A stretch of 45,740 nucleotides of DNA from the IMG/VR virus record IMGVR_UViG_3300005329_000006, positions 1-45,740 of that record. The stretch is one strand, 5' to 3'. The DNA is from a virus. Of this stretch, positions 1 through 45,740 are shown one piece after another. The notes under the pieces were generated by a model. That model ran no database searches. It was given only the letters and a program-made list of their open reading frames with translations, and was not told where the DNA came from. The position numbers were made by a program, and so were the translations under genes. Each line of letters opens with the position of its first letter. Positions within the stretch are counted from its first letter, which is position 1.

Positions 1-90
1 CGAGAAACCGCCGATCGGGATAACGACCGGATGGGGCGCGTCCCATAACACGGACTTGGATTCGATGGACGCGCTATTCGGGACGCTCGA
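1..90. repeat. Terminal direct repeat (circular closure), copy 1
   Basis: Bases 1-90 are identical to bases 45651-45740. The reading frame of the tail-fibre-like gene runs through the repeat and joins correctly in both copies, so this is the overlap expected when a circular or circularly permuted molecule is assembled. A true short terminal repeat of the packaged DNA cannot be excluded. The non-redundant length is 45,650 bp. Confidence 0.95.
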
Positions 91-1669
91 AGACGGACTC
101 GCGGACGTCGTCGTCGATCTAGGCAACAAGTCGGACGTCGGACACACTCACACGCAAAGCCAGATAACGAATCTGGTTTCCGACCTTGCGGCGATCAATT
201 CGTCGCTTTCCGGGAAATCAGACACCGGACACTCGCACGTAGAAAGTGACGTCACCGGACTGGTTTCCGATCTCGCGGCGATCAATTCGTCGCTTGCTCT
301 AAAAGCACCGTCCGCGTCGCCAGCGCTTACCGGGAACCCCACGGCGCCGACACAGTCGCCGGGAAACAACTCGACGCGGATCGCGACGACTGCTTACGCC
401 GATGCCGCGGTCGCCGCTTTGGTCAACTCTTCGCCCGCGGCGCTCGATACGCTCGCGGAACTGGCGACGGCGCTCGGGAACGACGCGAACTTCGCTTCGA
501 CGGTAACGACCGCGCTCGCCGGGAAACAGGCGACATCGGAAAAGGATCAGAATAGCGGCTATGCCGGATTGACGTCCGGCGGTTTGCTGAAAACGGCACA
601 GTTCCCGACGCCGACGACGTCCACTTTTGGCGGCGTGAAGGATCTCGCCGCGGTTGCAAACAAATTCTTGACGTCGATCGTCGACGGAGTTCCGGTTGCG
701 GCGCAACCATCGGCGGGCAATATCTCGGGACTGGCGGCGATCGCGTCCAGTGGCAAATGGTCTGATCTGCAAGATCCTTCCGCGGCGTTAACGCTCTCGC
801 TCGCCGGGAACGCTTCGACGTTTAACCATACGTCCGCGGTCGAATGGAAATGGGCGAACACGACGGCGGCGACTTCCGGGACGCCGCAAAACACTCCGAG
901 CCAAAGTTTATCCGGCACATATTGGAACGGCTCGGCATCCGCTGAGGACAAATGGAACTGGCAAGCGGTCAACGGTGCGGGCACGAACGGGACATCCGAT
1001 CTCACGCTCACTCACACCGGATCGACCGGGCGAATCTCCGTGGTGCTTCCCGCCGGGCCGTTGAATTGGTCCGGGAACGGGCCGACCGCATTCGGAAACA
1101 CCGCGGGCGGACTGGCGCGCGCGGCGTCGCTCTCGAACGGCGCTCTCGCGCTCTACACGTCGAACGCAAATCAGACGATCCTGAATTTGTTCCAAGCGGG
1201 CGTCAACGTCCATAGCTTTACGGGCGGCGCGGCGACTGGCGGATCTCAAAATTTCGGCTACACACAAACCAGCGTCGCGAACGCCGCGCAATGCATCCGC
1301 GGACTTCTGACGGAACAGTTAACGCTAAACACCGGCGGACTGACGACCGACACGACGAACAATTTACTTCCCGCGGGCGCAATCATCGACGCGGTAGTTT
1401 GCCGGATCACGACGACGATCACTACCACAACGAACTGGGCCGTCGGCGATTCGACGACGGCGAATCGGTTCTCGTCCGCCAATGCAACGCTAGCGAGCGG
1501 AACGACGTCGATTGGATTGAATCAACACGATCCTTCGGTCGCGGCGGCGGCGGGTCCGATCCAAGCGGCGGCGGCAAAAGTTCGGATAACATGCACCGGA
1601 TCGAATCCGGGCGCGGGCGTGATACGAATCACGGTTTTTTATACGCAGTTCGTCGCGCCGACGTCATAA
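2..1669 (+). CDS. Tail-fibre-like protein, 3' part (5' end at 45619)
   Basis: This is the larger part of a 566-residue protein that starts at ATG 45619 and crosses the circle junction. It looks like a virion fibre. A 29-residue unit containing GHxH and the string VSDLAAINSSL occurs twice (about nt 128-301). It is followed by a segment of the tail-fibre repeat type (KAPSASPALTGNPTAPT, then TRIATTAYADAAVAAL). The rest is Ser/Thr/Ala/Gly-rich, as in beta-structured fibres. There are no membrane segments and no catalytic motif. It lies between the small terminase and a string of small genes leading to the large terminase, an odd place for a main receptor-binding fibre, so it may be a head or neck fibre. 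The fibre class is inferred from repeat style only. Confidence 0.75.
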   Translation, partial: EKPPIGITTGWGASHNTDLDSMDALFGTLEDGLADVVVDLGNKSDVGHTHTQSQITNLVSDLAAINSSLSGKSDTGHSHVESDVTGLVSDLAAINSSLALKAPSASPALTGNPTAPTQSPGNNSTRIATTAYADAAVAALVNSSPAALDTLAELATALGNDANFASTVTTALAGKQATSEKDQNSGYAGLTSGGLLKTAQFPTPTTSTFGGVKDLAAVANKFLTSIVDGVPVAAQPSAGNISGLAAIASSGKWSDLQDPSAALTLSLAGNASTFNHTSAVEWKWANTTAATSGTPQNTPSQSLSGTYWNGSASAEDKWNWQAVNGAGTNGTSDLTLTHTGSTGRISVVLPAGPLNWSGNGPTAFGNTAGGLARAASLSNGALALYTSNANQTILNLFQAGVNVHSFTGGAATGGSQNFGYTQTSVANAAQCIRGLLTEQLTLNTGGLTTDTTNNLLPAGAIIDAVVCRITTTITTTTNWAVGDSTTANRFSSANATLASGTTSIGLNQHDPSVAAAAGPIQAAAAKVRITCTGSNPGAGVIRITVFYTQFVAPTS

Positions 1670-1672
1670 AGA

Positions 1673-1759
1673 TTGCTCTACCGGATGTGCGAGTCCGGCG
1701 AGCAAAACCGCAAGCGGTCGCAATCAGTTTGCGGGTGCTGGGACGCCGCGAGGCGTCCC
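1673..1759 (+). other. Chain of RNA hairpins after the tail-fibre stop
   Basis: Directly after the stop codon come three inverted repeats. The first is a bipartite stem (TTGCTC 1673-1678 with GAGCAA 1700-1705, enclosing CCGGA/TCCGG). The second is ACCGC/GCGGT at 1707-1718. The third is a perfect 8-bp stem, GGGACGCC/GGCGTCCC at 1740-1759, closed by a GCGA (GNRA-type) tetraloop. No U-tract follows, so this is not a standard intrinsic terminator. The third stem ends 14 nt before the next start codon and could act in RNA processing or stability. Confidence 0.6.
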
Positions 1760-1773
1760 GGCTATTAAGGGAA

Positions 1774-2088
1774 ATGGGTCAAAGGAAAATCAAAGTGAAA
1801 GCGCGATTATCAGAAGTTCCCGCCAAAGAGAAAACGGAGATTCCCGAACTTACAACCGACGAAGCGTTGTCGGTCCGGCGATTCGAGAACTTAGAACTTC
1901 GCGCGCACAACACGTTGCACGAAGCGCGCGCCAGCATGGAAGTGCATTTAACCAAACTGCAAAACGACGCGAACCAGAAATCCGCCGATACAAAGAACTA
2001 TCTTCGCGAACTCGCCGCGACTCACGGACTCGATCCGGAAAAAACCGCGTTCGATTTCGGTGCGCTGAAATTCATTAACAAACAATGA
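1774..2088 (+). CDS. Small phage protein of unknown function (104 aa)
   Basis: This is a hydrophilic, helix-prone protein of 104 residues rich in Glu, Lys and Ala, with no Cys motif or membrane segment. ATG 1774 was chosen because AAGGG stands about five bases upstream; a GTG at 1795 is a weaker alternative. The same frame stays open further upstream, but only as an overlap with the tail-fibre gene that has no protein-like content. The stop overlaps the next ATG (ATGA). It sits in the packaging module, so a minor head role is possible, but no family is recognised. Confidence 0.7.
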   Translation: MGQRKIKVKARLSEVPAKEKTEIPELTTDEALSVRRFENLELRAHNTLHEARASMEVHLTKLQNDANQKSADTKNYLRELAATHGLDPEKTAFDFGALKFINKQ

Positions 2089-2315
2089 CAGGATACGGGC
2101 AACAAGGTTACGGAACGTCGCCTTACGGTATGCCGGAACTGGAAGAAACGGTACTCACGGCGGGCGATGCTCGCGTCGTGCTCGCGAACTCGGTCGGCGT
2201 CGCGAACTTGAATCCTTCGCTCGATACCGGCAAGGCGCGCGCCGCCCGGACAACCGTCTCGCGCGGGCGATCGAATCCAAATCAGACGATCGGAAAGGCG
2301 ACCAACATCCTATGA
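2085..2315 (+). CDS. Small phage protein of unknown function (76 aa)
   Basis: The protein is 76 residues with a Gly/Tyr/Gln-rich N-terminus (GYGQQGYGTSPYG) and a basic C-terminal half with several Arg. It is coupled by 4-nt overlaps to the genes on both sides, which supports it being real. The low-complexity N-terminus suggests a flexible virion or adaptor protein. No function is recognised. Confidence 0.65.
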   Translation: MTGYGQQGYGTSPYGMPELEETVLTAGDARVVLANSVGVANLNPSLDTGKARAARTTVSRGRSNPNQTIGKATNIL

Positions 2316-2629
2316 GTCGCTTGATTTTGTATCCCGGAAACGATCAGATCCTCACGCTTCCCGACGTAAAAGACGCGGACGGCGTCGCGGTCACAGGCGC
2401 GACAATTACGGCGACGCTCTACACAAGCACGGGCGAACTCGTCGACACCGCCGTTTTCGATCAGGTTGAAATGACAGACGTCGACGGATCCGCCGGATCT
2501 TACGAATGCGAGATCCCCGCCGATTTCACCGCGGACGACGGTTCACTTTATTACGTTCTTTTCGACTGCACTTCGCCGGGAAAATTCTCGATCCGACAGA
2601 AAGCGACGGTCCGCACGCGATGGGTTTAG
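2312..2629 (+). CDS. Beta-sandwich-like small phage protein upstream of terminase
   Basis: The 105 residues alternate hydrophobic and polar in the way expected of an all-beta fold. The pattern is LxxYPGNDQxLTLP, then VTGATITATL, then SYECEIP, ending in an Arg-Trp-Val terminus. It resembles a widespread group of short phage proteins with Ig-like or fibre N-terminal character that lie next to terminase genes. The start overlaps the preceding stop (ATGA). A structural role is inferred from layout and fold style; no specific function is claimed. Confidence 0.7.
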   Translation: MSRLILYPGNDQILTLPDVKDADGVAVTGATITATLYTSTGELVDTAVFDQVEMTDVDGSAGSYECEIPADFTADDGSLYYVLFDCTSPGKFSIRQKATVRTRWV

Positions 2630-2631
2630 GA

Positions 2632-2695
2632 CGAAACCGCAATATATTGGGGTTTCGCAGCTCGCCGGCGCGACAAAAACCGCAACATATTGTGG
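2632..2695. promoter_or_regulatory. Operator-like dyad and second copy before large terminase
   Basis: The 26-bp dyad at 2632-2657 (CGAAACC, G, CAATA / TATTG, G, GGTTTCG) has one mismatched pair out of thirteen. A 16-bp core, CCGCAATATATTGGGG (2637-2652), recurs as CCGCAACATATTGTGG at 2680-2695 with 14 of 16 matches and a 43-bp spacing. The pair fills the only gap in this stretch, right before the terminase start. It could be a protein-binding site or, as RNA, a weak hairpin controlling terminase translation. Confidence 0.6.
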
Positions 2696-2698
2696 AAA

Positions 2699-4321
2699 AT
2701 GCCTTACTCGAAACAAAACGCCGATGCGGCTTGTAATTTCTTCGAAGGAATTCTCAAACACACCGCGGACGACTGGTTTGGAAAACCGTTCATTCTCGCG
2801 CCATGGCAGGAAGAAGCACTCGCGGCAATTTTCGGACGACTCGACGACGAAGGCCGTCGCCTAATTCAAATGGTGTTTCTAGAAGTCCCGAAAAAAAGTG
2901 GCAAGACCGAGTTCGCGGCAGGTTTGTTGCTACTGCTCTTGATGCTCGATCCGAATCCCGGTTGTCAAACATACGGCGCGGCGGCGGCGACTCGACAGGC
3001 GATGAACGTATACCGAGCCGCTTGCAAGATGATCGAACAGAGTCCGCTTTTGACGCGACACTTACGAATACTCCGCGGAACGAATCGGATCGTGAAGCGC
3101 ACGGATCCGGATTCGTTCTATGCGGCGGTTGCGGCGGACGGCGATCTCTCCGACGGCGTCAATCCCGCCGCCGTGGTGGCCGACGAGGTCCACCGTTGGC
3201 GGACGCGAAAAAATTTGGAAAATTGGGATGTTTTAAGTCTTGGCGGAATCACGCGCAAACAATCGTTAACGATCGCGATCACTACCGCGGGCGTTCAAAA
3301 CGAGTCGCCGATCGCTTGGCGCTTGCATGAAAAGACGAAGCGGATCCAAGAGGGGATTTTCGAGGATCCCACGTTCTACGGGCGAATTTACGGCGCGGAA
3401 ATTGACGACGATTGGACCAGCGAAGCGACTTGGATCAAAGCAAATCCGTCGCTCAAAGATAACGGCGGTTTTCTCGATCTCTCGAAGATCCGGGAAAAAT
3501 ATCAATCGAGTCTGTCCGATCCGGACGCTCAACGATCCTTCCGCCGTTATTACTTGAATGTATGGGACCAGCAGGTCCGGCGCTGTATCGATCTCAACAA
3601 ATGGGATGCTTGCCGCGGCGATTGGACCGCGCGCGGACTCGAACCGAAAGCGCCGGAAGACAAAGTCCGACCATTACATCCGGAAATTCTGAAACGTTTT
3701 ATCGAGCGGCGCGCATGGGCGGGCGTCGATCTGTCCATGACAACCGACATGACGGCGGTCGCGTTCGTGTTTCCCGACGCGGACGGCGTGTTCGAAGTTC
3801 TTCCGTTTTTTTGGATGCCAGCAGAGGGAATCAAGAAACGCGAGATTAACGACGGGATGCCATATCGCACATGGGCCGAACAAGGTTTCCTCGAACTCTC
3901 GCCGGGCGACGTTATCGACTACCGCGAAATCAAAGCGCGGCTTGAATGGGGCGCGCGCATGTTCGACTTGCGCGAGATCTGTTTCGATCCGTATCAGGCG
4001 CGACAAATCTCCGTCCCGATGGTCGAAGACGGTTACGAGTGCATAGAAATTCGTCAAGGCTATTCGATGCTTTCCGAGCCGTCGAAGAAACTGCTCGAAC
4101 TCGTCACCAACAAGAAACTCCGTCACGGCGGACATCCGGTTTTGCGCTGGAATGCTTCGTGCTTGTCGACCAAAGAGCACGACGATCAACTGATGTTTGT
4201 AAAACCCGAACGCCAAAAAGATTCGAACCGCATTGACGGAATCTCCGCGACCGTCGACGCGCTCGCCCGCGCGATGCTAGATGCGGGCGAAACTGTTCCA
4301 CAAATCGAGGTTTGGAATTGA
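2699..4321 (+). CDS. terL: Terminase large subunit
   Basis: This is the ATPase-nuclease motor that packages and cuts phage DNA at the portal. Its 540 residues are typical of the Terminase_1/HK97-like family. The Walker A-type loop VPKKSGKT is at residues 63-70, the Walker B AVVADEVH at about 158-165, and a coupling-type ITTAG at 194-198. The RNase H-like nuclease domain begins with GVDLS (Asp344), and a further acidic segment is at CFDPYQA. ATG 2699 was preferred over the in-frame TTG at 2690 because it gives a normal N-terminus; the ribosome site is weak (GTGGAAA). The stop overlaps the portal start. Confidence 0.97.
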   Translation: MPYSKQNADAACNFFEGILKHTADDWFGKPFILAPWQEEALAAIFGRLDDEGRRLIQMVFLEVPKKSGKTEFAAGLLLLLLMLDPNPGCQTYGAAAATRQAMNVYRAACKMIEQSPLLTRHLRILRGTNRIVKRTDPDSFYAAVAADGDLSDGVNPAAVVADEVHRWRTRKNLENWDVLSLGGITRKQSLTIAITTAGVQNESPIAWRLHEKTKRIQEGIFEDPTFYGRIYGAEIDDDWTSEATWIKANPSLKDNGGFLDLSKIREKYQSSLSDPDAQRSFRRYYLNVWDQQVRRCIDLNKWDACRGDWTARGLEPKAPEDKVRPLHPEILKRFIERRAWAGVDLSMTTDMTAVAFVFPDADGVFEVLPFFWMPAEGIKKREINDGMPYRTWAEQGFLELSPGDVIDYREIKARLEWGARMFDLREICFDPYQARQISVPMVEDGYECIEIRQGYSMLSEPSKKLLELVTNKKLRHGGHPVLRWNASCLSTKEHDDQLMFVKPERQKDSNRIDGISATVDALARAMLDAGETVPQIEVWN

Positions 4322-5787
4322 ATCGATTCCAAAAAGCAATTCGCGAGTTTCTCTTAAAAGCGCTGGGTTTTCCGCCGTGGCGTGGTTCGACTGCAACGCT
4401 TGGACCGCCGGGCGGATGGGGCGCATACGATCCTTACGGCGACGGCGGACTCGCTCTTTCGCTCGCCGTCGTTTACGGTTGCGCCCGCGTCCGCGGTCAA
4501 TCGATCGCGTCGCTTCCCTTGCGCGTTTATCGCGAAAAGAAATCCGGTTCGCGCGAGATCGCCGACTCACTTCCGATTTACCAGATCTTGCACGACTCGC
4601 CGAACGACAGCGACACGTCGTTTGAGTGGCGAGAAAACATGGAGTTCGGTTTTTGTCTCTATGGCAATGCGTTTTCAGAAATCACAAGTTTAGGTTCGGG
4701 TATTACGTCGGTCGAATATCTCGTCCCATCTCGAATGCGAATCGAGCGCAAAAACGGCGAGCGACGATTCGTTTACGCCTATGACGAGGGAAAACAGGAA
4801 AGCTTCCCGCCGGAAAAGATCTTGCACGTTCGCAATATGTCGCTCGACGGACTTTCCGGAATTACTCCGATCCGCCAGCACGTTATAGAGCACGCTTACG
4901 ACGCGCAAAATTACGGGCGGAATTTCTTCAAGAACTCGGGACGTCCGTCCGGCGTTTTATCGAGCGAGCAACCGCCGCCGCAAAGCGACGAGACGACGAA
5001 GAAAATGCGCGAGTCTTGGGACGCGACGTTCGCCGGTTCTGAGAACGCCGGAAAGACGCCGGTTTTGTGGAAGGGTTTGAAATACAGTGCGATTTCCGTT
5101 TCGCCCGACGACGCGCAATATATCGAGACACGCAAACTGTCAACCGCCGAAATCGCGGGCGCGATCTATGGCGTCCCGTTAAACATGCTCGGATTGCCGG
5201 ACAAGTCGGCGACCTATGCGTCGAGCGAACAATTTGCGCGCGATTACGTCATGCATACATTGCGCCCGCAATGTCGACGCTATGAGCAAGCGTTTAACAA
5301 GAAACTGTTTGTCGGAAAACCAAGTCTATTCGCCGAATTTGATCTCGATGCACTTCTGAGCGGCGACACGAAATCGCAAGGCGAATATTTTGCGAGTCTC
5401 GTTCAAAACGGGATTATGTCGCGCGACGAAGTTCGCCGAAAAATGAATCTCGAAGAACGCGGGAACGGTGCGGACGATCTCACGGTCCAGTTAAATATGA
5501 CGGACATCGATCAATTGCCGCGACTCTCCGATCGCGCCGCCGCGCCGGTCGGACGCCCGCCAGAACCAAAACTCGCGCCGCAAATTCACGAAATTAAAGT
5601 CGAGGTCCAACCGCAGCAAATCAACGTCGCCGCGCCGCACATCTCGCTTCCCGCGCCCGCCAGCGGTCCGGAGTTTAACGTTCAAAACATTCTTCCCGCG
5701 CCGCCGCCCATGAAGAAACGCGGCAAAGCATGGAGGGAAGCAAACGGAACTATAAGTTTCGAAGTGGAGGAGAATAATGTCTCTTAA
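4318..5787 (+). CDS. Portal protein
   Basis: This is a 489-residue HK97-family portal (Phage_portal type) that forms the dodecameric ring at the capsid vertex. Recognisable segments are VYGCARVRGQSIASLPLRVY near the N-terminus, FCLYGNAFSEI, a wing/clip region, and YIETRKLSTAEIAGAIYGVP in the second half. The last 90 residues are a Pro-rich extension ending in basic residues. The start is taken as TTG 4318, which overlaps the terminase stop (TTGA) and has GAGG seven bases upstream; TTG 4312 is also possible. It comes directly after the terminase, as in most HK97-like phages. Confidence 0.95.
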   Translation: MNRFQKAIREFLLKALGFPPWRGSTATLGPPGGWGAYDPYGDGGLALSLAVVYGCARVRGQSIASLPLRVYREKKSGSREIADSLPIYQILHDSPNDSDTSFEWRENMEFGFCLYGNAFSEITSLGSGITSVEYLVPSRMRIERKNGERRFVYAYDEGKQESFPPEKILHVRNMSLDGLSGITPIRQHVIEHAYDAQNYGRNFFKNSGRPSGVLSSEQPPPQSDETTKKMRESWDATFAGSENAGKTPVLWKGLKYSAISVSPDDAQYIETRKLSTAEIAGAIYGVPLNMLGLPDKSATYASSEQFARDYVMHTLRPQCRRYEQAFNKKLFVGKPSLFAEFDLDALLSGDTKSQGEYFASLVQNGIMSRDEVRRKMNLEERGNGADDLTVQLNMTDIDQLPRLSDRAAAPVGRPPEPKLAPQIHEIKVEVQPQQINVAAPHISLPAPASGPEFNVQNILPAPPPMKKRGKAWREANGTISFEVEENNVS

Positions 5788-6181
5788 TACAAAGATGGCG
5801 AACGCCGCCGTAAACGAGCAAGCCGACCGGCTCGCAACCCTCGCCAATAGCGGGAAGCTGAGAATCTATGACGGCACGCAACCGGCGACCGCCGACACCG
5901 CGGTTTCGACGCAAACCTTGCTCGCTGAATTGACCATGAACGCGACCGCGTTCGGCGCGGCATCGGCGGGCGTCATTACGGCGAACGCGATCACATCGGA
6001 CTCTAGCGCGGACGCGACCGGAACGGCGACATGGTTTCGCCTTTTGAAATCCGATGGAACCACGCCGCTTTGGGACGGATCGGTCGGAACGTCCGGCGCA
6101 AACCTGAATTTAAATTCGGTCGCGATCCAGTCGGGCGCGGCGGTTTCGGTTTCTAGTTTCGTTCACACCGTCACAAAATAA
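5777..6181 (+). CDS. Conserved phage virion-type protein (134 aa)
   Basis: The protein is 134 residues and includes GKLRIYDGTQPATAD and SSADATGTATWFRLL. That pattern belongs to a widespread phage protein family with a conserved YDGTQP segment and a DGSVGTSGxxLNLN segment. The exact virion role is not known to me; a small decoration or tail-associated component is likely. It has an excellent ribosome site (GGAGGAGAA, seven bases from the ATG) and overlaps the end of the portal gene. Its AGGAGAA (5768-5774) is fully complementary to an RNA loop at 40543-40549. Confidence 0.85.
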   Translation: MSLNTKMANAAVNEQADRLATLANSGKLRIYDGTQPATADTAVSTQTLLAELTMNATAFGAASAGVITANAITSDSSADATGTATWFRLLKSDGTTPLWDGSVGTSGANLNLNSVAIQSGAAVSVSSFVHTVTK

Positions 6182-6185
6182 CTAA

Positions 6186-6716
6186 ATGTCCGAAACTTAC
6201 GTTCAAGTTGCGACCAACGGAAGCGGCGAGAAAGTCGCCGTCAGTCAGTTGTCCAACGGCGCGGACAATGTCGATCTACAGCACATTGTTATTTCCGACG
6301 ATTCGACCTATGCCGCGCGCGCCAAAGTGCAAAACGCCGATCCGGGATCTTCCGATTACGGATTGTCGGTACGGCGGATCTGCAACGGCGCGAGTTTTTA
6401 CCACGTTGTAGCAGCCGCTTCGACCAACGCCGCGAACATCAAAGCAAGCGCGGGAAGGGTTCAAGGATGGTCGATTTTTAACGCCGCCGATTACCCGGTT
6501 TATGTGAAGTTCCACAACACAGCGGGAACGCCGACGGCGGGATCGGGCGTTGTTTATACGATCGGAGTGCAAGCGGGAACGCACGTAAATTTTGACGACG
6601 ACGACGGACTCGCATTCGCGACCGGAATCGGAATCAGCATAACGAAACTGATCGCCGACGCCGACGCGACCGCCGTCGCCGCTTCGGACTGTGTCGTGAA
6701 TGTCCATTACAAATGA
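6186..6716 (+). CDS. Virion-type protein, first of a paralogous pair
   Basis: The protein is 176 residues with an all-beta pattern. The second half holds AASTNAANIKASAGRVQGWS, PVYVKFHN and GLAFATGIGIS, a pattern seen in phage structural proteins of unknown detailed role. The next gene has the same arrangement (AASTNATNCKNGSGNVYGFR, then YSTGIGFCF), so the two are clear paralogues. This copy has no signal peptide, unlike its neighbour. The stop overlaps the next ATG. Confidence 0.85.
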   Translation: MSETYVQVATNGSGEKVAVSQLSNGADNVDLQHIVISDDSTYAARAKVQNADPGSSDYGLSVRRICNGASFYHVVAAASTNAANIKASAGRVQGWSIFNAADYPVYVKFHNTAGTPTAGSGVVYTIGVQAGTHVNFDDDDGLAFATGIGISITKLIADADATAVAASDCVVNVHYK

Positions 6717-7369
6717 AAAAACTAATCGTTCTTTTCCTGTTCATTGCGCTGGTAGTCGTCGCACAGCAAACCATTAACGTTGGCAAAATCGCCGGAACCG
6801 TCCCGTCTACCGCGGGAAAGTTCGACGTCAAAGCAGCCGACGGCGATATGTCGACGCTAGGCGCGAAGGCGGACGCGAAAAGCACCGCGACCGATACGAC
6901 GTCCGTTTCCATAATGCAGGTGCTAAAAGAAATTTCAGCGATGGAGCAAGCACCGGCGTCGCGCGCCGTTACGAATGCCGGAACGTTTCAGGTCCAACCG
7001 GACGGAACGACCGCCACGACGACGAACGCCGCTTCGCGATGCACGCTCGTCTCCGCGGCGTCGACGAACGCGACCAATTGCAAGAACGGATCCGGGAACG
7101 TTTACGGATTCCGCTTCGTCAATACGACCGGAACGCTTTACTACCTTCGCATGTATAACCTTTCGAGTTCGCCGACGTGCAGTTCGGCGACCGGCTTTAT
7201 TGAGTCGATCCCGATCCCGGCGAGCACGTCGGGCGCGGGCATTGTGATTATGGAACCGTTCGGCGAAGGGTATTCGACGGGAATCGGTTTTTGTTTTACG
7301 GGCGGCTCGAGTTCGACCGATAACACGAACGCCGCGACCGGCGTTTTCGGGTCAATTCTCTACCGATGA
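6713..7369 (+). CDS. Paralogue of the preceding gene, with signal peptide
   Basis: The 218 residues begin with MKK, a hydrophobic core (LIVLFLFIALVVV) and an AQQ cleavage region, a typical Sec signal peptide. The C-terminal 110 residues align with the preceding protein: AASTNA, then a small residue and Gly-rich turn, then YYLRMYN, then YSTGIGFCFTG. Four Cys (TLVSAAST region and after) could form disulfides outside the cytoplasm. A secreted member of a virion protein pair is unusual. It may coat the cell surface or be a host-derived fusion. The stop overlaps the next ATG. Confidence 0.8.
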   Translation: MKKLIVLFLFIALVVVAQQTINVGKIAGTVPSTAGKFDVKAADGDMSTLGAKADAKSTATDTTSVSIMQVLKEISAMEQAPASRAVTNAGTFQVQPDGTTATTTNAASRCTLVSAASTNATNCKNGSGNVYGFRFVNTTGTLYYLRMYNLSSSPTCSSATGFIESIPIPASTSGAGIVIMEPFGEGYSTGIGFCFTGGSSSTDNTNAATGVFGSILYR

Positions 7370-9606
7370 AACACGTTTTTTTCGTTCTCTTGCTCTTGCT
7401 CTTGTGCGTTCCGGGAATGGCGCAGATTGCTCGCGTGAGCGCAAATTGCACGGGAACTTCCAGTTGCACGACAACCGGGAACGCGACCGGCGATCTGGAA
7501 ATCGCGATCGCGGGAAGGGACGGAAGTTCGACCGCGCCGACGACGGCGACCGGATGGACAAGCGTCGGGACAGCAACCATCAATGGAACGAGCACCGCCG
7601 ACAGCGCGATCCGCGTCGCGTGCAAAGTAGCAACCGGCGCAAACGAAGCGTCGAACACTTTCACGAATGCGGACAAAGTTGTCGTCATGGTTTACAACGG
7701 ACAGGCCGCCGGAAATACCGCGACTTGCGCGAGTGCAATTCTGGGAACGCCGTCGTTTTTCACTTCCACCGTAAACACGACGACGACGACCGAAACATTT
7801 AACGCGATCACCAGCAGCAATGCGGCGTCTTGGATTGTCGGTCTTGGATACTGTTCCGCCTGTACGGCGGGCATTGGGACCGCGCCAACCGGGATGGCGA
7901 ACCGGAGTTCCGTTACCGGACCGCCAGCGGCGGGCGGACACGATACAAACGGGACCGCGGCGTCGTTCTCGTCGGCGAATGTCACACTGACAACCGCGGG
8001 CAGGATCCTAACGGCGACCGTCGAAATCAAGGCGGCATCCGCCGCCGATCCGACTTATGGCACGAACGGCGGAACCTTTGGAACGTCGGCGTCGACAACG
8101 ATTTCGACCGCGACCGGAAGCGCGACGCTTTGTTACACGACGGACGGATCGACACCGGCGGCGGCGACCGCCGGGACGTGTTCGGCGGGTTCCACTTATT
8201 CAAGCGCGCTCACGATCACGACGAGCGGAACGACACTGAAAGCGCTTGCCACAAAAAGCGGTTTGGTAAACAGCGCGGTTGTAACAAGTACCGCATTTAC
8301 GATCAATCGCTTTTTGCCAAGTCTGTCCTTGATGGGAATCAGCGGTCCGGGAAATTGCACCGCGGGCGGGCATACATACACGACGGCGTTTCCGACGGTC
8401 GAGAGTCCGTTGTCTGAGTGTCTGAGTTGGTTGAGCGGCGCGGGCACTGGTCTGGATTGGTCCAATATCAACGTGACGTCGGCGGCGGTTGCGAAAGGAT
8501 CGCAATCGACTTCGAGCGGAGTCTTCGACGATTCGATCGCGCAAGTCGTCGGCACATGGAGCAACGATCAAGAGGCGAGCGCGACGACGCTTACCGGGAC
8601 AACGAGCAACACGATCAGCAAAGAGCACGAATTGTTATTGCGGTTCTCGATCGGCGCTCACAGTTCGACCGGATATGAATTTCAATTCATCGGACAGCAA
8701 ACCACGCCCGCGAACTGTTCCGTAAATATCGTGAAATGGAACGGGACGATAGGCAGTTTCACCACGCTAGGCGGCGGGACGCTCGGCGTCGGCGGTTCGG
8801 CGGTTTGTCTATCGAACGGAACGCGGATCCGGGCGACCGCGGTCGGAACGACGCTCACGGCATACGTTAACGATGCCATGGCCTACACCGTTACGGATGC
8901 GACTTATGCATCCGGCAACCCGGGCATCGGAACGTATCTGCAAGGCGTCGGCGGGACGCAAGATTTCGGATTTAGTTCGTTTTCGGCGACGGACACCGTC
9001 CTTCGCTTCGTGCAAGAGGCGTCGCACCACGACACAAGCGGAACGACAAGCGCGGCAACGCTTGGAACAAATACGACGAACAATAATTGCTTGTGGGCCG
9101 CGGCTTACTGGAACTCGACGAGCGCGACGGCTACGGTTGCGGGTTCGGTTGCCGGTTCATTTACTGCAATCGATTCGCCGACGAACGGCGCGGGCGCGTT
9201 GTCTACATACCGCGCACAAGCGTTTTACAAATGCGGAATAACCGGCGGCGCTGAGACGGTGACACTCACGACTTCGACGTCGCTTACTGATCATGCAATC
9301 GTGGTGCATGAATTTAGCGGCGTGACGACACTCGATCAGCATCCGAGCGGGAAATCAGCAGCGTCCGCGACCTTGAGTTCGAACAGCGCGACGACGACGA
9401 CGGCGCGGGAATATCTTCCCGCCGCTTGCGTGATCGGCGGCTCGAGTCCGCTAGCTACTTCGCCATGGACGGCGCGCGATGTAACAGCGAATTTTGGCGG
9501 GAACATTTCCGCCGACTATGTAGTTACGGCGACCGGATCTTATGCGTTCGCCGGTTCGCAGAGTCCGTCAAGTGATTTCATTTGTCTTTTGAGCACATTC
9601 CAATAA
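7366..9606 (+). CDS. Large secreted multi-domain beta protein
   Basis: The 746 residues start with a signal peptide (MKHVFF, six Leu, then CVPGMA-Q). Residues about 20-215 are a Thr/Ala/Gly-rich beta domain with paired Cys. Residues about 225-300 match the chitobiase/beta-hexosaminidase C-terminal type repeat (GTSASTTISTATGSATLCYT, then DGSTP). Residues about 320-540 look like a LamG/concanavalin-type sandwich (LLLRFSIGAHSSTGYEFQF). The remainder resembles the first domain. These domains bind carbohydrate or surfaces. The export signal plus location in the virion block suggest a receptor-like or surface-displayed protein; a tail spike carrying a gained signal peptide is an alternative. Confidence 0.8.
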   Translation: MKHVFFVLLLLLLCVPGMAQIARVSANCTGTSSCTTTGNATGDLEIAIAGRDGSSTAPTTATGWTSVGTATINGTSTADSAIRVACKVATGANEASNTFTNADKVVVMVYNGQAAGNTATCASAILGTPSFFTSTVNTTTTTETFNAITSSNAASWIVGLGYCSACTAGIGTAPTGMANRSSVTGPPAAGGHDTNGTAASFSSANVTLTTAGRILTATVEIKAASAADPTYGTNGGTFGTSASTTISTATGSATLCYTTDGSTPAAATAGTCSAGSTYSSALTITTSGTTLKALATKSGLVNSAVVTSTAFTINRFLPSLSLMGISGPGNCTAGGHTYTTAFPTVESPLSECLSWLSGAGTGLDWSNINVTSAAVAKGSQSTSSGVFDDSIAQVVGTWSNDQEASATTLTGTTSNTISKEHELLLRFSIGAHSSTGYEFQFIGQQTTPANCSVNIVKWNGTIGSFTTLGGGTLGVGGSAVCLSNGTRIRATAVGTTLTAYVNDAMAYTVTDATYASGNPGIGTYLQGVGGTQDFGFSSFSATDTVLRFVQEASHHDTSGTTSAATLGTNTTNNNCLWAAAYWNSTSATATVAGSVAGSFTAIDSPTNGAGALSTYRAQAFYKCGITGGAETVTLTTSTSLTDHAIVVHEFSGVTTLDQHPSGKSAASATLSSNSATTTTAREYLPAACVIGGSSPLATSPWTARDVTANFGGNISADYVVTATGSYAFAGSQSPSSDFICLLSTFQ

Positions 9607-9613
9607 AACAAAA

Positions 9614-10687
9614 ATGCTTCTTGCTCTAAGAAGTCTCTATGAGTCGGCGGGTTCGGCGATTACAGGGACCGCCACGACTGCACAAGCGGCGCAGTCGGAC
9701 GCTCTAAGCGGCGCGCTCGAATTTACCGGGACAGAAACCAGCGCGCAAGCCGCGCAATCGACCGACGCATCGGGCGCGCTCACGTTCACCGGGACCGAGA
9801 CGTCGGCACAAGCCGCACAAACGGACGCTCTAAGCGGATCACTCGAATTTACCGGCACGGAAGCGAGCGCACAGGCGGCGCAATCGACCGCGGCGTCCGG
9901 ATCCGAGACTTTTACGGGAACCGAGACGTCGGCGCAAGCCGCACAGTCGACCGCGGCGTCGGGCGAAGAAACCTTCGCCGGAACTGAGACAAGCGCGCAA
10001 GCGGCGCAATCGGACAGCGCATCCGGCGCGGAAACGTTCACCGGCGCGGAAACCAGCGCACAAGCACAAACGGACGCTCTAAGCGGCGCTCTCGAATTTT
10101 CTGGAACAGGGGCGACGGCGCAAGCGGCGCAAAACGACGACGTCATCGCGACAACTGGTTACGACGGCACGGTCGCGAGCGCGCAAGCTGCACAGTCGGA
10201 CAGCGCATCGGGCGCGGAAACGTTTACGGGATCAATCGCGACCGCACAGTCGCAATCGACGGCGGCATCGGGCGCGGAAACGTTCACCGGCACAGCGACG
10301 ACCGCACAAGCCGCACAGAACACAATCGCCAGCGACGCAAGCGCGGTTACCGGCTCGATCGAGACTTCGCAAGCTGCACAGTCGGACACGGCGACCGGCG
10401 CGACAGTAGAACAGCAAGCGGGCGGATCGGCGGGACGTCAACGTCGACGATCAACCTACAATCCGCCGCGGATCCCGCGTCCATTGTCCGCGCCGCCTGA
10501 GATTATTCCGGCAATTTCCGGGACCGCTCGGACCGGGCAAACCTTGCAACGGTCGACCTTGCTCGCGAATTTGCATTTCGTCGGCGAGCACGAACAATTC
10601 CAGCAAAGACAAACCACCGCGGGATTCGGCGAAGTCGTCGACGTCGAACTCGAATTGCTTACAGCGATCATGCTCGAAGTCGCCTAA
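9614..10687 (+). CDS. Repeat-rich fibre-like protein
   Basis: The protein is 357 residues. After a short N-terminus (MLLALRSLYESAGS) it has twelve imperfect repeats of 20-21 residues with consensus TGTETSAQAAQSxAASGAxTF (residues 17-266). A basic linker (GRQRRRS) follows, then a C-terminal segment with ISGTARTGQTLQ and an acidic end. Similar repeat proteins (MLLALxSLYE start, TG-SxT-AQG units) are common beside phage capsid genes. An elongated fibre or collar role is inferred. The ribosome site is weak (only A-rich sequence before the ATG). Confidence 0.8.
   Translation: MLLALRSLYESAGSAITGTATTAQAAQSDALSGALEFTGTETSAQAAQSTDASGALTFTGTETSAQAAQTDALSGSLEFTGTEASAQAAQSTAASGSETFTGTETSAQAAQSTAASGEETFAGTETSAQAAQSDSASGAETFTGAETSAQAQTDALSGALEFSGTGATAQAAQNDDVIATTGYDGTVASAQAAQSDSASGAETFTGSIATAQSQSTAASGAETFTGTATTAQAAQNTIASDASAVTGSIETSQAAQSDTATGATVEQQAGGSAGRQRRRSTYNPPRIPRPLSAPPEIIPAISGTARTGQTLQRSTLLANLHFVGEHEQFQQRQTTAGFGEVVDVELELLTAIMLEVA
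9662..10411 (+). repeat. Twelve tandem 63-nt coding repeats
   Basis: These DNA repeats encode the 21-residue unit of the fibre-like protein. Ten units are 63 nt and two are 60 nt (units 7 and 10, each missing one residue). The units differ mainly in the variable part after AQAAQ: alternate copies read SDALSGALEF or STAASGAETF. The array therefore looks as if it grew by duplication of one-unit and multi-unit blocks. Confidence 0.9.
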
Positions 10688-10699
10688 GGAGAATTATTT

Positions 10700-11371
10700 A
10701 TGAAATTTAAAGACTTGAAATTGAATCTTACGAAGTCGATCACGGAAAAAGGCGAGTTCGAAGGCTATGCGTCGACCTTTGGAAACGAAGATCTCGGCGG
10801 CGACGTCGTCGAAAAAGGCGCGTTCACGAAGACGATCAGCGAAAACAAGAACGTTCCGATTCTCTGGGGACACAATATCCGGGAAGTGATCGGAGTCAAC
10901 AAAGACTTTTCCGAAGACGCGAAAGGTTTATTCGTCAAAGGACAATTGATCCTCGACGTGCAACGCGCCCGCGAGACGCACGCTTTGATGAAAGAAGGCG
11001 CAGTCAAAGGCTTGTCGATCGGTTACGACGCGATCCGCGTTGACTACAGCCGCGCGAAAGAAGGCGTCCGGATCATCAACGAAGTAAAACTCTATGAGTA
11101 TTCCGTGACAGCGTTTCCGATGAACGAGGCGGCGCAAGTTACGGACATCAAGAGCGCGGAAGATGCAACGCGCGCCATAAATGAACTGCTACTCATAAAA
11201 GATTGCACGAACGTCGATCATGCTTTGATCGATGCCGCGATCCAAAAACTTTCGTCACTTCGCGCCGCGAAAGCACTCGAAGCCGACAAGCACGGAAACG
11301 ACGCGCCGGAACTCTTCCACCCGTCGTTAGAAAAGCTCGACAGCATTTCAAAAATCTTACGAGGGGTTTAA
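10700..11371 (+). CDS. Prohead protease (HK97 type)
   Basis: This serine protease matures the prohead by cutting the capsid scaffold segment. The 223 residues fit the HK97/S78 family. GYASTFGNEDLGGDVVEKGA is near the N-terminus. His58 sits in ILWGHN and Ser106 in GLSIGY, the expected catalytic pair. YEYSVTAFPMNEAA follows. The C-terminal tail beyond residue 150 is extended and may be a scaffold or self-cleavage segment. It has a strong ribosome site (AAGGAGAA) and lies immediately before the capsid gene. Confidence 0.95.
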   Translation: MKFKDLKLNLTKSITEKGEFEGYASTFGNEDLGGDVVEKGAFTKTISENKNVPILWGHNIREVIGVNKDFSEDAKGLFVKGQLILDVQRARETHALMKEGAVKGLSIGYDAIRVDYSRAKEGVRIINEVKLYEYSVTAFPMNEAAQVTDIKSAEDATRAINELLLIKDCTNVDHALIDAAIQKLSSLRAAKALEADKHGNDAPELFHPSLEKLDSISKILRGV

Positions 11372-11375
11372 AGCA

Positions 11376-12584
11376 ATGGAAATCAAAGATATGGAAACTA
11401 AACTGAGCGGCATTGAAGCCGATCTCAAAACCTTTTTCGCAAAACACGCCGAAGAGTTCAAGGCGACCGGCGCGTCGTCCGCCGAAACCAAAGCCGCACT
11501 CGAAAAACTTGGCGAAGACTGGAAAGAATGTTCTTCGCGCTTGCTCGCGGTCGAGCAAAAGATCGTCTCGCGCAACGATCCGGGCGCAACCGAAGTAAAG
11601 AGCGTCGGCGACTTGATGGTCGAATCCGAAGGTTTCAAGGCAATGGCGAAAGGTGCGAACCGTTCCGGACAAATCAAAGTCGGATCGTTCCACAAAACCG
11701 CTATCGTCAATGCAACCGGACAGAATCAACCGCTCGTCCCAGATATGCGCGTTCCGGGAATCATGGGGCCGGGACTTCGCCGTCTAACCGTCCGCGATTT
11801 GATGCCAAATTTACGGACGTCTTCGAATCTCGTCCAGTTCGTGCGGGAACTTCTCTTCACGAATAACGCAGCATCGCAAACCGGCGGCTCGCCGAACTCT
11901 GGCGAGAACGTCGCAAAACCGGAATCGGCGCTGACGTTCGAAATGGAGAACGCGCCCGTCGAAACCATCGCGCACTGGATCCCGGCGTCGCGTCAGATCT
12001 TGGACGATGCGCCCGCACTTTCCGCTTACATCAACTCGCGTTTGCTCTTTGGTCTGAAACTCGAAGAGGAACGTCAATTGTTGCTCGGAAGCGGATCCTC
12101 GAATAACTTGTCCGGACTGGTAACGGAGGCGACCGCGTACGACACGGCGCGAACCAACGTCGCGACTGATACGTTTATGGACGTAATCCGTCACGCGATC
12201 ACACAGGCGGAAGCGTCGTTCTTCGACGTCGACGCGGTCATTCTTAACCCGCAGGATTGGGAATCGATCGAATTGACGAAGACGAGCGGATCCGGCGCAG
12301 ACGGGCGTTACATCTTCGCAAACCCGCAATCGATCGCAACTCCGCGACTGTGGGGGAAGACCGTTGTCCCGACGTATGCAATGCCGCGATCACAATTCCT
12401 CGTCGGCGCGTTCGCACTCGCCGCGGCGATCTGGGATCGAGACGACGCAACCGTCGAAGTAAGTCGCGAACATTCGGATTTCTTTATTCGAAACATGGTC
12501 GCGATCCTTGCGGAAGAACGGTTAACTTTGACCGTTTATCGTCCGTCGGCGCTCGTTTATGGCGGGTTCCCGTACGGAAGCTAG
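11376..12584 (+). CDS. Major capsid protein (HK97 fold)
   Basis: The 402 residues fit the Phage_capsid (HK97) family. Residues 1-75 are a charged coiled-coil delta domain expected to be removed by the protease. The mature shell protein has the characteristic N-arm and E-loop region with GENVAKPESALTFE, then IAHWIPASRQILDDAP, and near the C-terminus RLWGKTVVPTYAMP, FALAAAIWDRDDATVEVS and AILAEERLTLTVYRPSA. GAGGGG lies upstream of ATG 11376. A strong intrinsic terminator follows the gene, consistent with high expression. Confidence 0.97.
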   Translation: MEIKDMETKLSGIEADLKTFFAKHAEEFKATGASSAETKAALEKLGEDWKECSSRLLAVEQKIVSRNDPGATEVKSVGDLMVESEGFKAMAKGANRSGQIKVGSFHKTAIVNATGQNQPLVPDMRVPGIMGPGLRRLTVRDLMPNLRTSSNLVQFVRELLFTNNAASQTGGSPNSGENVAKPESALTFEMENAPVETIAHWIPASRQILDDAPALSAYINSRLLFGLKLEEERQLLLGSGSSNNLSGLVTEATAYDTARTNVATDTFMDVIRHAITQAEASFFDVDAVILNPQDWESIELTKTSGSGADGRYIFANPQSIATPRLWGKTVVPTYAMPRSQFLVGAFALAAAIWDRDDATVEVSREHSDFFIRNMVAILAEERLTLTVYRPSALVYGGFPYGS

Positions 12585-12628
12585 AATTTAAACGCGCAGC
12601 AACAAAAAGCAGGCTGGTTGCCAAACTT

Positions 12629-12662
12629 GGGCGGGCGCTTTCGGGTTCCCGCCCGATTTTTA
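12629..12662 (+). terminator. Intrinsic terminator after the capsid gene
   Basis: A perfect 7-bp GC stem, GGGCGGG (12629-12635) with CCCGCCC (12648-12654), is followed by GATTTTT. It lies between the capsid gene and the glycosylation cassette and should end or attenuate the capsid transcript. Confidence 0.9.
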
Positions 12663-12669
12663 AAAACAC

Positions 12670-12906
12670 ATGGAAACAGAAAAAAGAATTCGAGTGCAAA
12701 TGACGAAGCGTGATCAGAATCGCCAAGCGGGAAGGTTCTACAACCTACCGGCACCGGAAGCGCGGCGATTGATCGAGATGGGAAAGGCCGTCGTCGTTCT
12801 CGGACCATCTGAGACGAAGCCGATCGAACCGGGCGAAACGAAACTGATTGAACCGGGAACGAGACGAAGTAAAAAAAAACGGATCTCGGCGGACTCCGAA
12901 TCCTGA
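12670..12906 (+). CDS. Small phage protein; upstream half of a possible frameshift fusion
   Basis: The protein is 78 residues and basic, with RFYNLPAPEARRLIEMGKAVVV. That matches the pattern (xxYxLPxxxAxxLIxxGxA) seen in short phage proteins near capsid genes. Read in its own frame it ends in a KPIEPGETK/KLIEPGTR repeat and a Lys-rich tail, at TGA 12904-12906. A run of nine A (12871-12879) near its end would let ribosomes slip -1 into the open frame of the following glycosyltransferase, producing a fusion. It lies just after the terminator, so it starts a weakly transcribed or separately driven cassette. Confidence 0.75.
   Translation: METEKRIRVQMTKRDQNRQAGRFYNLPAPEARRLIEMGKAVVVLGPSETKPIEPGETKLIEPGTRRSKKKRISADSES
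12871..12879 (+). promoter_or_regulatory. Poly-A slippery run, candidate -1 frameshift site
   Basis: Nine consecutive A are read AGT AAA AAA AAA CGG in the upstream frame. A -1 slip gives AAA AAA ACG GAT CTC and then the conserved start of the glycosyltransferase domain. The -1 frame has no ATG, GTG or TTG before TTG 13011, which would cut off a conserved strand. An assembly or sequencing error in the A run is the main alternative. Confidence 0.6.
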
Positions 12907-14519
12907 TTGCGATCAAAACTTGCCACAAATACCGTCATCGCGCCGATGCTCAACGAAGAACATGGATTCCCGACGTCGAGGGATGCGATCTCCGATTCTT
13001 TCTTGGCCGGTTGGAAGGCTATCAACCGCGGGCGGACGAAATCGTGTTGGATGTCGCGGACGATTACTTATCTTTACCGGACAAAACTCGGGCAATTTGC
13101 AAGTGGGCTATTGATCAAGGCTTTGATTACATTTTTCAGTGTGACGATGACGTTTATCTTCGGCCTGAGCGATTGCTTGATTCGGGTTTTCAATCCTTCG
13201 ATTACGTTGGACGACTTCGCGGTCCTAGCGGGAAATATCCCGCGCCGTATTGCTCGGGTTTTTCTTATTGGCTCTCGCGAAAGGCGATGCAAGCCGTGAT
13301 CAATGCGCCATGGAACGGCGATACCGCCGACGATCGATTCGTCGGAAACGTCTTGCAAGACGCTGGAGTCGTCGGCGCACTCGACGAGCGTTACCAGATC
13401 ACGCAAATAAACGAAGCGCTTCCGCCCGGCTACAAAGGCGATTTCGCTCGCGAGGACGAAATGGTAGGTAACGCCGTTTATGGCGCGGGACTTCGCGGCG
13501 CGGCAGACTACCGTTACAGGTTGATCAGCGCTTTCCAAAAGTCCGATTTGCCGAATACCGAAACGCCGGGCGACGGACCGCGGGAAGGAAACGACATCAT
13601 TTCCGCGTGCGAGTTCGAGCCGCAAGCGATGGAACGCATTCACCGCCAGTTTTTACAGTTCATGGGATCCCCGCGACCGTTACTTCCGGACGGCGAATTT
13701 TCGAGCGTTTGCGTTCTGATCAAAACCTTTTTGCGCGACCGCCATCTCGAGGAAACGATCCGCGGTTTGCAAATGCGCGTCCCGGAAATCAAGATCGTTG
13801 TCGTCGACGACGGCGAAGACACAAACCGGAAAATTCAACTCGCGCAACGCTTGCGCGATCAAGGGCATGTTTATATCTGGTTGCCGAAAGACTCGGGATT
13901 CGGCGCGAAAGCAAACGCCGGGATCGCGGCTTGCGATCGCCCGTTTGTGCTGATCGGATCGGACGACTTCGATTTCAACGAAGGATTATTCGTTCGCCGC
14001 GGGATCCGCTCGATGCTCACAGTCTTAAACAGTCGTCCCGAGATCGCGGTCGCGTCCGGGCGCGTCGACAATATCCCGTATGAGTTTCTGTTAGATCTGG
14101 GTGACGACTGGGCACAGATGAAACGCGGACACCGCGGAAACGGATCCGTCGGTCCGGTTCAATACCAGTTGTGCGATTTGACCGTTAATTACTCGCTGAT
14201 CAGGCGCGAAGTTTTCGACGTCGTTTCATGGGATGGCGACAAGGATTCTCCGAAAATAGGTGGCGGCGAGCACGGCGCTTTCTATGTCGACTTAAAGCGC
14301 GCCGGATTCCAAGTCGCTTACGTCGTCGGCGTAAATATCAATCAATTGAAACGGATCAAACCGGATCCGCGCTATTTAGAAATGAGAATGCGCGCGCTCT
14401 CGCCTGAGCGTCCGTGTTACTTGCGGCGCGGGATCAAACACTTTCGAAATCCGGAAGGCATTTGTGAAATGTGCGGAACAAGATGCGCAACGGAAAATCG
14501 CCCGGCAACGATTCAATGA
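12903..14519 (+). CDS. Two-domain glycosyltransferase: GT31-like plus GT2-like
   Basis: This protein has two putative GT-A domains. The first (about residues 1-140) is GT31-like: IAIKTC, RRTW, FFLGR, LDVADDY, ICKWA, the metal-binding acidic triad CDDD (Asp81-83), RPERLLDSGF and SGFSYWLSRKA. The second (from about 269) is GT2-like: VCVLIKTFLRDRHLEETIRG, IVVVDDGED, AKANAGIAACDRPFVLIGSD. The C-terminus ends with a CxxCxxxC cluster. The 5' end is uncertain. The conserved domain begins at about 12900, but no standard start codon lies there, so it may be entered by -1 frameshifting from the preceding gene, or from a rare CTG (12903). It transfers sugars to an unknown acceptor, possibly a virion protein or host surface glycan. 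The stop overlaps the next ATG. Confidence 0.85.
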   Translation: MIAIKTCHKYRHRADAQRRTWIPDVEGCDLRFFLGRLEGYQPRADEIVLDVADDYLSLPDKTRAICKWAIDQGFDYIFQCDDDVYLRPERLLDSGFQSFDYVGRLRGPSGKYPAPYCSGFSYWLSRKAMQAVINAPWNGDTADDRFVGNVLQDAGVVGALDERYQITQINEALPPGYKGDFAREDEMVGNAVYGAGLRGAADYRYRLISAFQKSDLPNTETPGDGPREGNDIISACEFEPQAMERIHRQFLQFMGSPRPLLPDGEFSSVCVLIKTFLRDRHLEETIRGLQMRVPEIKIVVVDDGEDTNRKIQLAQRLRDQGHVYIWLPKDSGFGAKANAGIAACDRPFVLIGSDDFDFNEGLFVRRGIRSMLTVLNSRPEIAVASGRVDNIPYEFLLDLGDDWAQMKRGHRGNGSVGPVQYQLCDLTVNYSLIRREVFDVVSWDGDKDSPKIGGGEHGAFYVDLKRAGFQVAYVVGVNINQLKRIKPDPRYLEMRMRALSPERPCYLRRGIKHFRNPEGICEMCGTRCATENRPATIQ

Positions 14520-15232
14520 ACGAACACGACGAACGGGAAATCATCCAAGAGGCAAGCGGGCGGCTCGCGAAGTTCGAAGGGATGCGGCTTTTGATTGGCG
14601 TCGTTAGTTGCGCGCGCGATCGCGAGTCTCACGAACTGATCAGACAAACATGGGCGAAGGACTCGCCGGTCGCGGTCCGTTTCTTTGTCGGTCGCGATTG
14701 CCCGACAACTGAGATCGACGAAATCGCGCTCGACGTCCCGGACGATTGGAACGGACTACCGGCAAAGGTGCAAGCGGTTTGCCGATGGGCGCTCTTTCAC
14801 GGCTATGACTTCTTGTTTAAATGTGACACTGATTCTTACGTCTCGATTGCTAGACTCTTGGCATCGGGATTTGAGCGCTGGCATTACATGGGCGGATGCG
14901 GCGAAAGCGAAAATGTATATCCCGACTCCTGTTTTCCCGCCAACGGCGGAGGTTATTTCCTCAGTCGGCGCGCCTTGTCCTTTCTCGCGGAACATATGAA
15001 TTTGGGACTCGGTAAAAATTGCGAAGACTGGTGTGTCTTTTTGTCGCTTATGCGAGGCGCGTCGATCTTCGTGCACCACGACGCGCGCTTCCGGGCGAAC
15101 CGACCGGAACCGGGACAGGGTCCGAGCGCGGATAACGACTTCGTAATCTTGCACGACGCGGGCGAACACTCGCTCCGAAATCCCGAACGAATGATCCGCG
15201 CACACGAAGCGGCAACGGAGTTGGTTTTTTGA
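14516..15232 (+). CDS. GT31-like glycosyltransferase
   Basis: The 238 residues are a single GT31-like domain: LLIGVVSCARD, LIRQTWAKDS, FFVGRD, LDVPDDWNGLPAK, CRWALFHGYDF, the metal-binding CDTD (Asp104, Asp106), SGFERWHYMGG, a GGGYFLSRRAL motif and Glu170-Asp171 in the position of the family's acidic base region. It is a paralogue of the first domain of the preceding gene and of the following gene. ATG 14516 overlaps the preceding stop (ATGA); upstream in-frame GTG 14471 and ATG 14483 would extend into the previous gene. GT31 members are mostly known from eukaryotes. Donor and acceptor are unknown. Confidence 0.85.
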   Translation: MNEHDEREIIQEASGRLAKFEGMRLLIGVVSCARDRESHELIRQTWAKDSPVAVRFFVGRDCPTTEIDEIALDVPDDWNGLPAKVQAVCRWALFHGYDFLFKCDTDSYVSIARLLASGFERWHYMGGCGESENVYPDSCFPANGGGYFLSRRALSFLAEHMNLGLGKNCEDWCVFLSLMRGASIFVHHDARFRANRPEPGQGPSADNDFVILHDAGEHSLRNPERMIRAHEAATELVF

Positions 15233-15942
15233 AACCCCTGATCGCGGTTCTCACTTGTTGGACGTTCGAGGTGAACGGACACAATGACGCGCTTCGCCGC
15301 ACATGGTTGAAAGACGCGAAAGGTTTATTCGATTACAAGTTCTTCGTCGGGACCGGGCAAGGCGCGGAAGCCGCGGCGCTTCCACCGGACACAGTCTTTT
15401 TGCCGGACGTCGACGACGGACAGGGCGCGGTTACATACAAGCTACGCGCGGCGCTTCGCTGGGTTTGCGAGCGCGATTATGAGTTCGTTTACCGATGCTT
15501 CCCAGATACCTACGCGCGCCCGGAACGACTTCTCACTTGCGGATTCGAGGCGCACGACTATCACGGCGACTTCCGCGGCGAACATGCAACGCCCGACAAC
15601 TACCCGTCGGGCGGTCCGGGAAACTTTATGTCGCGCCGCGTTATGGAACTCGCGCTCGACGCACCGATCGAGGGACCGGGCGCAGACGGAAAACACACAC
15701 GCGTTTGGCCGTATGCCGACGATCTTTGGTTCGGGCAAGTCTTGAACTGGCATCGCGACAAAGGTTTCCGATATTTCGACGATTCTCGCTTTATCAACCG
15801 CGGATCCCGAGCCGTCGGTCCGCTCAAGACAAACTCGATCGTCGCGACGCATCTTTCCTGTCCCGACTACCCGAAACCTTACTCGCCGGGAATTATCGCG
15901 CACATGCTCGACCGGCATCGCGCATGGTTGGCGTCGCAATGA
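15229..15942 (+). CDS. GT31-like glycosyltransferase with altered metal motif
   Basis: The protein is 237 residues and the third paralogue: LIAVLTCW, LRRTWLKDA, YKFFVG, KLRAALRWVCERDYEFVYRC, RPERLLTCGFEAHDY, GNFMSRRVMEL and YADDLWFGQ. Where the other two read CDDD or CDTD, this one reads CFPDT (Asp93 retained, first Asp replaced by Phe). It may therefore use a different metal geometry or be inactive. TTG 15229 overlaps the preceding stop (TTGA) and has GGAG eight bases upstream. The stop overlaps the next ATG. Confidence 0.8.
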   Translation: MKPLIAVLTCWTFEVNGHNDALRRTWLKDAKGLFDYKFFVGTGQGAEAAALPPDTVFLPDVDDGQGAVTYKLRAALRWVCERDYEFVYRCFPDTYARPERLLTCGFEAHDYHGDFRGEHATPDNYPSGGPGNFMSRRVMELALDAPIEGPGADGKHTRVWPYADDLWFGQVLNWHRDKGFRYFDDSRFINRGSRAVGPLKTNSIVATHLSCPDYPKPYSPGIIAHMLDRHRAWLASQ

Positions 15943-16562
15943 ATACCGCAACAATGGCTCGCCAGATCGCCGCGGAAGCGATCGCAATCGAACCGGGAAA
16001 CCAGAACGAAGGCGAGTTCTCGGAATTGATCGCAATGCTACTGACGACGAACCCGATGCGAAACGTCATGGAAATCGGGACGGAACGCGGTTGCTCGTTC
16101 TATGCGTGGTGCAAGGCAAGCGCGCCCGACGGCGTGAAGATCTCGCTTGATTGGGGATGGGGCGCGAGCGGGACCGGCAATTTCCGGACCGCAGAAGCGC
16201 GCGCGGAACGCGATAACCGTTTGCTCGGATACGCGAAGAACGTTTATCGCATCGAAGGCGATTCGCACTTGCCGGAAAACCGAATGCGCGTTCAATCGAT
16301 CTTGCACGGCGAACCGCTCGATTTCCTTTTTATCGACGGCGATCACTCGGAAGCGGGCGTCCGGCAAGACTGGGAAATGTACGGACCGCTCGTTCGACCG
16401 GGCGGAATCGTGGCATTTCACGACATCAAGGAATGTGAGTACCACACGCGCGCCGGTTGTTTCGTTCATAACTTTTGGAACGGTTTGACCGGCGTCCGCA
16501 AAAGCGAATTGATCTCGCGCGAGCATGTTTGGGGCGGGATCGGAGTTGTGTTTCCAAGTTAA
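15939..16562 (+). CDS. SAM-dependent methyltransferase (class I, Methyltransf_24-like)
   Basis: The 207 residues show a Rossmann pattern: motif I VMEIGTERGCS (residues 43-53), FLFIDGDHSEAGVRQDWE (about 129-146), then VRPGGIVAFHDI (about 152-163) with the usual His-Asp after the strand. This arrangement belongs to the class often found in glycan clusters (Methyltransf_24/cephalosporin hydroxylase-like). It is the last gene of a translationally coupled cassette with three glycosyltransferases, so it probably methylates the sugar they add. ATG 15939 overlaps the preceding stop. A longer in-frame opening to 15495 is only overlap. Confidence 0.85.
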   Translation: MNTATMARQIAAEAIAIEPGNQNEGEFSELIAMLLTTNPMRNVMEIGTERGCSFYAWCKASAPDGVKISLDWGWGASGTGNFRTAEARAERDNRLLGYAKNVYRIEGDSHLPENRMRVQSILHGEPLDFLFIDGDHSEAGVRQDWEMYGPLVRPGGIVAFHDIKECEYHTRAGCFVHNFWNGLTGVRKSELISREHVWGGIGVVFPS

Positions 16563-16589
16563 CAAACCACAAACGGAGGAACTAGCGAA

Positions 16590-17000
16590 ATGAGCACAGG
16601 AATCACGGGCAGGATCACGAAGTCTTTTTCTTTGGGCGGGACGAGCGTTTCGATCCCGAGCGATTCTCAAACCGCCGACACCATGGTCAAACTCGAAACG
16701 ACCGTGTCACCGGCAACAACGAACTTTCACCGCATCTTGCAGGTTCCCGCGGCGCTGATCAAGATGATGTCGATCACGTCCAACAAGGCCGTTACCATTA
16801 AAACGAATTCGTCGGGCGCGCCGGATCAGACGCTCTCAATCGGCGCAAATCAAGGTTTGGTTTGGTCGATTACGGATGTCGCGACGATCCCTTGCCCGAT
16901 CACGGACGATATAACCGACGTTTACATCTCTAACGCGGGCGCGGACGAAGCGGACGTGAAATTCAATTTCCTGATCGATCAACCCGGCGTCGGAAGCTAG
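16590..17000 (+). CDS. Small structural-type phage protein (136 aa)
   Basis: The 136 residues show beta-strand alternation and are rich in Thr, Ser and Ile, with VSIPSDSQTADTMVKLETTV, TIKTNSSGAPDQTLSIGA and DVYISNAGADEADVKFNF. There is no signal peptide. A strong ribosome site (CGGAGGAACTA) and a following terminator-like hairpin suggest a well-expressed virion component, perhaps a decoration protein. The same 11-nt leader sequence precedes the secreted gene at 40064. Confidence 0.7.
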   Translation: MSTGITGRITKSFSLGGTSVSIPSDSQTADTMVKLETTVSPATTNFHRILQVPAALIKMMSITSNKAVTIKTNSSGAPDQTLSIGANQGLVWSITDVATIPCPITDDITDVYISNAGADEADVKFNFLIDQPGVGS

Positions 17001-17031
17001 GTTCTCGTTTCGGGCGTTTCTCCGTGGAAGT

Positions 17032-17064
17032 GGGAGCGGCTTTCGGGCCGCTCTCGCTTTTATA
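17032..17064 (+). terminator. Terminator-like hairpin before head-tail connector genes
   Basis: A 9-bp stem with one G-U pair, GGGAGCGGC (17032-17040) with GCCGCTCTC (17047-17055), has a UUUCGG loop and is followed by GCTTTTAT. The short U-run suggests partial termination and a way to reduce downstream expression relative to the preceding gene. Confidence 0.75.
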
Positions 17065-17073
17065 AAAGGAACT

Positions 17074-17715
17074 ATGTCAATTACTCTTTGCGAACTCGAC
17101 GACTTGAAAGGTTGGCTCGGACTTGAGGACGACAACACGGAAGACGACGTACTCAACCGACTGATCGAATCGACTTCCGCGGACTTTCTTCGCGAGATCC
17201 GGCGTCCCGATTTCGCACCAACCGCGGAATTTACGGACCGGATCCCCGGATCCGGATCGTCGGAACTATTTCTCAGACACTACCCGATACAGGAGATTTC
17301 GAGCGTCTTCGTTAACGGGACGGAAATCGAAGAGTCGTTCGACGGAATCACCGCGCCCGGTTATTTCTTCGACGATCAGGCAACGCCCGAAGACCGGCAG
17401 AAAATTATTCTCGTCGGTTCGGTCTGGGCGCGCACTTGTTACGGGATCCCGAACGTCGTCGTCGAGTATGACGCCGGTTATCCCGCCGACGAGATCCCGC
17501 CCGACGTGACGCAAGCGGTTATCGAATGGATCGGATGGAAGCGCGGTTACTCGCAATTACAGCAACAAAATCAGGCCGATGTTACTTGGCAGCAATTGGG
17601 CGAGTATCAATCGGCATTCTCCGCGGGCAAGGCAACTCTACAGGCAAGCGCGTTCTCGACGCCGCAAAGCGTCGGCGACGTGCTCGCAAAATATATGAAG
17701 GCGCGCGAGTTCTAA
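17074..17715 (+). CDS. Head-tail connector (HK97 gp6-like)
   Basis: The 213 residues are of the gp6/DUF-type adaptor class that attaches under the portal. The N-terminal helices (LDDLKGWLGLEDDNTEDDVL, NRLIESTSADFL) are typical. FLRHYPIQEISSVFVNGTEI and VVVEYDAGYPADEIPPDVTQ, followed by WIGWKRGY, match the usual adaptor pattern. AAGGA lies upstream of the ATG. The following genes are the stopper, tail-completion and tail terminator types in the standard order, which supports the call. Confidence 0.9.
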   Translation: MSITLCELDDLKGWLGLEDDNTEDDVLNRLIESTSADFLREIRRPDFAPTAEFTDRIPGSGSSELFLRHYPIQEISSVFVNGTEIEESFDGITAPGYFFDDQATPEDRQKIILVGSVWARTCYGIPNVVVEYDAGYPADEIPPDVTQAVIEWIGWKRGYSQLQQQNQADVTWQQLGEYQSAFSAGKATLQASAFSTPQSVGDVLAKYMKAREF

Positions 17716-17716
17716 C

Positions 17717-18130
17717 ATGCTCGACACGTTCGATCGCCTTCTCAAATCTCATTGTTCGATCTGGAAAAAAGGCGGGACCGGCGTCTTTGATCAGTACGGA
17801 CACGAATCGCAACAATTCATTCTCTTAGTCGATAACGTTGCGTGTTGGGTGACGCCGCGCGCCGGGAAGGAACTCGAGTCCGAGGCCGCGTTCGGAATCC
17901 AAACGCACACGTTCTTTATGCGTCCGCAATTTGTCGACGACGATCAACGCCCGCTCGATATTCATCATTGGTTGCAATTGAATCGCGTTGGACTGTTCGA
18001 CGGAACGGAACGGATAATCATCGATCCGCCGGACGCGGAACAGGGGCAACTCTACAACATAGTGAACATAAAAGATCCGGGAATGTTAGGTCATCATTTG
18101 GAAGTACAAACGAAACTCATCGAACCGTAA
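17717..18130 (+). CDS. Head closure / stopper protein
   Basis: The protein is 137 residues with IWKKGGTGVFDQYGHES near the start and CWVTPRAGKELESEAAFG in the middle, ending in a beta-rich segment (IVNIKDPGMLGHHLEVQTKL). Short proteins like this with a Cys-X-Val start and a terminal beta strand lie between the gp6-type adaptor and gp10-type protein in HK97-like phages, and act as head-completion stoppers. The call rests mainly on gene order. Confidence 0.75.
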   Translation: MLDTFDRLLKSHCSIWKKGGTGVFDQYGHESQQFILLVDNVACWVTPRAGKELESEAAFGIQTHTFFMRPQFVDDDQRPLDIHHWLQLNRVGLFDGTERIIIDPPDAEQGQLYNIVNIKDPGMLGHHLEVQTKLIEP

Positions 18131-18132
18131 TC

Positions 18133-18543
18133 ATGCCGATCCGCGGCGACAAACAAGTCGTCAAGTTTATCGATCACTCGAAAGAAGCGCGCGCGAAAAT
18201 CTTCGATATTGTCATGGAAGCGACGACGGATGTTTTCGTCGACGAGATCGCGCCCGCGGCTCGCGCACTCTCGCCCGTCGGCGACCAACCAGTCCGCGAA
18301 GGCGAGAAACGCAATCGCGATTCGATCGAAGTCAAAGTGTTTGGCACGAAAAAGGGACCGGGCGCGAAGATCTATACCACGTCGGGACACGGCGGATTTC
18401 TCGAAATGGGAACGAAGAAAATGGGACCGCAACCCTACATTTACCCGGCGGTTCAAGGGAACTTGCAAAAAATCCCCGAGCGCGTGAGAGATCTCACGGA
18501 CGCGGAAAAACTAGAGAAACCGAAATTAAATGGCGACGCCTGA
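18133..18543 (+). CDS. HK97 gp10-like tail-completion protein
   Basis: The protein is 136 residues: a long N-terminal helix (EARAKIFDIVMEATTDVFVD), then ALSPVGDQPVREGEKR, then TSGHGGFLEMGTKKMGPQPY with IYPAV. The GFLEMGTKKMGPQPYIYPA segment is characteristic of the gp10 family. ATG 18133 was chosen because the 97 upstream in-frame codons only overlap the previous gene. Its end overlaps the next gene's start by 14 nt. Confidence 0.9.
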   Translation: MPIRGDKQVVKFIDHSKEARAKIFDIVMEATTDVFVDEIAPAARALSPVGDQPVREGEKRNRDSIEVKVFGTKKGPGAKIYTTSGHGGFLEMGTKKMGPQPYIYPAVQGNLQKIPERVRDLTDAEKLEKPKLNGDA

Positions 18544-18994
18544 CGCGAATCTTTTGGTCCGCACTTGGCTCTTGACGCCGTTCCTTGCGATCGACGGCGA
18601 AGGCGTAACGAATCCCGTTCTCGATCTGATCGGTCCGGATCGCGTTTGGGCGGGCGCATTACCGGAGGGATTTGATCCCGGCGCAGGTCCGGGAATTACC
18701 GTCGTCCGCGGCGGCTCGGGAATGACGTCGGGCGGGCGACCAAACCCCGAGATCCCGGATCTCGTAAGCGCTCACGTTCAAATCCGTGTATGGGCCGAAT
18801 TGAACGAGTTCCAAGTCGCAAACACAATTTATCTGGCGATTCGGGAATGGATGCACGCGCGGAACAATATCGTTTTCGAGGATATCGGCTATTTAATGCA
18901 ATCGGTCGAAGTCGTCGAAGGGATGGACGTCCGGGATCCGGAAACAGGTTTTGCAACTGTAATTTGCTTTTTTGATTTGTTGTTACACAACTAA
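18530..18994 (+). CDS. Tail terminator-like protein
   Basis: The protein is 154 residues with LLVRTWLLTPFLAIDGEGVT at the N-terminus, then GPGITVVRGGSGMTSGG, SAHVQIRVWAE and a C-terminal strand (ATVICFFDLLLHN). The layout fits DUF3168-type tail-completion or terminator proteins that cap the tail tube. The call rests on order (after gp10-like, before the tail tube) and on the alternation of strands and helices. Confidence 0.75.
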   Translation: MATPDANLLVRTWLLTPFLAIDGEGVTNPVLDLIGPDRVWAGALPEGFDPGAGPGITVVRGGSGMTSGGRPNPEIPDLVSAHVQIRVWAELNEFQVANTIYLAIREWMHARNNIVFEDIGYLMQSVEVVEGMDVRDPETGFATVICFFDLLLHN

Positions 18995-19013
18995 TTCAGC
19001 GAGGAGAAAAACC

Positions 19014-19556
19014 ATGGGTGACGTAGCAAACGTTGTTTCAGGTCCGGCGAAATTATTCGTCGCGCCAGTCGGGACCGCGATCCCGAACCTTACCGGGAAC
19101 GTTTCGGCGTTCGCGGCATTTACCGACGTCGGGTTTACGGACAAAGGCGTCGAATTTGATTACTCTGCAACCGACAAGGACATCGAAGTCGACGAGCTTA
19201 CATCGCCGGTCGACATCCTGATCGATAAGGAAAAAGTAGAAATTAACGTCGTGCTCGCGGAAACTACGCTCGAAAATCTTTATTTCTGCATTTCGGGCGG
19301 GACGCTGGCATCGGCGACCGAGTTAACAGTCGGCGGCAAAGTTCGCCCGTCCGAATTTGTTCTCGGAATCCATGGACCGGGACCGAACGGCGGAACTCGT
19401 CAAATCATCGTTTACCGGGCGATGCCGCAAGGAAATCCGAAGGTGCACTGGCAGCGCAACGATAAAACCATGTTCGCGGCAAAGTTCCGCGGACTGGCGG
19501 ACTCGACGCGCGCGGACGGTGCGAACATCTGCGGGATCGAAGATTTCGGAACATAG
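19014..19556 (+). CDS. Major tail protein (tail tube)
   Basis: The 180 residues are mostly beta. AKLFVAPVGTAIPNLTG is followed by FTDVGFTDKGVEFDYSATDK, LTSPVDILIDKEKVEINVVL, a TTLENLYF segment and an end resembling siphophage tube proteins (QIIVYRAMPQGNPKVHWQR, FAAKFRGLAD). ATG 19014 was chosen for its strong ribosome site (GAGGAGAA, five bases upstream). It precedes the tail assembly chaperone pair and tape measure, the normal place for the tube. Its AGGAGAA is complementary to an RNA loop at 40543-40549. Confidence 0.9.
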   Translation: MGDVANVVSGPAKLFVAPVGTAIPNLTGNVSAFAAFTDVGFTDKGVEFDYSATDKDIEVDELTSPVDILIDKEKVEINVVLAETTLENLYFCISGGTLASATELTVGGKVRPSEFVLGIHGPGPNGGTRQIIVYRAMPQGNPKVHWQRNDKTMFAAKFRGLADSTRADGANICGIEDFGT

Positions 19557-19586
19557 TCGAAATCGAACAGTCGACTAGTCGTTCTC

Positions 19587-19601
19587 GAATAAAATTTATT
19601 C
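19587..19601. promoter_or_regulatory. 15-bp dyad between tail tube and chaperone genes
   Basis: GAATAAA-A-TTTATTC is a perfect 7-bp inverted repeat around one base in an otherwise GC-rich stretch. It could be a weak RNA stem or a binding site. It sits 22 nt before the GTG start of the chaperone. No promoter was identified with it. Confidence 0.4.
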
Positions 19602-19622
19602 TCGCTGAAAGGATCTCCAACC

Positions 19623-20060
19623 GTGCCAAACCCGCGGTCCGATGCCGATCAACTAGCGCGGTCGCCGATTAAAGTCACCCTCGGCGATCGCGTTTATGAT
19701 TTGCCATGTTTGCGCGTGAAAGCGTCGCACGACTGGCGAAAGAAACTCGTCGAAGCAATGGCGCCGCTCGTCGGCGCGTTTGATCCGGCGAAAAGTGCAA
19801 CGTCGAACAGTGTTGCGGAAGGGCTTACCGGCGCGTTGATTGCGTTTCCTGAGATCGTCGCCGGTCTGATCTTCGCCTATGCTGGCGACACTCTCAAGAA
19901 AGACGAGATCGAAGCGGAAGCAACCGACGAGCAACTGGCGGCGGCGTTCGCGGCGATTATGCAAGTCGCTTACCCTTTCTTGCCGTCGATGAAAACGGCG
20001 ACGACCGCGGCGATGGCGAGCACGCGGAACCCGCAACCGACGGCGAGGTTTACGAACTGA
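19623..20060 (+). CDS. Tail assembly chaperone, short form (G-type)
   Basis: The protein is 145 residues and starts with GTG 19623 (AAGGA about ten bases upstream). The N-terminal half contains SPIKVTLGDRVYDLPCLRVK, then a helix-rich part ending QLAAAFAAIMQVAYPFLPS. Proteins of this shape before the tape measure are tail assembly chaperones that keep the tape measure soluble. Ribosomes that do not slip at 19973-19979 stop at TGA 20058-20060 after a short Thr/Ala-rich tail. Confidence 0.85.
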   Translation: MPNPRSDADQLARSPIKVTLGDRVYDLPCLRVKASHDWRKKLVEAMAPLVGAFDPAKSATSNSVAEGLTGALIAFPEIVAGLIFAYAGDTLKKDEIEAEATDEQLAAAFAAIMQVAYPFLPSMKTATTAAMASTRNPQPTARFTN

Positions 20061-20293
20061 TTCTCGCCGACTACGGAATCCCCCCGTGGATCGTTAACGA
20101 AGAATTTACGCCGGAAATGCTTCACTTGATTGTTGTTTGCCGCGACCGGCGGATCCGCGAAATAAACGCACAACTCGACCAAATGGACAACCGCCGACGG
20201 GAACCAGCATCGCGGCGAGTTTCAAGCGAAGAACTGCTCGCACGAATGCGGATCGATCCCAAAAAGCACATGACCGAACGGAAGGCGCAATAA
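19623..20293 (+). CDS. Tail assembly chaperone, -1 frameshift form (GT-type)
   Basis: This is the extended product made if the ribosome slips -1 at 19973-19979. The shared part is followed in the -1 frame by LAVDENGDDRGDGEHAEPAT, then YELILADYGIPPWIVNEEFT, then a helical, charged segment ending KKHMTERKAQ at TAA 20291-20293. No ATG, GTG or TTG lies between the slip site and the conserved part until ATG 20119, so the frame is not a separate gene. Expected size is about 223 residues. This is the standard arrangement for siphophage G/GT chaperones. Confidence 0.85.
19973..19979 (+). promoter_or_regulatory. Canonical -1 slippery heptamer C CCT TTC
   Basis: The heptamer CCCTTTC has the XXXYYYZ form, with zero-frame codons CCT TTC and -1 codons CCC TTT. 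It sits just before the point where the -1 frame becomes protein-like. No obvious downstream pseudoknot was worked out by eye. Confidence 0.85.
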
Positions 20294-22873
20294 ATGGCGA
20301 TCAAAGCGGGCGATGTCGTTTATGAGTTTCTAGGCGACTTATCAAATCTCGACGAGAGTTTCGACAAGGCAAAAGAGACCGGCGAGAAATGGCAAGACGA
20401 AGTAAAGGGACTCTCGCAGGAACAGGCGGACGCGCAATCGAGACTTTGGTCGGAACCCGCGAAAGCGGCGGAAGACGCCGGAAAGAAAGTCGTCGAAGTC
20501 GCTGCAAGTACCGCGGCGTCTGCGACCTCGGCAACCGCGCAAGCGGTCGCGGCAACCGCGCAAGCGGCGACCGGAACCGCGGCGGTCACGTCGTCGGTTA
20601 CCGAACTAAGTCTCGCGGCGCAAGTATTACCCGGCGTTTTCGCGGGCGCTTTCGGCGTCGCCGTCGTTCTAGGTTTCCTTGAAGTTCTAGGCGCGGGTCT
20701 GTCCGCTTTCTATGCTTGGCAAACTTCGACGCTTGAATTTGCCGCATCTTGGGAAAAGGTTCAGCGCACTTTTTTCGAAACCGATCAGTCGTTACAAAAC
20801 GGGATCGACAAGGAAAAACAAAAACTCATTGAATTAACGCAAGGCCCGGTCGCCGCTCTTGAATTCGGTTTGAAGCACATGGGCGACGGCGGCGTCGACG
20901 CTTTCAAAGCGCTTGACAGGGAAATGCAAGCAGTCTTGAAAGATCTCGACCTCTTGACGTCGGGATTTATCGGGAAACTCGACGTGTTCGTCGGATCGGG
21001 CGGAATCGCGACCGAAGATATTAAAGAATCAATGGCGACGCTTTCGAAACTGATGCGCGAAGCGGCGGCGGAACGTCCCGGCGATCCCACCGCGGCACTT
21101 GCGAAAGGACTCGACTTTACAACACAAAAAATTATCGGAATGAATGTCGCGATCGGCGGCGTCGACAAAGCTCTCGACAATACTTTCAGCCAAGGCGCGG
21201 CAACGAAAGGACTCGAAGCGGAGCGCGAAGGCTGGATCGCCGTCACGTCCAGCATCCAAAAACAAATCGAAACGTTGCAATTGCACGGGAAAGTTTTACA
21301 ACAGGAGGAAGCGAAGAAAGCAGCCGATCAAGCCGCGGGCATAGCAAAAGGCGCGATGGAACAACAACTCGCGCAAATCGAGTTATGGAAAGCAACGCAG
21401 CATCAAGCCTATGAAGAGGGAAAAGTGTCCGCGGCGGACTGGGGAGTCGCGCAAGTTCGAGCGGCGCAAGCGGCGGCCATAGCACATGAAGATTATCAGC
21501 AACGACTAATTACGATTTATGCCCGATCCGGGCAAGTCATCAAAGCGCAAGCCGCACAGCAAGAACTCGCGACGCTCGCGACCAAGAATCAGGCAAAAGA
21601 AACCGAAGTTCTGGCGGCGGCGATGGAAAAACACCGGACCGCTACACAGAAAGTTATTCAGGAATACGCGACGTTACTTTCGGGCGCGATCAACAAAGAA
21701 TCGCAAGCGGCGATCAATCTATTAAATGAGCGCGTCAAGGCGCAGCAAGCGGCGATCGACGGCGAAGTTCAGGCGGAACAGGCGGCGGCGGATCAAAAAG
21801 CGATCATCTTAAAAACGCAATACGATCGCGGCTTGATTACCGCACAGCAATATTTAGAACAGTTAAAAAAGCTCTATGCCGACGAAGTGCAAGCGCTCGT
21901 TGCGATGCTCAACCGGAAACAGCAACTCGTTATTATCGAAGCGCAAAACGAGGCGAGGCGGCGCGGGCAAACCCTTACCGATGCGCAAGCGAAGGAATTG
22001 AAAGGCTATCAGGATATTGAGAACAAAAAGGCGGCGATACAGGCCGACTTCGATAAAAAGTTTCTCAAGACTCAAGATCAGGTTACGACGCGACAGGCGA
22101 AGCAATACCAAACCATAGGGAAACTGCTCGACGACTACGCGAAGAAATTGCGCGCGTCCCATACGGAATTGACCGGATTCGGGAAAGCCGCGGAAGCGAC
22201 GTTGAACGGAGTAACGGACGCATTTGGATCAGCGATTTCCGCTTGGCTCTCGGGACAGGCGAGTTTCGGGCAAGCGATGGAACAGGCGCTCGCACAATAC
22301 CTGATCCAAGTCGCTTCGAAAGCGGCGATCGACGCGCTTTACTTCACCGCTTGGGGGATTGCTGACCTGTTTTGGAATCCGGCGCGAGCGGGCGCGGACT
22401 TCGCGGCGGCGGGCGAATTTGCGGCGATCGCTGGCGTCGCGGGCGCGGCGGGTAAGGCACTCGCGGGCGCATCGAGCGGCGGCGGCTCGAAAGACTCGAA
22501 AGACTCGACCGGCACAGCAAGCGGCGCGGCGAACCCGGCAACGCAACCGGCACAGAATCCGGTTACGGTACAGAACACGGCGCGACTCGCGGAAGGCGGA
22601 CTCGTCACGCGAGCGACGGCGATCGTTGCGGGCGATGCGCGAGGCGGCGGCGACGCCGCGGAAGGCGTCTTACCACTTACGAACCCGCGGGCGATGCGCG
22701 CGATCGCGGCGGCAATTACCGATCACATGGGCGGCGCGGGCGGCGATCACTATCACATAAAAGGCGACGTGATCGATCACACGCAATTGATCCGACGGGT
22801 AAGTCGACAAGTGAAGCGCGGCAAAGGACGCTTGACGTCCGCAAATTCTCTTCGCTTAACGAGACGTTCATAA
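20294..22873 (+). CDS. Tape measure protein
   Basis: The 859 residues, the longest protein here, set the tail length. A helical N-terminus with coiled-coil (FDKAKETGEKWQDEVKGLSQ) and an Ala/Thr-rich stretch lead to a hydrophobic segment at about residues 110-145 (LSLAAQVLPGVFAGAFGVAV and onward). Long Gln/Ala-rich helices follow to about 590. A second hydrophobic region lies at about 650-730. The end holds LAEGGLVTRATAIVAGDARG and a His-rich DHYHIKGDVID. It starts right after the chaperone stop, as usual. Confidence 0.95.
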   Translation: MAIKAGDVVYEFLGDLSNLDESFDKAKETGEKWQDEVKGLSQEQADAQSRLWSEPAKAAEDAGKKVVEVAASTAASATSATAQAVAATAQAATGTAAVTSSVTELSLAAQVLPGVFAGAFGVAVVLGFLEVLGAGLSAFYAWQTSTLEFAASWEKVQRTFFETDQSLQNGIDKEKQKLIELTQGPVAALEFGLKHMGDGGVDAFKALDREMQAVLKDLDLLTSGFIGKLDVFVGSGGIATEDIKESMATLSKLMREAAAERPGDPTAALAKGLDFTTQKIIGMNVAIGGVDKALDNTFSQGAATKGLEAEREGWIAVTSSIQKQIETLQLHGKVLQQEEAKKAADQAAGIAKGAMEQQLAQIELWKATQHQAYEEGKVSAADWGVAQVRAAQAAAIAHEDYQQRLITIYARSGQVIKAQAAQQELATLATKNQAKETEVLAAAMEKHRTATQKVIQEYATLLSGAINKESQAAINLLNERVKAQQAAIDGEVQAEQAAADQKAIILKTQYDRGLITAQQYLEQLKKLYADEVQALVAMLNRKQQLVIIEAQNEARRRGQTLTDAQAKELKGYQDIENKKAAIQADFDKKFLKTQDQVTTRQAKQYQTIGKLLDDYAKKLRASHTELTGFGKAAEATLNGVTDAFGSAISAWLSGQASFGQAMEQALAQYLIQVASKAAIDALYFTAWGIADLFWNPARAGADFAAAGEFAAIAGVAGAAGKALAGASSGGGSKDSKDSTGTASGAANPATQPAQNPVTVQNTARLAEGGLVTRATAIVAGDARGGGDAAEGVLPLTNPRAMRAIAAAITDHMGGAGGDHYHIKGDVIDHTQLIRRVSRQVKRGKGRLTSANSLRLTRRS

Positions 22874-23257
22874 ATGGCACTCGACGACACTTTCCCGAAA
22901 ATCGTTTATCAGGGCGTAACGTTGCTTTTCTCTTATCCCCCTGTAATGAAGGCGCAAACCAACAAACGAAGCGCGCTTCGTCACGACTCGGTTACGCTTT
23001 CCGGTTTGCGGCAAAGTCTTTGGTTCCGGACCGATCAGTTCTTCGAAATGCAACTCGACTTCGTTCCGCAAGCGGACATCGAAGACTGGGCGACGTTCAT
23101 CGAATACGCTTTGCAGGGCGGCGACTTCGCTTACTATCCGGACCGAACGCAAGCCGACTTCGTTTCGTTCTTGTTGGAAGATACCGATTGGGATCCGAAG
23201 TTCGCATTTCGTAATATGGACAAATTCACTTTGACGCTTCGCCTGTTTGTCGAATGA
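22874..23257 (+). CDS. Tail tip protein (distal-tail-like)
   Basis: The protein is 127 residues and all-beta in pattern: IVYQGVTLLFSYPPVMKAQT, LSGLRQSLWFRTDQFFEMQL, then ADIEDWATFIEYALQGGDFA and a C-terminal strand KFTLTLRLFV. Short proteins of this type follow the tape measure in siphophages and form part of the distal ring. The stop overlaps the next ATG. Confidence 0.75.
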   Translation: MALDDTFPKIVYQGVTLLFSYPPVMKAQTNKRSALRHDSVTLSGLRQSLWFRTDQFFEMQLDFVPQADIEDWATFIEYALQGGDFAYYPDRTQADFVSFLLEDTDWDPKFAFRNMDKFTLTLRLFVE

Positions 23258-24624
23258 TCACGCCGCCTAGTCTCTGGAGTACCGTCAATTCGTTTCACAA
23301 TAAAGCCCCCGTCTTTCTCGTCGAGATCGAAACTTATGGTCGATCTTTTACAAACGTCGAGATCGGGTTCGGCGGGTCCGTGCCTTGGCTCGTTTCGCTC
23401 GAAGATCTCGCGTTAACGATTTCGGATCTCGACGGCGGCGCGGATCTCGCGGAGTTTACATTCGTCGTTCAAGACCGCGGGCGCGTGATCGTCGCCAGTA
23501 TGCCGACCTTCACATTCGAAGGGAAAGCAGTCACGTTAAAGACTGGTTTTCAGGGAATCGCGGTTACCGATTATGTGACGCTGTTTACCGGGCGCATCGA
23601 TCAAGTCAATTCCGTAAACGGCGGTTTAGAGTGGCAGTTCGTATGCTCCGACAATTCCATCTTGCTCGAACCCGCGGTTTATTTGACCGGCGACGACGGG
23701 CGACCAACCGACGGCGATCACCGTAAAACTGTGATCGGTCATCCACTCGACATCCTCGAAGCGATCCTCGTCGATCATCTCGAAATCGATATCGGGCTTA
23801 TTAACCTAACGCGCTTGCACGCATACCGCGACGGGATCTTCGACGGGTTCGAGTTCTCGTTCTCGCTCGATACGCCGCCGAACGCAAAAGATTTTATCGA
23901 AGCGGAGTTAATGAAGCCGCTCGGCGGTTACATGTGGGTGAATAATCTCGGGCAGTTTGATTTCAGTTTCTTCTATCCGGAATCGGATGCGTCGGTCCGG
24001 ACGTTGACCGAGGCGGTTACTTTCGAAATCCCCGACGTCTTGCAATCCGATCTCGTCAACTCCGTGCGTTTCCGCTTCGATCACGTCGAGGACACGGAAG
24101 GGAACACTTCGTCCGCCGATTTTCTGGCGGAATCGATCAACAATTTCGCGCTCTCGATCGACCGTTACGGACTGACCGGCGAACAAATCATCGAATCGAA
24201 GGGGATGCGGTCCGGACTTGCCGGTTTCCTTTTGGCGAAGATAATCTCGCGCCTGATCGTGTTCCGTTACGGTTTGAAAAACTTGCGAATCGAAACCATG
24301 CCGTTCACTTGGACGGAATGCATTCTCGAACCGGGCGACGTCGTGACGCTGGAAAACTCGTCGATCCCGGACCGCGAGGCGGGCGCGATCGGCATCTCAA
24401 AGAAACTTGTCGTGCTCGATCGTAATTGGCGGTTCATGGACGGCGTCGTCGAATATACGTTGATCGATGGGAGCTATCTCGACAAGTTCAAAGCCTACTT
24501 GATCACGACGGACGGACAGGCGGATTACACCGCGAGCGATTCAGCGCATCAACTGAGCGATATGTTTCTTTGTAACGACTCGAATCAATACTCGACCGGC
24601 GCACCGGGCCATACTCTCGCATGA
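23254..24624 (+). CDS. Tail tip / baseplate hub-like protein
   Basis: The protein is 456 residues: PVFLVEIETYGRSFTNVEIG, LEDLALTISDLDGGADLAEF, then a TGFQGI..TLFTGRIDQV segment typical of hub-type phage tail proteins. The remaining beta-rich domain includes VTFEIPDVLQSDLVNSVRFR and ECILEPGDVVTLEN. The position after the distal-tail-like gene and before the tail tip fibre supports a hub role. ATG overlaps the previous stop; its own stop overlaps the next start. Confidence 0.8.
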   Translation: MITPPSLWSTVNSFHNKAPVFLVEIETYGRSFTNVEIGFGGSVPWLVSLEDLALTISDLDGGADLAEFTFVVQDRGRVIVASMPTFTFEGKAVTLKTGFQGIAVTDYVTLFTGRIDQVNSVNGGLEWQFVCSDNSILLEPAVYLTGDDGRPTDGDHRKTVIGHPLDILEAILVDHLEIDIGLINLTRLHAYRDGIFDGFEFSFSLDTPPNAKDFIEAELMKPLGGYMWVNNLGQFDFSFFYPESDASVRTLTEAVTFEIPDVLQSDLVNSVRFRFDHVEDTEGNTSSADFLAESINNFALSIDRYGLTGEQIIESKGMRSGLAGFLLAKIISRLIVFRYGLKNLRIETMPFTWTECILEPGDVVTLENSSIPDREAGAIGISKKLVVLDRNWRFMDGVVEYTLIDGSYLDKFKAYLITTDGQADYTASDSAHQLSDMFLCNDSNQYSTGAPGHTLA

Positions 24625-26714
24625 GTCTGACTCTTTCCCAGATTCCCGGATTCTCGGATCTTTCAAACGCTTCGCTCGAAGCGGGCGACATCGCGCACTC
24701 GATCCATTTAGCAAAGATCGACTCGAACGGAAATTTCGGCGTCGCGCGAACAGAAATCTTTACGGGATTTTTCACGAACGGGCAAACCGTACCTTTGCCG
24801 ACGTCGCCGATCGACGGTTACAACTATTCCCGATCGGAATTAATGTACGCATGGGCGACGGGATCGACTTTCAATTACGCGACGGGATCGATCTCGGGAA
24901 CGGACGCGCTTTGGTTCGCCGCTTGGGGCGTCAATCAGTCGACCGGACTCGTTTCCACTTTCGAGGCGTATCGCCGCTCTGGCGATCATTCTGATCCGAC
25001 GCAATCGAACGACGGCGTTTTGTTTGTTTACGTGATCGCACAGCGTCAGAATAACGCGATCATTATCGCGACGCCGCCGACGTTCACGGATCTGGGAAGT
25101 TATGCGTCCGACGATCCGTTTAACGAATCACTCGCGCAAGCGCTCAACGACAACTCGAAATTCTCGATCGTCGCGAGCGAAGTTATTTACATGGGCGAGT
25201 TCGTCGACGGCGGAACTGTTCCGCAACCCGTTTCCCTGCTCGACGGGCACACTTACGCTTACGCGAACGTCAAGTTTATGGCGTCGTGGCGTTGGACGGC
25301 GTCCGGCTCGAGTTTCGCGCAACCGGATTCGACCGTCGAGCAACTGGGACCGATGCAATGGTCGATCAATGCCGGAACAGGCGCGGTCGACATTACCGTC
25401 CAATACTCGATCGATGGCGGCGAGAACGTCACCACAAAAGCAAACCATGGGCGAATTTCTGTAATCGCGTTTTGCGATCGACTGAGCGGCGTCACACTCT
25501 CGCCCGCGGCGGACGACTTTGTCGAGATCGATTCCGACTTGTTTCTACCGGGCGAACCGCTTCGCGCATCGACGATCAATCAAATGATCAAGAATCAGGA
25601 GCAAGCGGTTTGTACTCCTGAATTTTTCGGACCGACTGATTACGGCGACGGTGACACGATCTCGCTTCCGACTTCGCCAGTCGACGGATACAACTACGCG
25701 CGGAATGAAGTTATCTATGTCTGGGAATGGAACGACACGACGCCGAACACCGGCACGCACTTACGCATTGCGTCATGGGCCGCGGTTGTCGATCAGGCGA
25801 CGGGAACGGTCGATCTCAAGATCTGGCGCGTCCCGCCCGGATCCGCGTTCGACCAAACGGACGGGTTCGGTTCGATCAAGGTTGTCACGGTTGGCATCCG
25901 GCAACGCGCGGCGTCGGTCGCAATCGATCCAACCGCGCCGCCGTCGGCGACGGGCGGATCGCCGCCGTCAACCGATGATCCGTTCGCGGATGGCGCACCA
26001 CGACGCGGCGACATCTGGCGATTCAATCTCTATAACGATGCGAAATGGGATCTCGCAGCAGCGCCGATCCGTTGCGTTTACTGTATGGGCGGAACGACGA
26101 CGCTTTTAAACTTCGGCGGCGTCAATCAGCTAGGAACCGCGAGCGCGCCGTTACCGCACGGTGACAACGATTGCACGCCAACCGATTTCAGCGCCGCGGC
26201 GTCCGGCACGACGGTGACGCGCATCGGCGCGACGCAATTAGTCAACGGAAATGGCGGACTCGTCCCGCCGAACACGATCCATCGGTATTCGAATTACTGG
26301 AAGCCGACGTCGACGTCGAGCGTTCGTTACTGGTTAGGACTCGCGCAAGCGCTCGCACTCAATACGGCGTTCTTCGCGTCCGACACTCCGAATACAATTT
26401 ACGCCGCGTTTCGTTACAGCGCGGGCGTCGATTCCGGTTGGCAAGCGGTCGCGGGAATCTCGAACGCGGCTTTTACCGTGGTAAGTACCGGCGTCGGATT
26501 CGATTCAACACAGGCGCACTTATTCGAGATCGCCGTCGAGCAATCGACGTTTTATTTCTATATCGACGGAATTCTCGTCGCGACCATCTCGTCGAATACG
26601 CCCGCATCGACGGCACGACTCGCGCCGTTTTGGTGCGCGGATAATAAGAATCTGGCGGCTACAACCGCCGCTACTCACTATTGGATGTCGCTATCGCTGA
26701 AATGTTCGGTTTGA
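24621..26714 (+). CDS. Tail tip fibre / receptor-binding protein
   Basis: The protein is 697 residues with a threefold internal repeat: FFTNGQTVPLPTSPIDGYNY, then FVDGGTVPQPVSLLDGHTYA, then DYGDGDTISLPTSPVDGYNY, each followed by a strand reading as MYAW, MASW or IYVW. A Pro/Thr linker (about 430-450) leads to a C-terminal LamG-like sandwich (about 560-697) with HLFEIAVEQSTFYFYIDGIL. Repeated stalk plus terminal lectin-like domain fits the receptor-binding end of the tail. Confidence 0.85.
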   Translation: MSLTLSQIPGFSDLSNASLEAGDIAHSIHLAKIDSNGNFGVARTEIFTGFFTNGQTVPLPTSPIDGYNYSRSELMYAWATGSTFNYATGSISGTDALWFAAWGVNQSTGLVSTFEAYRRSGDHSDPTQSNDGVLFVYVIAQRQNNAIIIATPPTFTDLGSYASDDPFNESLAQALNDNSKFSIVASEVIYMGEFVDGGTVPQPVSLLDGHTYAYANVKFMASWRWTASGSSFAQPDSTVEQLGPMQWSINAGTGAVDITVQYSIDGGENVTTKANHGRISVIAFCDRLSGVTLSPAADDFVEIDSDLFLPGEPLRASTINQMIKNQEQAVCTPEFFGPTDYGDGDTISLPTSPVDGYNYARNEVIYVWEWNDTTPNTGTHLRIASWAAVVDQATGTVDLKIWRVPPGSAFDQTDGFGSIKVVTVGIRQRAASVAIDPTAPPSATGGSPPSTDDPFADGAPRRGDIWRFNLYNDAKWDLAAAPIRCVYCMGGTTTLLNFGGVNQLGTASAPLPHGDNDCTPTDFSAAASGTTVTRIGATQLVNGNGGLVPPNTIHRYSNYWKPTSTSSVRYWLGLAQALALNTAFFASDTPNTIYAAFRYSAGVDSGWQAVAGISNAAFTVVSTGVGFDSTQAHLFEIAVEQSTFYFYIDGILVATISSNTPASTARLAPFWCADNKNLAATTAATHYWMSLSLKCSV

Positions 26715-26727
26715 GGATAAACAGGAA

Positions 26728-26877
26728 ATGACGGACGAAGAACGACGCGAGAAATGCAATTGTGGTGCTGTGAATTGTGTTAACGCCGAATGCTCGACGA
26801 GTTGCGCGAGTCGCTGTTTGTGCGTCGGCGATTCGGTTAATCCCGAATGTCCGGTTCATGGAACGCCGCCCGAATAA
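26728..26877 (+). CDS. Cys-rich microprotein (49 aa)
   Basis: The protein is 49 residues with eight Cys (10, 12, 17, 22, 26, 30, 32, 41) and His44. The run KCNCGAVNC starts it and NPECPVHG ends it. ACAGGAA stands just before ATG 26728. The density suggests bound zinc or disulfides. It abuts the lipoprotein gene (TAA then ATG). Codon use is like its neighbours. No family is recognised; the 52-residue gene at 35812 is similar in style. Confidence 0.75.
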   Translation: MTDEERREKCNCGAVNCVNAECSTSCASRCLCVGDSVNPECPVHGTPPE

Positions 26878-27147
26878 ATGGTCCGTATAGTTCTGGGTCT
26901 TTTGTTGCTCGTCTCGCTCGCCGGTTGCGCGAAGAAACCCGTCAAGACTTCCGCGCCTGTCCCGCCCGCGCCGATCCCCGCGCCTGTCCCTGTCCGACGC
27001 CGACCTTTGAAAACTGGCGATATCGTGCTCGTCAATTGCGAGCCGTCCGGGCGCCATAGGTGCGATTGCCGGGATCCCCACACGACGATTTCGACGACGG
27101 GCGGCGCTTCGTATCAAGTCATTGAATGCAAAAGCTCAAAGAAGTAG
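26878..27147 (+). CDS. Small Pro-rich lipoprotein; possible outer-membrane spanin
   Basis: The 89 residues start with a lipoprotein signal (MVRIVLGLLLLVSLAGC, lipobox LAGC, lipid on Cys17). A Pro-rich segment (PVPPAPIPAPVPVRRRP) and a C-terminal segment with three Cys (NCEPSGRHRCDC) follow. Small Pro-rich lipoproteins in lysis regions are often Rz1-like o-spanins. No clear inner-membrane partner is overlapped here, so this is only suggestive. Confidence 0.65.
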   Translation: MVRIVLGLLLLVSLAGCAKKPVKTSAPVPPAPIPAPVPVRRRPLKTGDIVLVNCEPSGRHRCDCRDPHTTISTTGGASYQVIECKSSKK

Positions 27148-27196
27148 CACGTCAGTAACGTCGAACAAAGGGCGAAACTCTGGGAGGATTCCGCAC

Positions 27197-27565
27197 ATGC
27201 AAAGATTCGGTTTGTTCGGTTTTATGCTCGCATTGCTACTCGCGACCGTCGCTTGCGCGCCCGTTCAAGACGTCGCGCGCGACGGGATCGCCGCATCGAA
27301 AGGCGCGCTCGTCACCGCTCAAAGTAAATACCGCGATCAATGCACGGCGAACCCGGCGATGAAACCTTGCCGGATCATTCACGAAGGCGTTGCGGCGCAG
27401 CATCTCGCCGTCGAGGCGCTCGATCTCTACTGTCAAGGCGTTGCGACGCCGTCGTTCTTGGATGGCGGAAAATGCTCGCCCGACAAATCAGTCGAGCCGC
27501 GGTTAAAAGCGGCGCTCCAAAATCTCGACGTTATGATCCGCGACGTGAAAGGTTTGATCCAATGA
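27197..27565 (+). CDS. Lipoprotein of unknown function (122 aa)
   Basis: The 122 residues start with MQRFGLFGFMLALLLATVAC (lipid on Cys20), followed by a helical, polar domain with three further Cys and no recognised motif. ATG 27197 was chosen for GGGAGG upstream. The frame open to 27122 would put the signal inside the protein, so the later ATG is right. It lies in the lysis region and may help disrupt the outer membrane. The stop overlaps the next ATG. Confidence 0.75.
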   Translation: MQRFGLFGFMLALLLATVACAPVQDVARDGIAASKGALVTAQSKYRDQCTANPAMKPCRIIHEGVAAQHLAVEALDLYCQGVATPSFLDGGKCSPDKSVEPRLKAALQNLDVMIRDVKGLIQ

Positions 27566-27768
27566 ACGTTTTAAGTTTGATTCAAATCGCTCTAGCAATT
27601 CTTTCCGCGACGCTTCCACAGATCAAAGCCGCGGATGGAAAATCAGACGTCGGACTCGCATCGATCGCCGAAAGCGTCGAGAACGCGATCGCCGAATTAA
27701 AGAAAGTTCACTCGACGCCGGTCACGCACGAACAGCTAGAAAGTCTGAAAGTTCCGCAACTCTGGTAA
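27562..27768 (+). CDS. Small lysis-region protein (68 aa)
   Basis: The protein is 68 residues with a hydrophobic N-terminal helix (LSLIQIALAILSATLPQI) followed by an amphipathic helical part. It may be a short membrane-anchored protein in the lysis cassette. ATG overlaps the previous stop. A longer in-frame opening to 27340 only overlaps the lipoprotein gene. No known family is recognised. Confidence 0.7.
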   Translation: MNVLSLIQIALAILSATLPQIKAADGKSDVGLASIAESVENAIAELKKVHSTPVTHEQLESLKVPQLW

Positions 27769-27770
27769 GT

Positions 27771-28130
27771 ATGTTTCGCTCGCGCTCTCGTCTAATCCGA
27801 ACGCTTTTCTTTTCCGCGATCTGGCTCTCGTTGCGGATCCCGACGGATCTGCTTTTGTACAAATGCGCGCTCTCGAATATTCCCTTGTTCGAGTTCGCGG
27901 TCGCGGTCCAGTTCGCCGACGGCGTAGTCGCGACGTTTCTTATTTACCGGATCGTCTCGCAACAAATGCAACGTCCTTGGAAGTGTCCAGTCTGTGACGG
28001 ATGGGGCCGACGTCTTTACAGTCCGCCGATTGTCGAAGGCGAAGAACGAAAGTTATCGACCGCGGCGAGTTGCAAAGCATGTAGCGGCGTCGGGTACATC
28101 TGGGAAACTCTGGAGGGTCACAATCAATGA
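27771..28130 (+). CDS. Membrane protein with DnaJ-type zinc motif
   Basis: The protein is 119 residues with two hydrophobic segments (about 10-32 and 38-60) followed by CPVCDGWG (Cys72, Cys75) and CKACSGVGY (Cys101, Cys104), the CxxCxGxG pattern of DnaJ zinc centres. Joining these to membrane helices in a lysis region is unusual. It lacks the J domain. The stop overlaps the next ATG. It could be a holin partner or a chaperone-like regulator. Confidence 0.75.
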   Translation: MFRSRSRLIRTLFFSAIWLSLRIPTDLLLYKCALSNIPLFEFAVAVQFADGVVATFLIYRIVSQQMQRPWKCPVCDGWGRRLYSPPIVEGEERKLSTAASCKACSGVGYIWETLEGHNQ

Positions 28131-28498
28131 TATATGCGATGTACATGATCGGCTGGGCGCTTTTTCTAGCGTTGCAGATTCAAAACTCGCTTCGCTCGAA
28201 CACGAACGGGCTTGAATACAGTTGGAAGGGCGTCGCGCATTGGCTCTCGATTTCCGCCGTCCCGACTTTGCTTCGCGCTTTCCTCGTCGTGATCTTCTGT
28301 CCCGCACTTCTAAGCGGTCCGGTCGGGAAGCTCGACGCGACGCTCACGGCGGCGGGTTTCAAATTGACCGCTTGGGGTTTGGCCGGTCTTGCCGGACTCG
28401 GAAGCGAAGCGCTTCTCTATCAGGTTTGGGGGATGATTCCCGGATTGCGTAAAGAAGTCGCGAAAGAAGTTCCGCCGCCCGCGGAGTCGCCGAAATAA
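28127..28498 (+). CDS. Holin-like membrane protein
   Basis: The protein is 123 residues with three hydrophobic segments (about 1-20, 36-60 and 82-102) and a charged C-terminus (GLRKEVAKEVPPPAESPK). This topology fits a class I-type holin that makes pores for cell-wall enzymes. It directly precedes the cell-wall enzyme candidate. No sequence family is recognised; the call rests on topology and position. Confidence 0.65.
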   Translation: MIYAMYMIGWALFLALQIQNSLRSNTNGLEYSWKGVAHWLSISAVPTLLRAFLVVIFCPALLSGPVGKLDATLTAAGFKLTAWGLAGLAGLGSEALLYQVWGMIPGLRKEVAKEVPPPAESPK

Positions 28499-28972
28499 AT
28501 GGAACTCCGTCTTGAACGCGAGCCGTCGACCGCAAAGTCAACGCCCGGCGTTTTGTTCGTCGACGGCGTCCGGATCTGCTACACGCTCGAAGACGTGATC
28601 CGGGAACGTCGGTACGACGACGGCGCATTGATCGCCGTTTCGACGTGGAAGATCCCGAATCAAACAGCGATCGCGTCCGGGCGTTACGCCGTCACGCTCG
28701 ATTACTCGATCCGGTTTCACAAGGTCATGCCGCATATTTTGGGCGTCCAAGGTTTTACCGGCGTCCGGATCCATGGCGGGAACACGTCCGCCGACACGGA
28801 AGGGTGCGTGTTAGTCGGTCGATACCGGCGAAGCGCGGATCTTATCTATGATTGCGCGCCCGCGCTCGATGCGCTGATCGACAAACTAGAGTTCGCCGCT
28901 TCCCGGCACGATCCGATTTTTATCACGATCGACAATCCCAGAACCGACGAAGTTCCGATCCTGAGAACTTGA
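28499..28972 (+). CDS. DUF5675-like protein, candidate cell-wall enzyme
   Basis: The 157 residues match the DUF5675 pattern: STWKIPNQTAIASGRYAVTL, PHILGVQGFTGVRIHGGN, then SADTEGCVLVG with His92 and Cys103. The HGxxxxxxxGC arrangement resembles L,D-transpeptidase-type active sites, so a peptidoglycan-acting role in lysis is plausible, but the enzyme activity of DUF5675 is not established to my knowledge. It starts right after the holin-like gene. Its end overlaps a reverse-strand gene. Confidence 0.75.
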   Translation: MELRLEREPSTAKSTPGVLFVDGVRICYTLEDVIRERRYDDGALIAVSTWKIPNQTAIASGRYAVTLDYSIRFHKVMPHILGVQGFTGVRIHGGNTSADTEGCVLVGRYRRSADLIYDCAPALDALIDKLEFAASRHDPIFITIDNPRTDEVPILRT

Positions 28973-29212
28973 GCGCGGCTTTTTGGGGCGGGCGTATGAA
29001 ACCTTGCGAGGCGGGCCGATTCGATTCATCGGGACGTATTGTTTCCGCATATCCGTTGTTGCGTGTTCATGGTCAAGATCGCAAAAACGACAAAGCGCTT
29101 TTTTGCATTCGGCGCAGTAATGGCGCAGGAGCGCGGGACGTTTGTTCCCGTCCGGACAGTTCGCACACCAGTAATTGATTCTCAGTTGGCGGAAAAGCCG
29201 ATGCGTTTCCAT
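28886..29212 (-). CDS. Reverse-strand B-box-like zinc protein
   Basis: The protein is 108 residues. Cys16, Cys19, Cys33, Cys36, Cys41, Cys44, His48 and His50 give the spacing CxxC-x13-CxxC-x4-CxxC-x3-HxH, close to a B-box or similar cross-brace zinc fold. A basic tail (PPRKVSYARPKK) follows. It is one of the very few reverse-strand candidates and converges with the DUF5675 gene, overlapping it by 87 nt. ATG 29212 was chosen as nearest to the zinc motif; ATG 29227 with GGGGAG upstream is also possible. Nothing in other frames explains the Cys order. Confidence 0.6.
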   Translation of the reverse strand: METHRLFRQLRINYWCANCPDGNKRPALLRHYCAECKKALCRFCDLDHEHATTDMRKQYVPMNRIGPPRKVSYARPKKPRSSSQDRNFVGSGIVDRDKNRIVPGSGEL

Positions 29213-29292
29213 TGACCGGCGCAGCATAACACGGACTCCCCTGTTCCCAAATTCTCCGCATAAAGGAGGCTTTGGGAGTTGCCAGAGCAAAA

Positions 29293-29325
29293 AGGCCGTC
29301 GCGGATCTCGCGGCGGCTTTTTTTT
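29293..29325 (+). terminator. Strong terminator ending the late operon
   Basis: A 9-bp GC-rich stem (GCCGTCGCG 29295-29303 with CGCGGCGGC 29309-29317, one G-U pair) is followed by eight T (29318-29325). The reverse complement also has a U-run (CTTTTT), so it probably ends transcription in both directions. Confidence 0.95.
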
Positions 29326-29343
29326 ATTGCTCGCGAAAAAATA

Positions 29344-29418
29344 AAACTGTGGAAATCTTCGCGAATCATTTCAACGACTTGTCGGGTTTTTCAGAGTTTT
29401 CCGAGATTTGCACAGTTT
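29344..29418. promoter_or_regulatory. Long inverted repeat touching an early promoter
   Basis: AAACTGTGGAAATC (29344-29357) and GATTTGCACAGTTT (29405-29418) are inverted copies with one mismatch, 47 nt apart. The right copy overlaps the -35 box (29417-29422) of the promoter for the wHTH gene. It could be an operator pair bound by a dimer, or the stem of a DNA loop. The segment between them is AT-rich. Confidence 0.7.
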
Positions 29419-29445
29419 GACTTGGAATTTTAAAACCCGTAATAA
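29417..29445 (+). promoter_or_regulatory. Sigma-70-type promoter
   Basis: TTGACT (29417-29422), 17-nt spacer, TAATAA (29440-29445). It stands between the late terminator and the regulatory gene at 29526 and should drive the early region. Confidence 0.75.
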
Positions 29446-29525
29446 GTCTTGCGGTTTTGATTCACCAGCAAAACCAACATCTCGACTGCTACTACTACAA
29501 AAGCAACCGCCGTTTTTCCACACAA

Positions 29526-30122
29526 ATGACAACGCCGCCGCAAATCGGATTTGTTTTTGACGCGGATCCGGATCCCGCTCGTTGCTCACACGACGGCGGG
29601 AAATGTCCGAAGGATGGCGCGCCGCACTATTGCGGACTCGTCCCGGATCACGAAGGCGATCACGCCGGGCGTTATTGCAATTGTTTATGGGCGCAACTCT
29701 CCGAGCGCGATGTCTTCGAATGGCAGGATCCGGAAACCGACAAGCGTCATAAGTGTCCACGCCGGTACGTTGTCGGGTTACTGGCGGTTATCCGTGTCGG
29801 TCGCGAGAACGCTCGTCCCGTCGAAGAACTACTCCGACTCATGGGCGAAAAGCCGAATGCTCCGAACGCGCGGCATTTCCGGCGAGCGGCTTTGTATCTC
29901 AAGCAGAACGGCGTCCATTGCATCTCGTACCGATCATCCAAGGGCGGATATTTCATTGCACAAACGCCCGACGAAGTCGCGGCTTACAGCGATCAGGAAC
30001 GGACGTTCGCCGCCGCCATGGTTCAGGATCTTCCGCTCTTGGAACGAACGTCGATTGACGATTCGCACGCGGCTCTCGCGAAAATTAAGACTCGCCTTTT
30101 GGGAAATCACAAAAGCATCTAA
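29526..30122 (+). CDS. Cys-rich N-terminus plus winged-helix-like regulator
   Basis: The protein is 198 residues. The first 75 have seven Cys (RCSHDGGKCP, PHYCGLVPDH, YCNCLWAQ, HKCPRR), probably one or two zinc sites. Residues about 80-150 look like a winged helix of the type common in phage early regulators: RHFRRAALYLKQNG, then a turn and GGYFIAQTPDEVAAY. The C-terminus is helical. It is the first gene after the strongest early promoter, which has an inverted repeat, so autoregulation is plausible. ATG 29526 was preferred over upstream TTG 29457, which would start in the promoter. Confidence 0.75.
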   Translation: MTTPPQIGFVFDADPDPARCSHDGGKCPKDGAPHYCGLVPDHEGDHAGRYCNCLWAQLSERDVFEWQDPETDKRHKCPRRYVVGLLAVIRVGRENARPVEELLRLMGEKPNAPNARHFRRAALYLKQNGVHCISYRSSKGGYFIAQTPDEVAAYSDQERTFAAAMVQDLPLLERTSIDDSHAALAKIKTRLLGNHKSI

Positions 30123-30130
30123 AAAATATT

Positions 30131-30322
30131 TTTGGCGCAGACTTGGGCGCGGTTTTCAGCGCTTCGACGTTGCGGATCCCCGCGACAGTTGTTCACCAAA
30201 TCTTAAAAAAAGGCGAAAGGGTCCGCGCCAAATCGCGGAAAGCCGCGTAAACATTGGGCGAAACGGCGAAAGTCGAAAAGTCGGTTTAGTAAAATTAAGG
30301 TGCGATCTAGGAGGATCGCACC
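30131..30322 (+). promoter_or_regulatory. Structured 5' leader with Shine-Dalgarno in a hairpin
   Basis: Two layers are visible. TTTGGCGCAGAC (30131-30142) can pair with GTCCGCGCCAAA (30221-30232), 11 of 12 pairs, closing a roughly 100-nt domain with internal stems. Then CGCGG-AAAG-CCGCG (30234-30247) and, just before the next ATG, a perfect 9-bp stem GGTGCGATC (30299-30307) with GATCGCACC (30314-30322) whose loop TAGGAG places AGGAGG across loop and stem. The ATG lies 3 nt after the stem. This would block translation unless the stem opens. Confidence 0.7.
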
Positions 30323-30324
30323 AC

Positions 30325-30672
30325 ATGGAACTGACAGCGGAAACAATCTATCAAGTGAAGTATAACCACAATTGGATGCTCGCGAAATACGTCAAGCGGG
30401 TAGAGGCTCACTCTTACAAATACAACGATATTTACATGGACACTCTCACGACGGGACCGGAGAAAACCCGTCACGTCCCGCTTAGTCATTGTTGGATGAA
30501 GATCCGTCCGGCGGGATATGAACAGCGCTTCACTTTGCTAGATTCCGGGATGGAAGTTCGACCGGCGTCCGCGGAATCGCTCGCCGAAGTCGCCCGACTC
30601 ATAAGCGAAATCGCACAGCTAGAGGCGGACCGGAAGGCCAAAACCCGTGAGTTACGGGAGTTGTGCGACTAG
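30325..30672 (+). CDS. Protein under hairpin control (115 aa)
   Basis: The protein is 115 residues. The first 85 are mixed and aromatic-rich (QVKYNHNWMLAKYVKRVEAH, SYKYNDIYMDTL). The last 30 are a charged coiled coil (EVARLISEIAQLEADRKAKT). ATG 30325 follows the hairpin with the buried AGGAGG. The same frame is open far upstream, but that part overlaps the previous gene and carries no protein-like signal. The gene stands alone between two hairpins, so its expression seems specially controlled. Function unknown. Confidence 0.7.
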   Translation: MELTAETIYQVKYNHNWMLAKYVKRVEAHSYKYNDIYMDTLTTGPEKTRHVPLSHCWMKIRPAGYEQRFTLLDSGMEVRPASAESLAEVARLISEIAQLEADRKAKTRELRELCD

Positions 30673-30682
30673 CGGCAACCAG

Positions 30683-30708
30683 TGGGCCGGACTCCCCCGT
30701 CCGGCTCA
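30683..30708 (+). terminator. GC hairpin after the hairpin-controlled gene
   Basis: TGGGCCGGAC (30683-30692) pairs with GTCCGGCTCA (30699-30708), ten pairs with one G-U, loop TCCCCC. There is no U-tract, so it is a weak or factor-dependent terminator or an RNA 3'-end stabiliser. Confidence 0.6.
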
Positions 30709-30720
30709 CACCAAAGTAAC

Positions 30721-30806
30721 AAACCCCCCGGCATTAACCCCTATTGACACGCCGTTTACCCCGTAATACAGTGTCGAACCATGGCCACAAAACCAAACCC
30801 CGTAAT
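30721..30806. promoter_or_regulatory. Promoter with direct-repeat operators for the RHH gene
   Basis: The -35 box is a perfect TTGACA (30744-30749). After 17 nt comes TACAGT (30767-30772), eight nt before ATG 30781, so the mRNA is probably leaderless. The motif (T)WAACCCCNNAWT recurs: TTAACCCCTATT (30734), TTTACCCCGTAAT (30755) and AAACCCCGTAAT (30795), with a weaker copy at 30721. They overlap -35, spacer and early coding region, as expected for an autoregulated RHH repressor. Confidence 0.7.
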
Positions 30807-30936
30807 CTCGGTCCGTACCACGTCCGACGATCAACGGTTGATCAAGCAACTCCGTAAAAAGCTGGGCGTCGATACGACGCAAATCTTTCGACTGGCGCTT
30901 CGTGCGCTGGCGACCAAAGAAGAGGTAAATCAATGA
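30781..30936 (+). CDS. Ribbon-helix-helix regulator (51 aa)
   Basis: The protein is 51 residues with the RHH layout: an N-terminal strand (PVISVRTT), helix 1 (SDDQRLIKQLRKKL), a GVDTT turn and helix 2 (QIFRLALRALATKEEV). Such CopG/Arc-like proteins bind as dimers to direct repeats. The ATG is about 8 nt after the -10 box and has no ribosome site, so the mRNA is probably leaderless. Its stop overlaps the next ATG, making it the first gene of a long early operon that it may regulate. Confidence 0.8.
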   Translation: MATKPNPVISVRTTSDDQRLIKQLRKKLGVDTTQIFRLALRALATKEEVNQ

Positions 30937-31208
30937 CGCTTGGAAACCATCTCGATCGAGCGGAAGCGCTCGCGATCATTCTCGAAGCGAGTCGCTTTCA
31001 ATTGGGCGATGCGATGCGGATCGCCGGATCACTTCCCGCCGTACAGTCCATGGTCGGGTTCAACGCTCACGAAGAAATTATGGCGCAAGGAGTTTTAAAC
31101 GACGCGCTTCGGTATCTCGAAACCGGCTCGACTTCCGGACTCCGTTACGGCGCTTACTTTATGGCCGACGCCGTCTTCACTCCAAAGAAACGCGAGCGTG
31201 CAGCATGA
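30933..31208 (+). CDS. Early protein of unknown function (91 aa)
   Basis: The protein is 91 residues, helical: LDRAEALAIILEASRFQLGD, AMRIAGSLPAVQSMV and a polar C-terminus (TPKKRERAA). There is no Cys motif or membrane segment. It is coupled to the RHH gene by ATGA and to the next gene by a 4-nt overlap. No family is recognised. Confidence 0.7.
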   Translation: MTLGNHLDRAEALAIILEASRFQLGDAMRIAGSLPAVQSMVGFNAHEEIMAQGVLNDALRYLETGSTSGLRYGAYFMADAVFTPKKRERAA

Positions 31209-31411
31209 AAACTCTCGACAACAAATTGCGCGAGGCGCTTCACTTGATCAAGTTGCACATTACCGAAGCGGAAACGCAGCGCAACCGCGACTTGCATCGC
31301 GCGGTTGGTCTGATCGTCGACGTCGCGCGAGCGCGCGATCTCGTTATTGACCGTTGCGGCGTTTGCGGCGCTCTCGCTTGCAAAGGCGATTGCGAACAGG
31401 CCGCTGTGTGA
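31205..31411 (+). CDS. Early protein with C-terminal Cys cluster (68 aa)
   Basis: The protein is 68 residues: a long charged helix (KLREALHLIKLHITEAETQR and on) and a C-terminal CGVCGALACKGDC, four Cys that could hold a zinc. Its stop overlaps a GTG start of a membrane microprotein. Confidence 0.7.
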   Translation: MKTLDNKLREALHLIKLHITEAETQRNRDLHRAVGLIVDVARARDLVIDRCGVCGALACKGDCEQAAV

Positions 31412-31533
31412 AGGCGCTCGTTTTTGTTGGCCGGTTTGTATGGACCGTTTGCGAAATAGCGCTCGTCGTCGCGATGGGCGCTTTACTTTTAATCACGCTT
31501 TGGATCGAGACGAAAGGGAAGGTAACAGGATGA
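31408..31533 (+). CDS. Single-span membrane microprotein (41 aa)
   Basis: The protein is 41 residues with a hydrophobic segment VCEIALVVAMGALLLITLWI and a basic tail. GTG 31408 overlaps the preceding stop (GTGTGA), and its TGA overlaps the next ATG (GATGA), so it is tied into the operon on both sides. It is too short for standard gene callers. Function unknown. Confidence 0.6.
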   Translation: MKALVFVGRFVWTVCEIALVVAMGALLLITLWIETKGKVTG

Positions 31534-31922
31534 CAATCGAAGCAAAGAAACCGGCGACGCTCTCGTCGCTGAAACTCTCGCGCGCCATTACCGCGGCTTG
31601 GAACAAATATCCTCACGCAAAAGACGAGGTCGAAGGACTCGCCGAACTGATCGACGAGGCAACGCGCTTGCCCGAACTGATCGCCTTTCTCAAAGATCTC
31701 GGGAACTCCCTTTTAATTGATACCGACGGGCGCACGATCGACGGCGCTCTCGTTTGTACCTGTCAAGTTCATCCGGAATTAGAAGCGTTACTCGTCCGGG
31801 CGTCCCGCCTGTTAGCTGAGATCGAAGGCGGACAGAAACCAAAGATCGGCGACGGGCATTACTGGGGCGGCAATCCTCATTCAGTCGAAGGACCGGGACA
31901 CTTCCCAGAGGACGGCGAGTAA
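31530..31922 (+). CDS. Early protein of unknown function (130 aa)
   Basis: The protein is 130 residues, acidic and helical: RAITAAWNKYPHAKDEVEGL, AELIDEATRLPELIAFLKDL, then CTCQVHPELEALLVRASRLL and a Gly/His-rich end (HYWGGNPHSVEGPGHF). ATG 31530 overlaps the previous stop. The frame open further upstream overlaps the microprotein only. No family is recognised. Confidence 0.7.
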   Translation: MTIEAKKPATLSSLKLSRAITAAWNKYPHAKDEVEGLAELIDEATRLPELIAFLKDLGNSLLIDTDGRTIDGALVCTCQVHPELEALLVRASRLLAEIEGGQKPKIGDGHYWGGNPHSVEGPGHFPEDGE

Positions 31923-32416
31923 TGACGACGATCACGGAACGCCCGGAACTAGTCGCCGAAACCAAACCCGAACCGCGCCCGCGGATCGAAATCGTTCTCG
32001 TCGGGAAAACGTTATCAGTTCAAAAGAAGGTCGTTTTCGCCGTCCGGAAAGTCGAAGGCGGGAAGCTCGTCGGCGACGAGTTTTACCTGAGCGGTTTTTC
32101 CGGCGGGATCGGATGCGTCTATTCGTTCGAATACGAACCCGGCGAAACCTTTCGTTATTACGCTTCGACGCAACGCTTTGTCGGGCAATGGAAGGACGAC
32201 AGCGATCGCGCGGTTTGGCAAGCGCAAGCGCGCGCCTTTGACATCGAACAAGCGGCGATCCGCGAGCGGAAGAAAGCGGAAGGCGTTAACGATATGCTCG
32301 ACGCGCTCGAACCCTTGCGTCGGCGTTACCAGAAGACAAACGCAACCGGCAAATTGGCGATCGAAGTTTTGTTGCTCTCGTATCTTCGCCGCGTCGAGAT
32401 CGGCGGCGACCGATGA
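31922..32416 (+). CDS. Early protein of unknown function (164 aa)
   Basis: The protein is 164 residues. A beta-rich first part (RIEIVLVGKTLSVQKKVVFA, FYLSGFSGGIGCVYSFEYEP) is followed by a charged helical second part (AQARAFDIEQAAIRERKKAE). The start codon shares one base with the previous stop (GTAATG); the stop overlaps the next ATG. No family is recognised. Confidence 0.7.
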   Translation: MTTITERPELVAETKPEPRPRIEIVLVGKTLSVQKKVVFAVRKVEGGKLVGDEFYLSGFSGGIGCVYSFEYEPGETFRYYASTQRFVGQWKDDSDRAVWQAQARAFDIEQAAIRERKKAEGVNDMLDALEPLRRRYQKTNATGKLAIEVLLLSYLRRVEIGGDR

Positions 32417-32622
32417 ACAAAGACTCACTCGATCGATATATCACCGGCAATTACGGCGAAGATCAGTTCCGGAACGAGCGCCGCGCGCCGGTTAAATGCA
32501 TTTGCTGTAAAAGGGACGTCTTGAAGCGCGGCGAAAAATATTGCGGCGACTGTGGCGGTCAACTCTCGACGCGCGGCGAATGCGTTCTTTGCCAGTGTCG
32601 GCGACAGGGGTTTTCTCAATGA
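32413..32622 (+). CDS. Zinc-ribbon-like protein (69 aa)
   Basis: The protein is 69 residues with KCICCKRDVLKRGEKYCGDC (Cys29, 31, 32, 44, 47) and ECVLCQC (57, 60, 62), which could bind one or two zinc. A polar N-terminus of 25 residues precedes. ATGA coupling on both sides. It may be a nucleic-acid-binding or protein-interaction module. Confidence 0.7.
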   Translation: MNKDSLDRYITGNYGEDQFRNERRAPVKCICCKRDVLKRGEKYCGDCGGQLSTRGECVLCQCRRQGFSQ

Positions 32623-32975
32623 GCGCGGGCGAGAGGTGGAAAGCAACGCGACAAATCGAGCGGTTCGATGATTCAACGCTAGATCGCCCGTACTACTCAA
32701 TCGAACTGGACACCACGAAGCAACCAGAGGGGCAGCGGCTTACTGGTTACGTGGCTCGCGTCGATGGAATGCGCGGAGAACGGCAAGAAGCCAATGCCCG
32801 ACTCATAGCCAAAGCGCCAGAGATGGCCGAAGAACTAGGTCGCTTAATTAGCTATGTCCGCGTCGAAGCGAACATGCTTATTCGCGGCAATTCACCCGCA
32901 GTCATAGCGGAAAGCTTGCAGCGGTTGTCAGATAAGGCCGAGCGCCTTCTAGCCGAGATTGAAGGTGTGAAATGA
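32619..32975 (+). CDS. Early phage protein with NARLIAKAP motif (118 aa)
   Basis: The protein is 118 residues, containing ANARLIAKAPEMAEELGRLI, a motif widely seen in small phage proteins, followed by a helical end. Its codon choice (CTG, ACC, CAG, TAC) is slightly different from its neighbours, which may indicate more recent gain. ATG 32619 was chosen by ATGA overlap; upstream in-frame sequence overlaps the zinc gene. Function unknown. Confidence 0.7.
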   Translation: MSAGERWKATRQIERFDDSTLDRPYYSIELDTTKQPEGQRLTGYVARVDGMRGERQEANARLIAKAPEMAEELGRLISYVRVEANMLIRGNSPAVIAESLQRLSDKAERLLAEIEGVK

Positions 32976-33040
32976 ACCGCTGCGAAGTGACCGAGTTCCC
33001 GGCGCGACTCGAACGTCTTCTCTCCGAGGTTCCCGAATGA
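32972..33040 (+). CDS. 22-residue microprotein or translational bridge
   Basis: A complete 22-codon frame (MNRCEVTEFPARLERLLSEV, PE) starts at ATGA with the previous stop and ends at ATGA with the next start. It keeps ribosomes on the message between two genes. Whether the peptide itself acts is unknown. Confidence 0.5.
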   Translation: MNRCEVTEFPARLERLLSEVPE

Positions 33041-33348
33041 AAGCGATCGCTTCCGGTTTACATCTTTGTCCCGGTTGCTGCGAAAAGCGGATCCCGGCGC
33101 AACGGGATCTCTGCTTCTTGTGCGAAGCGCTTTCCCCGGAAGAGTTCGCGACGACAACCGACAAGATCAACGATCTCGCGGACGGCGTTTCAGTCGCGGT
33201 CGAAAACGTCCGCGAGGATTACTCGACGTTATCGAAGGCCGGTCAACTGTTCGCGAAGGCGTCCGGCGCGATCGCGTTCGCTTTGCTGATCTCTTCTCCG
33301 TTTTGGTTGCGGGCGCTTTACGAGTTCTTTACAGGGGCGATGAAATGA
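33037..33348 (+). CDS. Zinc-ribbon plus membrane-anchor protein (103 aa)
   Basis: The protein is 103 residues: Cys11, 14, 15 and Cys26, 29 (CPGCC, then CFLC) form a zinc ribbon, followed by a helical middle and a C-terminal hydrophobic segment (ASGAIAFALLISSPFWLRAL). The N-terminal cytoplasmic zinc finger plus tail anchor suggests a membrane-located interaction protein. ATGA on both sides. Confidence 0.7.
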   Translation: MKAIASGLHLCPGCCEKRIPAQRDLCFLCEALSPEEFATTTDKINDLADGVSVAVENVREDYSTLSKAGQLFAKASGAIAFALLISSPFWLRALYEFFTGAMK

Positions 33349-33596
33349 CGACGGACGAGATCCGGGCCGCGGCAACTCTCGACAATATCGCTTGGGACGA
33401 AGCGAAAAAACGTCTCGGACCGGGCGCGACGTTCTCGGAAATCGCGAAACTGGCGCAGCAGATCAAGACACTCGCCTTAGATCCGCCGGATCCCGAGGGA
33501 TCATGGCGCGACGTTCTGATCGGTTGGATTGTCTTTTGCATTCTGTGGGGCGCGATCCTCGTCGCAATTTACGAACTCTCAAAGGCGGGTCACTAG
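33345..33596 (+). CDS. Tail-anchored membrane protein (83 aa)
   Basis: The protein is 83 residues: a helical cytoplasmic part (MTTDEIRAAATLDNIAWDEA and LAQQIKTLALDPPDPEGSW) then a C-terminal membrane segment (VLIGWIVFCILWGAILVAIY). ATG 33345 overlaps the preceding stop. The paired tail-anchored neighbours at 33037 and here suggest a two-protein membrane complex. No family is recognised. Confidence 0.7.
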   Translation: MTTDEIRAAATLDNIAWDEAKKRLGPGATFSEIAKLAQQIKTLALDPPDPEGSWRDVLIGWIVFCILWGAILVAIYELSKAGH

Positions 33597-34030
33597 TGGC
33601 ATACGAAAAAACCGACGTCTCGATCTCGAAATCGCAAGAGGGGATCCGGCGACTCGTTTACTCACACAAGGGAACGGGCGTCAGTTTCATTTCCCGCCCA
33701 CCGCGGGAAGGATTCGAAGCAATGGTGACGATCAACGATCTCGCCTATCACATTCGCATAATGGCGACGTGCCGAACTGTCCCGAAACCCGGTTACAAAT
33801 TTACCGCGTCCGGGATCGAGCAAGAAGAACGGCGCGTGTGGCGTGTTCTCTACTGGCACATTAAAGCAATGTTTGAGGCGGCGGATTCGGGCGTCATCGA
33901 CATCCGCGACGTAATTATGCCGTACGTCGTCACGCGCGACGGGCGAACCCTTTCCGAACACATAATCCCGCAGATGGAAGAAACGATGTCAATCGAACCG
34001 GGCCGACTTCTGGCGGCAGTAAACAAGTAA
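33596..34030 (+). CDS. Early protein of unknown function (144 aa)
   Basis: The protein is 144 residues, starting at GTG 33596, which shares a base with the previous TAG stop. It is beta then helical: GIRRLVYSHKGTGVSFISRP, AMVTINDLAYHIRIMATCRT, VWRVLYWHIKAMFEAADSG. No motif is recognised. Its position just before the ERF gene suggests a recombination-related or nucleotide-related role, but that is a guess. Confidence 0.65.
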   Translation: MAYEKTDVSISKSQEGIRRLVYSHKGTGVSFISRPPREGFEAMVTINDLAYHIRIMATCRTVPKPGYKFTASGIEQEERRVWRVLYWHIKAMFEAADSGVIDIRDVIMPYVVTRDGRTLSEHIIPQMEETMSIEPGRLLAAVNK

Positions 34031-34044
34031 ATCGAAGGGAATCA

Positions 34045-34728
34045 ATGGCCGAAATCTCCGAACTGAATCTCTACCAGAAACTAGCGCTTATGATCCGGGA
34101 CGCGAAAGCGATCCCGAAACGCGGTTGGAACAATTTCCACAAGTACCACTACGCAACACACGCCGACGTTATGGAACAAACCGCGGAGTTGTGCGGGCGT
34201 TACGGCGTCGTGGTCATTCAGCGACCGTTAACGGACACGCTCGAAGTTATCCAGCGACCGACGAAGAACGAAGGCGCGACGTTCGTAACGCGACTTCACT
34301 TTAAATACACGATCGTTAATGCGGACAATCCGACCGAAACAATCGAATCGATTCAGATCGGCGAAGGCGCGGACACTGGCGACAAGGGAATCTATAAAGC
34401 GTCGACCGGCGCGGATAAATACTTCTGGTTTCGCCTTTTGCAGATCTCAACCGGCGACGATCCGGAAGATGGCGGCAATGGGAAACCGGGACAAGCCGCG
34501 GTCGATCGCAAGCGCGCCGAACAGTCCGCCGACGGTTTCATCTCGGAAGCGGATAAGCGGGAAGTTTTCAAAGCGGCTCACAAATACGGGTTTTCTCACG
34601 CGCGCATGATCGAGTATTTGACGGATCAACATTCGATCACGTCGACCGATCGTTTGACGAAGAACGTCGCCGACGATCTCGTCGAGTTTATGCGGTCAAT
34701 TCACGAACAGGAACAGGCGGCGAAATGA
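34045..34728 (+). CDS. erf: ERF-family single-strand annealing protein
   Basis: The 227 residues match the ERF (essential recombination function) family: NNFHKYHYATHADV near residues 29-42, then a conserved core EGADTGDKGIYKASTGADKY with the ISTGDDPE end (about 134-141). ERF proteins anneal single strands in phage recombination and circularise terminally redundant DNA. The RecB-like nuclease at 35086 in the same cluster would resect ends. The C-terminal 80 residues are polar and helical. Confidence 0.95.
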   Translation: MAEISELNLYQKLALMIRDAKAIPKRGWNNFHKYHYATHADVMEQTAELCGRYGVVVIQRPLTDTLEVIQRPTKNEGATFVTRLHFKYTIVNADNPTETIESIQIGEGADTGDKGIYKASTGADKYFWFRLLQISTGDDPEDGGNGKPGQAAVDRKRAEQSADGFISEADKREVFKAAHKYGFSHARMIEYLTDQHSITSTDRLTKNVADDLVEFMRSIHEQEQAAK

Positions 34729-34904
34729 AAGACGTTCGGGAAGTCTTAAACGAAAAGTTACGGGATTTAACCCGCGTGACGCGCGAGATCAACGCGCTTC
34801 GAATTGTGATCCCACTAGTCGACGACGCAGCGACGGTAACGCCCGCGGACTTTGATCCGCCACCGTTTACGCCGCCCGCGGATCCGGAGAAAAAAACGAA
34901 ATGA
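34725..34904 (+). CDS. Small coiled-coil protein (59 aa)
   Basis: The protein is 59 residues: MKDVREVLNEKLRDLTRVTR, then EINALRIVIPLVDDAA and a Pro-rich end. This REVLxxK...LRxVxPLL type of small coiled-coil protein is, from memory, common in Acidobacteriota, which is one hint to the host. ATGA coupling on both sides of this gene. Function unknown. Confidence 0.7.
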   Translation: MKDVREVLNEKLRDLTRVTREINALRIVIPLVDDAATVTPADFDPPPFTPPADPEKKTK

Positions 34905-35089
34905 GCGTCGATCCGCGCAAACTCGAAGTCTTGTCGACGTGGTACTCCGTCTTTTGTGTGCTCGTCGACGCCTACGCGGAAGGCGAGTTTACGACGCAAG
35001 CGTTTGTCGAAAAGAGTTTTCAATTACGCCGCGAACTCGCCGACGCAATGCCGGACGTGGAAGCGGACTTTAGAAGGAAGCGCAATTGA
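34901..35089 (+). CDS. Small helical protein (62 aa)
   Basis: The protein is 62 residues: DPRKLEVLSTWYSVFCVLVD, then AYAEGEFTTQAFVEKSFQLR and an acidic-to-basic end. It sits between the ERF group and the nuclease with ATGA/TTGA coupling. No family is recognised. Confidence 0.7.
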   Translation: MSVDPRKLEVLSTWYSVFCVLVDAYAEGEFTTQAFVEKSFQLRRELADAMPDVEADFRRKRN

Positions 35090-35802
35090 TCACGGATTTC
35101 GATTTCGACGCTGAGACTCACCGTTACATTCTCGACGGCGTAGAACAGCCGCACGTTACCGGGATGCTTACGCAGTACGGGTTCACAGATTACGGCGATG
35201 TCCCTTGGCGGAAGCTCGACCGCAAACAAGCGATCGGATCAATCGTCCACGAAATCACGTTCGCGATGGACGAAGACGAAATCGCATTCGATCTGGCGCT
35301 CGGCGGCGCGATGGACCGGCACGCCGATAAGGTGAATTTTCACGCGATTACGGACGCCGACATCGTTCCGTATGTGCGGGCGCATTGCAAGTTTATGGAC
35401 GAGTCCGACTTCCGAACGTTTCCGGGATACGTCGAAAAGCGAATGATCGCGGAAGTTCACGGAATGCGCTACGGGATGACGCTCGACCGCGCCGGGATGC
35501 TCGCCGGACGTCCAACAATTCTCGATTACAAATCTTGTTACGCGATCGAAAAGTCGTGGCCGGTTCAAATCGCCTTGTATGCACTCGGGACGCCGATCCC
35601 CACTTTCAACAATGTCGCGCCCGGTCGCAAGTTCTGGAAATGGGAACGGGTAATCGTTTGGTTGAAACCGGACGAAAACTATCAATTACTTCCCGGCGGG
35701 CGGCGAGTGTCGGATCCGACCATTGAAAAACGTGACGACGAAGTCGCGCTCGCGTTACTCCGTCTCGTTCACTGGAAACGGGAAAACTTCGGGCGGGACT
35801 GA
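35086..35802 (+). CDS. PD-(D/E)XK nuclease (RecB/Cas4-like exonuclease)
   Basis: The 238 residues carry the signature of RecB-type nucleases: GSIVHE (51-56), Glu117 in VEKRM, Asp134, ILDYKS with Asp147 and Lys149, and QIALYA (161-166). It lies next to the ERF protein, as in phage exonuclease-annealase pairs, and would resect double-strand ends. TTG 35086 overlaps the preceding stop (TTGA) and has AAGGAAG upstream. Confidence 0.9.
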   Translation: MITDFDFDAETHRYILDGVEQPHVTGMLTQYGFTDYGDVPWRKLDRKQAIGSIVHEITFAMDEDEIAFDLALGGAMDRHADKVNFHAITDADIVPYVRAHCKFMDESDFRTFPGYVEKRMIAEVHGMRYGMTLDRAGMLAGRPTILDYKSCYAIEKSWPVQIALYALGTPIPTFNNVAPGRKFWKWERVIVWLKPDENYQLLPGGRRVSDPTIEKRDDEVALALLRLVHWKRENFGRD

Positions 35803-35811
35803 GGGGATTTT

Positions 35812-35970
35812 ATGAACGACGCAGAAATGAACGCTTACATGGAACCAGTCGCCGATCTCGTCGACCGTGTTCTCGCGCGACACGTTGTTTGCGAGGCTTG
35901 TTACTGCGGCGCACACGCGGATTGCATCGGGCAGGGATGCTATTGCGACTGTCAACTCGAAAGGTTGTGA
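35812..35970 (+). CDS. Cys-rich microprotein (52 aa)
   Basis: The protein is 52 residues with a C-terminal CEACYCGAHADCIGQGCYCD segment (Cys27, 30, 32, 38, 43, 45, 47) and a short helical N-terminus. GAGGGG lies just upstream of ATG 35812. Its Cys density parallels the protein at 26728. It is likely metal-binding, but the partner is unknown. Confidence 0.7.
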   Translation: MNDAEMNAYMEPVADLVDRVLARHVVCEACYCGAHADCIGQGCYCDCQLERL

Positions 35971-35973
35971 GCA

Positions 35974-36258
35974 ATGTTTATTCCCTATGTTTGGCCGGAG
36001 ATTCCGCCGGATACGCTTCGCGGGTACTTTCAGACTTACGGACTCTTGAGTCTTTTGGCCGGGCCGGGATGGGTTCTTTTCATGCTCTTGAAACTGATTC
36101 CCGAGCCGCCGAACGTCGTCGCGCAAATCAAGCGAAAGGCGAACGAGATCAAGATCGCTTATTTGATCATCGGCGTTTTGATTCTCTCGAACATTGTGAC
36201 GACCGCGGTTTTCCTCGTCGAGCATTTGCAATTACAAAATTGTGTATTGACGAAATGA
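35974..36258 (+). CDS. Two-span membrane protein (94 aa)
   Basis: The protein is 94 residues with hydrophobic segments at about 18-41 (TYGLLSLLAGPGWVLFMLLK) and 62-84 (IAYLIIGVLILSNIVTTAVF). Early phage membrane proteins can act in superinfection exclusion, but no family match is recognised. The stop overlaps the next ATG. Confidence 0.7.
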   Translation: MFIPYVWPEIPPDTLRGYFQTYGLLSLLAGPGWVLFMLLKLIPEPPNVVAQIKRKANEIKIAYLIIGVLILSNIVTTAVFLVEHLQLQNCVLTK

Positions 36259-36398
36259 AACGCCGGAAGGACAGGCCGACGTTACAGGTTTTACCGCGAT
36301 GTCCGGAGTGCAAATCCGCCGATGTCCGGTTTCTTCGATTGCTCGGTTATTGGTTCTGTTACCAGTGCAACAAACGGTTTATCAGGATCGTGCATTAA
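36255..36398 (+). CDS. Zinc-ribbon microprotein (47 aa)
   Basis: The protein is 47 residues: Cys16 and 19 (CPEC) and Cys35 and 38 (CYQC) form a classical zinc ribbon, with Arg/Lys-rich ends. ATG 36255 overlaps the previous stop. The size and basic charge fit nucleic-acid or RNA-polymerase binding. No specific family is recognised. Confidence 0.7.
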   Translation: MKRRKDRPTLQVLPRCPECKSADVRFLRLLGYWFCYQCNKRFIRIVH

Positions 36399-36469
36399 TG
36401 CCGCCCGACGAGTTGCTCGACCTTGTTTTGTGCGTGATCGTTTTGATTCTGGTTTTGTGGGAGGACTGA
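36398..36469 (+). CDS. 23-residue membrane microprotein
   Basis: The protein is 23 residues, almost all hydrophobic after a polar start (LVLCVIVLILVLW then ED). The start shares a base with the previous stop (TAATG). It may be a membrane peptide or a translation bridge. The sequence of the next gene begins six bases after its stop. Confidence 0.5.
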   Translation: MPPDELLDLVLCVIVLILVLWED

Positions 36470-36474
36470 TTTAA

Positions 36475-36708
36475 ATGACAGCGGCAAACGATTCCAACAA
36501 ATTTATGCACACTCCGAATCCGGAAAAGAAAGTTTATCTCGGCGACGGAGTATATGCGGAACTCGAATCCGGTTGGCGAGTCAAATTGACGACCGAGAAC
36601 GGGATCAGCGTCACGAACACGATTTTCCTCGATCCGGAAGTCTTGCAAGCGTTGGCCGATTGGCTCGGAAAGATCAATGCCGCGGCAAAACTGGCAGGTT
36701 TCGCATGA
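36475..36708 (+). CDS. Conserved small phage protein (YLGDGVY type)
   Basis: The protein is 77 residues with VYLGDGVYAELESGWRVKLT and SVTNTIFLDPEVLQALADWL, a motif pair found in many tailed phages and prophages under hypothetical protein names. GGGAGG lies upstream. Function unknown, but the conserved family gives confidence in the call. Confidence 0.85.
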   Translation: MTAANDSNKFMHTPNPEKKVYLGDGVYAELESGWRVKLTTENGISVTNTIFLDPEVLQALADWLGKINAAAKLAGFA

Positions 36709-36866
36709 TCCGGATCGTCGGTTGCGCTCTATTGTTCGCGTCCGGGATCGGGTTCGGTTTAACGAACTGGAACCAAAACAGCATGACCGCGGCGAGTTCG
36801 TTCGCGATCGTTTGTTTGTTGTCGGGTATTGCCTTGCACATGCATGACGCGGGTTACTTCTTATGA
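36705..36866 (+). CDS. Two-span membrane protein (53 aa)
   Basis: The protein is 53 residues, with hydrophobic stretches IRIVGCALLFASGIGFGL and SFAIVCLLSGIALHM and few charges. ATG 36705 overlaps the previous stop; its stop overlaps the next ATG. No family is recognised. Confidence 0.65.
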   Translation: MIRIVGCALLFASGIGFGLTNWNQNSMTAASSFAIVCLLSGIALHMHDAGYFL

Positions 36867-37045
36867 TCAAACACGCTCTCGGGTGCATTTGTACGACGTG
36901 CGTTCTCAACAAACAGAAGCGCATTAAAGACCATCGCAAGCGGAAAGCGGAACAGATCCGCGCCGCGCGGGCGAAACGAAAGGCGAAAAAACTTGGCTCA
37001 CTTTCGGGACATAACGGCGAAGTGTCGCAACTGTCAAACCCGTGA
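36863..37045 (+). CDS. Basic Cys-motif microprotein (60 aa)
   Basis: The protein is 60 residues: CICTTC near the N-terminus, then a long Arg/Lys/Ala helix (KQKRIKDHRKRKAEQIRAAR and on). The strong positive charge suggests nucleic-acid binding. It overlaps the end of the following zinc gene's start by 53 nt, so the two may be translated in competition. Confidence 0.65.
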   Translation: MIKHALGCICTTCVLNKQKRIKDHRKRKAEQIRAARAKRKAKKLGSLSGHNGEVSQLSNP

Positions 37046-37166
37046 AGCGACTCGGGAAGTGTTCGGAAAGCGCAACGAAAGTTATGGGAAGTATTGCAGC
37101 AAATGCGCGATCCGGCGGGTCATGGAATTAAACAAAGAAGAACAGAAAGAGAAAAACGCAAAATGA
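36993..37166 (+). CDS. Zinc microprotein overlapping its neighbour (57 aa)
   Basis: The protein is 57 residues from TTG 36993, out of frame with the basic microprotein: CRNC (11-14) and CSKC (35-38) with REVFGKRNESYGKY between, then a charged helix. The two CxxC pairs give a zinc ribbon. AAAGG stands about nine bases upstream, and the stop overlaps the next ATG (ATGA). Nothing else explains this frame, so it appears real even though it overlaps the previous gene by 53 nt. Confidence 0.65.
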   Translation: MAHFRDITAKCRNCQTREATREVFGKRNESYGKYCSKCAIRRVMELNKEEQKEKNAK

Positions 37167-37822
37167 ACGACTCAACGCAACCCGTCGCCAGTCTGCAACG
37201 CGGCATTATTCACGCGCAAACATCTCTCGCAACCGTCAAACATATCGAAGACAACGAACAGTTTCTCGCCGCGTGCGAGATCTCGAAATCAATCTCGCAA
37301 TTGCGGAAAGCCGTCGACGAGACGTTTAACCCGATCATTGCGGCGGCGAACAAAACGCACAAAGAAGCGCTCGACCAAAAAAAGAAATTCTCTTTGCCGC
37401 TCGAACTGGGACAGCGAGAAATCGATTTCAAGATAAACACTTATCGCCAGCGACAGGAACAGAAACGCCGCGAAGAAGAACGCCAATTACAGGAACAGGC
37501 GCGCAAGGATGCGGAAGAAAGGGCGTTACACGAAGCGGAAGAACTCGCGCGACAGGGCGAACACGAACACGCGCAAGCTGTGATCGAAGAGGCGATCGCC
37601 GCGCCCGCGCCGGTTGTCTCGATTGCTCCGAGCGTCCCGAAAGTGCAAGGGATCGCCGCCCGCCCGGTTTGGCGATGGAAGATTGTCGACGAAACGAAGA
37701 TCCCGCGGGAGTATTTGACGGTCGACGAGATCAAGATTTCCGGCGTCGTTCGCGCGCTCAAGAACAAAGCGAACATACCGGGAATTCAGGTTTACGAAGA
37801 GTCGACAACGATTCATCGGTAA
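37163..37822 (+). CDS. Coiled-coil early phage protein (219 aa)
   Basis: The protein is 219 residues: a helical N-terminus, a long charged coiled coil (about 70-150; RQRQEQKRREEERQLQEQAR), an Ala/Pro/Val linker, then a C-terminal domain (AARPVWRWKIVDETKIPREY, KISGVVRALKNKANIPGIQV). This layout is common near phage recombination genes. It resembles Gam-like host nuclease inhibitors in having coiled coil plus small domain, but I do not assign it. ATG 37163 overlaps the preceding stop. Confidence 0.75.
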   Translation: MNDSTQPVASLQRGIIHAQTSLATVKHIEDNEQFLAACEISKSISQLRKAVDETFNPIIAAANKTHKEALDQKKKFSLPLELGQREIDFKINTYRQRQEQKRREEERQLQEQARKDAEERALHEAEELARQGEHEHAQAVIEEAIAAPAPVVSIAPSVPKVQGIAARPVWRWKIVDETKIPREYLTVDEIKISGVVRALKNKANIPGIQVYEESTTIHR

Positions 37823-37825
37823 AAC

Positions 37826-38011
37826 ATGGCAGACGACGACACAGCGCCGATGACCGACAACGCCGCGATCGAACAAGCTGTCCGGCGCATTGGGCAAATC
37901 GCCCGCGACGGAAAAGTTCCGGGAACGGGTTATCTATTTCGGGCGGACAAGGTTCGCAAAGTCTTGCTCGACTTGTTACTCGCGAACGTACCGACGAAAG
38001 GCGAGCAATGA
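37826..38011 (+). CDS. Small early protein (61 aa)
   Basis: The protein is 61 residues, helical and acidic at the start, with VRRIGQIARDGKVPGTGYLF and a Leu-rich end. The stop overlaps the next ATG. No family is recognised. Confidence 0.65.
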   Translation: MADDDTAPMTDNAAIEQAVRRIGQIARDGKVPGTGYLFRADKVRKVLLDLLLANVPTKGEQ

Positions 38012-38385
38012 AACTTCGTAAAGGCGCGATCTGTCCGATTCACCGCTCACAGTATTGTTGCGGACGAGAAAAGGACAAAGAAAAAGAGTTCGCCCGCGGA
38101 TGGGCGACAGGTCCGGGCGTGACGCGGATCCCGGACGCGCATCATTTGCGAGGCTACCGGGAACGGCGATCGCCCGCGGCAATGCGGCGACTGCTCGATC
38201 TCAAAATCCAGATGCAAAACGGAAAGTGTTCGATCTGTCACAAGCCTATGAACGATTACCGCGAGATCGTCCCGGACCATATAGAACCGCGAGGATTGGG
38301 CGGATCCCGGCGCGACGATCACGCGGATAACATCGGCGCGGCTCACTCGACTTGCAACGTAGAGAAAGGATCAAAGCGAATATGA
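38008..38385 (+). CDS. HNH endonuclease-like protein
   Basis: The protein is 125 residues with a C-terminal HNH core: CSICHKP (Cys74, Cys77), VPDHIEP (Asp90, His91), Asn108, His113 and Cys116. The basic N-terminus with CPIHRSQYCCGRE may be a second zinc site. It could be a free-standing homing-type nuclease or part of packaging. ATG 38008 overlaps the previous stop; an upstream opening of the same frame overlaps other genes. Confidence 0.85.
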   Translation: MKLRKGAICPIHRSQYCCGREKDKEKEFARGWATGPGVTRIPDAHHLRGYRERRSPAAMRRLLDLKIQMQNGKCSICHKPMNDYREIVPDHIEPRGLGGSRRDDHADNIGAAHSTCNVEKGSKRI

Positions 38386-38642
38386 AAGCACCGGAACAAT
38401 GGCCGGATCCGCCGTCGACCGCTCTCGACGCAATGACAGCAATCAAACGGCGGCTCGACGACGCGGTTAAAGCGCACGAAACGCTCGTCGCGGAAGAAAA
38501 GGGATTGAATCAGCGACTCGAAAACTCGCGGCGTCAAATTTGCGACTTAGGCGAGGCGCTCGATCGCGCCGTTTCATTCTGGCGCGGCGACGTGGAACCG
38601 GATGACACTATGCGCGAATATTGGAAACACCTACTCCAATGA
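38382..38642 (+). CDS. Early protein of unknown function (86 aa)
   Basis: The protein is 86 residues, helical, with a coiled-coil-like middle (LDDAVKAHETLVAEEKGLNQ, RLENSRRQICDLGEALDRAV) and a short end. ATG 38382 overlaps the HNH stop; its own stop overlaps the next ATG. No motif is recognised. Confidence 0.65.
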   Translation: MKAPEQWPDPPSTALDAMTAIKRRLDDAVKAHETLVAEEKGLNQRLENSRRQICDLGEALDRAVSFWRGDVEPDDTMREYWKHLLQ

Positions 38643-38884
38643 AAACAAAAACTCTTTTACTCTCGCCCGAATTGTTGATCGAGTTTCTAAAGAATCCGAC
38701 GCCGCCCGGATTGAAACAAGATGGGATCCCCGCGGATGCCACAATCACAGGCGTCAAATGGCAACCGTCGCCGCACGTCGGCGCGAACGTGATCGAACTG
38801 TATTTGACGAGCGTCGAGTTTACCGACGACGAGAAACTCTTAAAAGTAACCATGAGTCGCGAAAGTATCAATGAACTCCGCTGA
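38639..38884 (+). CDS. Early protein of unknown function (81 aa)
   Basis: The protein is 81 residues, with LLLSPELLIEFLKNPTPPGL, then ATITGVKWQPSPHVGANVIE and beta-rich end. ATG 38639 overlaps the previous stop; an in-frame TTG 18 bases upstream is less likely. No family is recognised. It overlaps the next gene's start by 14 nt. Confidence 0.65.
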   Translation: MKTKTLLLSPELLIEFLKNPTPPGLKQDGIPADATITGVKWQPSPHVGANVIELYLTSVEFTDDEKLLKVTMSRESINELR

Positions 38885-39350
38885 TAAAGCACTCGCCATT
38901 ATCAGGCGCGCCGGAAAGAAAGAAGCCGAACGCAAGCGGCTCTCGCGGCGCATGTACGGCGTTTACCGAATGATGCAAAAGCGCGCGGCGAAACTCGGGA
39001 AGCAAGGCGAGATCGACTTCGACGTCGAACAGTTGCGGGCCGACGCCTGTTACATGCTCGGGGTTATGTGCGTTTATTGTGCCGCCCGATTGACGAGTAA
39101 AAATATGGGCGTCGATCATTCGATCCCGATCGCCCGCGGCGGAACGTTCTCTCGAATAAATCTCTCGTTTCCGTGCAAGTCTTGCAACGTCAAAAAAGGA
39201 AATTTGTTTCGCGCGGAGTTCGAAGCGCTGTTGTCGTTTTTGGATAACTTCGACACACCGGCGCGCGGCGACGTCTTGCGACGCTTAGGATTGGGCGCTC
39301 AATTTCGAAGCTGGAAATCAACGGAGGAAAACAAAAACAATGCCGGATGA
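38871..39350 (+). CDS. HNH endonuclease-like protein 2
   Basis: The protein is 159 residues: helical basic N-terminus, then CVYC (Cys67, Cys70), VDHSIPIARGG (Asp82, His83), Asn97 and PCKSC (Cys102, Cys105), the HNH/recombination-type nuclease layout. It is different in sequence from the first HNH, 500 bp upstream. The start overlaps the previous gene's end and is ATG 38871. Confidence 0.85.
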   Translation: MNSADKALAIIRRAGKKEAERKRLSRRMYGVYRMMQKRAAKLGKQGEIDFDVEQLRADACYMLGVMCVYCAARLTSKNMGVDHSIPIARGGTFSRINLSFPCKSCNVKKGNLFRAEFEALLSFLDNFDTPARGDVLRRLGLGAQFRSWKSTEENKNNAG

Positions 39351-40014
39351 AGTCGAGTTCTTTAAGCAGATCAAATGTCCCGTCGTTATGACGAACGTGA
39401 CGTTAAAAGTTAACAAAGAGAACGAGAAGCGGATCCGCTTCGACTTCTCATTGCCGCTTACCGCAAAGATCGTGGCGAGCGCGCCCGAAGACGTAAAAGA
39501 CGCTTTCTATTCACTGGCAAAGGACGGCGGGCATCTGACGTCGTCGGAAATCTCGACGGAGTTCGAAGGCGTCGTCGTTTCTTTCTTCGACACGAAGGAC
39601 ACGAAGGCGCCAGCGCTCGAACTTGGCAACTCCCAGATCCGGCAACTCGTCGTCGCTCGCCCGCAAACCAAAAAGGAACTCGACGACGGCGACATCCGGC
39701 TCGCCTTTCACATTAACGCGCCGGGATCGAAAGACGCTTGGAACTGGGGCTATCGGGCGCGCGGAACTGAACTTTGTGCAGTCTTCGAAGAAATGCAACC
39801 CGTCTTCCCGCAATTCAAAGAAGCGAATCCGGACGGCGACGGGCAAGGGATCCTCGAAATGGAGAAATCCGATCCGATCCCGACAGTCCCGGCGAAAGCG
39901 GAGTTCGGCGGCGGAACAAAGTTCGAAGTTCCGAAACCATCGAACCGGGACGCGAGCAAAGTCAAACCGCGGACACCGGCAAAAAAGAAATCGTCGACTA
40001 AGAAGTCGAAATAA
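39340..40014 (+). CDS. Early protein with basic tail; DNA-binding-like (224 aa)
   Basis: The protein is 224 residues. The first 150 have mixed strands (VVMTNVTLKVNKENEKRIRF, EGVVVSFFDTKDTKAP, IRQLVVARPQTKKELDDGDI). The last 30 are Lys/Ser/Pro-rich (AKKKSSTKKSK), like a nucleic-acid-binding tail. It could be a single-strand-binding or recombination helper. The start lies inside the HNH end. Evidence for function is weak. Confidence 0.65.
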   Translation: MPDEVEFFKQIKCPVVMTNVTLKVNKENEKRIRFDFSLPLTAKIVASAPEDVKDAFYSLAKDGGHLTSSEISTEFEGVVVSFFDTKDTKAPALELGNSQIRQLVVARPQTKKELDDGDIRLAFHINAPGSKDAWNWGYRARGTELCAVFEEMQPVFPQFKEANPDGDGQGILEMEKSDPIPTVPAKAEFGGGTKFEVPKPSNRDASKVKPRTPAKKKSSTKKSK

Positions 40015-40063
40015 GTTATTCAATCGGGCGTCACATAAAAACTAAAAACGGAGGAACTACAAA

Positions 40064-40504
40064 ATGAAACGCTTTTTACTTCTGCTCGTTGCTTTGTCAA
40101 CCATTACGCTTGCCGCGTCGCCGTCGTTTGCCGCCTGTTCTCAAACGGGAACGGTCTTCGTCTCAGACTTTGCGACAACCGCGGGCGCGCAAATCTCGGG
40201 ACTCGGTCGAACCGGATGTCTCGCGACCGTGACGTTTCTCGACGCGACTCTCGGATCGACAACCGGATCCGGGACGGAACCCGTCGGCGTTTTCCTTGGG
40301 GCGTGTTCCAGTGGCAACGCGCTATTTGAGACGCAATTACAGGCGGGCGGGAGCATACAGGGCCAAATGGGTGCAGCTAGTCATTACCAGATGGGCGAAA
40401 TGCATTCGATCCTAGTCACCGGCGGGCAAACCTTTTGCATCGGGTTCACGAATCAGCAAGTCGGGTTTACGAGCACGGTTTCGGCGAAGATCGTTTACAG
40501 CTAA
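40064..40504 (+). CDS. Secreted protein of unknown function (146 aa)
   Basis: The protein is 146 residues with a clear signal peptide (MKRFLLLLVALSTITLA, cleavage near SFA-AC). The mature part has four Cys (ACSQTG, RTGCLATV, GACSSG, TFCIGF), probably two disulfides, and beta-strand alternation. A strong ribosome site (CGGAGGAACTA) is shared with the virion-type gene at 16590. A secreted single protein amid early genes could be a surface-modifying or exclusion factor. Directly downstream is a structured RNA. Confidence 0.75.
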   Translation: MKRFLLLLVALSTITLAASPSFAACSQTGTVFVSDFATTAGAQISGLGRTGCLATVTFLDATLGSTTGSGTEPVGVFLGACSSGNALFETQLQAGGSIQGQMGAASHYQMGEMHSILVTGGQTFCIGFTNQQVGFTSTVSAKIVYS

Positions 40505-40508
40505 CCAA

Positions 40509-40664
40509 GGTTTCTCGATCGGACTGAGCACTCAATTGGGTCTTCTCCTAGTGCTTCGTCTTCGAGAGATTCCCGATCGGACTGAGCACTTAACAGCGAG
40601 TGTTTCGTCTTCGGGAATGCGGGATCTTCTCTGTGAGATCCCGCCGGACGGATTCGATGGAATC
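40509..40664 (+). ncRNA. Tandem structured RNA, two covarying stem units plus two hairpins
   Basis: Two units share CGATCGGACTGAGCACT and a matching 3' arm with GTCTTCG. Unit 1 (40509-40571) pairs GGTTTCTCGA with TCGAGAGATT, then GGAC with GTCT and AGCACT with AGTGCT. Unit 2 (40569-40618) pairs ATTCCCGA with TCGGGAAT and the same inner stems. Stem changes are compensated (T-A to C-G, T-A to A-T). Then a 9-bp hairpin GCGGGATCT/AGATCCCGC (40619-40644) and GATTC/GAATC (40651-40664). No frame spans it. It follows the secreted gene. Confidence 0.75.
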
Positions 40665-40685
40665 TTTCGGGCGGGTTCTCACAAA

Positions 40686-40901
40686 ATGAAATGCACAAAA
40701 TGCAAAGGTTCGATCACGTCTAAGCAGCCATATACGCGAACGGAGGCCGGGCCGCATCATTACCGAAAAACGGACTGCAAGAGATCTTCGCCGATCTCTT
40801 TACTAGAAACCTTGTGGGCGTGCGCTTGCGGCTTTACGTGGTTTAGTGAAACCGAACCCGTCGAATGCCCTAGCTGCCACGTAAAGGCCACAAATGGGTA
40901 G
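40686..40901 (+). CDS. Double zinc-ribbon protein (71 aa)
   Basis: The protein is 71 residues: Cys3, Cys6, His24/25, Cys31 (first site) and Cys46, Cys48, Cys61, Cys64 (second site, CACGF and CPSC). Codon use differs slightly from surrounding genes. ATG 40686 was chosen because the upstream frame lies in the structured RNA. No membrane segment. Possible nucleic-acid or protein-binding role. Confidence 0.7.
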   Translation: MKCTKCKGSITSKQPYTRTEAGPHHYRKTDCKRSSPISLLETLWACACGFTWFSETEPVECPSCHVKATNG

Positions 40902-41169
40902 TTGGCCAAAAGAGCAAGGCATTTTCAGATTCCGGGCGGGCGACGCGGTCTTTGTGCGCGATCGCGGACACGGTCGAAACGGCGGCGGATTCCGCATCGT
41001 CGAAGCGAAAGTCATCGAGCCGCATTACCATCCGGACCGTCATCCATCTTATCCCGACGGCGAAGGATACGAACTCGATGGCGAATTGTGGTGGAGTTGT
41101 TATCCGGGATCGAGAGTTTTTAAAACGCGGGCGGAGGCGGTTGCGGCGAGACTGAGCGAGGTTCGTTAA
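40894..41169 (+). CDS. Early protein of unknown function (91 aa)
   Basis: The protein is 91 residues, with FRFRAGDAVFVRDRGHGRNG, then SYPDGEGYELDGELWWSCYP and a helical end. The beta-barrel-like start resembles small SH3-like folds. It overlaps the preceding gene by 8 nt. No family is recognised. Confidence 0.65.
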   Translation: MGSWPKEQGIFRFRAGDAVFVRDRGHGRNGGGFRIVEAKVIEPHYHPDRHPSYPDGEGYELDGELWWSCYPGSRVFKTRAEAVAARLSEVR

Positions 41170-41565
41170 ATGCTGCATACATCGAATTGCGTTTGCGTCG
41201 ACTGTGAGAACGCGCGCGCTCAACAACGCTTGCGCGATCAACAACAATTCGATCACGATCACGACTTCTCAGAAGATCCGAACCGTCCCGGCGAGTGTCT
41301 TTACTGTATGCCGCGCCCGGATCGCGAGGGTTTCTTGCCGACAAATGCCGCGATCGCGGAACAGATCCGCGCCGCCATGAACGAAACGAAGGCAAACGCC
41401 GAAAGGATGTTCGGCGGAATGCTCGCCGAACTGGTCGAAGCTCGCGCCATCCTTCACGAACTCTTGCCGTATTGCCGGACACACGTCAATCAAGAAAGTT
41501 TCAGGGACGCAATCAACCGGGCGGAAAGGTTACTCACTCCAAAAACAAAGGGCGGGACGGTATGA
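41170..41565 (+). CDS. Cys-motif helical protein (131 aa)
   Basis: The protein is 131 residues with CVCVDC near the N-terminus, a His/Asp-rich part (DHDHDFSEDP) and ECLYC, then a helical C-terminus (NAERMFGGMLAELVEARAIL, DAINRAERLL). A metal site at the N-terminus is likely. The stop overlaps the next ATG. Unknown function. Confidence 0.65.
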   Translation: MLHTSNCVCVDCENARAQQRLRDQQQFDHDHDFSEDPNRPGECLYCMPRPDREGFLPTNAAIAEQIRAAMNETKANAERMFGGMLAELVEARAILHELLPYCRTHVNQESFRDAINRAERLLTPKTKGGTV

Positions 41566-41774
41566 AAATCAATTTAAAACACTCGTTCACGGTCGGATCT
41601 ATCACGCGCGATTTCGAATTTAATGCGGAATTGCCGGACGACGCAACCGCTGATCAGATTCAGGCTTGTTTCGAGGGACTCGCCGCTCAACTGGAAGAAG
41701 TCACGCGGGATCTGAGCGACGTTTCCGCGGATCTGGCGGTCGCGGATCTGAGTAAAAATCCGGGCGGCGCATGA
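41562..41774 (+). CDS. Early protein of unknown function (70 aa)
   Basis: The protein is 70 residues, beta then helical: MKINLKHSFTVGSITRDFEF, then ADQIQACFEGLAAQLEEVTR and an Asp-rich end. ATG 41562 overlaps the previous stop. No family is recognised. Confidence 0.65.
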   Translation: MKINLKHSFTVGSITRDFEFNAELPDDATADQIQACFEGLAAQLEEVTRDLSDVSADLAVADLSKNPGGA

Positions 41775-42628
41775 GTCTCGTTAACATCAAACCGAATCTC
41801 GACGCGCCCGCGATTCGAGTCTTTCCCGGTCGCACACCTTGGACGCCGGACGACGAACTCGCCTTTGTCGGTTATCCCCCGTTATTTCGTCCCGGCAATT
41901 ACGAAACGCCGGTTTTCGTGAGCGTCGTTTTTAAATGGTTACGGAAGCGCGGCGAAGAACTGGCGCGCGCTTGGGGCGATTACTACCGAAACGTGCAGAT
42001 CGGCGGTCCGGCTTATGACGGCGGCGCGGGCGGCGCATTTACGCCGGGAATGTTTCTAAAAAAAGGCTGCACGATCACAAGCCGCGGATGTACTAAGGAC
42101 TGCGGTTGGTGCGTCGAGCGTTTTAATCCGCTCATTGAATTGGACATAAAACCCGGTTGGATCGTTCAAGACTCGAACCTTTTATCGTGCTCGGAAAAAC
42201 ACGTCCGGGCCGTTTTCGATATGTTGCGCGAACAAAGGCGGGCGATCTTTTTTAACGGCGGACTCGACAAACACTTTCTCAAAGACTGGCATCGACCGTT
42301 ATTCGATTCGATCAAGATTGGGGAACTCTGGTTTGCTTGCGACGTAACGAAGGATCTTTCTTGGATGGAACGAGCGGCGGGAATCTTGGACGGAATACCA
42401 CTTCGCAAGCGTCGTTGTTACACAATGATCGGTTACGACGACGAATCGCTCGCGGACGCCGAACGCCGGATTGAGCGCGTGTTCGAACTCGGGTTTATGC
42501 CGTTTTGCCAGTTATATCAACCGGACGACTACGTCAAAGTTTATGCGGACGACTGGCGCGCACTACGGCGCAAATGGTCGCGTCCGGCGGCATACATGGG
42601 AAAACAAAATCCGGGCGGGACGCAATGA
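41771..42628 (+). CDS. Radical SAM-like enzyme
   Basis: The protein is 285 residues with TITSRGCTKDCGWC, the CxxxCxxC triad (Cys107, 111, 114) of radical SAM enzymes that binds a 4Fe-4S cluster. The N-terminal part (VFVSVVFKWLRKRGEELARA, NVQIGGPAYD) and later IIFFNGGLDKHFLK-like and MIGYDDESLADAERRI segments fit a TIM-barrel radical SAM fold. Its substrate is unknown; candidates are nucleic acid, peptide or sugar modification. ATG overlaps the preceding stop; its stop overlaps the next ATG. Confidence 0.85.
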   Translation: MSLVNIKPNLDAPAIRVFPGRTPWTPDDELAFVGYPPLFRPGNYETPVFVSVVFKWLRKRGEELARAWGDYYRNVQIGGPAYDGGAGGAFTPGMFLKKGCTITSRGCTKDCGWCVERFNPLIELDIKPGWIVQDSNLLSCSEKHVRAVFDMLREQRRAIFFNGGLDKHFLKDWHRPLFDSIKIGELWFACDVTKDLSWMERAAGILDGIPLRKRRCYTMIGYDDESLADAERRIERVFELGFMPFCQLYQPDDYVKVYADDWRALRRKWSRPAAYMGKQNPGGTQ

Positions 42629-42807
42629 CACAAACCGACCAGATTCGGGCCGAAATGATCGCCGCCGTAACACGCGCCGGATGGCGCGAAGAACGCAACC
42701 GGCGCGACGTTTGGCGTTGGCGAGATCCCAAAACGAAAGCGCTTCACACGCTCAAAGACGCTTTCGACCTACTCAAGAGTAACCCTGCGTTTTCAAAAAA
42801 ATCTTGA
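42625..42807 (+). CDS. Small protein after radical SAM gene (60 aa)
   Basis: The protein is 60 residues, basic and helical: RAEMIAAVTRAGWREERNRR, then DVWRWRDPKTKALHTLKDAF. It is coupled to the radical SAM gene (ATGA), so it could be a partner or recognition protein. No family is recognised. It ends just before a promoter-like sequence. Confidence 0.65.
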   Translation: MTQTDQIRAEMIAAVTRAGWREERNRRDVWRWRDPKTKALHTLKDAFDLLKSNPAFSKKS

Positions 42808-42922
42808 CTTTCATAATTCCCGCCCGGTACTGTTGGCGCAACCGTTGATAGTTCAGTGACTTACCTCAGTGTTAGGGGTTTTCCCGGTTCGAGACGGGGC
42901 CGGGAAACCCTTTAGCAGCGCC
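42804..42922 (+). promoter_or_regulatory. Promoter and hairpin RNA before small-gene region
   Basis: TTGACT (42804-42809), 18-nt spacer and TACTGT (42828-42833) form a moderate promoter. About 40 nt later GGGGTTTTCCCGG (42875-42887) pairs with CCGGGAAACCCT (42900-42911), 11 pairs plus a G-U and one bulge, loop TTCGAGACGGGG, followed by TTTAG. GGCGC (42835-42839) and GCGCC (42918-42922) could close the whole. It may be a short RNA or an attenuator for the gene at 42969. A perfect palindrome CTAGCGCTAG lies at 42953-42962. Confidence 0.55.
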
Positions 42923-42968
42923 GCCGGTTAGCATTCCGGAACACAAAAACAGCTAGCGCTAGGGAAAA

Positions 42969-43268
42969 GTGTCCACAAAAATCGACGATTCAATCCCTGT
43001 TTTTCTTCCGCATCAAAATCACTTCACAGATCTTCCCGCCTTTTTTCTCCCACGTTCCGAAGCGCGCAAGCTAAAAAAAACCGGCGAGGGATATTTCCAG
43101 CGAAGCGGACGAGTTTTTACGCTCGTTTCGTCACGTCCGACGGACTGGGAAGAACTCGCCCGACGTTACGAGTTCCGCGACGAGTCCGCTTGTATTCAAG
43201 AGCCGACCATGTTCGCGTTTGTTCTGGGTGAAAGACGCGCAATTGCAGCGGTCAACGCATGGAATTGA
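42969..43268 (+). CDS. Protein of unknown function (99 aa)
   Basis: The protein is 99 residues from GTG 42969 (AGGGAAAA upstream): FLPHQNHFTDLPAFFLPRSE, YFQRSGRVFTLVSSRPTDWE, then a helical end. It follows the hairpin RNA. No Cys motif, no membrane segment, no recognised family. Confidence 0.65.
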   Translation: MSTKIDDSIPVFLPHQNHFTDLPAFFLPRSEARKLKKTGEGYFQRSGRVFTLVSSRPTDWEELARRYEFRDESACIQEPTMFAFVLGERRAIAAVNAWN

Positions 43269-43284
43269 GATCAACGCGACGGAA

Positions 43285-43413
43285 ATGCTGATCCGCCTAC
43301 TCTGGGATTTTTATGGGCGGGCGTCGGTCGAAAATGACCGGCAGGAAATGCAGGAAATTGCGCGCGTAATCAAAACAATTTCTCGCGCCGCGGACAATGA
43401 CAAAAGCGGATAA
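43285..43413 (+). CDS. Small helical protein (42 aa; start uncertain)
   Basis: The protein is 42 residues from ATG 43285 (MLIRLLWDFYGRASVENDRQ), helical. In-frame TTG 43219 would overlap the previous gene by 50 nt. The ribosome site is weak. Its end overlaps the next gene by 17 nt. Real but start unsure. Confidence 0.5.
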   Translation: MLIRLLWDFYGRASVENDRQEMQEIARVIKTISRAADNDKSG

Positions 43414-43564
43414 AACCGCGGAAGCGCTGATCTTTATCGAAACGGTTCAAGATGTCGTCGATCGGATCCTCAGAAAACACGGACAAATCCCGGTTGAGAA
43501 TCCAGACTATTTCATCGAATGGCCGGAAGAAAAAATCCGCCCGGAAGCTACTTCAATCCAATGA
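43397..43564 (+). CDS. Small acidic protein (55 aa)
   Basis: The protein is 55 residues: MTKADKTAEALIFIETVQDV, VDRILRKHG, then a short acidic, Pro-containing end (NPDYFIEWPEEKIRPE). Overlaps the previous stop by 17 nt. Its stop lies opposite the end of a reverse-strand gene. Confidence 0.65.
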   Translation: MTKADKTAEALIFIETVQDVVDRILRKHGQIPVENPDYFIEWPEEKIRPEATSIQ

Positions 43565-43682
43565 TCTTTAAGCGCGCGGCTTCTCTCAAAACATATTCGG
43601 CGAGCGCGCGACGTCCAAGTTTCGGGCCGCGTTTCAAGCGAATCTTGAATCGAGCGAGTCGCGCTTTGCTGGCGGAAGTCAT
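43548..43682 (-). CDS. Reverse-strand basic microprotein (44 aa)
   Basis: The protein is 44 residues: MTSASKARLARFKIRLKRGP, KLGRRALAEYVLREAARLKI and a short tail. Strong positive charge suggests nucleic-acid binding. It lies 16 nt after the reverse-strand zinc gene, as in an operon, with GGAG about 11 bases upstream. A forward frame (43561-43797) is an alternative but reads as a low-complexity basic protein. Moderate confidence. Confidence 0.45.
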   Translation of the reverse strand: MTSASKARLARFKIRLKRGPKLGRRALAEYVLREAARLKIIGLK

Positions 43683-43698
43683 AACGACAATTCTCCGC

Positions 43699-43896
43699 TC
43701 AAACTTCTACAAGTTCATACGTCTCGGAAGGTGCGGCACTTTTGGGAATTTCGCCGCAAACGTGCCGAATCAAAAAGGCGCGGGCGGTCTGTTCTGATTC
43801 AAAATATTCGAGGAAATTACAGATCGGACAAAAACCGACGTACAAATGTCCGGAAAGTTTCTGGAATGAGGTTTTTAAAATGTCCGGCGGGCGCAT
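43699..43896 (-). CDS. Reverse-strand CPxC-HxC zinc protein (65 aa)
   Basis: The protein is 65 residues: LYVGFCPICNFLEYFESEQT then ARAFLIRHVCGEIP, zinc ligands Cys23, Cys26, His45, Cys47, in the pattern of small phage/host zinc proteins (CPxC, about 18 residues, HxC). Codons are regular and the acidic end (SETYELVEV) argues against chance. GAGG stands ten bases upstream of the ATG. It is the best evidence for reverse-strand coding here. Confidence 0.65.
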   Translation of the reverse strand: MRPPDILKTSFQKLSGHLYVGFCPICNFLEYFESEQTARAFLIRHVCGEIPKSAAPSETYELVEV

Positions 43897-44056
43897 TTGG
43901 AGTTTTCCTCATTTTCTCCATTTTACCAGCAACGTCCAATTCGCCGACCGCGAAACGTCGCCAATTCCAGTTGCAACCATTTCGATTTCGAGAAACGGGA
44001 AAACGTTGCTCGACTTTGAAATCTCCGCGGACGCTTTTTTCGGCTGGAATTTCTGA
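43880..44056 (+). CDS. Forward-strand candidate (58 aa), competing with reverse gene
   Basis: The protein is 58 residues: MSGGRIWSFPHFLHFTSNVQ then SRNGKTLLDFEISADAFFGW. GAGG lies eight bases upstream of ATG 43880. It overlaps the reverse-strand frame at 43909-44097 nearly completely and the first 17 nt of the zinc gene. Only one of the two strands is likely to be used; both look protein-like, so this is an even call. Confidence 0.4.
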   Translation: MSGGRIWSFPHFLHFTSNVQFADRETSPIPVATISISRNGKTLLDFEISADAFFGWNF

Positions 44057-44097
44057 AATGCGCGCCAGAACTCGAGCCGAACATTTCGGAGAATCAT
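43909..44097 (-). CDS. Reverse-strand candidate (62 aa), first gene of a reverse operon
   Basis: The protein is 62 residues: MILRNVRLEFWRAFQKFQPK, EIEMVATGIGDVSRSANWTL and a basic end. Its stop is followed at once by GAGG and the ATG of the reverse zinc gene, as expected for an operon (62, 65 and 44 aa genes). Its ATG is only 4 nt from the divergent ATG at 44102, leaving no promoter space, which counts against it. Confidence 0.4.
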   Translation of the reverse strand: MILRNVRLEFWRAFQKFQPKKASAEISKSSNVFPFLEIEMVATGIGDVSRSANWTLLVKWRK

Positions 44098-44101
44098 TTC
44101 G

Positions 44102-44269
44102 ATGACAGTTTCAGAACTTCGCGCGGCGCTTCGAGAATTCGGCGACGAAACGCACGTTCAAGTTTTGGCGGAAGTAACAGAATTTGGAATCGAAAAATGG
44201 ATCGAAGCGAACGAAATCGAAGTTGTAAATGTTGGCGGACAAGAATTTGTCCGAATTTTCAACGTTTGA
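44102..44269 (+). CDS. Small phage protein, MTVSELRAAL type (55 aa)
   Basis: The protein is 55 residues: MTVSELRAALREFGDETHVQ, then strand-rich end (ANEIEVVNVGGQEFVRIFNV). Many phages have small proteins with this TVxELxxxLxxFxxDxxV start and a beta end. GGAG is eleven bases upstream. It lies in the AT-rich segment with the HNH gene. Confidence 0.75.
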   Translation: MTVSELRAALREFGDETHVQVLAEVTEFGIEKWIEANEIEVVNVGGQEFVRIFNV

Positions 44270-44393
44270 ATTTCGAGAAATTCGGCGCGCGGTTCTGAAA
44301 CGCAAATTCGAAAATGAAACATAAGTTTCAAGCGAACTGGAAACCGAAAACGGAAACTCAAATCGCGAGAACAGAAATCGCGAACTTTCAAAA

Positions 44394-44813
44394 ATGCAGA
44401 AACCAAAACAGCCGTGCAATTTTCCAAACTGTTCGGAAATTTCCGGCGATCGATTTTGTAAAAAACACAAACCAGAAAAACGAAAGCGCGAAAGTTATCG
44501 CAAATCTGGCGCAAATTCTCGCTGGGATTTTTACGCGCGGGATTTCGTTCGCCGCTTTCCAATTTGCGCGGATCCATTTTCAAGACACGGAAATCAGAAA
44601 GTTCCGAGCGAAGTTTGCGGACACAAAATCGCGCATAAAGGAAATCCGAAATTACTTTGGAATTCCGAAAACCATTTTCCGCTTTGCAAATCTTGCAACG
44701 CTTTTCAATGCGCGAAGTTCGAACGCGGATTTGGAAATCCAAAAGCAGAAATTTCACAGCGAAATAAAAGCGAAACACTTTCGTTTTCCCTTCGCTTTCA
44801 GAATTCCTTTTAA
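44394..44813 (+). CDS. HNH endonuclease next to terminase
   Basis: The protein is 139 residues, of the class that lies beside small terminase genes and aids cos cleavage: NCSEISGDRFCKKH zinc part (Cys13, Cys22, His25), RDFVRRFPICADPF, then CGHKIAHKGNPKLLW with His77, His81, Asn93 and CKSC (98-101). The usual Asp of the DH pair is Gly here (CGHK), a possible loss of activity or local divergence. It lies in AT-rich sequence unlike the rest of the genome. Confidence 0.9.
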   Translation: MQKPKQPCNFPNCSEISGDRFCKKHKPEKRKRESYRKSGANSRWDFYARDFVRRFPICADPFSRHGNQKVPSEVCGHKIAHKGNPKLLWNSENHFPLCKSCNAFQCAKFERGFGNPKAEISQRNKSETLSFSLRFQNSF

Positions 44814-44860
44814 AATCAACGATTTAATTTGGTGGAATTTTCGGGCCGATTTTTTTAAAA

Positions 44861-45076
44861 AAGTGGGAAGGCGGATCGAAATCTTTACAGAAACGAGGCA
44901 TCGGAGGCCGCGGGCCTCGACTACGAAAATCCGCGAAATTGGTAAGGGCCATTGTTTTCAACGATTTACCGACCGTAGCTATGATAGCGCTATGGTAGCT
45001 ATGTTGTTAGTTTTCAGCGATTTACGGGCCTAAAAGAAGTGGGAAAACATGCTCTTTTTGTGGCAAAAAGTGGGAA
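44861..45076. promoter_or_regulatory. Repeat-rich control region before the small terminase (cos candidate)
   Basis: AAGTGGGAA occurs three times (44861, 45037, 45068). TTTTCARCGATTTAC occurs twice (44955, 45011; 14 of 15). Between them, GTAGCTATG (44975 and 44995) flanks the palindrome ATAGCGCTAT (44984-44993). A GC hairpin GAGGCC-GCG-GGCCTC sits at 44904-44918. No gene fits this stretch. The nested symmetry between HNH and small terminase suggests a cos site, origin or regulatory complex. Confidence 0.6.
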
Positions 45077-45086
45077 TCTTTTAGAG

Positions 45087-45515
45087 ATGCGTGGAAGAAA
45101 ACCGAAACCGTTACGAATCCAGTTGGCGGAAGGCGATACCCGGAAAATCGGGAAGCGAAAATTAAGCGAAGCGCTCGCGCACGAACCGCGGTCGACGCCG
45201 GACGTCGGACCGGCACCCAAATGCCTGAAACGGGACGAGCGGGCGGAATACAACGCGCTACGCGACGCACTGGAAGCGCTAGGACTGCTCGACAAGGCCG
45301 ACGAGGCGGTTATTACCCTTGCGGCGATCGCAAGCGCTACAGCGAAGCGGGAACGCACGGGACAGGCATTGCGGACGGCGTTCTCGTTCCTATCGAGTCT
45401 GGGTTTGGCCGGATCTTCGAGTCGGGCGCGCTTGTCGGTCGAGAAACCGGATAACGGGGCGGCGGAACTGGCGGCGATCTTGAACCGACCGCGACCGGAC
45501 AAGACGATCCAATAG
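45087..45515 (+). CDS. terS: Terminase small subunit (P27-like)
   Basis: The protein is 142 residues: MRGRKPKPLRIQLAEGDTRK, then APKCLKRDERAEYNALRDAL and LDKADEAVITLAAIASATAK, and a short end with LAAILNRP. This is the P27-type small terminase that recognises packaging DNA and guides the large subunit. ATG 45087 was chosen as the start nearest the conserved GRKPKP segment. The packaging site is expected nearby: the repeat arrays before and after it are candidates. Confidence 0.9.
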   Translation: MRGRKPKPLRIQLAEGDTRKIGKRKLSEALAHEPRSTPDVGPAPKCLKRDERAEYNALRDALEALGLLDKADEAVITLAAIASATAKRERTGQALRTAFSFLSSLGLAGSSSRARLSVEKPDNGAAELAAILNRPRPDKTIQ

Positions 45516-45521
45516 ATCGCA

Positions 45522-45613
45522 TGGAAGTTCCATGGAAGTTCCGTGGAACTTTTGGAAGTCGTTCAAAACACTATCGGAACTTTTTTGGAACTTTCTGGAA
45601 CTTCTGGAACTTT
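45522..45613. repeat. Eight phased TGGAASTTY repeats (packaging-site candidate)
   Basis: Units begin at 45522, 45533, 45544, 45553, 45575, 45586, 45596 and 45605: two TGGAAGTTC, three TGGAACTTT, one CGGAACTTT, one TGGAACTTC and one TGGAAGTCG. Steps are 9-11 bp except one double step, so all face one side of the helix with one site missing near 45564. It lies just after the small terminase stop and before the fibre gene, filling the gap. Confidence 0.8.
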
Positions 45614-45618
45614 TGTAA

Positions 45619-45740
45619 ATGCCTAGCACGTTCACAACGCGATACGGGTTCGAGAAACCGCCGATCGGGATAACGACCGGATGGGGCGCGTCCCATAACA
45701 CGGACTTGGATTCGATGGACGCGCTATTCGGGACGCTCGA
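45619..45740 (+). CDS. Tail-fibre-like protein, 5' part (continues at base 2 after circularisation)
   Basis: ATG 45619 (MPSTFTTRYGFEKPPIGITT, GWGASHN) opens the 566-residue fibre-like protein. The frame continues through the terminal repeat into base 91 of the window, giving one uninterrupted frame to the stop at 1667-1669. The N-terminus, with Gly-Phe-Glu-Lys-Pro-Pro, resembles the attachment ends of head or tail fibres. There is no clear ribosome site right before the ATG, only the last TGGAACTTT repeat. Confidence 0.8.
   Translation, partial: MPSTFTTRYGFEKPPIGITTGWGASHNTDLDSMDALFGTL
45651..45740. repeat. Terminal direct repeat (circular closure), copy 2
   Basis: Identical to bases 1-90, in direct orientation. 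Together with copy 1 it shows that the ends join. Confidence 0.95.

Follow-up and report, generated by a model that had tools for sequence, protein, structure and literature searches.

Phage virions can carry glycans, and in mycobacteriophages these sit on capsid and tail-tube subunits, according to PMC12619734 (citing Freeman 2023). The landmarks of GT31 glycosyltransferases, as set out in PMC9065035 and PMC7948508, are a GT-A fold, a DxD motif, an xED motif and a C-terminal His (C-His). Phage glycosyltransferase genes near structural genes are already known. We know of no GT31 or GT12-like enzyme described for mycobacteriophage virion glycosylation. Among the papers that literature searches brought up for phage glycosyltransferases, glycosylation of virions, GT31, Fringe or GT12, none described a phage GT31 cassette in its title or the opening of its abstract.

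We analyzed such a cassette in a 45,740-nt stretch (the window) of an environmental bacterial virus, IMG/VR record IMGVR_UViG_3300005329_000006. Between positions 12903 and 16562, on the plus strand like the other parts located between 11376 and 17715, the window has coding sequence for three GT31-like domains, the first of which is fused to a second glycosyltransferase domain, and for a Methyltransf_24 enzyme. All four of the 4-nt overlaps said to couple the genes are present (CTGA at 12903, ATGA at 14516, TTGA at 15229 and ATGA at 15939). The cassette indeed lies between the capsid gene and the connectors, where the preliminary description had placed it, flanked by the major capsid gene (11376–12584; phrog_10, E = 1.8e-63) and a head–tail adaptor gene (17074–17715; phrog_442, E = 2.4e-21). 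Its neighbors in the window either are small ORFs or belong to the head genes. A 78-aa ORF (12670–12906) overlaps the start of gene 1; it had only weak matches to PHROG families of unknown function (best E = 0.004) and within IMG/VR was found only in the identical contig L004. Between cassette and adaptor lies a 136-aa ORF (16590–17000; 25% Ser + Thr) with no functional assignment. Of the terminator reported downstream of the capsid gene, the stem itself was recovered by a stem search (12641–12656, followed by T5), but such sites are equally frequent in shuffled sequence (9 in the region versus 8.0, s.d. 3.2; count not significant).

Terminase matches were all below 60% identity and scattered over many genera, and the tail protein of the window gave no match in the same host-directed comparison. 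Genes 1 and 2 had no tblastn match in a phage collection of 50,697 records. A single plasmid record was distantly similar to gene 1 over its first half (27.5%, 2e-4). A single narrow pattern, run against 84,980 bacterial and archaeal species genomes as a check for a bacterial contaminant, returned one related contig, which is phage-like; it is filed as archaeal, yet carries a bacterial-type DNA polymerase III beta. Within the reach of that one narrow pattern, bacterial contamination was rejected, though relatives of the cassette may exist in bacteria.

The assignment of the cassette to these enzyme families is close to certain. The claim of three GT31-like paralogues held: Galactosyl_T (PF01762) scored over the cut-off in the group 'a' domain of gene 1 (12894–13445; 7.8e-10) and in gene 2 (14516–15232; 7.2e-6), and protein 3 (group 'c'; 15229–15942, TTG start), which had no Pfam match, is paralogous to both by blastp (1–2, 8e-26; 1–3, 1.5e-22; 2–3, 7e-19). 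The shared motif pattern described for them is borne out as paralogy but not in every detail, with CxW absent from protein 3 and RLLASGF replacing RxERLLxxGF in protein 2. A profile built including all three proteins (A1) matched C1GalT1 (3.4e-13), B3GALT6, B3GNT2 and B3GALT5 in the PDB. Folds were modeled for genes 1 and 2. Modeled alone, gene 2 (pLDDT 86.3, pTM 0.88) is a GT-A/GT31 protein, which answers the structural check proposed in the preliminary description, and the first 37 rows of its Foldseek list were all GT31 or CHSY/CHPF chains; by this model and the profile searches, the nearest company of the family is C1GalT1, B3GalT, B3GNT2, CHSY and Fringe. The gene 1 model is of middling quality (pLDDT 67, pTM 0.53), and its first half aligned with B3GalT5 (Z = 16.5) and B3GalT6 (Z = 15.7).

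The catalytic landmarks vary among the three proteins. DxD reads DDD in gene 1 and DTD (within CDTD) in gene 2; in gene 3, RCFPDTY replaces the full motif, such that the first Asp is absent and the third is kept in an FPD sequence. The third Asp was retained in 129 of the 131 distinct domain strings. All three proteins have the xED catalytic base, as ADD(R) (that is, DDR), CED(W) (within CEDWC) and ADD(L), respectively. The metal-binding C-His is present in genes 2 and 3, and gene 1 has no aligned His; among the domain strings, it was found in 72 of the 93 with a residue at that position, with a gap in 38. Membership of GT31 would also imply beta-1,3-glycosyl transfer.

The domain fused to gene 1 (13698–14444) had been described as GT2-like. 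A GT-A partner domain is indeed fused to protein 1, and Pfam reports PF00535 (1.3e-7), but the generic GT2 label was wrong: the profile search gave B4GALNT1 (3.6e-19), and the structural comparison gave B4GALNT1 again, with Z = 22.4 and an r.m.s.d. of 2.7 over 234 residues, the next kind of protein scoring Z = 18.2. By profile and modeled structure, then, the closest solved relative marks the domain as GT12-like (B4GALNT1-like). Gene 4 (15939–16562) is the Methyltransf_24-like enzyme that had been noted after the glycosyltransferases (Pfam 9.6e-15). Its best PDB match by profile was 6g7d (2.3e-8), which we take to be the mycobacterial methylmannose 1-O-methyltransferase MeT1, and it is likely to methylate a sugar.

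The start of gene 1 required closer attention. Its CTG start at 12903 is doubtful, since seven homologues start with Met where the window reads CTC at 12894, and homology extends upstream of 12903 in a frame that is open from 12873; ATC at 12900 or CTG at 12903 are possible starts. Just upstream is an A9 run (12871–12879; identical in L004), the sole 9-base homopolymer in the window. Because the ATG seen in the seven relatives is missing from gene 1 and the only A9 run lies just before it, −1 slippage at this site, feeding gene 1, is possible, and the 78-aa ORF could then be the upstream part of the product. Read on the other strand, the A9 supplies the T-run for a terminator-like site of the minus strand. 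The run is followed directly by an 8-bp stem with one bulge (12881–12903; hairpin in the centroid, −8.5 kcal/mol). We set this hairpin aside as a slippage stimulator for want of support from its energy: the 71-nt region containing it is no more stable than its shuffled versions (z = 0.18), and the same sequence also reads as a minus-strand terminator.

The three GT31 genes had been thought to arise by duplication; a local event finds no support in the tree. Proteins 1 and 3 each clustered with their counterparts from other phages, forming two distinct sets with support of 97/94 and 95/88, protein 2 had no firm place, and an approximately unbiased (AU) test of group 'a' did not reject a single clade (p = 0.604). 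Local triplication of one gene is rejected by this tree, in which the three proteins are old, separate lineages. Nor is gene 3 a decayed copy, because in all seven cassettes the third GT31 has FPD. Of 63 locus clusters across the family, 14 had an FPD domain; each of these loci also had a GT31 with an intact DxD, in three of the 14 within one polypeptide. This pairing may be due to chance, since multi-copy GT31 loci are common (36 of 63 locus clusters).

The order of GT31 + GT12-like fusion, GT31, methyltransferase and GT31 recurs in six IMG/VR phages (L056, L075, L076, L078, L089 and L091), and an eighth record, L088, has the same parts rearranged; gene 1 of the window is 47–49% identical to seven fused homologues. 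Given the same set in eight distinct records, the cassette is very probably one functional unit. In the six close relatives, it lies beyond the tail genes and does not adjoin the capsid gene, following homologues of the window's tail genes at 23254 and 24621 (36–48% identity); a tape-measure homologue is present in L078 and L089. In four of them, it precedes a glucosaminidase- or lysozyme-like gene (by Pfam in L056, L075 and L076; by sequence likeness only in L091). The L088 cassette adjoins replication-type genes (DNA polymerase III beta, Toprim and helicase-like). We thus observed the cassette within or adjoining structural gene modules in seven of eight records (the window and the six, not L088). 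Across the wider GT31 family, the 136 neighbors scanned (of 144 chosen) were mostly nucleotide-sugar and glycosyltransferase genes (Epimerase, 18; GDP_Man_Dehyd, 17; GT2, 14; GT11, 7; FkbM, 5), with TerL and head closure at two each. An HK97-type capsid gene was present in nine of 50 records, and GT31 lay ≤3 kb from it in two, 5–9 kb in three and ≥17 kb in four.

These positions bear on the main rival explanation, lysogenic conversion or superinfection exclusion, in which the enzymes would alter polysaccharide at the host surface, either in lysogeny or late in infection. Sites beyond the tail genes, next to lysis genes, are a usual place for conversion genes, which is where the relatives' cassettes are; five of the six relatives encode a phage integrase, the remaining one has a resolvase, and the nucleotide-sugar synthesis genes that neighbor GT31 family-wide also fit. 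However, the window itself, where the set sits inside the head genes, yielded no integrase, and no flippase, polymerase or ligase figured among the first 25 families (Pfam or PHROG) listed for the 136 neighbors. The four cassette proteins have no transmembrane segment (no 19-residue window above 1.02 in hydrophobicity). Gtr-type systems have an adjoining membrane flippase and polyprenol transferase, whereas this cassette has no hydrophobic segment and only head genes or small ORFs as neighbors. We consider conversion unlikely, if still a serious contender.

The reading we favor, to which we give an even chance as a whole, is a soluble phage assembly line that would build a short, O-methylated oligosaccharide, with a virion protein produced late as its most likely carrier. 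Here, gene 1 would be a two-headed enzyme adding two sugars successively through its GT31-like and B4GALNT1/GT12-like domains, and gene 2 would add a further sugar. Gene 3, of the FPD lineage, would add a sugar through an altered donor site or act as partner to a canonical GT31 in the way Cosmc partners C1GalT1, and gene 4 would methylate a sugar hydroxyl and so cap or mark the chain. The enzyme families, landmarks, conservation and position come from computation; sequential action, the sugar identities, sugar methylation and the virion target are what we infer. The most likely acceptor would be a virion protein synthesized simultaneously, and on this point opinion could fall either way. Of the original suggestion that a methylated oligosaccharide decorates virion or host surface, the virion remains the best guess and the host surface possible, but the head-gene position points only weakly to the capsid, given the location beyond the tail in six relatives, the replication-type genes by the L088 cassette and the mostly nucleotide-sugar neighbors. 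Also counted against the favored reading, besides the L088 location, the nucleotide-sugar neighbors and the distances from HK97-type capsid genes, are the terminator-like site separating cassette and capsid gene, the fit of conversion genes to positions beyond the tail in integrase-bearing phages, the missing first Asp in gene 3, the middling gene 1 model and an acceptor that is a candidate only.

Two other acceptors were weighed. The cassette might glycosylate a phage-encoded exported or adhesin-like protein instead of the virion, for example the products of 7366–9606 or 9614–10687. Both contain 28–30% Ser + Thr, the first has a hydrophobic N terminus (2.53) that looks by eye like a signal peptide, the second carries 63-nt repeats (TETSAQAAQS), and a weakly similar protein (2e-6) lies beside the cassette of L075. 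Since the cytoplasmic cassette would need to act before export, and the examined stretches of other relatives held no homologue of either protein, this is improbable. Least probable is DNA hypermodification, with the sugar chain built on modified bases of the phage genome. In 2024 work by Pyle, virus-encoded glycosyltransferases reportedly put diverse glycans on DNA, but this cassette lies in structural modules, away from base-modification genes. Among ten records, possibly fragments, none had a thymidylate-synthase/hydroxymethylase-type gene (PF00303) or a DNA_methylase (PF00145) over the cut-off, with one sub-threshold stretch of the latter in G044. A Tet_JBP search matched nothing, controls included, and is uninformative.

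A bolder form of the favored reading, which we regard as a long shot, would make the set a cytoplasmic counterpart of animal GT31/GT12 machinery, with the FPD GT31 as an obligate partner (as in Cosmc/C1GalT1 and CHPF/CHSY), a fixed O-methylated virion oligosaccharide as product, and the two-headed enzyme made only via −1 slippage at A9 that extends a capsid-adjacent ORF. More broadly, research on these enzyme types has so far dealt mostly with the eukaryotic Golgi, and the set offers a small, soluble model for them. It would allow the role of GT31 partners that lack DxD to be tested in E. coli. It also hints at a wider, little explored range of glycan pathways encoded by viruses, in which GT31, GT11, GT6 and GT10 enzymes neighbor nucleotide-sugar genes.

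The mycobacteriophage system shares phage-encoded glycosyltransferases with the cassette and has glycans on capsid and tail-tube subunits, whereas ours is a four-gene set with an O-methyltransferase and a putative product. Gene 4 resembles Methyltransf_24 sugar methyltransferases (MeT1-like, 6g7d), its best profile match. CHSY/CHPF, K4CP and LARGE1, high in the gene 1 Foldseek list, likewise have two GT-A domains per chain, one of them GT31 in CHSY; however, two-domain alignments gave r.m.s.d. values of 15–30 Å, so the arrangement differs or is unresolved in the model, and the second domain of gene 1 is GT12-like, not GT7. B4GALNT1 (GT12), the ganglioside GM2/GD2 synthase, is the nearest solved relative of the fused domain, which is ~20% identical to it, joined to a GT31-like domain and free of a membrane anchor. 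Compared with the GT31 enzymes of animals (C1GalT1, which has Cosmc as partner, B3GALT, B3GNT2 and Manic Fringe), the phage proteins share the GT-A fold (models of genes 1 and 2) and xED and, in part, DxD (genes 1 and 2) and C-His (genes 2 and 3), but they are viral, soluble and ~200 residues long, and include an FPD lineage without the first Asp of DxD.

At 45,740 bases, the window is a single virus record of IMG/VR and belongs to a tailed phage, whose genes include those for terminase, portal, head protease, HK97-type capsid, adaptor, neck, tail and tape measure. As the preliminary description had proposed, four cassette genes coupled by 4-nt overlaps lie downstream of the capsid gene (11376-12584) and upstream of the adaptor gene (17074-17715): gene 1 (open from 12873, stop at 14519), gene 2 (14516-15232), gene 3 (15229-15942, with a TTG start) and gene 4 (15939-16562). 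Window positions 10045-16261 are matched exactly by a contig of 6,217 bases obtained from a different sample. The arrangement is therefore no artefact of a single assembly; this contig does not count as an independent lineage. The right half of the window also encodes a Radical SAM-like protein (41771-42628; phrog_9298, 3.2e-11).

Pfam searches bore out the families first proposed: genes 1 and 2 matched Galactosyl_T, gene 1 also has a GT2-type domain, and gene 4 matched Methyltransf_24. Gene 3 had no Pfam match and is a paralogue of genes 1 and 2 by sequence (1.5e-22 and 7e-19). Among solved structures, a 13-row alignment of relatives that includes genes 1-3 picked out C1GalT1 (3.4e-13), B3GALT6, B3GNT2 and B3GALT5, and GT31 and chondroitin-synthase chains filled the first 37 Foldseek rows for the gene 2 model (pLDDT 86.3, pTM 0.88). 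The landmarks named for GT31 in PMC9065035 are DxD, an xED base and a C-terminal His, and the same paper describes Cosmc, the partner of C1GalT1, as being without DxD; in B3GNT2, according to PMC7948508, the third Asp and the His hold the metal and the first Asp points towards the site of the donor sugar. The 182 hits gave 131 distinct GT31-like domain strings, of which 129 have the third Asp and 103 have Asp or Glu at the first position; the C-terminal column held His in 72 of the 93 strings with a residue there and a gap in 38. Window genes 1, 2 and 3 read DDD, DTD and FPD, respectively, at the DxD site.

The partner domain of gene 1, described earlier as GT2-like, is GT2-type in Pfam and more specifically resembles B4GALNT1. 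A 21-row profile of this domain matched B4GALNT1 at 3.6e-19 and K4 chondroitin synthase at 8e-9, and residues 273-527 of a middling-quality gene 1 model (pLDDT 67, pTM 0.53) aligned to B4GALNT1 with Z 22.4 and an rmsd of 2.7 over 234 residues; FKRP reached Z 18.2 and polypeptide GalNAc-transferases about 17. Next in the Foldseek ranking came the two-headed GT-A enzymes CHSY-CHPF, LH3, K4CP and LARGE1, with an rmsd of at least 18 Å across both domains. For gene 4, the best solved match of the profile was 6g7d (2.3e-8), which we take to be the mycobacterial methylmannose 1-O-methyltransferase. That enzyme is treated in PMC9883506, in passages that give no PDB entry of this name.

Searching IMG/VR with the GT31 alignment yielded 112 relatives, of which 80 were kept, at 78 loci. 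These loci were joined with methyltransferase loci and one genome contig in a single domain map, and 63 clusters were built from 91 loci. Six other phages (L056, L075, L076, L078, L089 and L091) carry a GT31/GT12-like fusion, a GT31, a methyltransferase and a GT31 in that order; the window is made up of these four as well, with the last two swapped. Gene 1 shares 47-49% identity with seven fused homologues, including that of locus L073. The genome contig, L088, has two GT31 genes, a separate GT12-like gene (46% identity to the window's), a further GT31 and, after one unknown gene, a gene for Methyltransf_24; it is filed as an uncultured archaeon, yet at 1689-2819 and 5669-10442 encodes a bacterial-type DNA polymerase III beta and phage-like genes, and is probably a misbinned bacterial phage. 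At least two GT31 domains occurred in 36 of the 63 clusters and a strong GT12-like domain in 22, lying within 300 nt of a GT31 in 20 of these.

The preliminary description held that the three GT31-like genes arose by duplication; a careful tree, built from 62 selected domains, contradicts a local event. Gene 3 clusters with the third GT31 of six other cassettes (support 95/88), and gene 1 falls inside a 16-member set (97/94) that takes in the first GT31 domain of every one of the seven cassettes and one domain from L088; the three genes were therefore not duplicated within the window phage. A larger quick tree did not reject a single clade of first-position domains (p-AU 0.604). Gene 2 groups weakly with loci L005, L006 and L012 (84/32), whereas the remaining second GT31 genes stand together in a separate group (99/98); on these groupings, an exchange at the middle position is probable. 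All seven third GT31 genes have the FPD motif. FPD domains occurred in 14 of the 63 clusters, each time alongside a GT31 with intact DxD at the same locus, and domains lacking the first Asp in 24, of which 23 also had an intact one; because multi-copy loci are many, this pairing is only suggestive. In three loci a single polypeptide of ~560 residues combines two GT31-like domains, the one having an intact DxD and the other FPD (L030 7911-9602, L067 42-1727 and L085 957-2627).

Gene 1 had been given a CTG start at 12903. The CTC at 12894 aligns with the initial Met of seven homologues and the residues after it, RIL, fit their common pattern, so coding seems to begin upstream of 12903; ATC 12900 or CTG 12903 would be alternative starts. 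The open frame begins within the single A9 run that the window contains (12871-12879), inside a 78-aa ORF (12670-12906) read in a different frame, and a -1 slip there would fuse the ORF product to the gene 1 protein. The hairpin that follows (within 12871-12903) is unremarkable in energy, and the A9 run and hairpin are also readable as a minus-strand terminator. At position 6004 of the related locus L007, a GT31 gene has ATA at the conserved start site, with no ATG, GTG or TTG, and overlaps the preceding stop (ATAA).

The six relatives have the cassette after genes homologous to the window's tail genes 23254-24624 and 24621-26714, and a tape-measure homologue was present in two of the stretches examined. 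A glucosaminidase or lysozyme comes after it in L056, L075 and L076 (Pfam) and L091 (sequence likeness). The set lies among head genes in the window but beyond tail genes in the relatives; related phages thus hold it in two different structural modules. Several observations count against a general rule: the L088 neighbours are replication-type genes; among 50 records, nine had a phrog_10 capsid gene, with a GT31 within 3 kb in two, at 5-9 kb in three and at least 17 kb away in four; and in a neighbour survey of 48 other GT31 loci (136 genes scanned of 144 chosen), nucleotide-sugar enzymes and more glycosyltransferases dominated the known families. Neighbours there included GDP-mannose dehydratase, epimerases, GT11 and GT10 fucosyltransferase-type, GT6 and FkbM methyltransferase families.

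No membrane segments were found in the four cassette proteins, base-modification genes of two tested kinds were above the cut-off in none of ten records, and in seven of the eight records the cassette is within or adjoins a late structural module. Together these argue for an acceptor that is cytoplasmic and produced late, in the simplest case a protein of the virion, the reading that we favour. The main rival is host-surface modification by mostly integrase-bearing phages: five of the six relatives have a phage integrase and L089 instead has a resolvase, while an integrase search of the window gave no match. Possible acceptors are two Ser/Thr-rich products, which are not conserved along with the cassette. 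One (7366-9606, among the head genes) has 746 aa, 30% Ser+Thr, a chitobiase C-terminal-type domain (PF13290) and a start that by eye we take to be signal-peptide-like; the other (9614-10687, between the portal and protease genes) is a 357-aa Ser/Thr/Ala-rich protein with ~20-residue repeats (63-nt period).

Against 50,697 phage records, genes 1 and 2 had no match and gene 4 had two distant ones. The glycan cassette is real and conserved and, to the extent that these searches show, undescribed. Glycosylation of virion proteins in mycobacteriophages, as presented in PMC12619734, offers a parallel. Phage-encoded glycosylation is already known, and this cassette is a variant of it with unusual, animal-like enzyme families.

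Follow-up and report, generated by a model that had tools for sequence, protein, structure and literature searches.

Programmed frameshifting is known to extend capsid or tail proteins of phages, often with Ig-like domains, as described for gene 10 of T3, Lactobacillus phage A2 and the Listeria phages A118 and PSA in the part of PMC5009743 that cites Fraser et al. 2006. For lambda gpFI, whose gene adjoins that of the capsid protein, binding to the capsid lattice has been proposed (PMC4856287). In the literature searched, which includes few of the subscription papers, no description was found of a glycosyltransferase fused by frameshifting to a protein of the head module. The locus described here places a glycosyltransferase gene that lacks a canonical start in the -1 frame of a small ORF adjoining the capsid gene, and an enzyme-bearing, separate capsid-adjacent protein of this kind may perhaps be new beside the known coat and tail extensions.

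The window, that is, the whole stretch of DNA analysed, covers a viral record, 45,740 bases long, with an HK97-type siphophage-like genome. Its major capsid gene is followed by a 78-aa small ORF and by a cassette of three glycosyltransferase genes (GT1, GT2 and GT3) and a methyltransferase gene that extends to ~16562, after which more head/tail genes are found (Table 1). On the other side of the capsid gene, at 9614-10687, an Ala/Thr-rich ORF with repeated TFTGTETSAQAAQS-like units is flanked on one side by a long Thr/Ser/Ala-rich ORF and on the other by the capsid protease.

Table 1. Features of the window at the capsid gene, the small ORF and the glycosyltransferase cassette.
Feature	Position	Strand	Basis or remark
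Major capsid protein, HK97 fold	11376..12584	+	PF05065 E 4.8e-48; phrog_10 major head protein; directly 5' of small ORF
78-aa capsid-adjacent small ORF, proposed dock	12670..12906	+	Weak PHROG matches, families of unknown function
A9 run, AAA AAA AAA in the small-ORF frame	12871..12879	+	Sequence; present in L002 too
In-register -1 slippery heptamer A_AAA_AAA, proposed slip site	12873..12879	+	X_XXY_YYZ in zero frame
GT1 coding part after the proposed slip: Galactosyl_T then Glycos_transf_2, two GT-A domains	12879..14519	+	PF01762, PF00535, fold search
Possible weak hairpin GGAT.TCGG/CCGA.ATCC	12881..12903	+	z -0.9 to +0.1
CTGA, rival CTG start with 4-nt overlap with the small-ORF TGA	12903..12906	+	Sequence
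GT2, Galactosyl_T-like	14516..15232	+	ATGA overlap with GT1; alternative ATG 14582
GT3, paralogue of the first domain of GT1	15229..15942	+	TTGA overlap with GT2
Methyltransf_24-type methyltransferase, last in cassette, start approximate	15942..16562	+	PF13578 E 9.6e-15

The product of the small ORF is predicted to be folded over residues 1-45 and disordered over its tail (45-78), and the proposed slip site falls within this tail. The 3' end of the ORF reads ACG AGA CGA AGT AAA AAA AAA CGG ATC TCG GCG GAC TCC GAA TCC TGA, which confirms the three in-frame AAA codons of the preliminary description. The nine-A run is the longest homopolymer of the window, and it has the same length in a second contig (L002) that is identical across 6217 bases and is the only other one sharing the pair of small ORF and GT1. 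Such a run is not rare by composition (1.5 expected in the window from dinucleotide composition, one present), and AAA is the commoner lysine codon of this phage (152 versus 77). The run is notable for its place, its frame and the absent start, not for itself: it is in register and lies inside the ~10 codons from which a -1 slip could reach GT1. Within the window alone, the signal exceeds chance weakly.

The GT1 frame is -1 relative to the small ORF. It is closed upstream by TAA at 12870-12872, continues with KKTDLGGLRILIAIKTCHKYRHRADAQRRTW... through to 14519, and is thus open from the slip site over 12873-14519. Reading of the frame and its codons bears out the earlier statement that no ATG, GTG or TTG occurs between this stop and TTG 13011; the near-cognate codons of the interval are ATC 12900, CTG 12903, ATT 12906 and ATC 12912. 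In the predicted model of GT1, strand 1 comprises residues 2-6 counted from 12900, so that a protein begun at TTG 13011 would lack the first part of the fold: strand 1, as the preliminary description held, together with helix 1 and strand 2. The protein scores 39.2 bits against Galactosyl_T (PF01762; curated cut-off 23) and also exceeds the cut-off of Glycos_transf_2 (PF00535). Fold searches match GT-A enzymes; since the model, whose confidence is good for the first 80-100 residues, is confident only up to about residue 160, these matches show GT-A folds only. The preliminary description had further held that eight or ten A would join the two frames: this is correct for ten and applies to seven also, whereas eight A lead into the third frame and not into GT1.

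Homologues of GT1 have a canonical start in the position of CTC 12894 of the window or shortly upstream of it (GTG in L005 and L004, ATG in L003 and L008), as do the paralogues GT2 and GT3. The best full-length relative, L005, is 50% identical, has its GTG exactly at that position and adjoins tail-type genes, not a capsid gene. Relatives in viral contigs are few and stand at other sites with starts of their own; no close relative was found in annotated phages or genome contigs. Because these relatives start canonically, that of L005 beside tail-type genes, a GT1-type enzyme can apparently be made alone, its start codon having been lost in the one place where the small ORF precedes it.

According to the proposed mechanism, most translation of the small ORF would stop at TGA 12904-12906 and yield a free 78-aa protein, and a fraction would slip back by one base on A_AAA_AAA and continue at ACG 12879 into GT1. 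The predicted fusion of 616 aa (70 + 546) would consist of a folded N-terminal domain, a flexible Lys-rich linker and two glycosyltransferase domains, the disordered tail with the slip site serving as a natural linker. The small protein may dock on the (pro)capsid, and the purpose could be to place a few glycosyltransferases on the particle or an assembly intermediate, which they would glycosylate.

Other phages offer a comparison at the same site. A search with the capsid protein identified L011, whose capsid is 58% identical and which has the small ORF and no cassette, and L012, whose capsid is 46% identical and in which the small ORF is followed by a different glycan cassette. The first gene of the latter cassette lacks a canonical start and overlaps the small ORF in the -1 frame, with its beginning ~100 nt within that ORF; an in-register G_GGA_AAC stands upstream of it. 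Its product belongs to phrog_4603 (named alpha-2,3-sialyltransferase; PmgO of P1, orf7 of D3), which is unrelated to GT1: no match was found between this family and GT1, which combines PF01762 and PF00535. Among annotated phages, D3, Psp6 and Tetraselmis viridis virus S20 have the same layout as L012; in S20, TGATGATGATGA stands in the -1 frame directly 5' of C_CCT_TTG, and the first canonical start lies beyond the first motif of the domain. At 5918-9252 of L012, phrog_4603 and Glyco_transf_9 enzymes are encoded, the capsid-adjacent slot holding different glycan-modifying genes from phage to phage.

Scans for phrog_4603 yielded 79 viral and 15 genomic loci, and the tally of starts covered 97 loci, a locus being termed startless when no canonical start is present from the upstream stop to the SGPS motif. 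At the site that follows a capsid gene and its small ORF, 18 of 19 loci are startless, the exception being D3 (GTG or TTG), and the enzyme is -1 to the small ORF in all 19; elsewhere only one locus of 78 (L161) is startless. The difference is significant by Fisher's test (2e-17, or ~2e-10 after a rough de-duplication, kinship being only partly accounted for in either value), and the upstream gene matches Phage_capsid in each of ten loci tested. X_XXY_YYZ heptamers within the reachable stretch occur 23 times in register versus five and two times in the other registers, the latter owed largely to the A9 runs. After de-duplication and with the window excluded, 8 of 12 loci carry an in-register heptamer, where codon shuffles give an expectation of 2.95 (P 0.002). 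When Y is restricted to A or T, the same 12 loci again give 8, versus 0.83 expected (P<1/5000), and none out of register; four of these comparison loci have no canonical heptamer. Natural in-frame fusions of small ORF and enzyme were sought and none was found. Two loci outside this pattern deserve mention. The enzyme of L161 (~3974; IMGVR_UViG_2634166450_000005) lies in a lysis-type region without ATG, GTG or TTG and probably starts at CTG (CTGAGCAAAACTGAC). In L117 (~3990-4019; IMGVR_UViG_3300017646_000029), a phrog_4603 gene directly follows the capsid gene, is +1 to the capsid frame and has no start near its domain; it may be another case of recoding or of a near-cognate start.

The strongest single cases are the L166 clade and D3. 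A textbook -1 signal is present between a capsid-adjacent ORF and a phrog_4603 enzyme at 3974-4041 of L166 (IMGVR_UViG_3300043103_000115) and in L171 and L173-L177. L166 reads GCC AAA AAA AAA CCA, the same AAA AAA AAA run as in the window, and its relatives carry A_AAA_AAC. In this clade, a hairpin of up to 18 bp (-41.8 kcal/mol) lies ~9 nt downstream of the heptamer; its z-score is -6.1 for L166 and -6.4 for L171, and the structure is less pronounced in L173. Across the clade, 94% of pair cells are kept, with one compensatory pair among only four distinct rows. The orf6.5/orf7 pair of D3 (L090 2337-3055, NC_002484) contains C_CCA_AAG inside a block of 16 codons that is invariant among seven D3-like phages, with variation on both flanks (permutation P 0.014). 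In E. coli this heptamer ranks among the strongest -1 motifs and reaches as much as 54% when a stimulator is present (PMC4066793). D3, a cultivated phage, thus likely carries an unannotated -1 frameshift, judging from its sequence. The annotated start of orf7 takes three different positions between the records of D3 and near-identical counterparts. The phrog_4603 enzyme of PAJU2 is annotated as a 'structural protein', a label that gives an unverified hint of a link to the virion.

The window matches the capsid-site phrog_4603 group in position (PF05065 capsid gene, small ORF, enzyme) as well as in the -1 frame of the enzyme, its missing start and the in-register heptamer. A profile of the small ORFs of other phages does not match the small ORF of the window significantly (E 0.88), and weak PHROG bridges connect the latter with D3 (phrog_26919) and L189 (phrog_829). 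Position, size, the predicted domain-plus-tail form and these bridges are the indications of a possible homology of the dock across phages.

No RNA structure 3' of the A9 run stands out from shuffles (z +0.6 to +1.1), and no Shine-Dalgarno-like element was seen upstream of the run. The weak hairpin listed in Table 1 is probably not a stimulator, being no better than shuffles. Stimulators of either kind are usual and not obligatory, the IS cluster A_AAA_AAC_1 having been proven without an established one (PMC4066793). In E. coli, A_AAA_AAA is weaker than A_AAA_AAG, which speaks against slippage, and AAA_AAA_AAA is 50-fold depleted, with a single occurrence in coding sequence, which speaks for it (PMC5009743).

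Rather than being fused by slippage, GT1 might have a near-cognate start of its own, with CTG 12903 as the likeliest candidate besides ATT 12906 and ATC 12900; translation would be coupled to that of the small ORF through the CTGA overlap, and the A run would then be incidental. This CTG overlaps TGA 12904-12906 exactly as the ATGA of GT2 and the TTGA of GT3 do, 4-nt overlaps in every case, and it would keep nearly all of the first predicted strand; a CTG start is also probable for the enzyme of L161. However, CTG starts are rare in bacteria, and CTG 12903 has no Shine-Dalgarno-like 4-mer upstream and lies three codons inside the position at which the relatives start. Slippage and a CTG start are not told apart by the window alone, and it is the comparison that tips the balance to slippage. 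At the capsid-site loci, the 20 codons that lead up to the motif include no CTG, ATT or ATA, so a near-cognate start cannot explain the other startless loci, and for GT1 we regard it as unlikely. Still less probable is a disabled or truncated GT1, whether through initiation at TTG 13011, which would give an inactive fragment, or through an indel of the contig in the run. TTG 13011 is the start that a gene caller would pick and homopolymers are prone to errors, but L002 has nine A as well, the remainder of GT1 is open over 1.6 kb with both domains intact, and the TTG would cost the elements of the predicted fold named above.

A fusion could also arise if RNA polymerase slipped on the A9 run, since the addition of one A or the loss of two would give the same protein by standard translation; this route overlaps with the slippage reading. 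Bacterial RNA polymerase slips efficiently in vivo on nine A or T, Thermus dnaX makes use of such slippage, and the run fits this length criterion of ~nine A or T (PMC5009743); the window, moreover, shows no ribosomal stimulator. Against this stand the heptamers of most other phages at the comparable site (G_GGA_AAC, G_GGA_AAA, C_CCA_AAG and C_CCT_TTG). Because these are not long homopolymers, the ribosomal route is likely the shared one, and ribosomal slippage is preferred to transcriptional slippage, which we consider doubtful, if slightly less so than a near-cognate start.

Slippage that fuses the small protein to GT1, as suggested in the preliminary description, has the best support, which comes chiefly from the startless -1 enzymes and in-register heptamers at this site in other phages; its ribosomal nature and its product we infer. 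The probability that such a fusion is made, by a ribosomal or a transcriptional route, is put at roughly 0.7. It is not placed higher because the pair is known from one phage, the match of the small-ORF profile is not significant and no stimulator is seen at the site in the window. The odds appear even that a recoded docking site is common to HK97-type phages, in which a capsid-adjacent small protein with a slippery, disordered tail would be joined to unrelated glycan-modifying enzymes in the -1 frame (phrog_4603 enzymes and, in the window, a GT31-like/GT2 enzyme), so that an enzyme would be brought to the capsid by a set minority of the docks.

If this holds, a class of phage enzymes is cut short or overlooked in standard annotation, and its members are produced as minor forms fused to a capsid-adjacent protein. 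Such fusions would account for the way in which glycosyltransferase cassettes of the head module reach the particle, widen recoded capsid extensions from binding to catalytic domains, and make the action of these enzymes on the virion testable in D3 as a cultivated phage. The recurrence of the layout, with other slippery sites, in phages as well known as Pseudomonas phage D3 suggests an unrecognised docking of enzymes beside the phage head.

Among known systems, T3, A2, A118 and PSA resemble the proposed arrangement in that a gene of the structural module receives a C-terminal extension by slippage near its 3' end, with the long form as the minor product. In those phages, however, it is the capsid or tail protein that acquires a small binding domain, whereas here a separate capsid-adjacent small protein would gain a glycosyltransferase. 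The gpG/gpGT pair of lambda likewise involves a small ORF of the structural module, a -1 slip near its end and an overlapping second frame, but it forms a tail assembly chaperone, lies between tail genes and has no enzyme in its second part. Lambda gpFI, a capsid-bound packaging chaperone, shares with the small protein a gene position immediately downstream of the major capsid gene. Docking of the small protein on the capsid is suggested by this gene position and by a weak likeness of its predicted domain to the C-terminal domain of gpFI (2lsm), with a Z of only 4.1 that is exceeded by many unrelated folds (ribosomal L9, GINS). GT1 itself resembles Galactosyl_T (GT31-like) and Glycos_transf_2 enzymes, scoring above the cut-off in both Pfam families, and differs from the usual members in being phage-borne, in carrying two domains in one protein and in lacking a canonical start. 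The closest parallel is orf6.5/orf7 of D3 with its PmgO-type 'alpha-2,3-sialyltransferase', where capsid gene, small ORF and -1 enzyme follow one another, the enzyme domain begins inside the small ORF and C_CCA_AAG is invariant; in contrast to the window, the enzyme of D3 belongs to an unrelated family, has an in-frame GTG or TTG upstream and is annotated with the small ORF as two genes.

Follow-up and report, generated by a model that had tools for sequence, protein, structure and literature searches.

A run of stable hairpins in an intergenic spacer of an uncultured soil phage and its predicted role as an intercistronic mRNA element

The window, by which we mean the whole 45,740 nt stretch of DNA that was analysed, was a single virus record (IMGVR_UViG_3300005329_000006), and its first and last 90 bases were found to be identical (1-90 = 45651-45740). 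This exact terminal repeat indicates that the assembly, of about 45.65 kb, is complete and either circular or circularly permuted, and the genome junction was crossed by near-identical contigs. The genome carries genes for a large terminase, a portal, a major head protein, an Erf-like annealing protein and an exonuclease, and we regard the virus as an uncultured soil phage. As the terminase was 61-70% identical to prophage terminases in one Acidobacteriota class, with a record titled uncultured Acidobacteriia bacterium also matching in this range, the host probably belongs to that group. Repeats were seen inside a gene for 357 aa that lies among the structural genes (63-nt units, 9657-10402), immediately 5' of the large terminase gene (two short related repeats, AACCGCAATATATTG / AACCGCAACATATTG, at 2630-2698) and right after the small-terminase-like gene 45039-45515, where about seven TGGAACTT/GGAAGTTCC repeats form a strongly structured stretch (45520-45618, z -4.0) that could possibly hold terminase-binding (pac/cos) iterons or a replication site.

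The spacer described here, 40505-40685, lies between a gene for a putative secreted protein and a small ORF on the same strand (Table 1). A Shine-Dalgarno sequence, GGAGG, stands upstream of the secreted-protein gene at 40050-40054. The 146-aa product had no match in Pfam, PHROG or NCBIfam and gave an AlphaFold model of low confidence (pLDDT 46), and no homologues were found in IMG/VR beyond the same virus, in phages or in 396 Acidobacteriota genomes. The ORF that follows the spacer matched no family in Pfam or NCBIfam. Homologues of gene 39340 were found only in the same virus and in L035, a single distant relative whose neighbouring genes are homologous and whose major head protein is 38% identical; there the homologue is directly followed by a radical-SAM-like gene, and the inserted stretch 40015-41770 is absent. 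L035 has a long bulged hairpin in the same neighbourhood (L035:2795-2910, z -5.2), where it separates an HNH gene from the one that follows. The radical-SAM-like gene of the window (41771-42628) belongs to PHROG 9298 and shows 56-77% identity to genes in many otherwise unrelated viral contigs, and we consider it a widely exchanged accessory gene.

Table 1. Coordinates of the hairpins and of the genes that flank them.
Feature	Coordinates	Strand	Remarks
Array parallel to the spacer, three consecutive hairpins	1673-1762	+	No U-tract; after tail-fibre gene; z -5.43 for 1665-1775
Secreted-protein gene	40064-40504	+	146 aa; signal peptide by eye; only frame with a positive codon score
Hairpin unit 1	40511-40569	+	17-nt loop; z -4.00, alignment and pair count
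Hairpin unit 2	40570-40618	+	8-nt loop; outer stem diverged; z -4.78
Alternative third hairpin	40619-40644	+	-16.3 to -17.1 kcal/mol alone; competes with 40632-40683
Long 3' hairpin	40632-40683	+	-35.3 kcal/mol; pairing probability near 1
Next ORF (ORF 40686)	40686-40901	+	71 aa; rich in Cys and by eye resembling a zinc ribbon; no clear, free Shine-Dalgarno sequence

An earlier note on this DNA had placed two tandem RNA stems directly after the secreted-protein gene, and both the stems and their location behind a gene whose ribosome-binding site is strong were borne out, with the structure on the gene-sense strand. Unit 1 starts 6 nt past the stop codon, and G-U pairs can lengthen its stem to 40509-40571. 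Both units were predicted as simple bulged hairpins by folding without pseudoknots, and they share a layout in which 8 bp are followed by a bulge of 2 nt (UC), 4 bp, a 1x1 mismatch (U.C) and 7 bp. The sequence GATCGGACTGAGCACT is present exactly twice, at 40517-40532 and 40575-40590, with no further copy in the window even when 3 mismatches were allowed; with TTCGTCTTCG, which the units also have in common, it makes up a shared core of 16 nt on the 5' side and 10 nt on the 3' side. Besides the z-scores of the units against shuffled sequences, a z-score of -6.19 was obtained for the spacer (40500-40690), and none of 200 shuffles was as stable as the native sequence in any of the three tests. 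In a genome-wide regression z-scan with 110-nt windows, where the top loci were mostly spacers, 40541-40690 was among the four most structured loci, and the long 3' hairpin had the lowest energy of any single local hairpin in the whole-genome list for the sense strand.

The stability depends on strand. Folding of 40509-40618 gave -49.7 kcal/mol for the sense strand and -35.6 kcal/mol for the opposite strand, on which the G-U pairs of the stems turn into A.C mismatches, and a sense-antisense gap that large was reached by just 1.6% of this genome's windows. Codon scores for the spacer were negative in the frames checked, giving no coding signal. We consider this strand preference a better argument for a maintained RNA structure than the base changes between the units, which the earlier note had called strong evidence of compensation. 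Among 19 aligned pairs, 15 are invariant, 2 differ in one base only (G-C/G-U and T-G/T-A, with pairing kept through G-U) and 2 are changed on both sides (T-A/C-G and T-A/A-T). All 4 variable pairs still pair, but only when G-U is counted, as in RNA. As the T-A/A-T change lies in the outermost pair of unit 2 (A40569-T40618), which would use the base that also ends the stem of unit 1, T-A/C-G is the one independent double change. With T-A/A-T set aside, the four substitutions left are all transitions, and simulated neutral drift kept all 18 remaining pairs with a probability of 0.009-0.084, depending on transition bias. A shuffle control on covariation, drawn from two sequences only, was not significant (120/500). 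The part of the claim that stands is that the varying pairs still pair; with one clean double change, the base changes are suggestive of, and compatible with, a maintained structure and fall short of strong proof. We regard the hairpin run 40505-40685 as a real and striking RNA structure, for which the evidence of selection is moderate.

The earlier note had named no RNA family with such a layout, which agrees with our searches: Rfam 15 gave no match in the window at the gathering threshold, and at relaxed thresholds the best E-values over 40300-40900 were 2.5 or worse. ARAGORN matched no tRNA or tmRNA. In a core-pattern search of IMG/VR, exact and relaxed, the sole copy among the matches listed was on IMGVR_UViG_3300025920_000042, an identical contig from this same virus, while 7 further matches to pattern 2 and at least 120 to pattern 3 did not extend into the same hairpin. 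Near-identical contigs differed by 0-2 SNPs over 9-16 kb, with 0 in the element. The proposed covariance-model search of phage and host genomes was carried out with a model, R1, built from two sequences of one genome, which would miss diverged relatives. It was run on the loci of neighbour-gene relatives, virus records, one genome, TerL-related prophage contigs (L188-L198) and 396 Acidobacteriota genomes, and gave chance-level scores only (best E 0.015 per genome among the 396), with alignments that break the stems; the search thus yielded no homologue, a negative that is weak for a two-sequence model. Across IMG/VR, records of phages and plasmids, related prophages and about 400 genomes of Acidobacteriota, no homologue of the element turned up outside the same virus, to which it is thus confined among the data covered here. 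The element is probably of an ordinary kind with unrelated sequence, its function being a prediction.

Promoter-like sites and further hairpins of the genome give this spacer its context. On the sense strand no promoter-like site was found within 39119-42790, and the best sigma-70-like ones were at 30744-30772 (TTGACA-17-TACAGT) and 42804-42833 (TTGACT-18-TACTGT), which makes it probable that the spacer is part of an operon. Each of these promoters is near a stable spacer hairpin without a U-tract (30682-30709 and 42870-42917), and the array behind the tail-fibre gene, which is of the same kind, is likewise one of the top z-scan loci. These similar arrays and strong hairpins in other spacers suggest a generic intercistronic role.

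Our preferred reading, to which we give a probability of about 0.5, is that the spacer works between the cistrons as a barrier or processing element of the mRNA and insulates the well-translated secreted-protein gene. It draws on the predicted fold and its excess stability, the strand preference, the position at a gene boundary, the want of a U-tract and of a coding signal, the further hairpins without U-tracts in this genome and the long hairpin of L035; a stable stem at such a boundary with no U-tract is what an exonuclease block would look like, and membership of an operon is taken from the missing promoter-like sites. The spacer would be co-transcribed with its neighbours, and its RNA would fold into three very stable stems, two of them diverged bulged copies and one a long hairpin. 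Transcripts cut or ended downstream would be trimmed back as far as the stems, which would halt 3'-to-5' exonucleases and so leave the secreted-protein message intact. The last stem may hold the weak start of ORF 40686 closed, and the bulged double-stranded stems may be cut by RNase III, parting the two messages. Redundant stems would make sense here, as a terminating ribosome would melt unit 1, which begins so close to the stop codon. Against a barrier, no homologue came to light that would show selection on the structure, the shared core may reflect recent duplication, or may speak for sequence-specific recognition and not for a generic barrier, and several other functions would be served equally by the same stability. 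If the barrier reading is true, it would show by what means an uncultured phage that probably infects Acidobacteriota gives the genes of one long operon unequal expression, and the duplicated unit offers a natural variant pair for structure probing.

The earlier note had raised the possibility of a small RNA derived from the 3'-UTR; in this reading, 110-180 nt of the spacer would be processed from the mRNA of the secreted-protein gene to act in trans during infection. A stable, non-coding RNA on the sense strand, right after a gene with a strong Shine-Dalgarno sequence, would suit such a role, but the spacer offers neither a promoter-like site of its own nor a 3' end with a U-tract, its predicted fold leaves few unpaired stretches for target pairing, and similar arrays occur in other spacers, such as 1673-1762. 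The proposal therefore went unsupported, and we consider it unlikely, although it is the first of the alternatives. Following it, and also improbable, is a cluster of terminators that closes an inserted accessory cassette made up of the secreted-protein gene and the stems. Strong stems right after a gene would fit this, and the arrangement in L035, where the gene 39340 homologue directly precedes the radical-SAM-like gene, makes the stretch look like an accessory insertion. However, no intrinsic (Rho-independent) terminator was called in 40505-40690, where no stem has a U-tract after it, whereas the genome's other terminators (12627, 17024 and 29279) have one, and no sense-strand promoter-like site lies downstream before 42790.

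The 3' part of the spacer bears on a further reading, that ORF 40686 is controlled in cis by a switch or a translational attenuator, in which the units would bind a ligand or protein and the exchange between 40619-40644 and 40632-40683 would open or close the start. A third and a fourth hairpin had been reported there; 40619-40644 can form, but the two are mostly alternatives that merge into the one long stem. That stem ends 2 nt short of the AUG of ORF 40686, and its 3' arm covers GGCGGG, the sole Shine-Dalgarno-like stretch, 10 nt upstream of the AUG. The two 3' structures exclude each other, and the near-identical tandem units with their conserved bulge and mismatch look like tandem binding sites, both of which would suit a switch. 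Against it, over 40619-40690 the state with 40619-40644 forced gave -26.3 kcal/mol versus -37.8 kcal/mol with the long stem, leaving the states 11.5 kcal/mol apart; competing helices overlapping as observed were common by chance (619/2000 shuffles, in an ungapped and hence partial test that leaves helices with a mismatch uncounted), no riboswitch family matched, and ORF 40686 is without a known function. We hold a switch to be doubtful. Equally doubtful, in our estimate, is that the units are tandem copies of a new phage RNA recognition element, specific for a ligand, protein or nuclease, whose UC bulge and U.C mismatch would be recognised and which would govern a released small RNA or the exchange between 40619-40644 and 40632-40683. 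Specific recognition sites of this sort would make the units a new phage RNA element, and to our knowledge the phage RNAs of Acidobacteriota have hardly been studied.

Lower still we rank DNA palindromes, whether protein-binding or mobile inverted repeats, or pairing kept by quasi-palindrome templated mutation and not by selection on RNA. The units are inverted repeats, templated repair can yield a single double change, and the neutral probability rises to 0.08 under high transition bias, but the G-T positions in the stems would be mismatches in DNA, the opposite strand folds clearly worse and there are no other copies in the genome. Coding and type III toxin-antitoxin readings were also ranked low, the latter with no ToxN/AbiQ-like toxin downstream, where 40686, 40894 and 41170 had no Pfam or NCBIfam match.

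Among known systems, the early region of phage T7 has RNase III processing hairpins between its genes. Like these, the units are irregular stems with bulges, about 20 bp long and placed between cistrons on the sense strand, but here the unit is duplicated and RNase III cutting is only a candidate. Tandem-aptamer riboswitches have two similar units followed, ahead of a start codon, by stems that exclude each other, an order also seen here, although the spacer has no Rfam match and its competing stems were not beyond chance in the ungapped test. The ToxI RNA of type III toxin-antitoxin systems (PMC8860590) likewise consists of tandem structured repeat units upstream of a small ORF; its repeats are H-type pseudoknots of about 36 nt, in contrast to the nested bulged hairpins of 49-59 nt here, beside which no ToxN-like gene was found. 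In the gal operon of E. coli, a hairpin with a single 8-bp stem blocks exonucleases and stabilises the galE mRNA (PMC11925234), whereas the phage spacer has an array of duplicated bulged stems of predicted function. Both are stable stems near a gene boundary of an operon, or of a probable one, and neither is an intrinsic terminator; since the galE hairpin stabilises the upstream message (PMC11925234), we propose by likeness that the spacer may do so for the secreted-protein gene.
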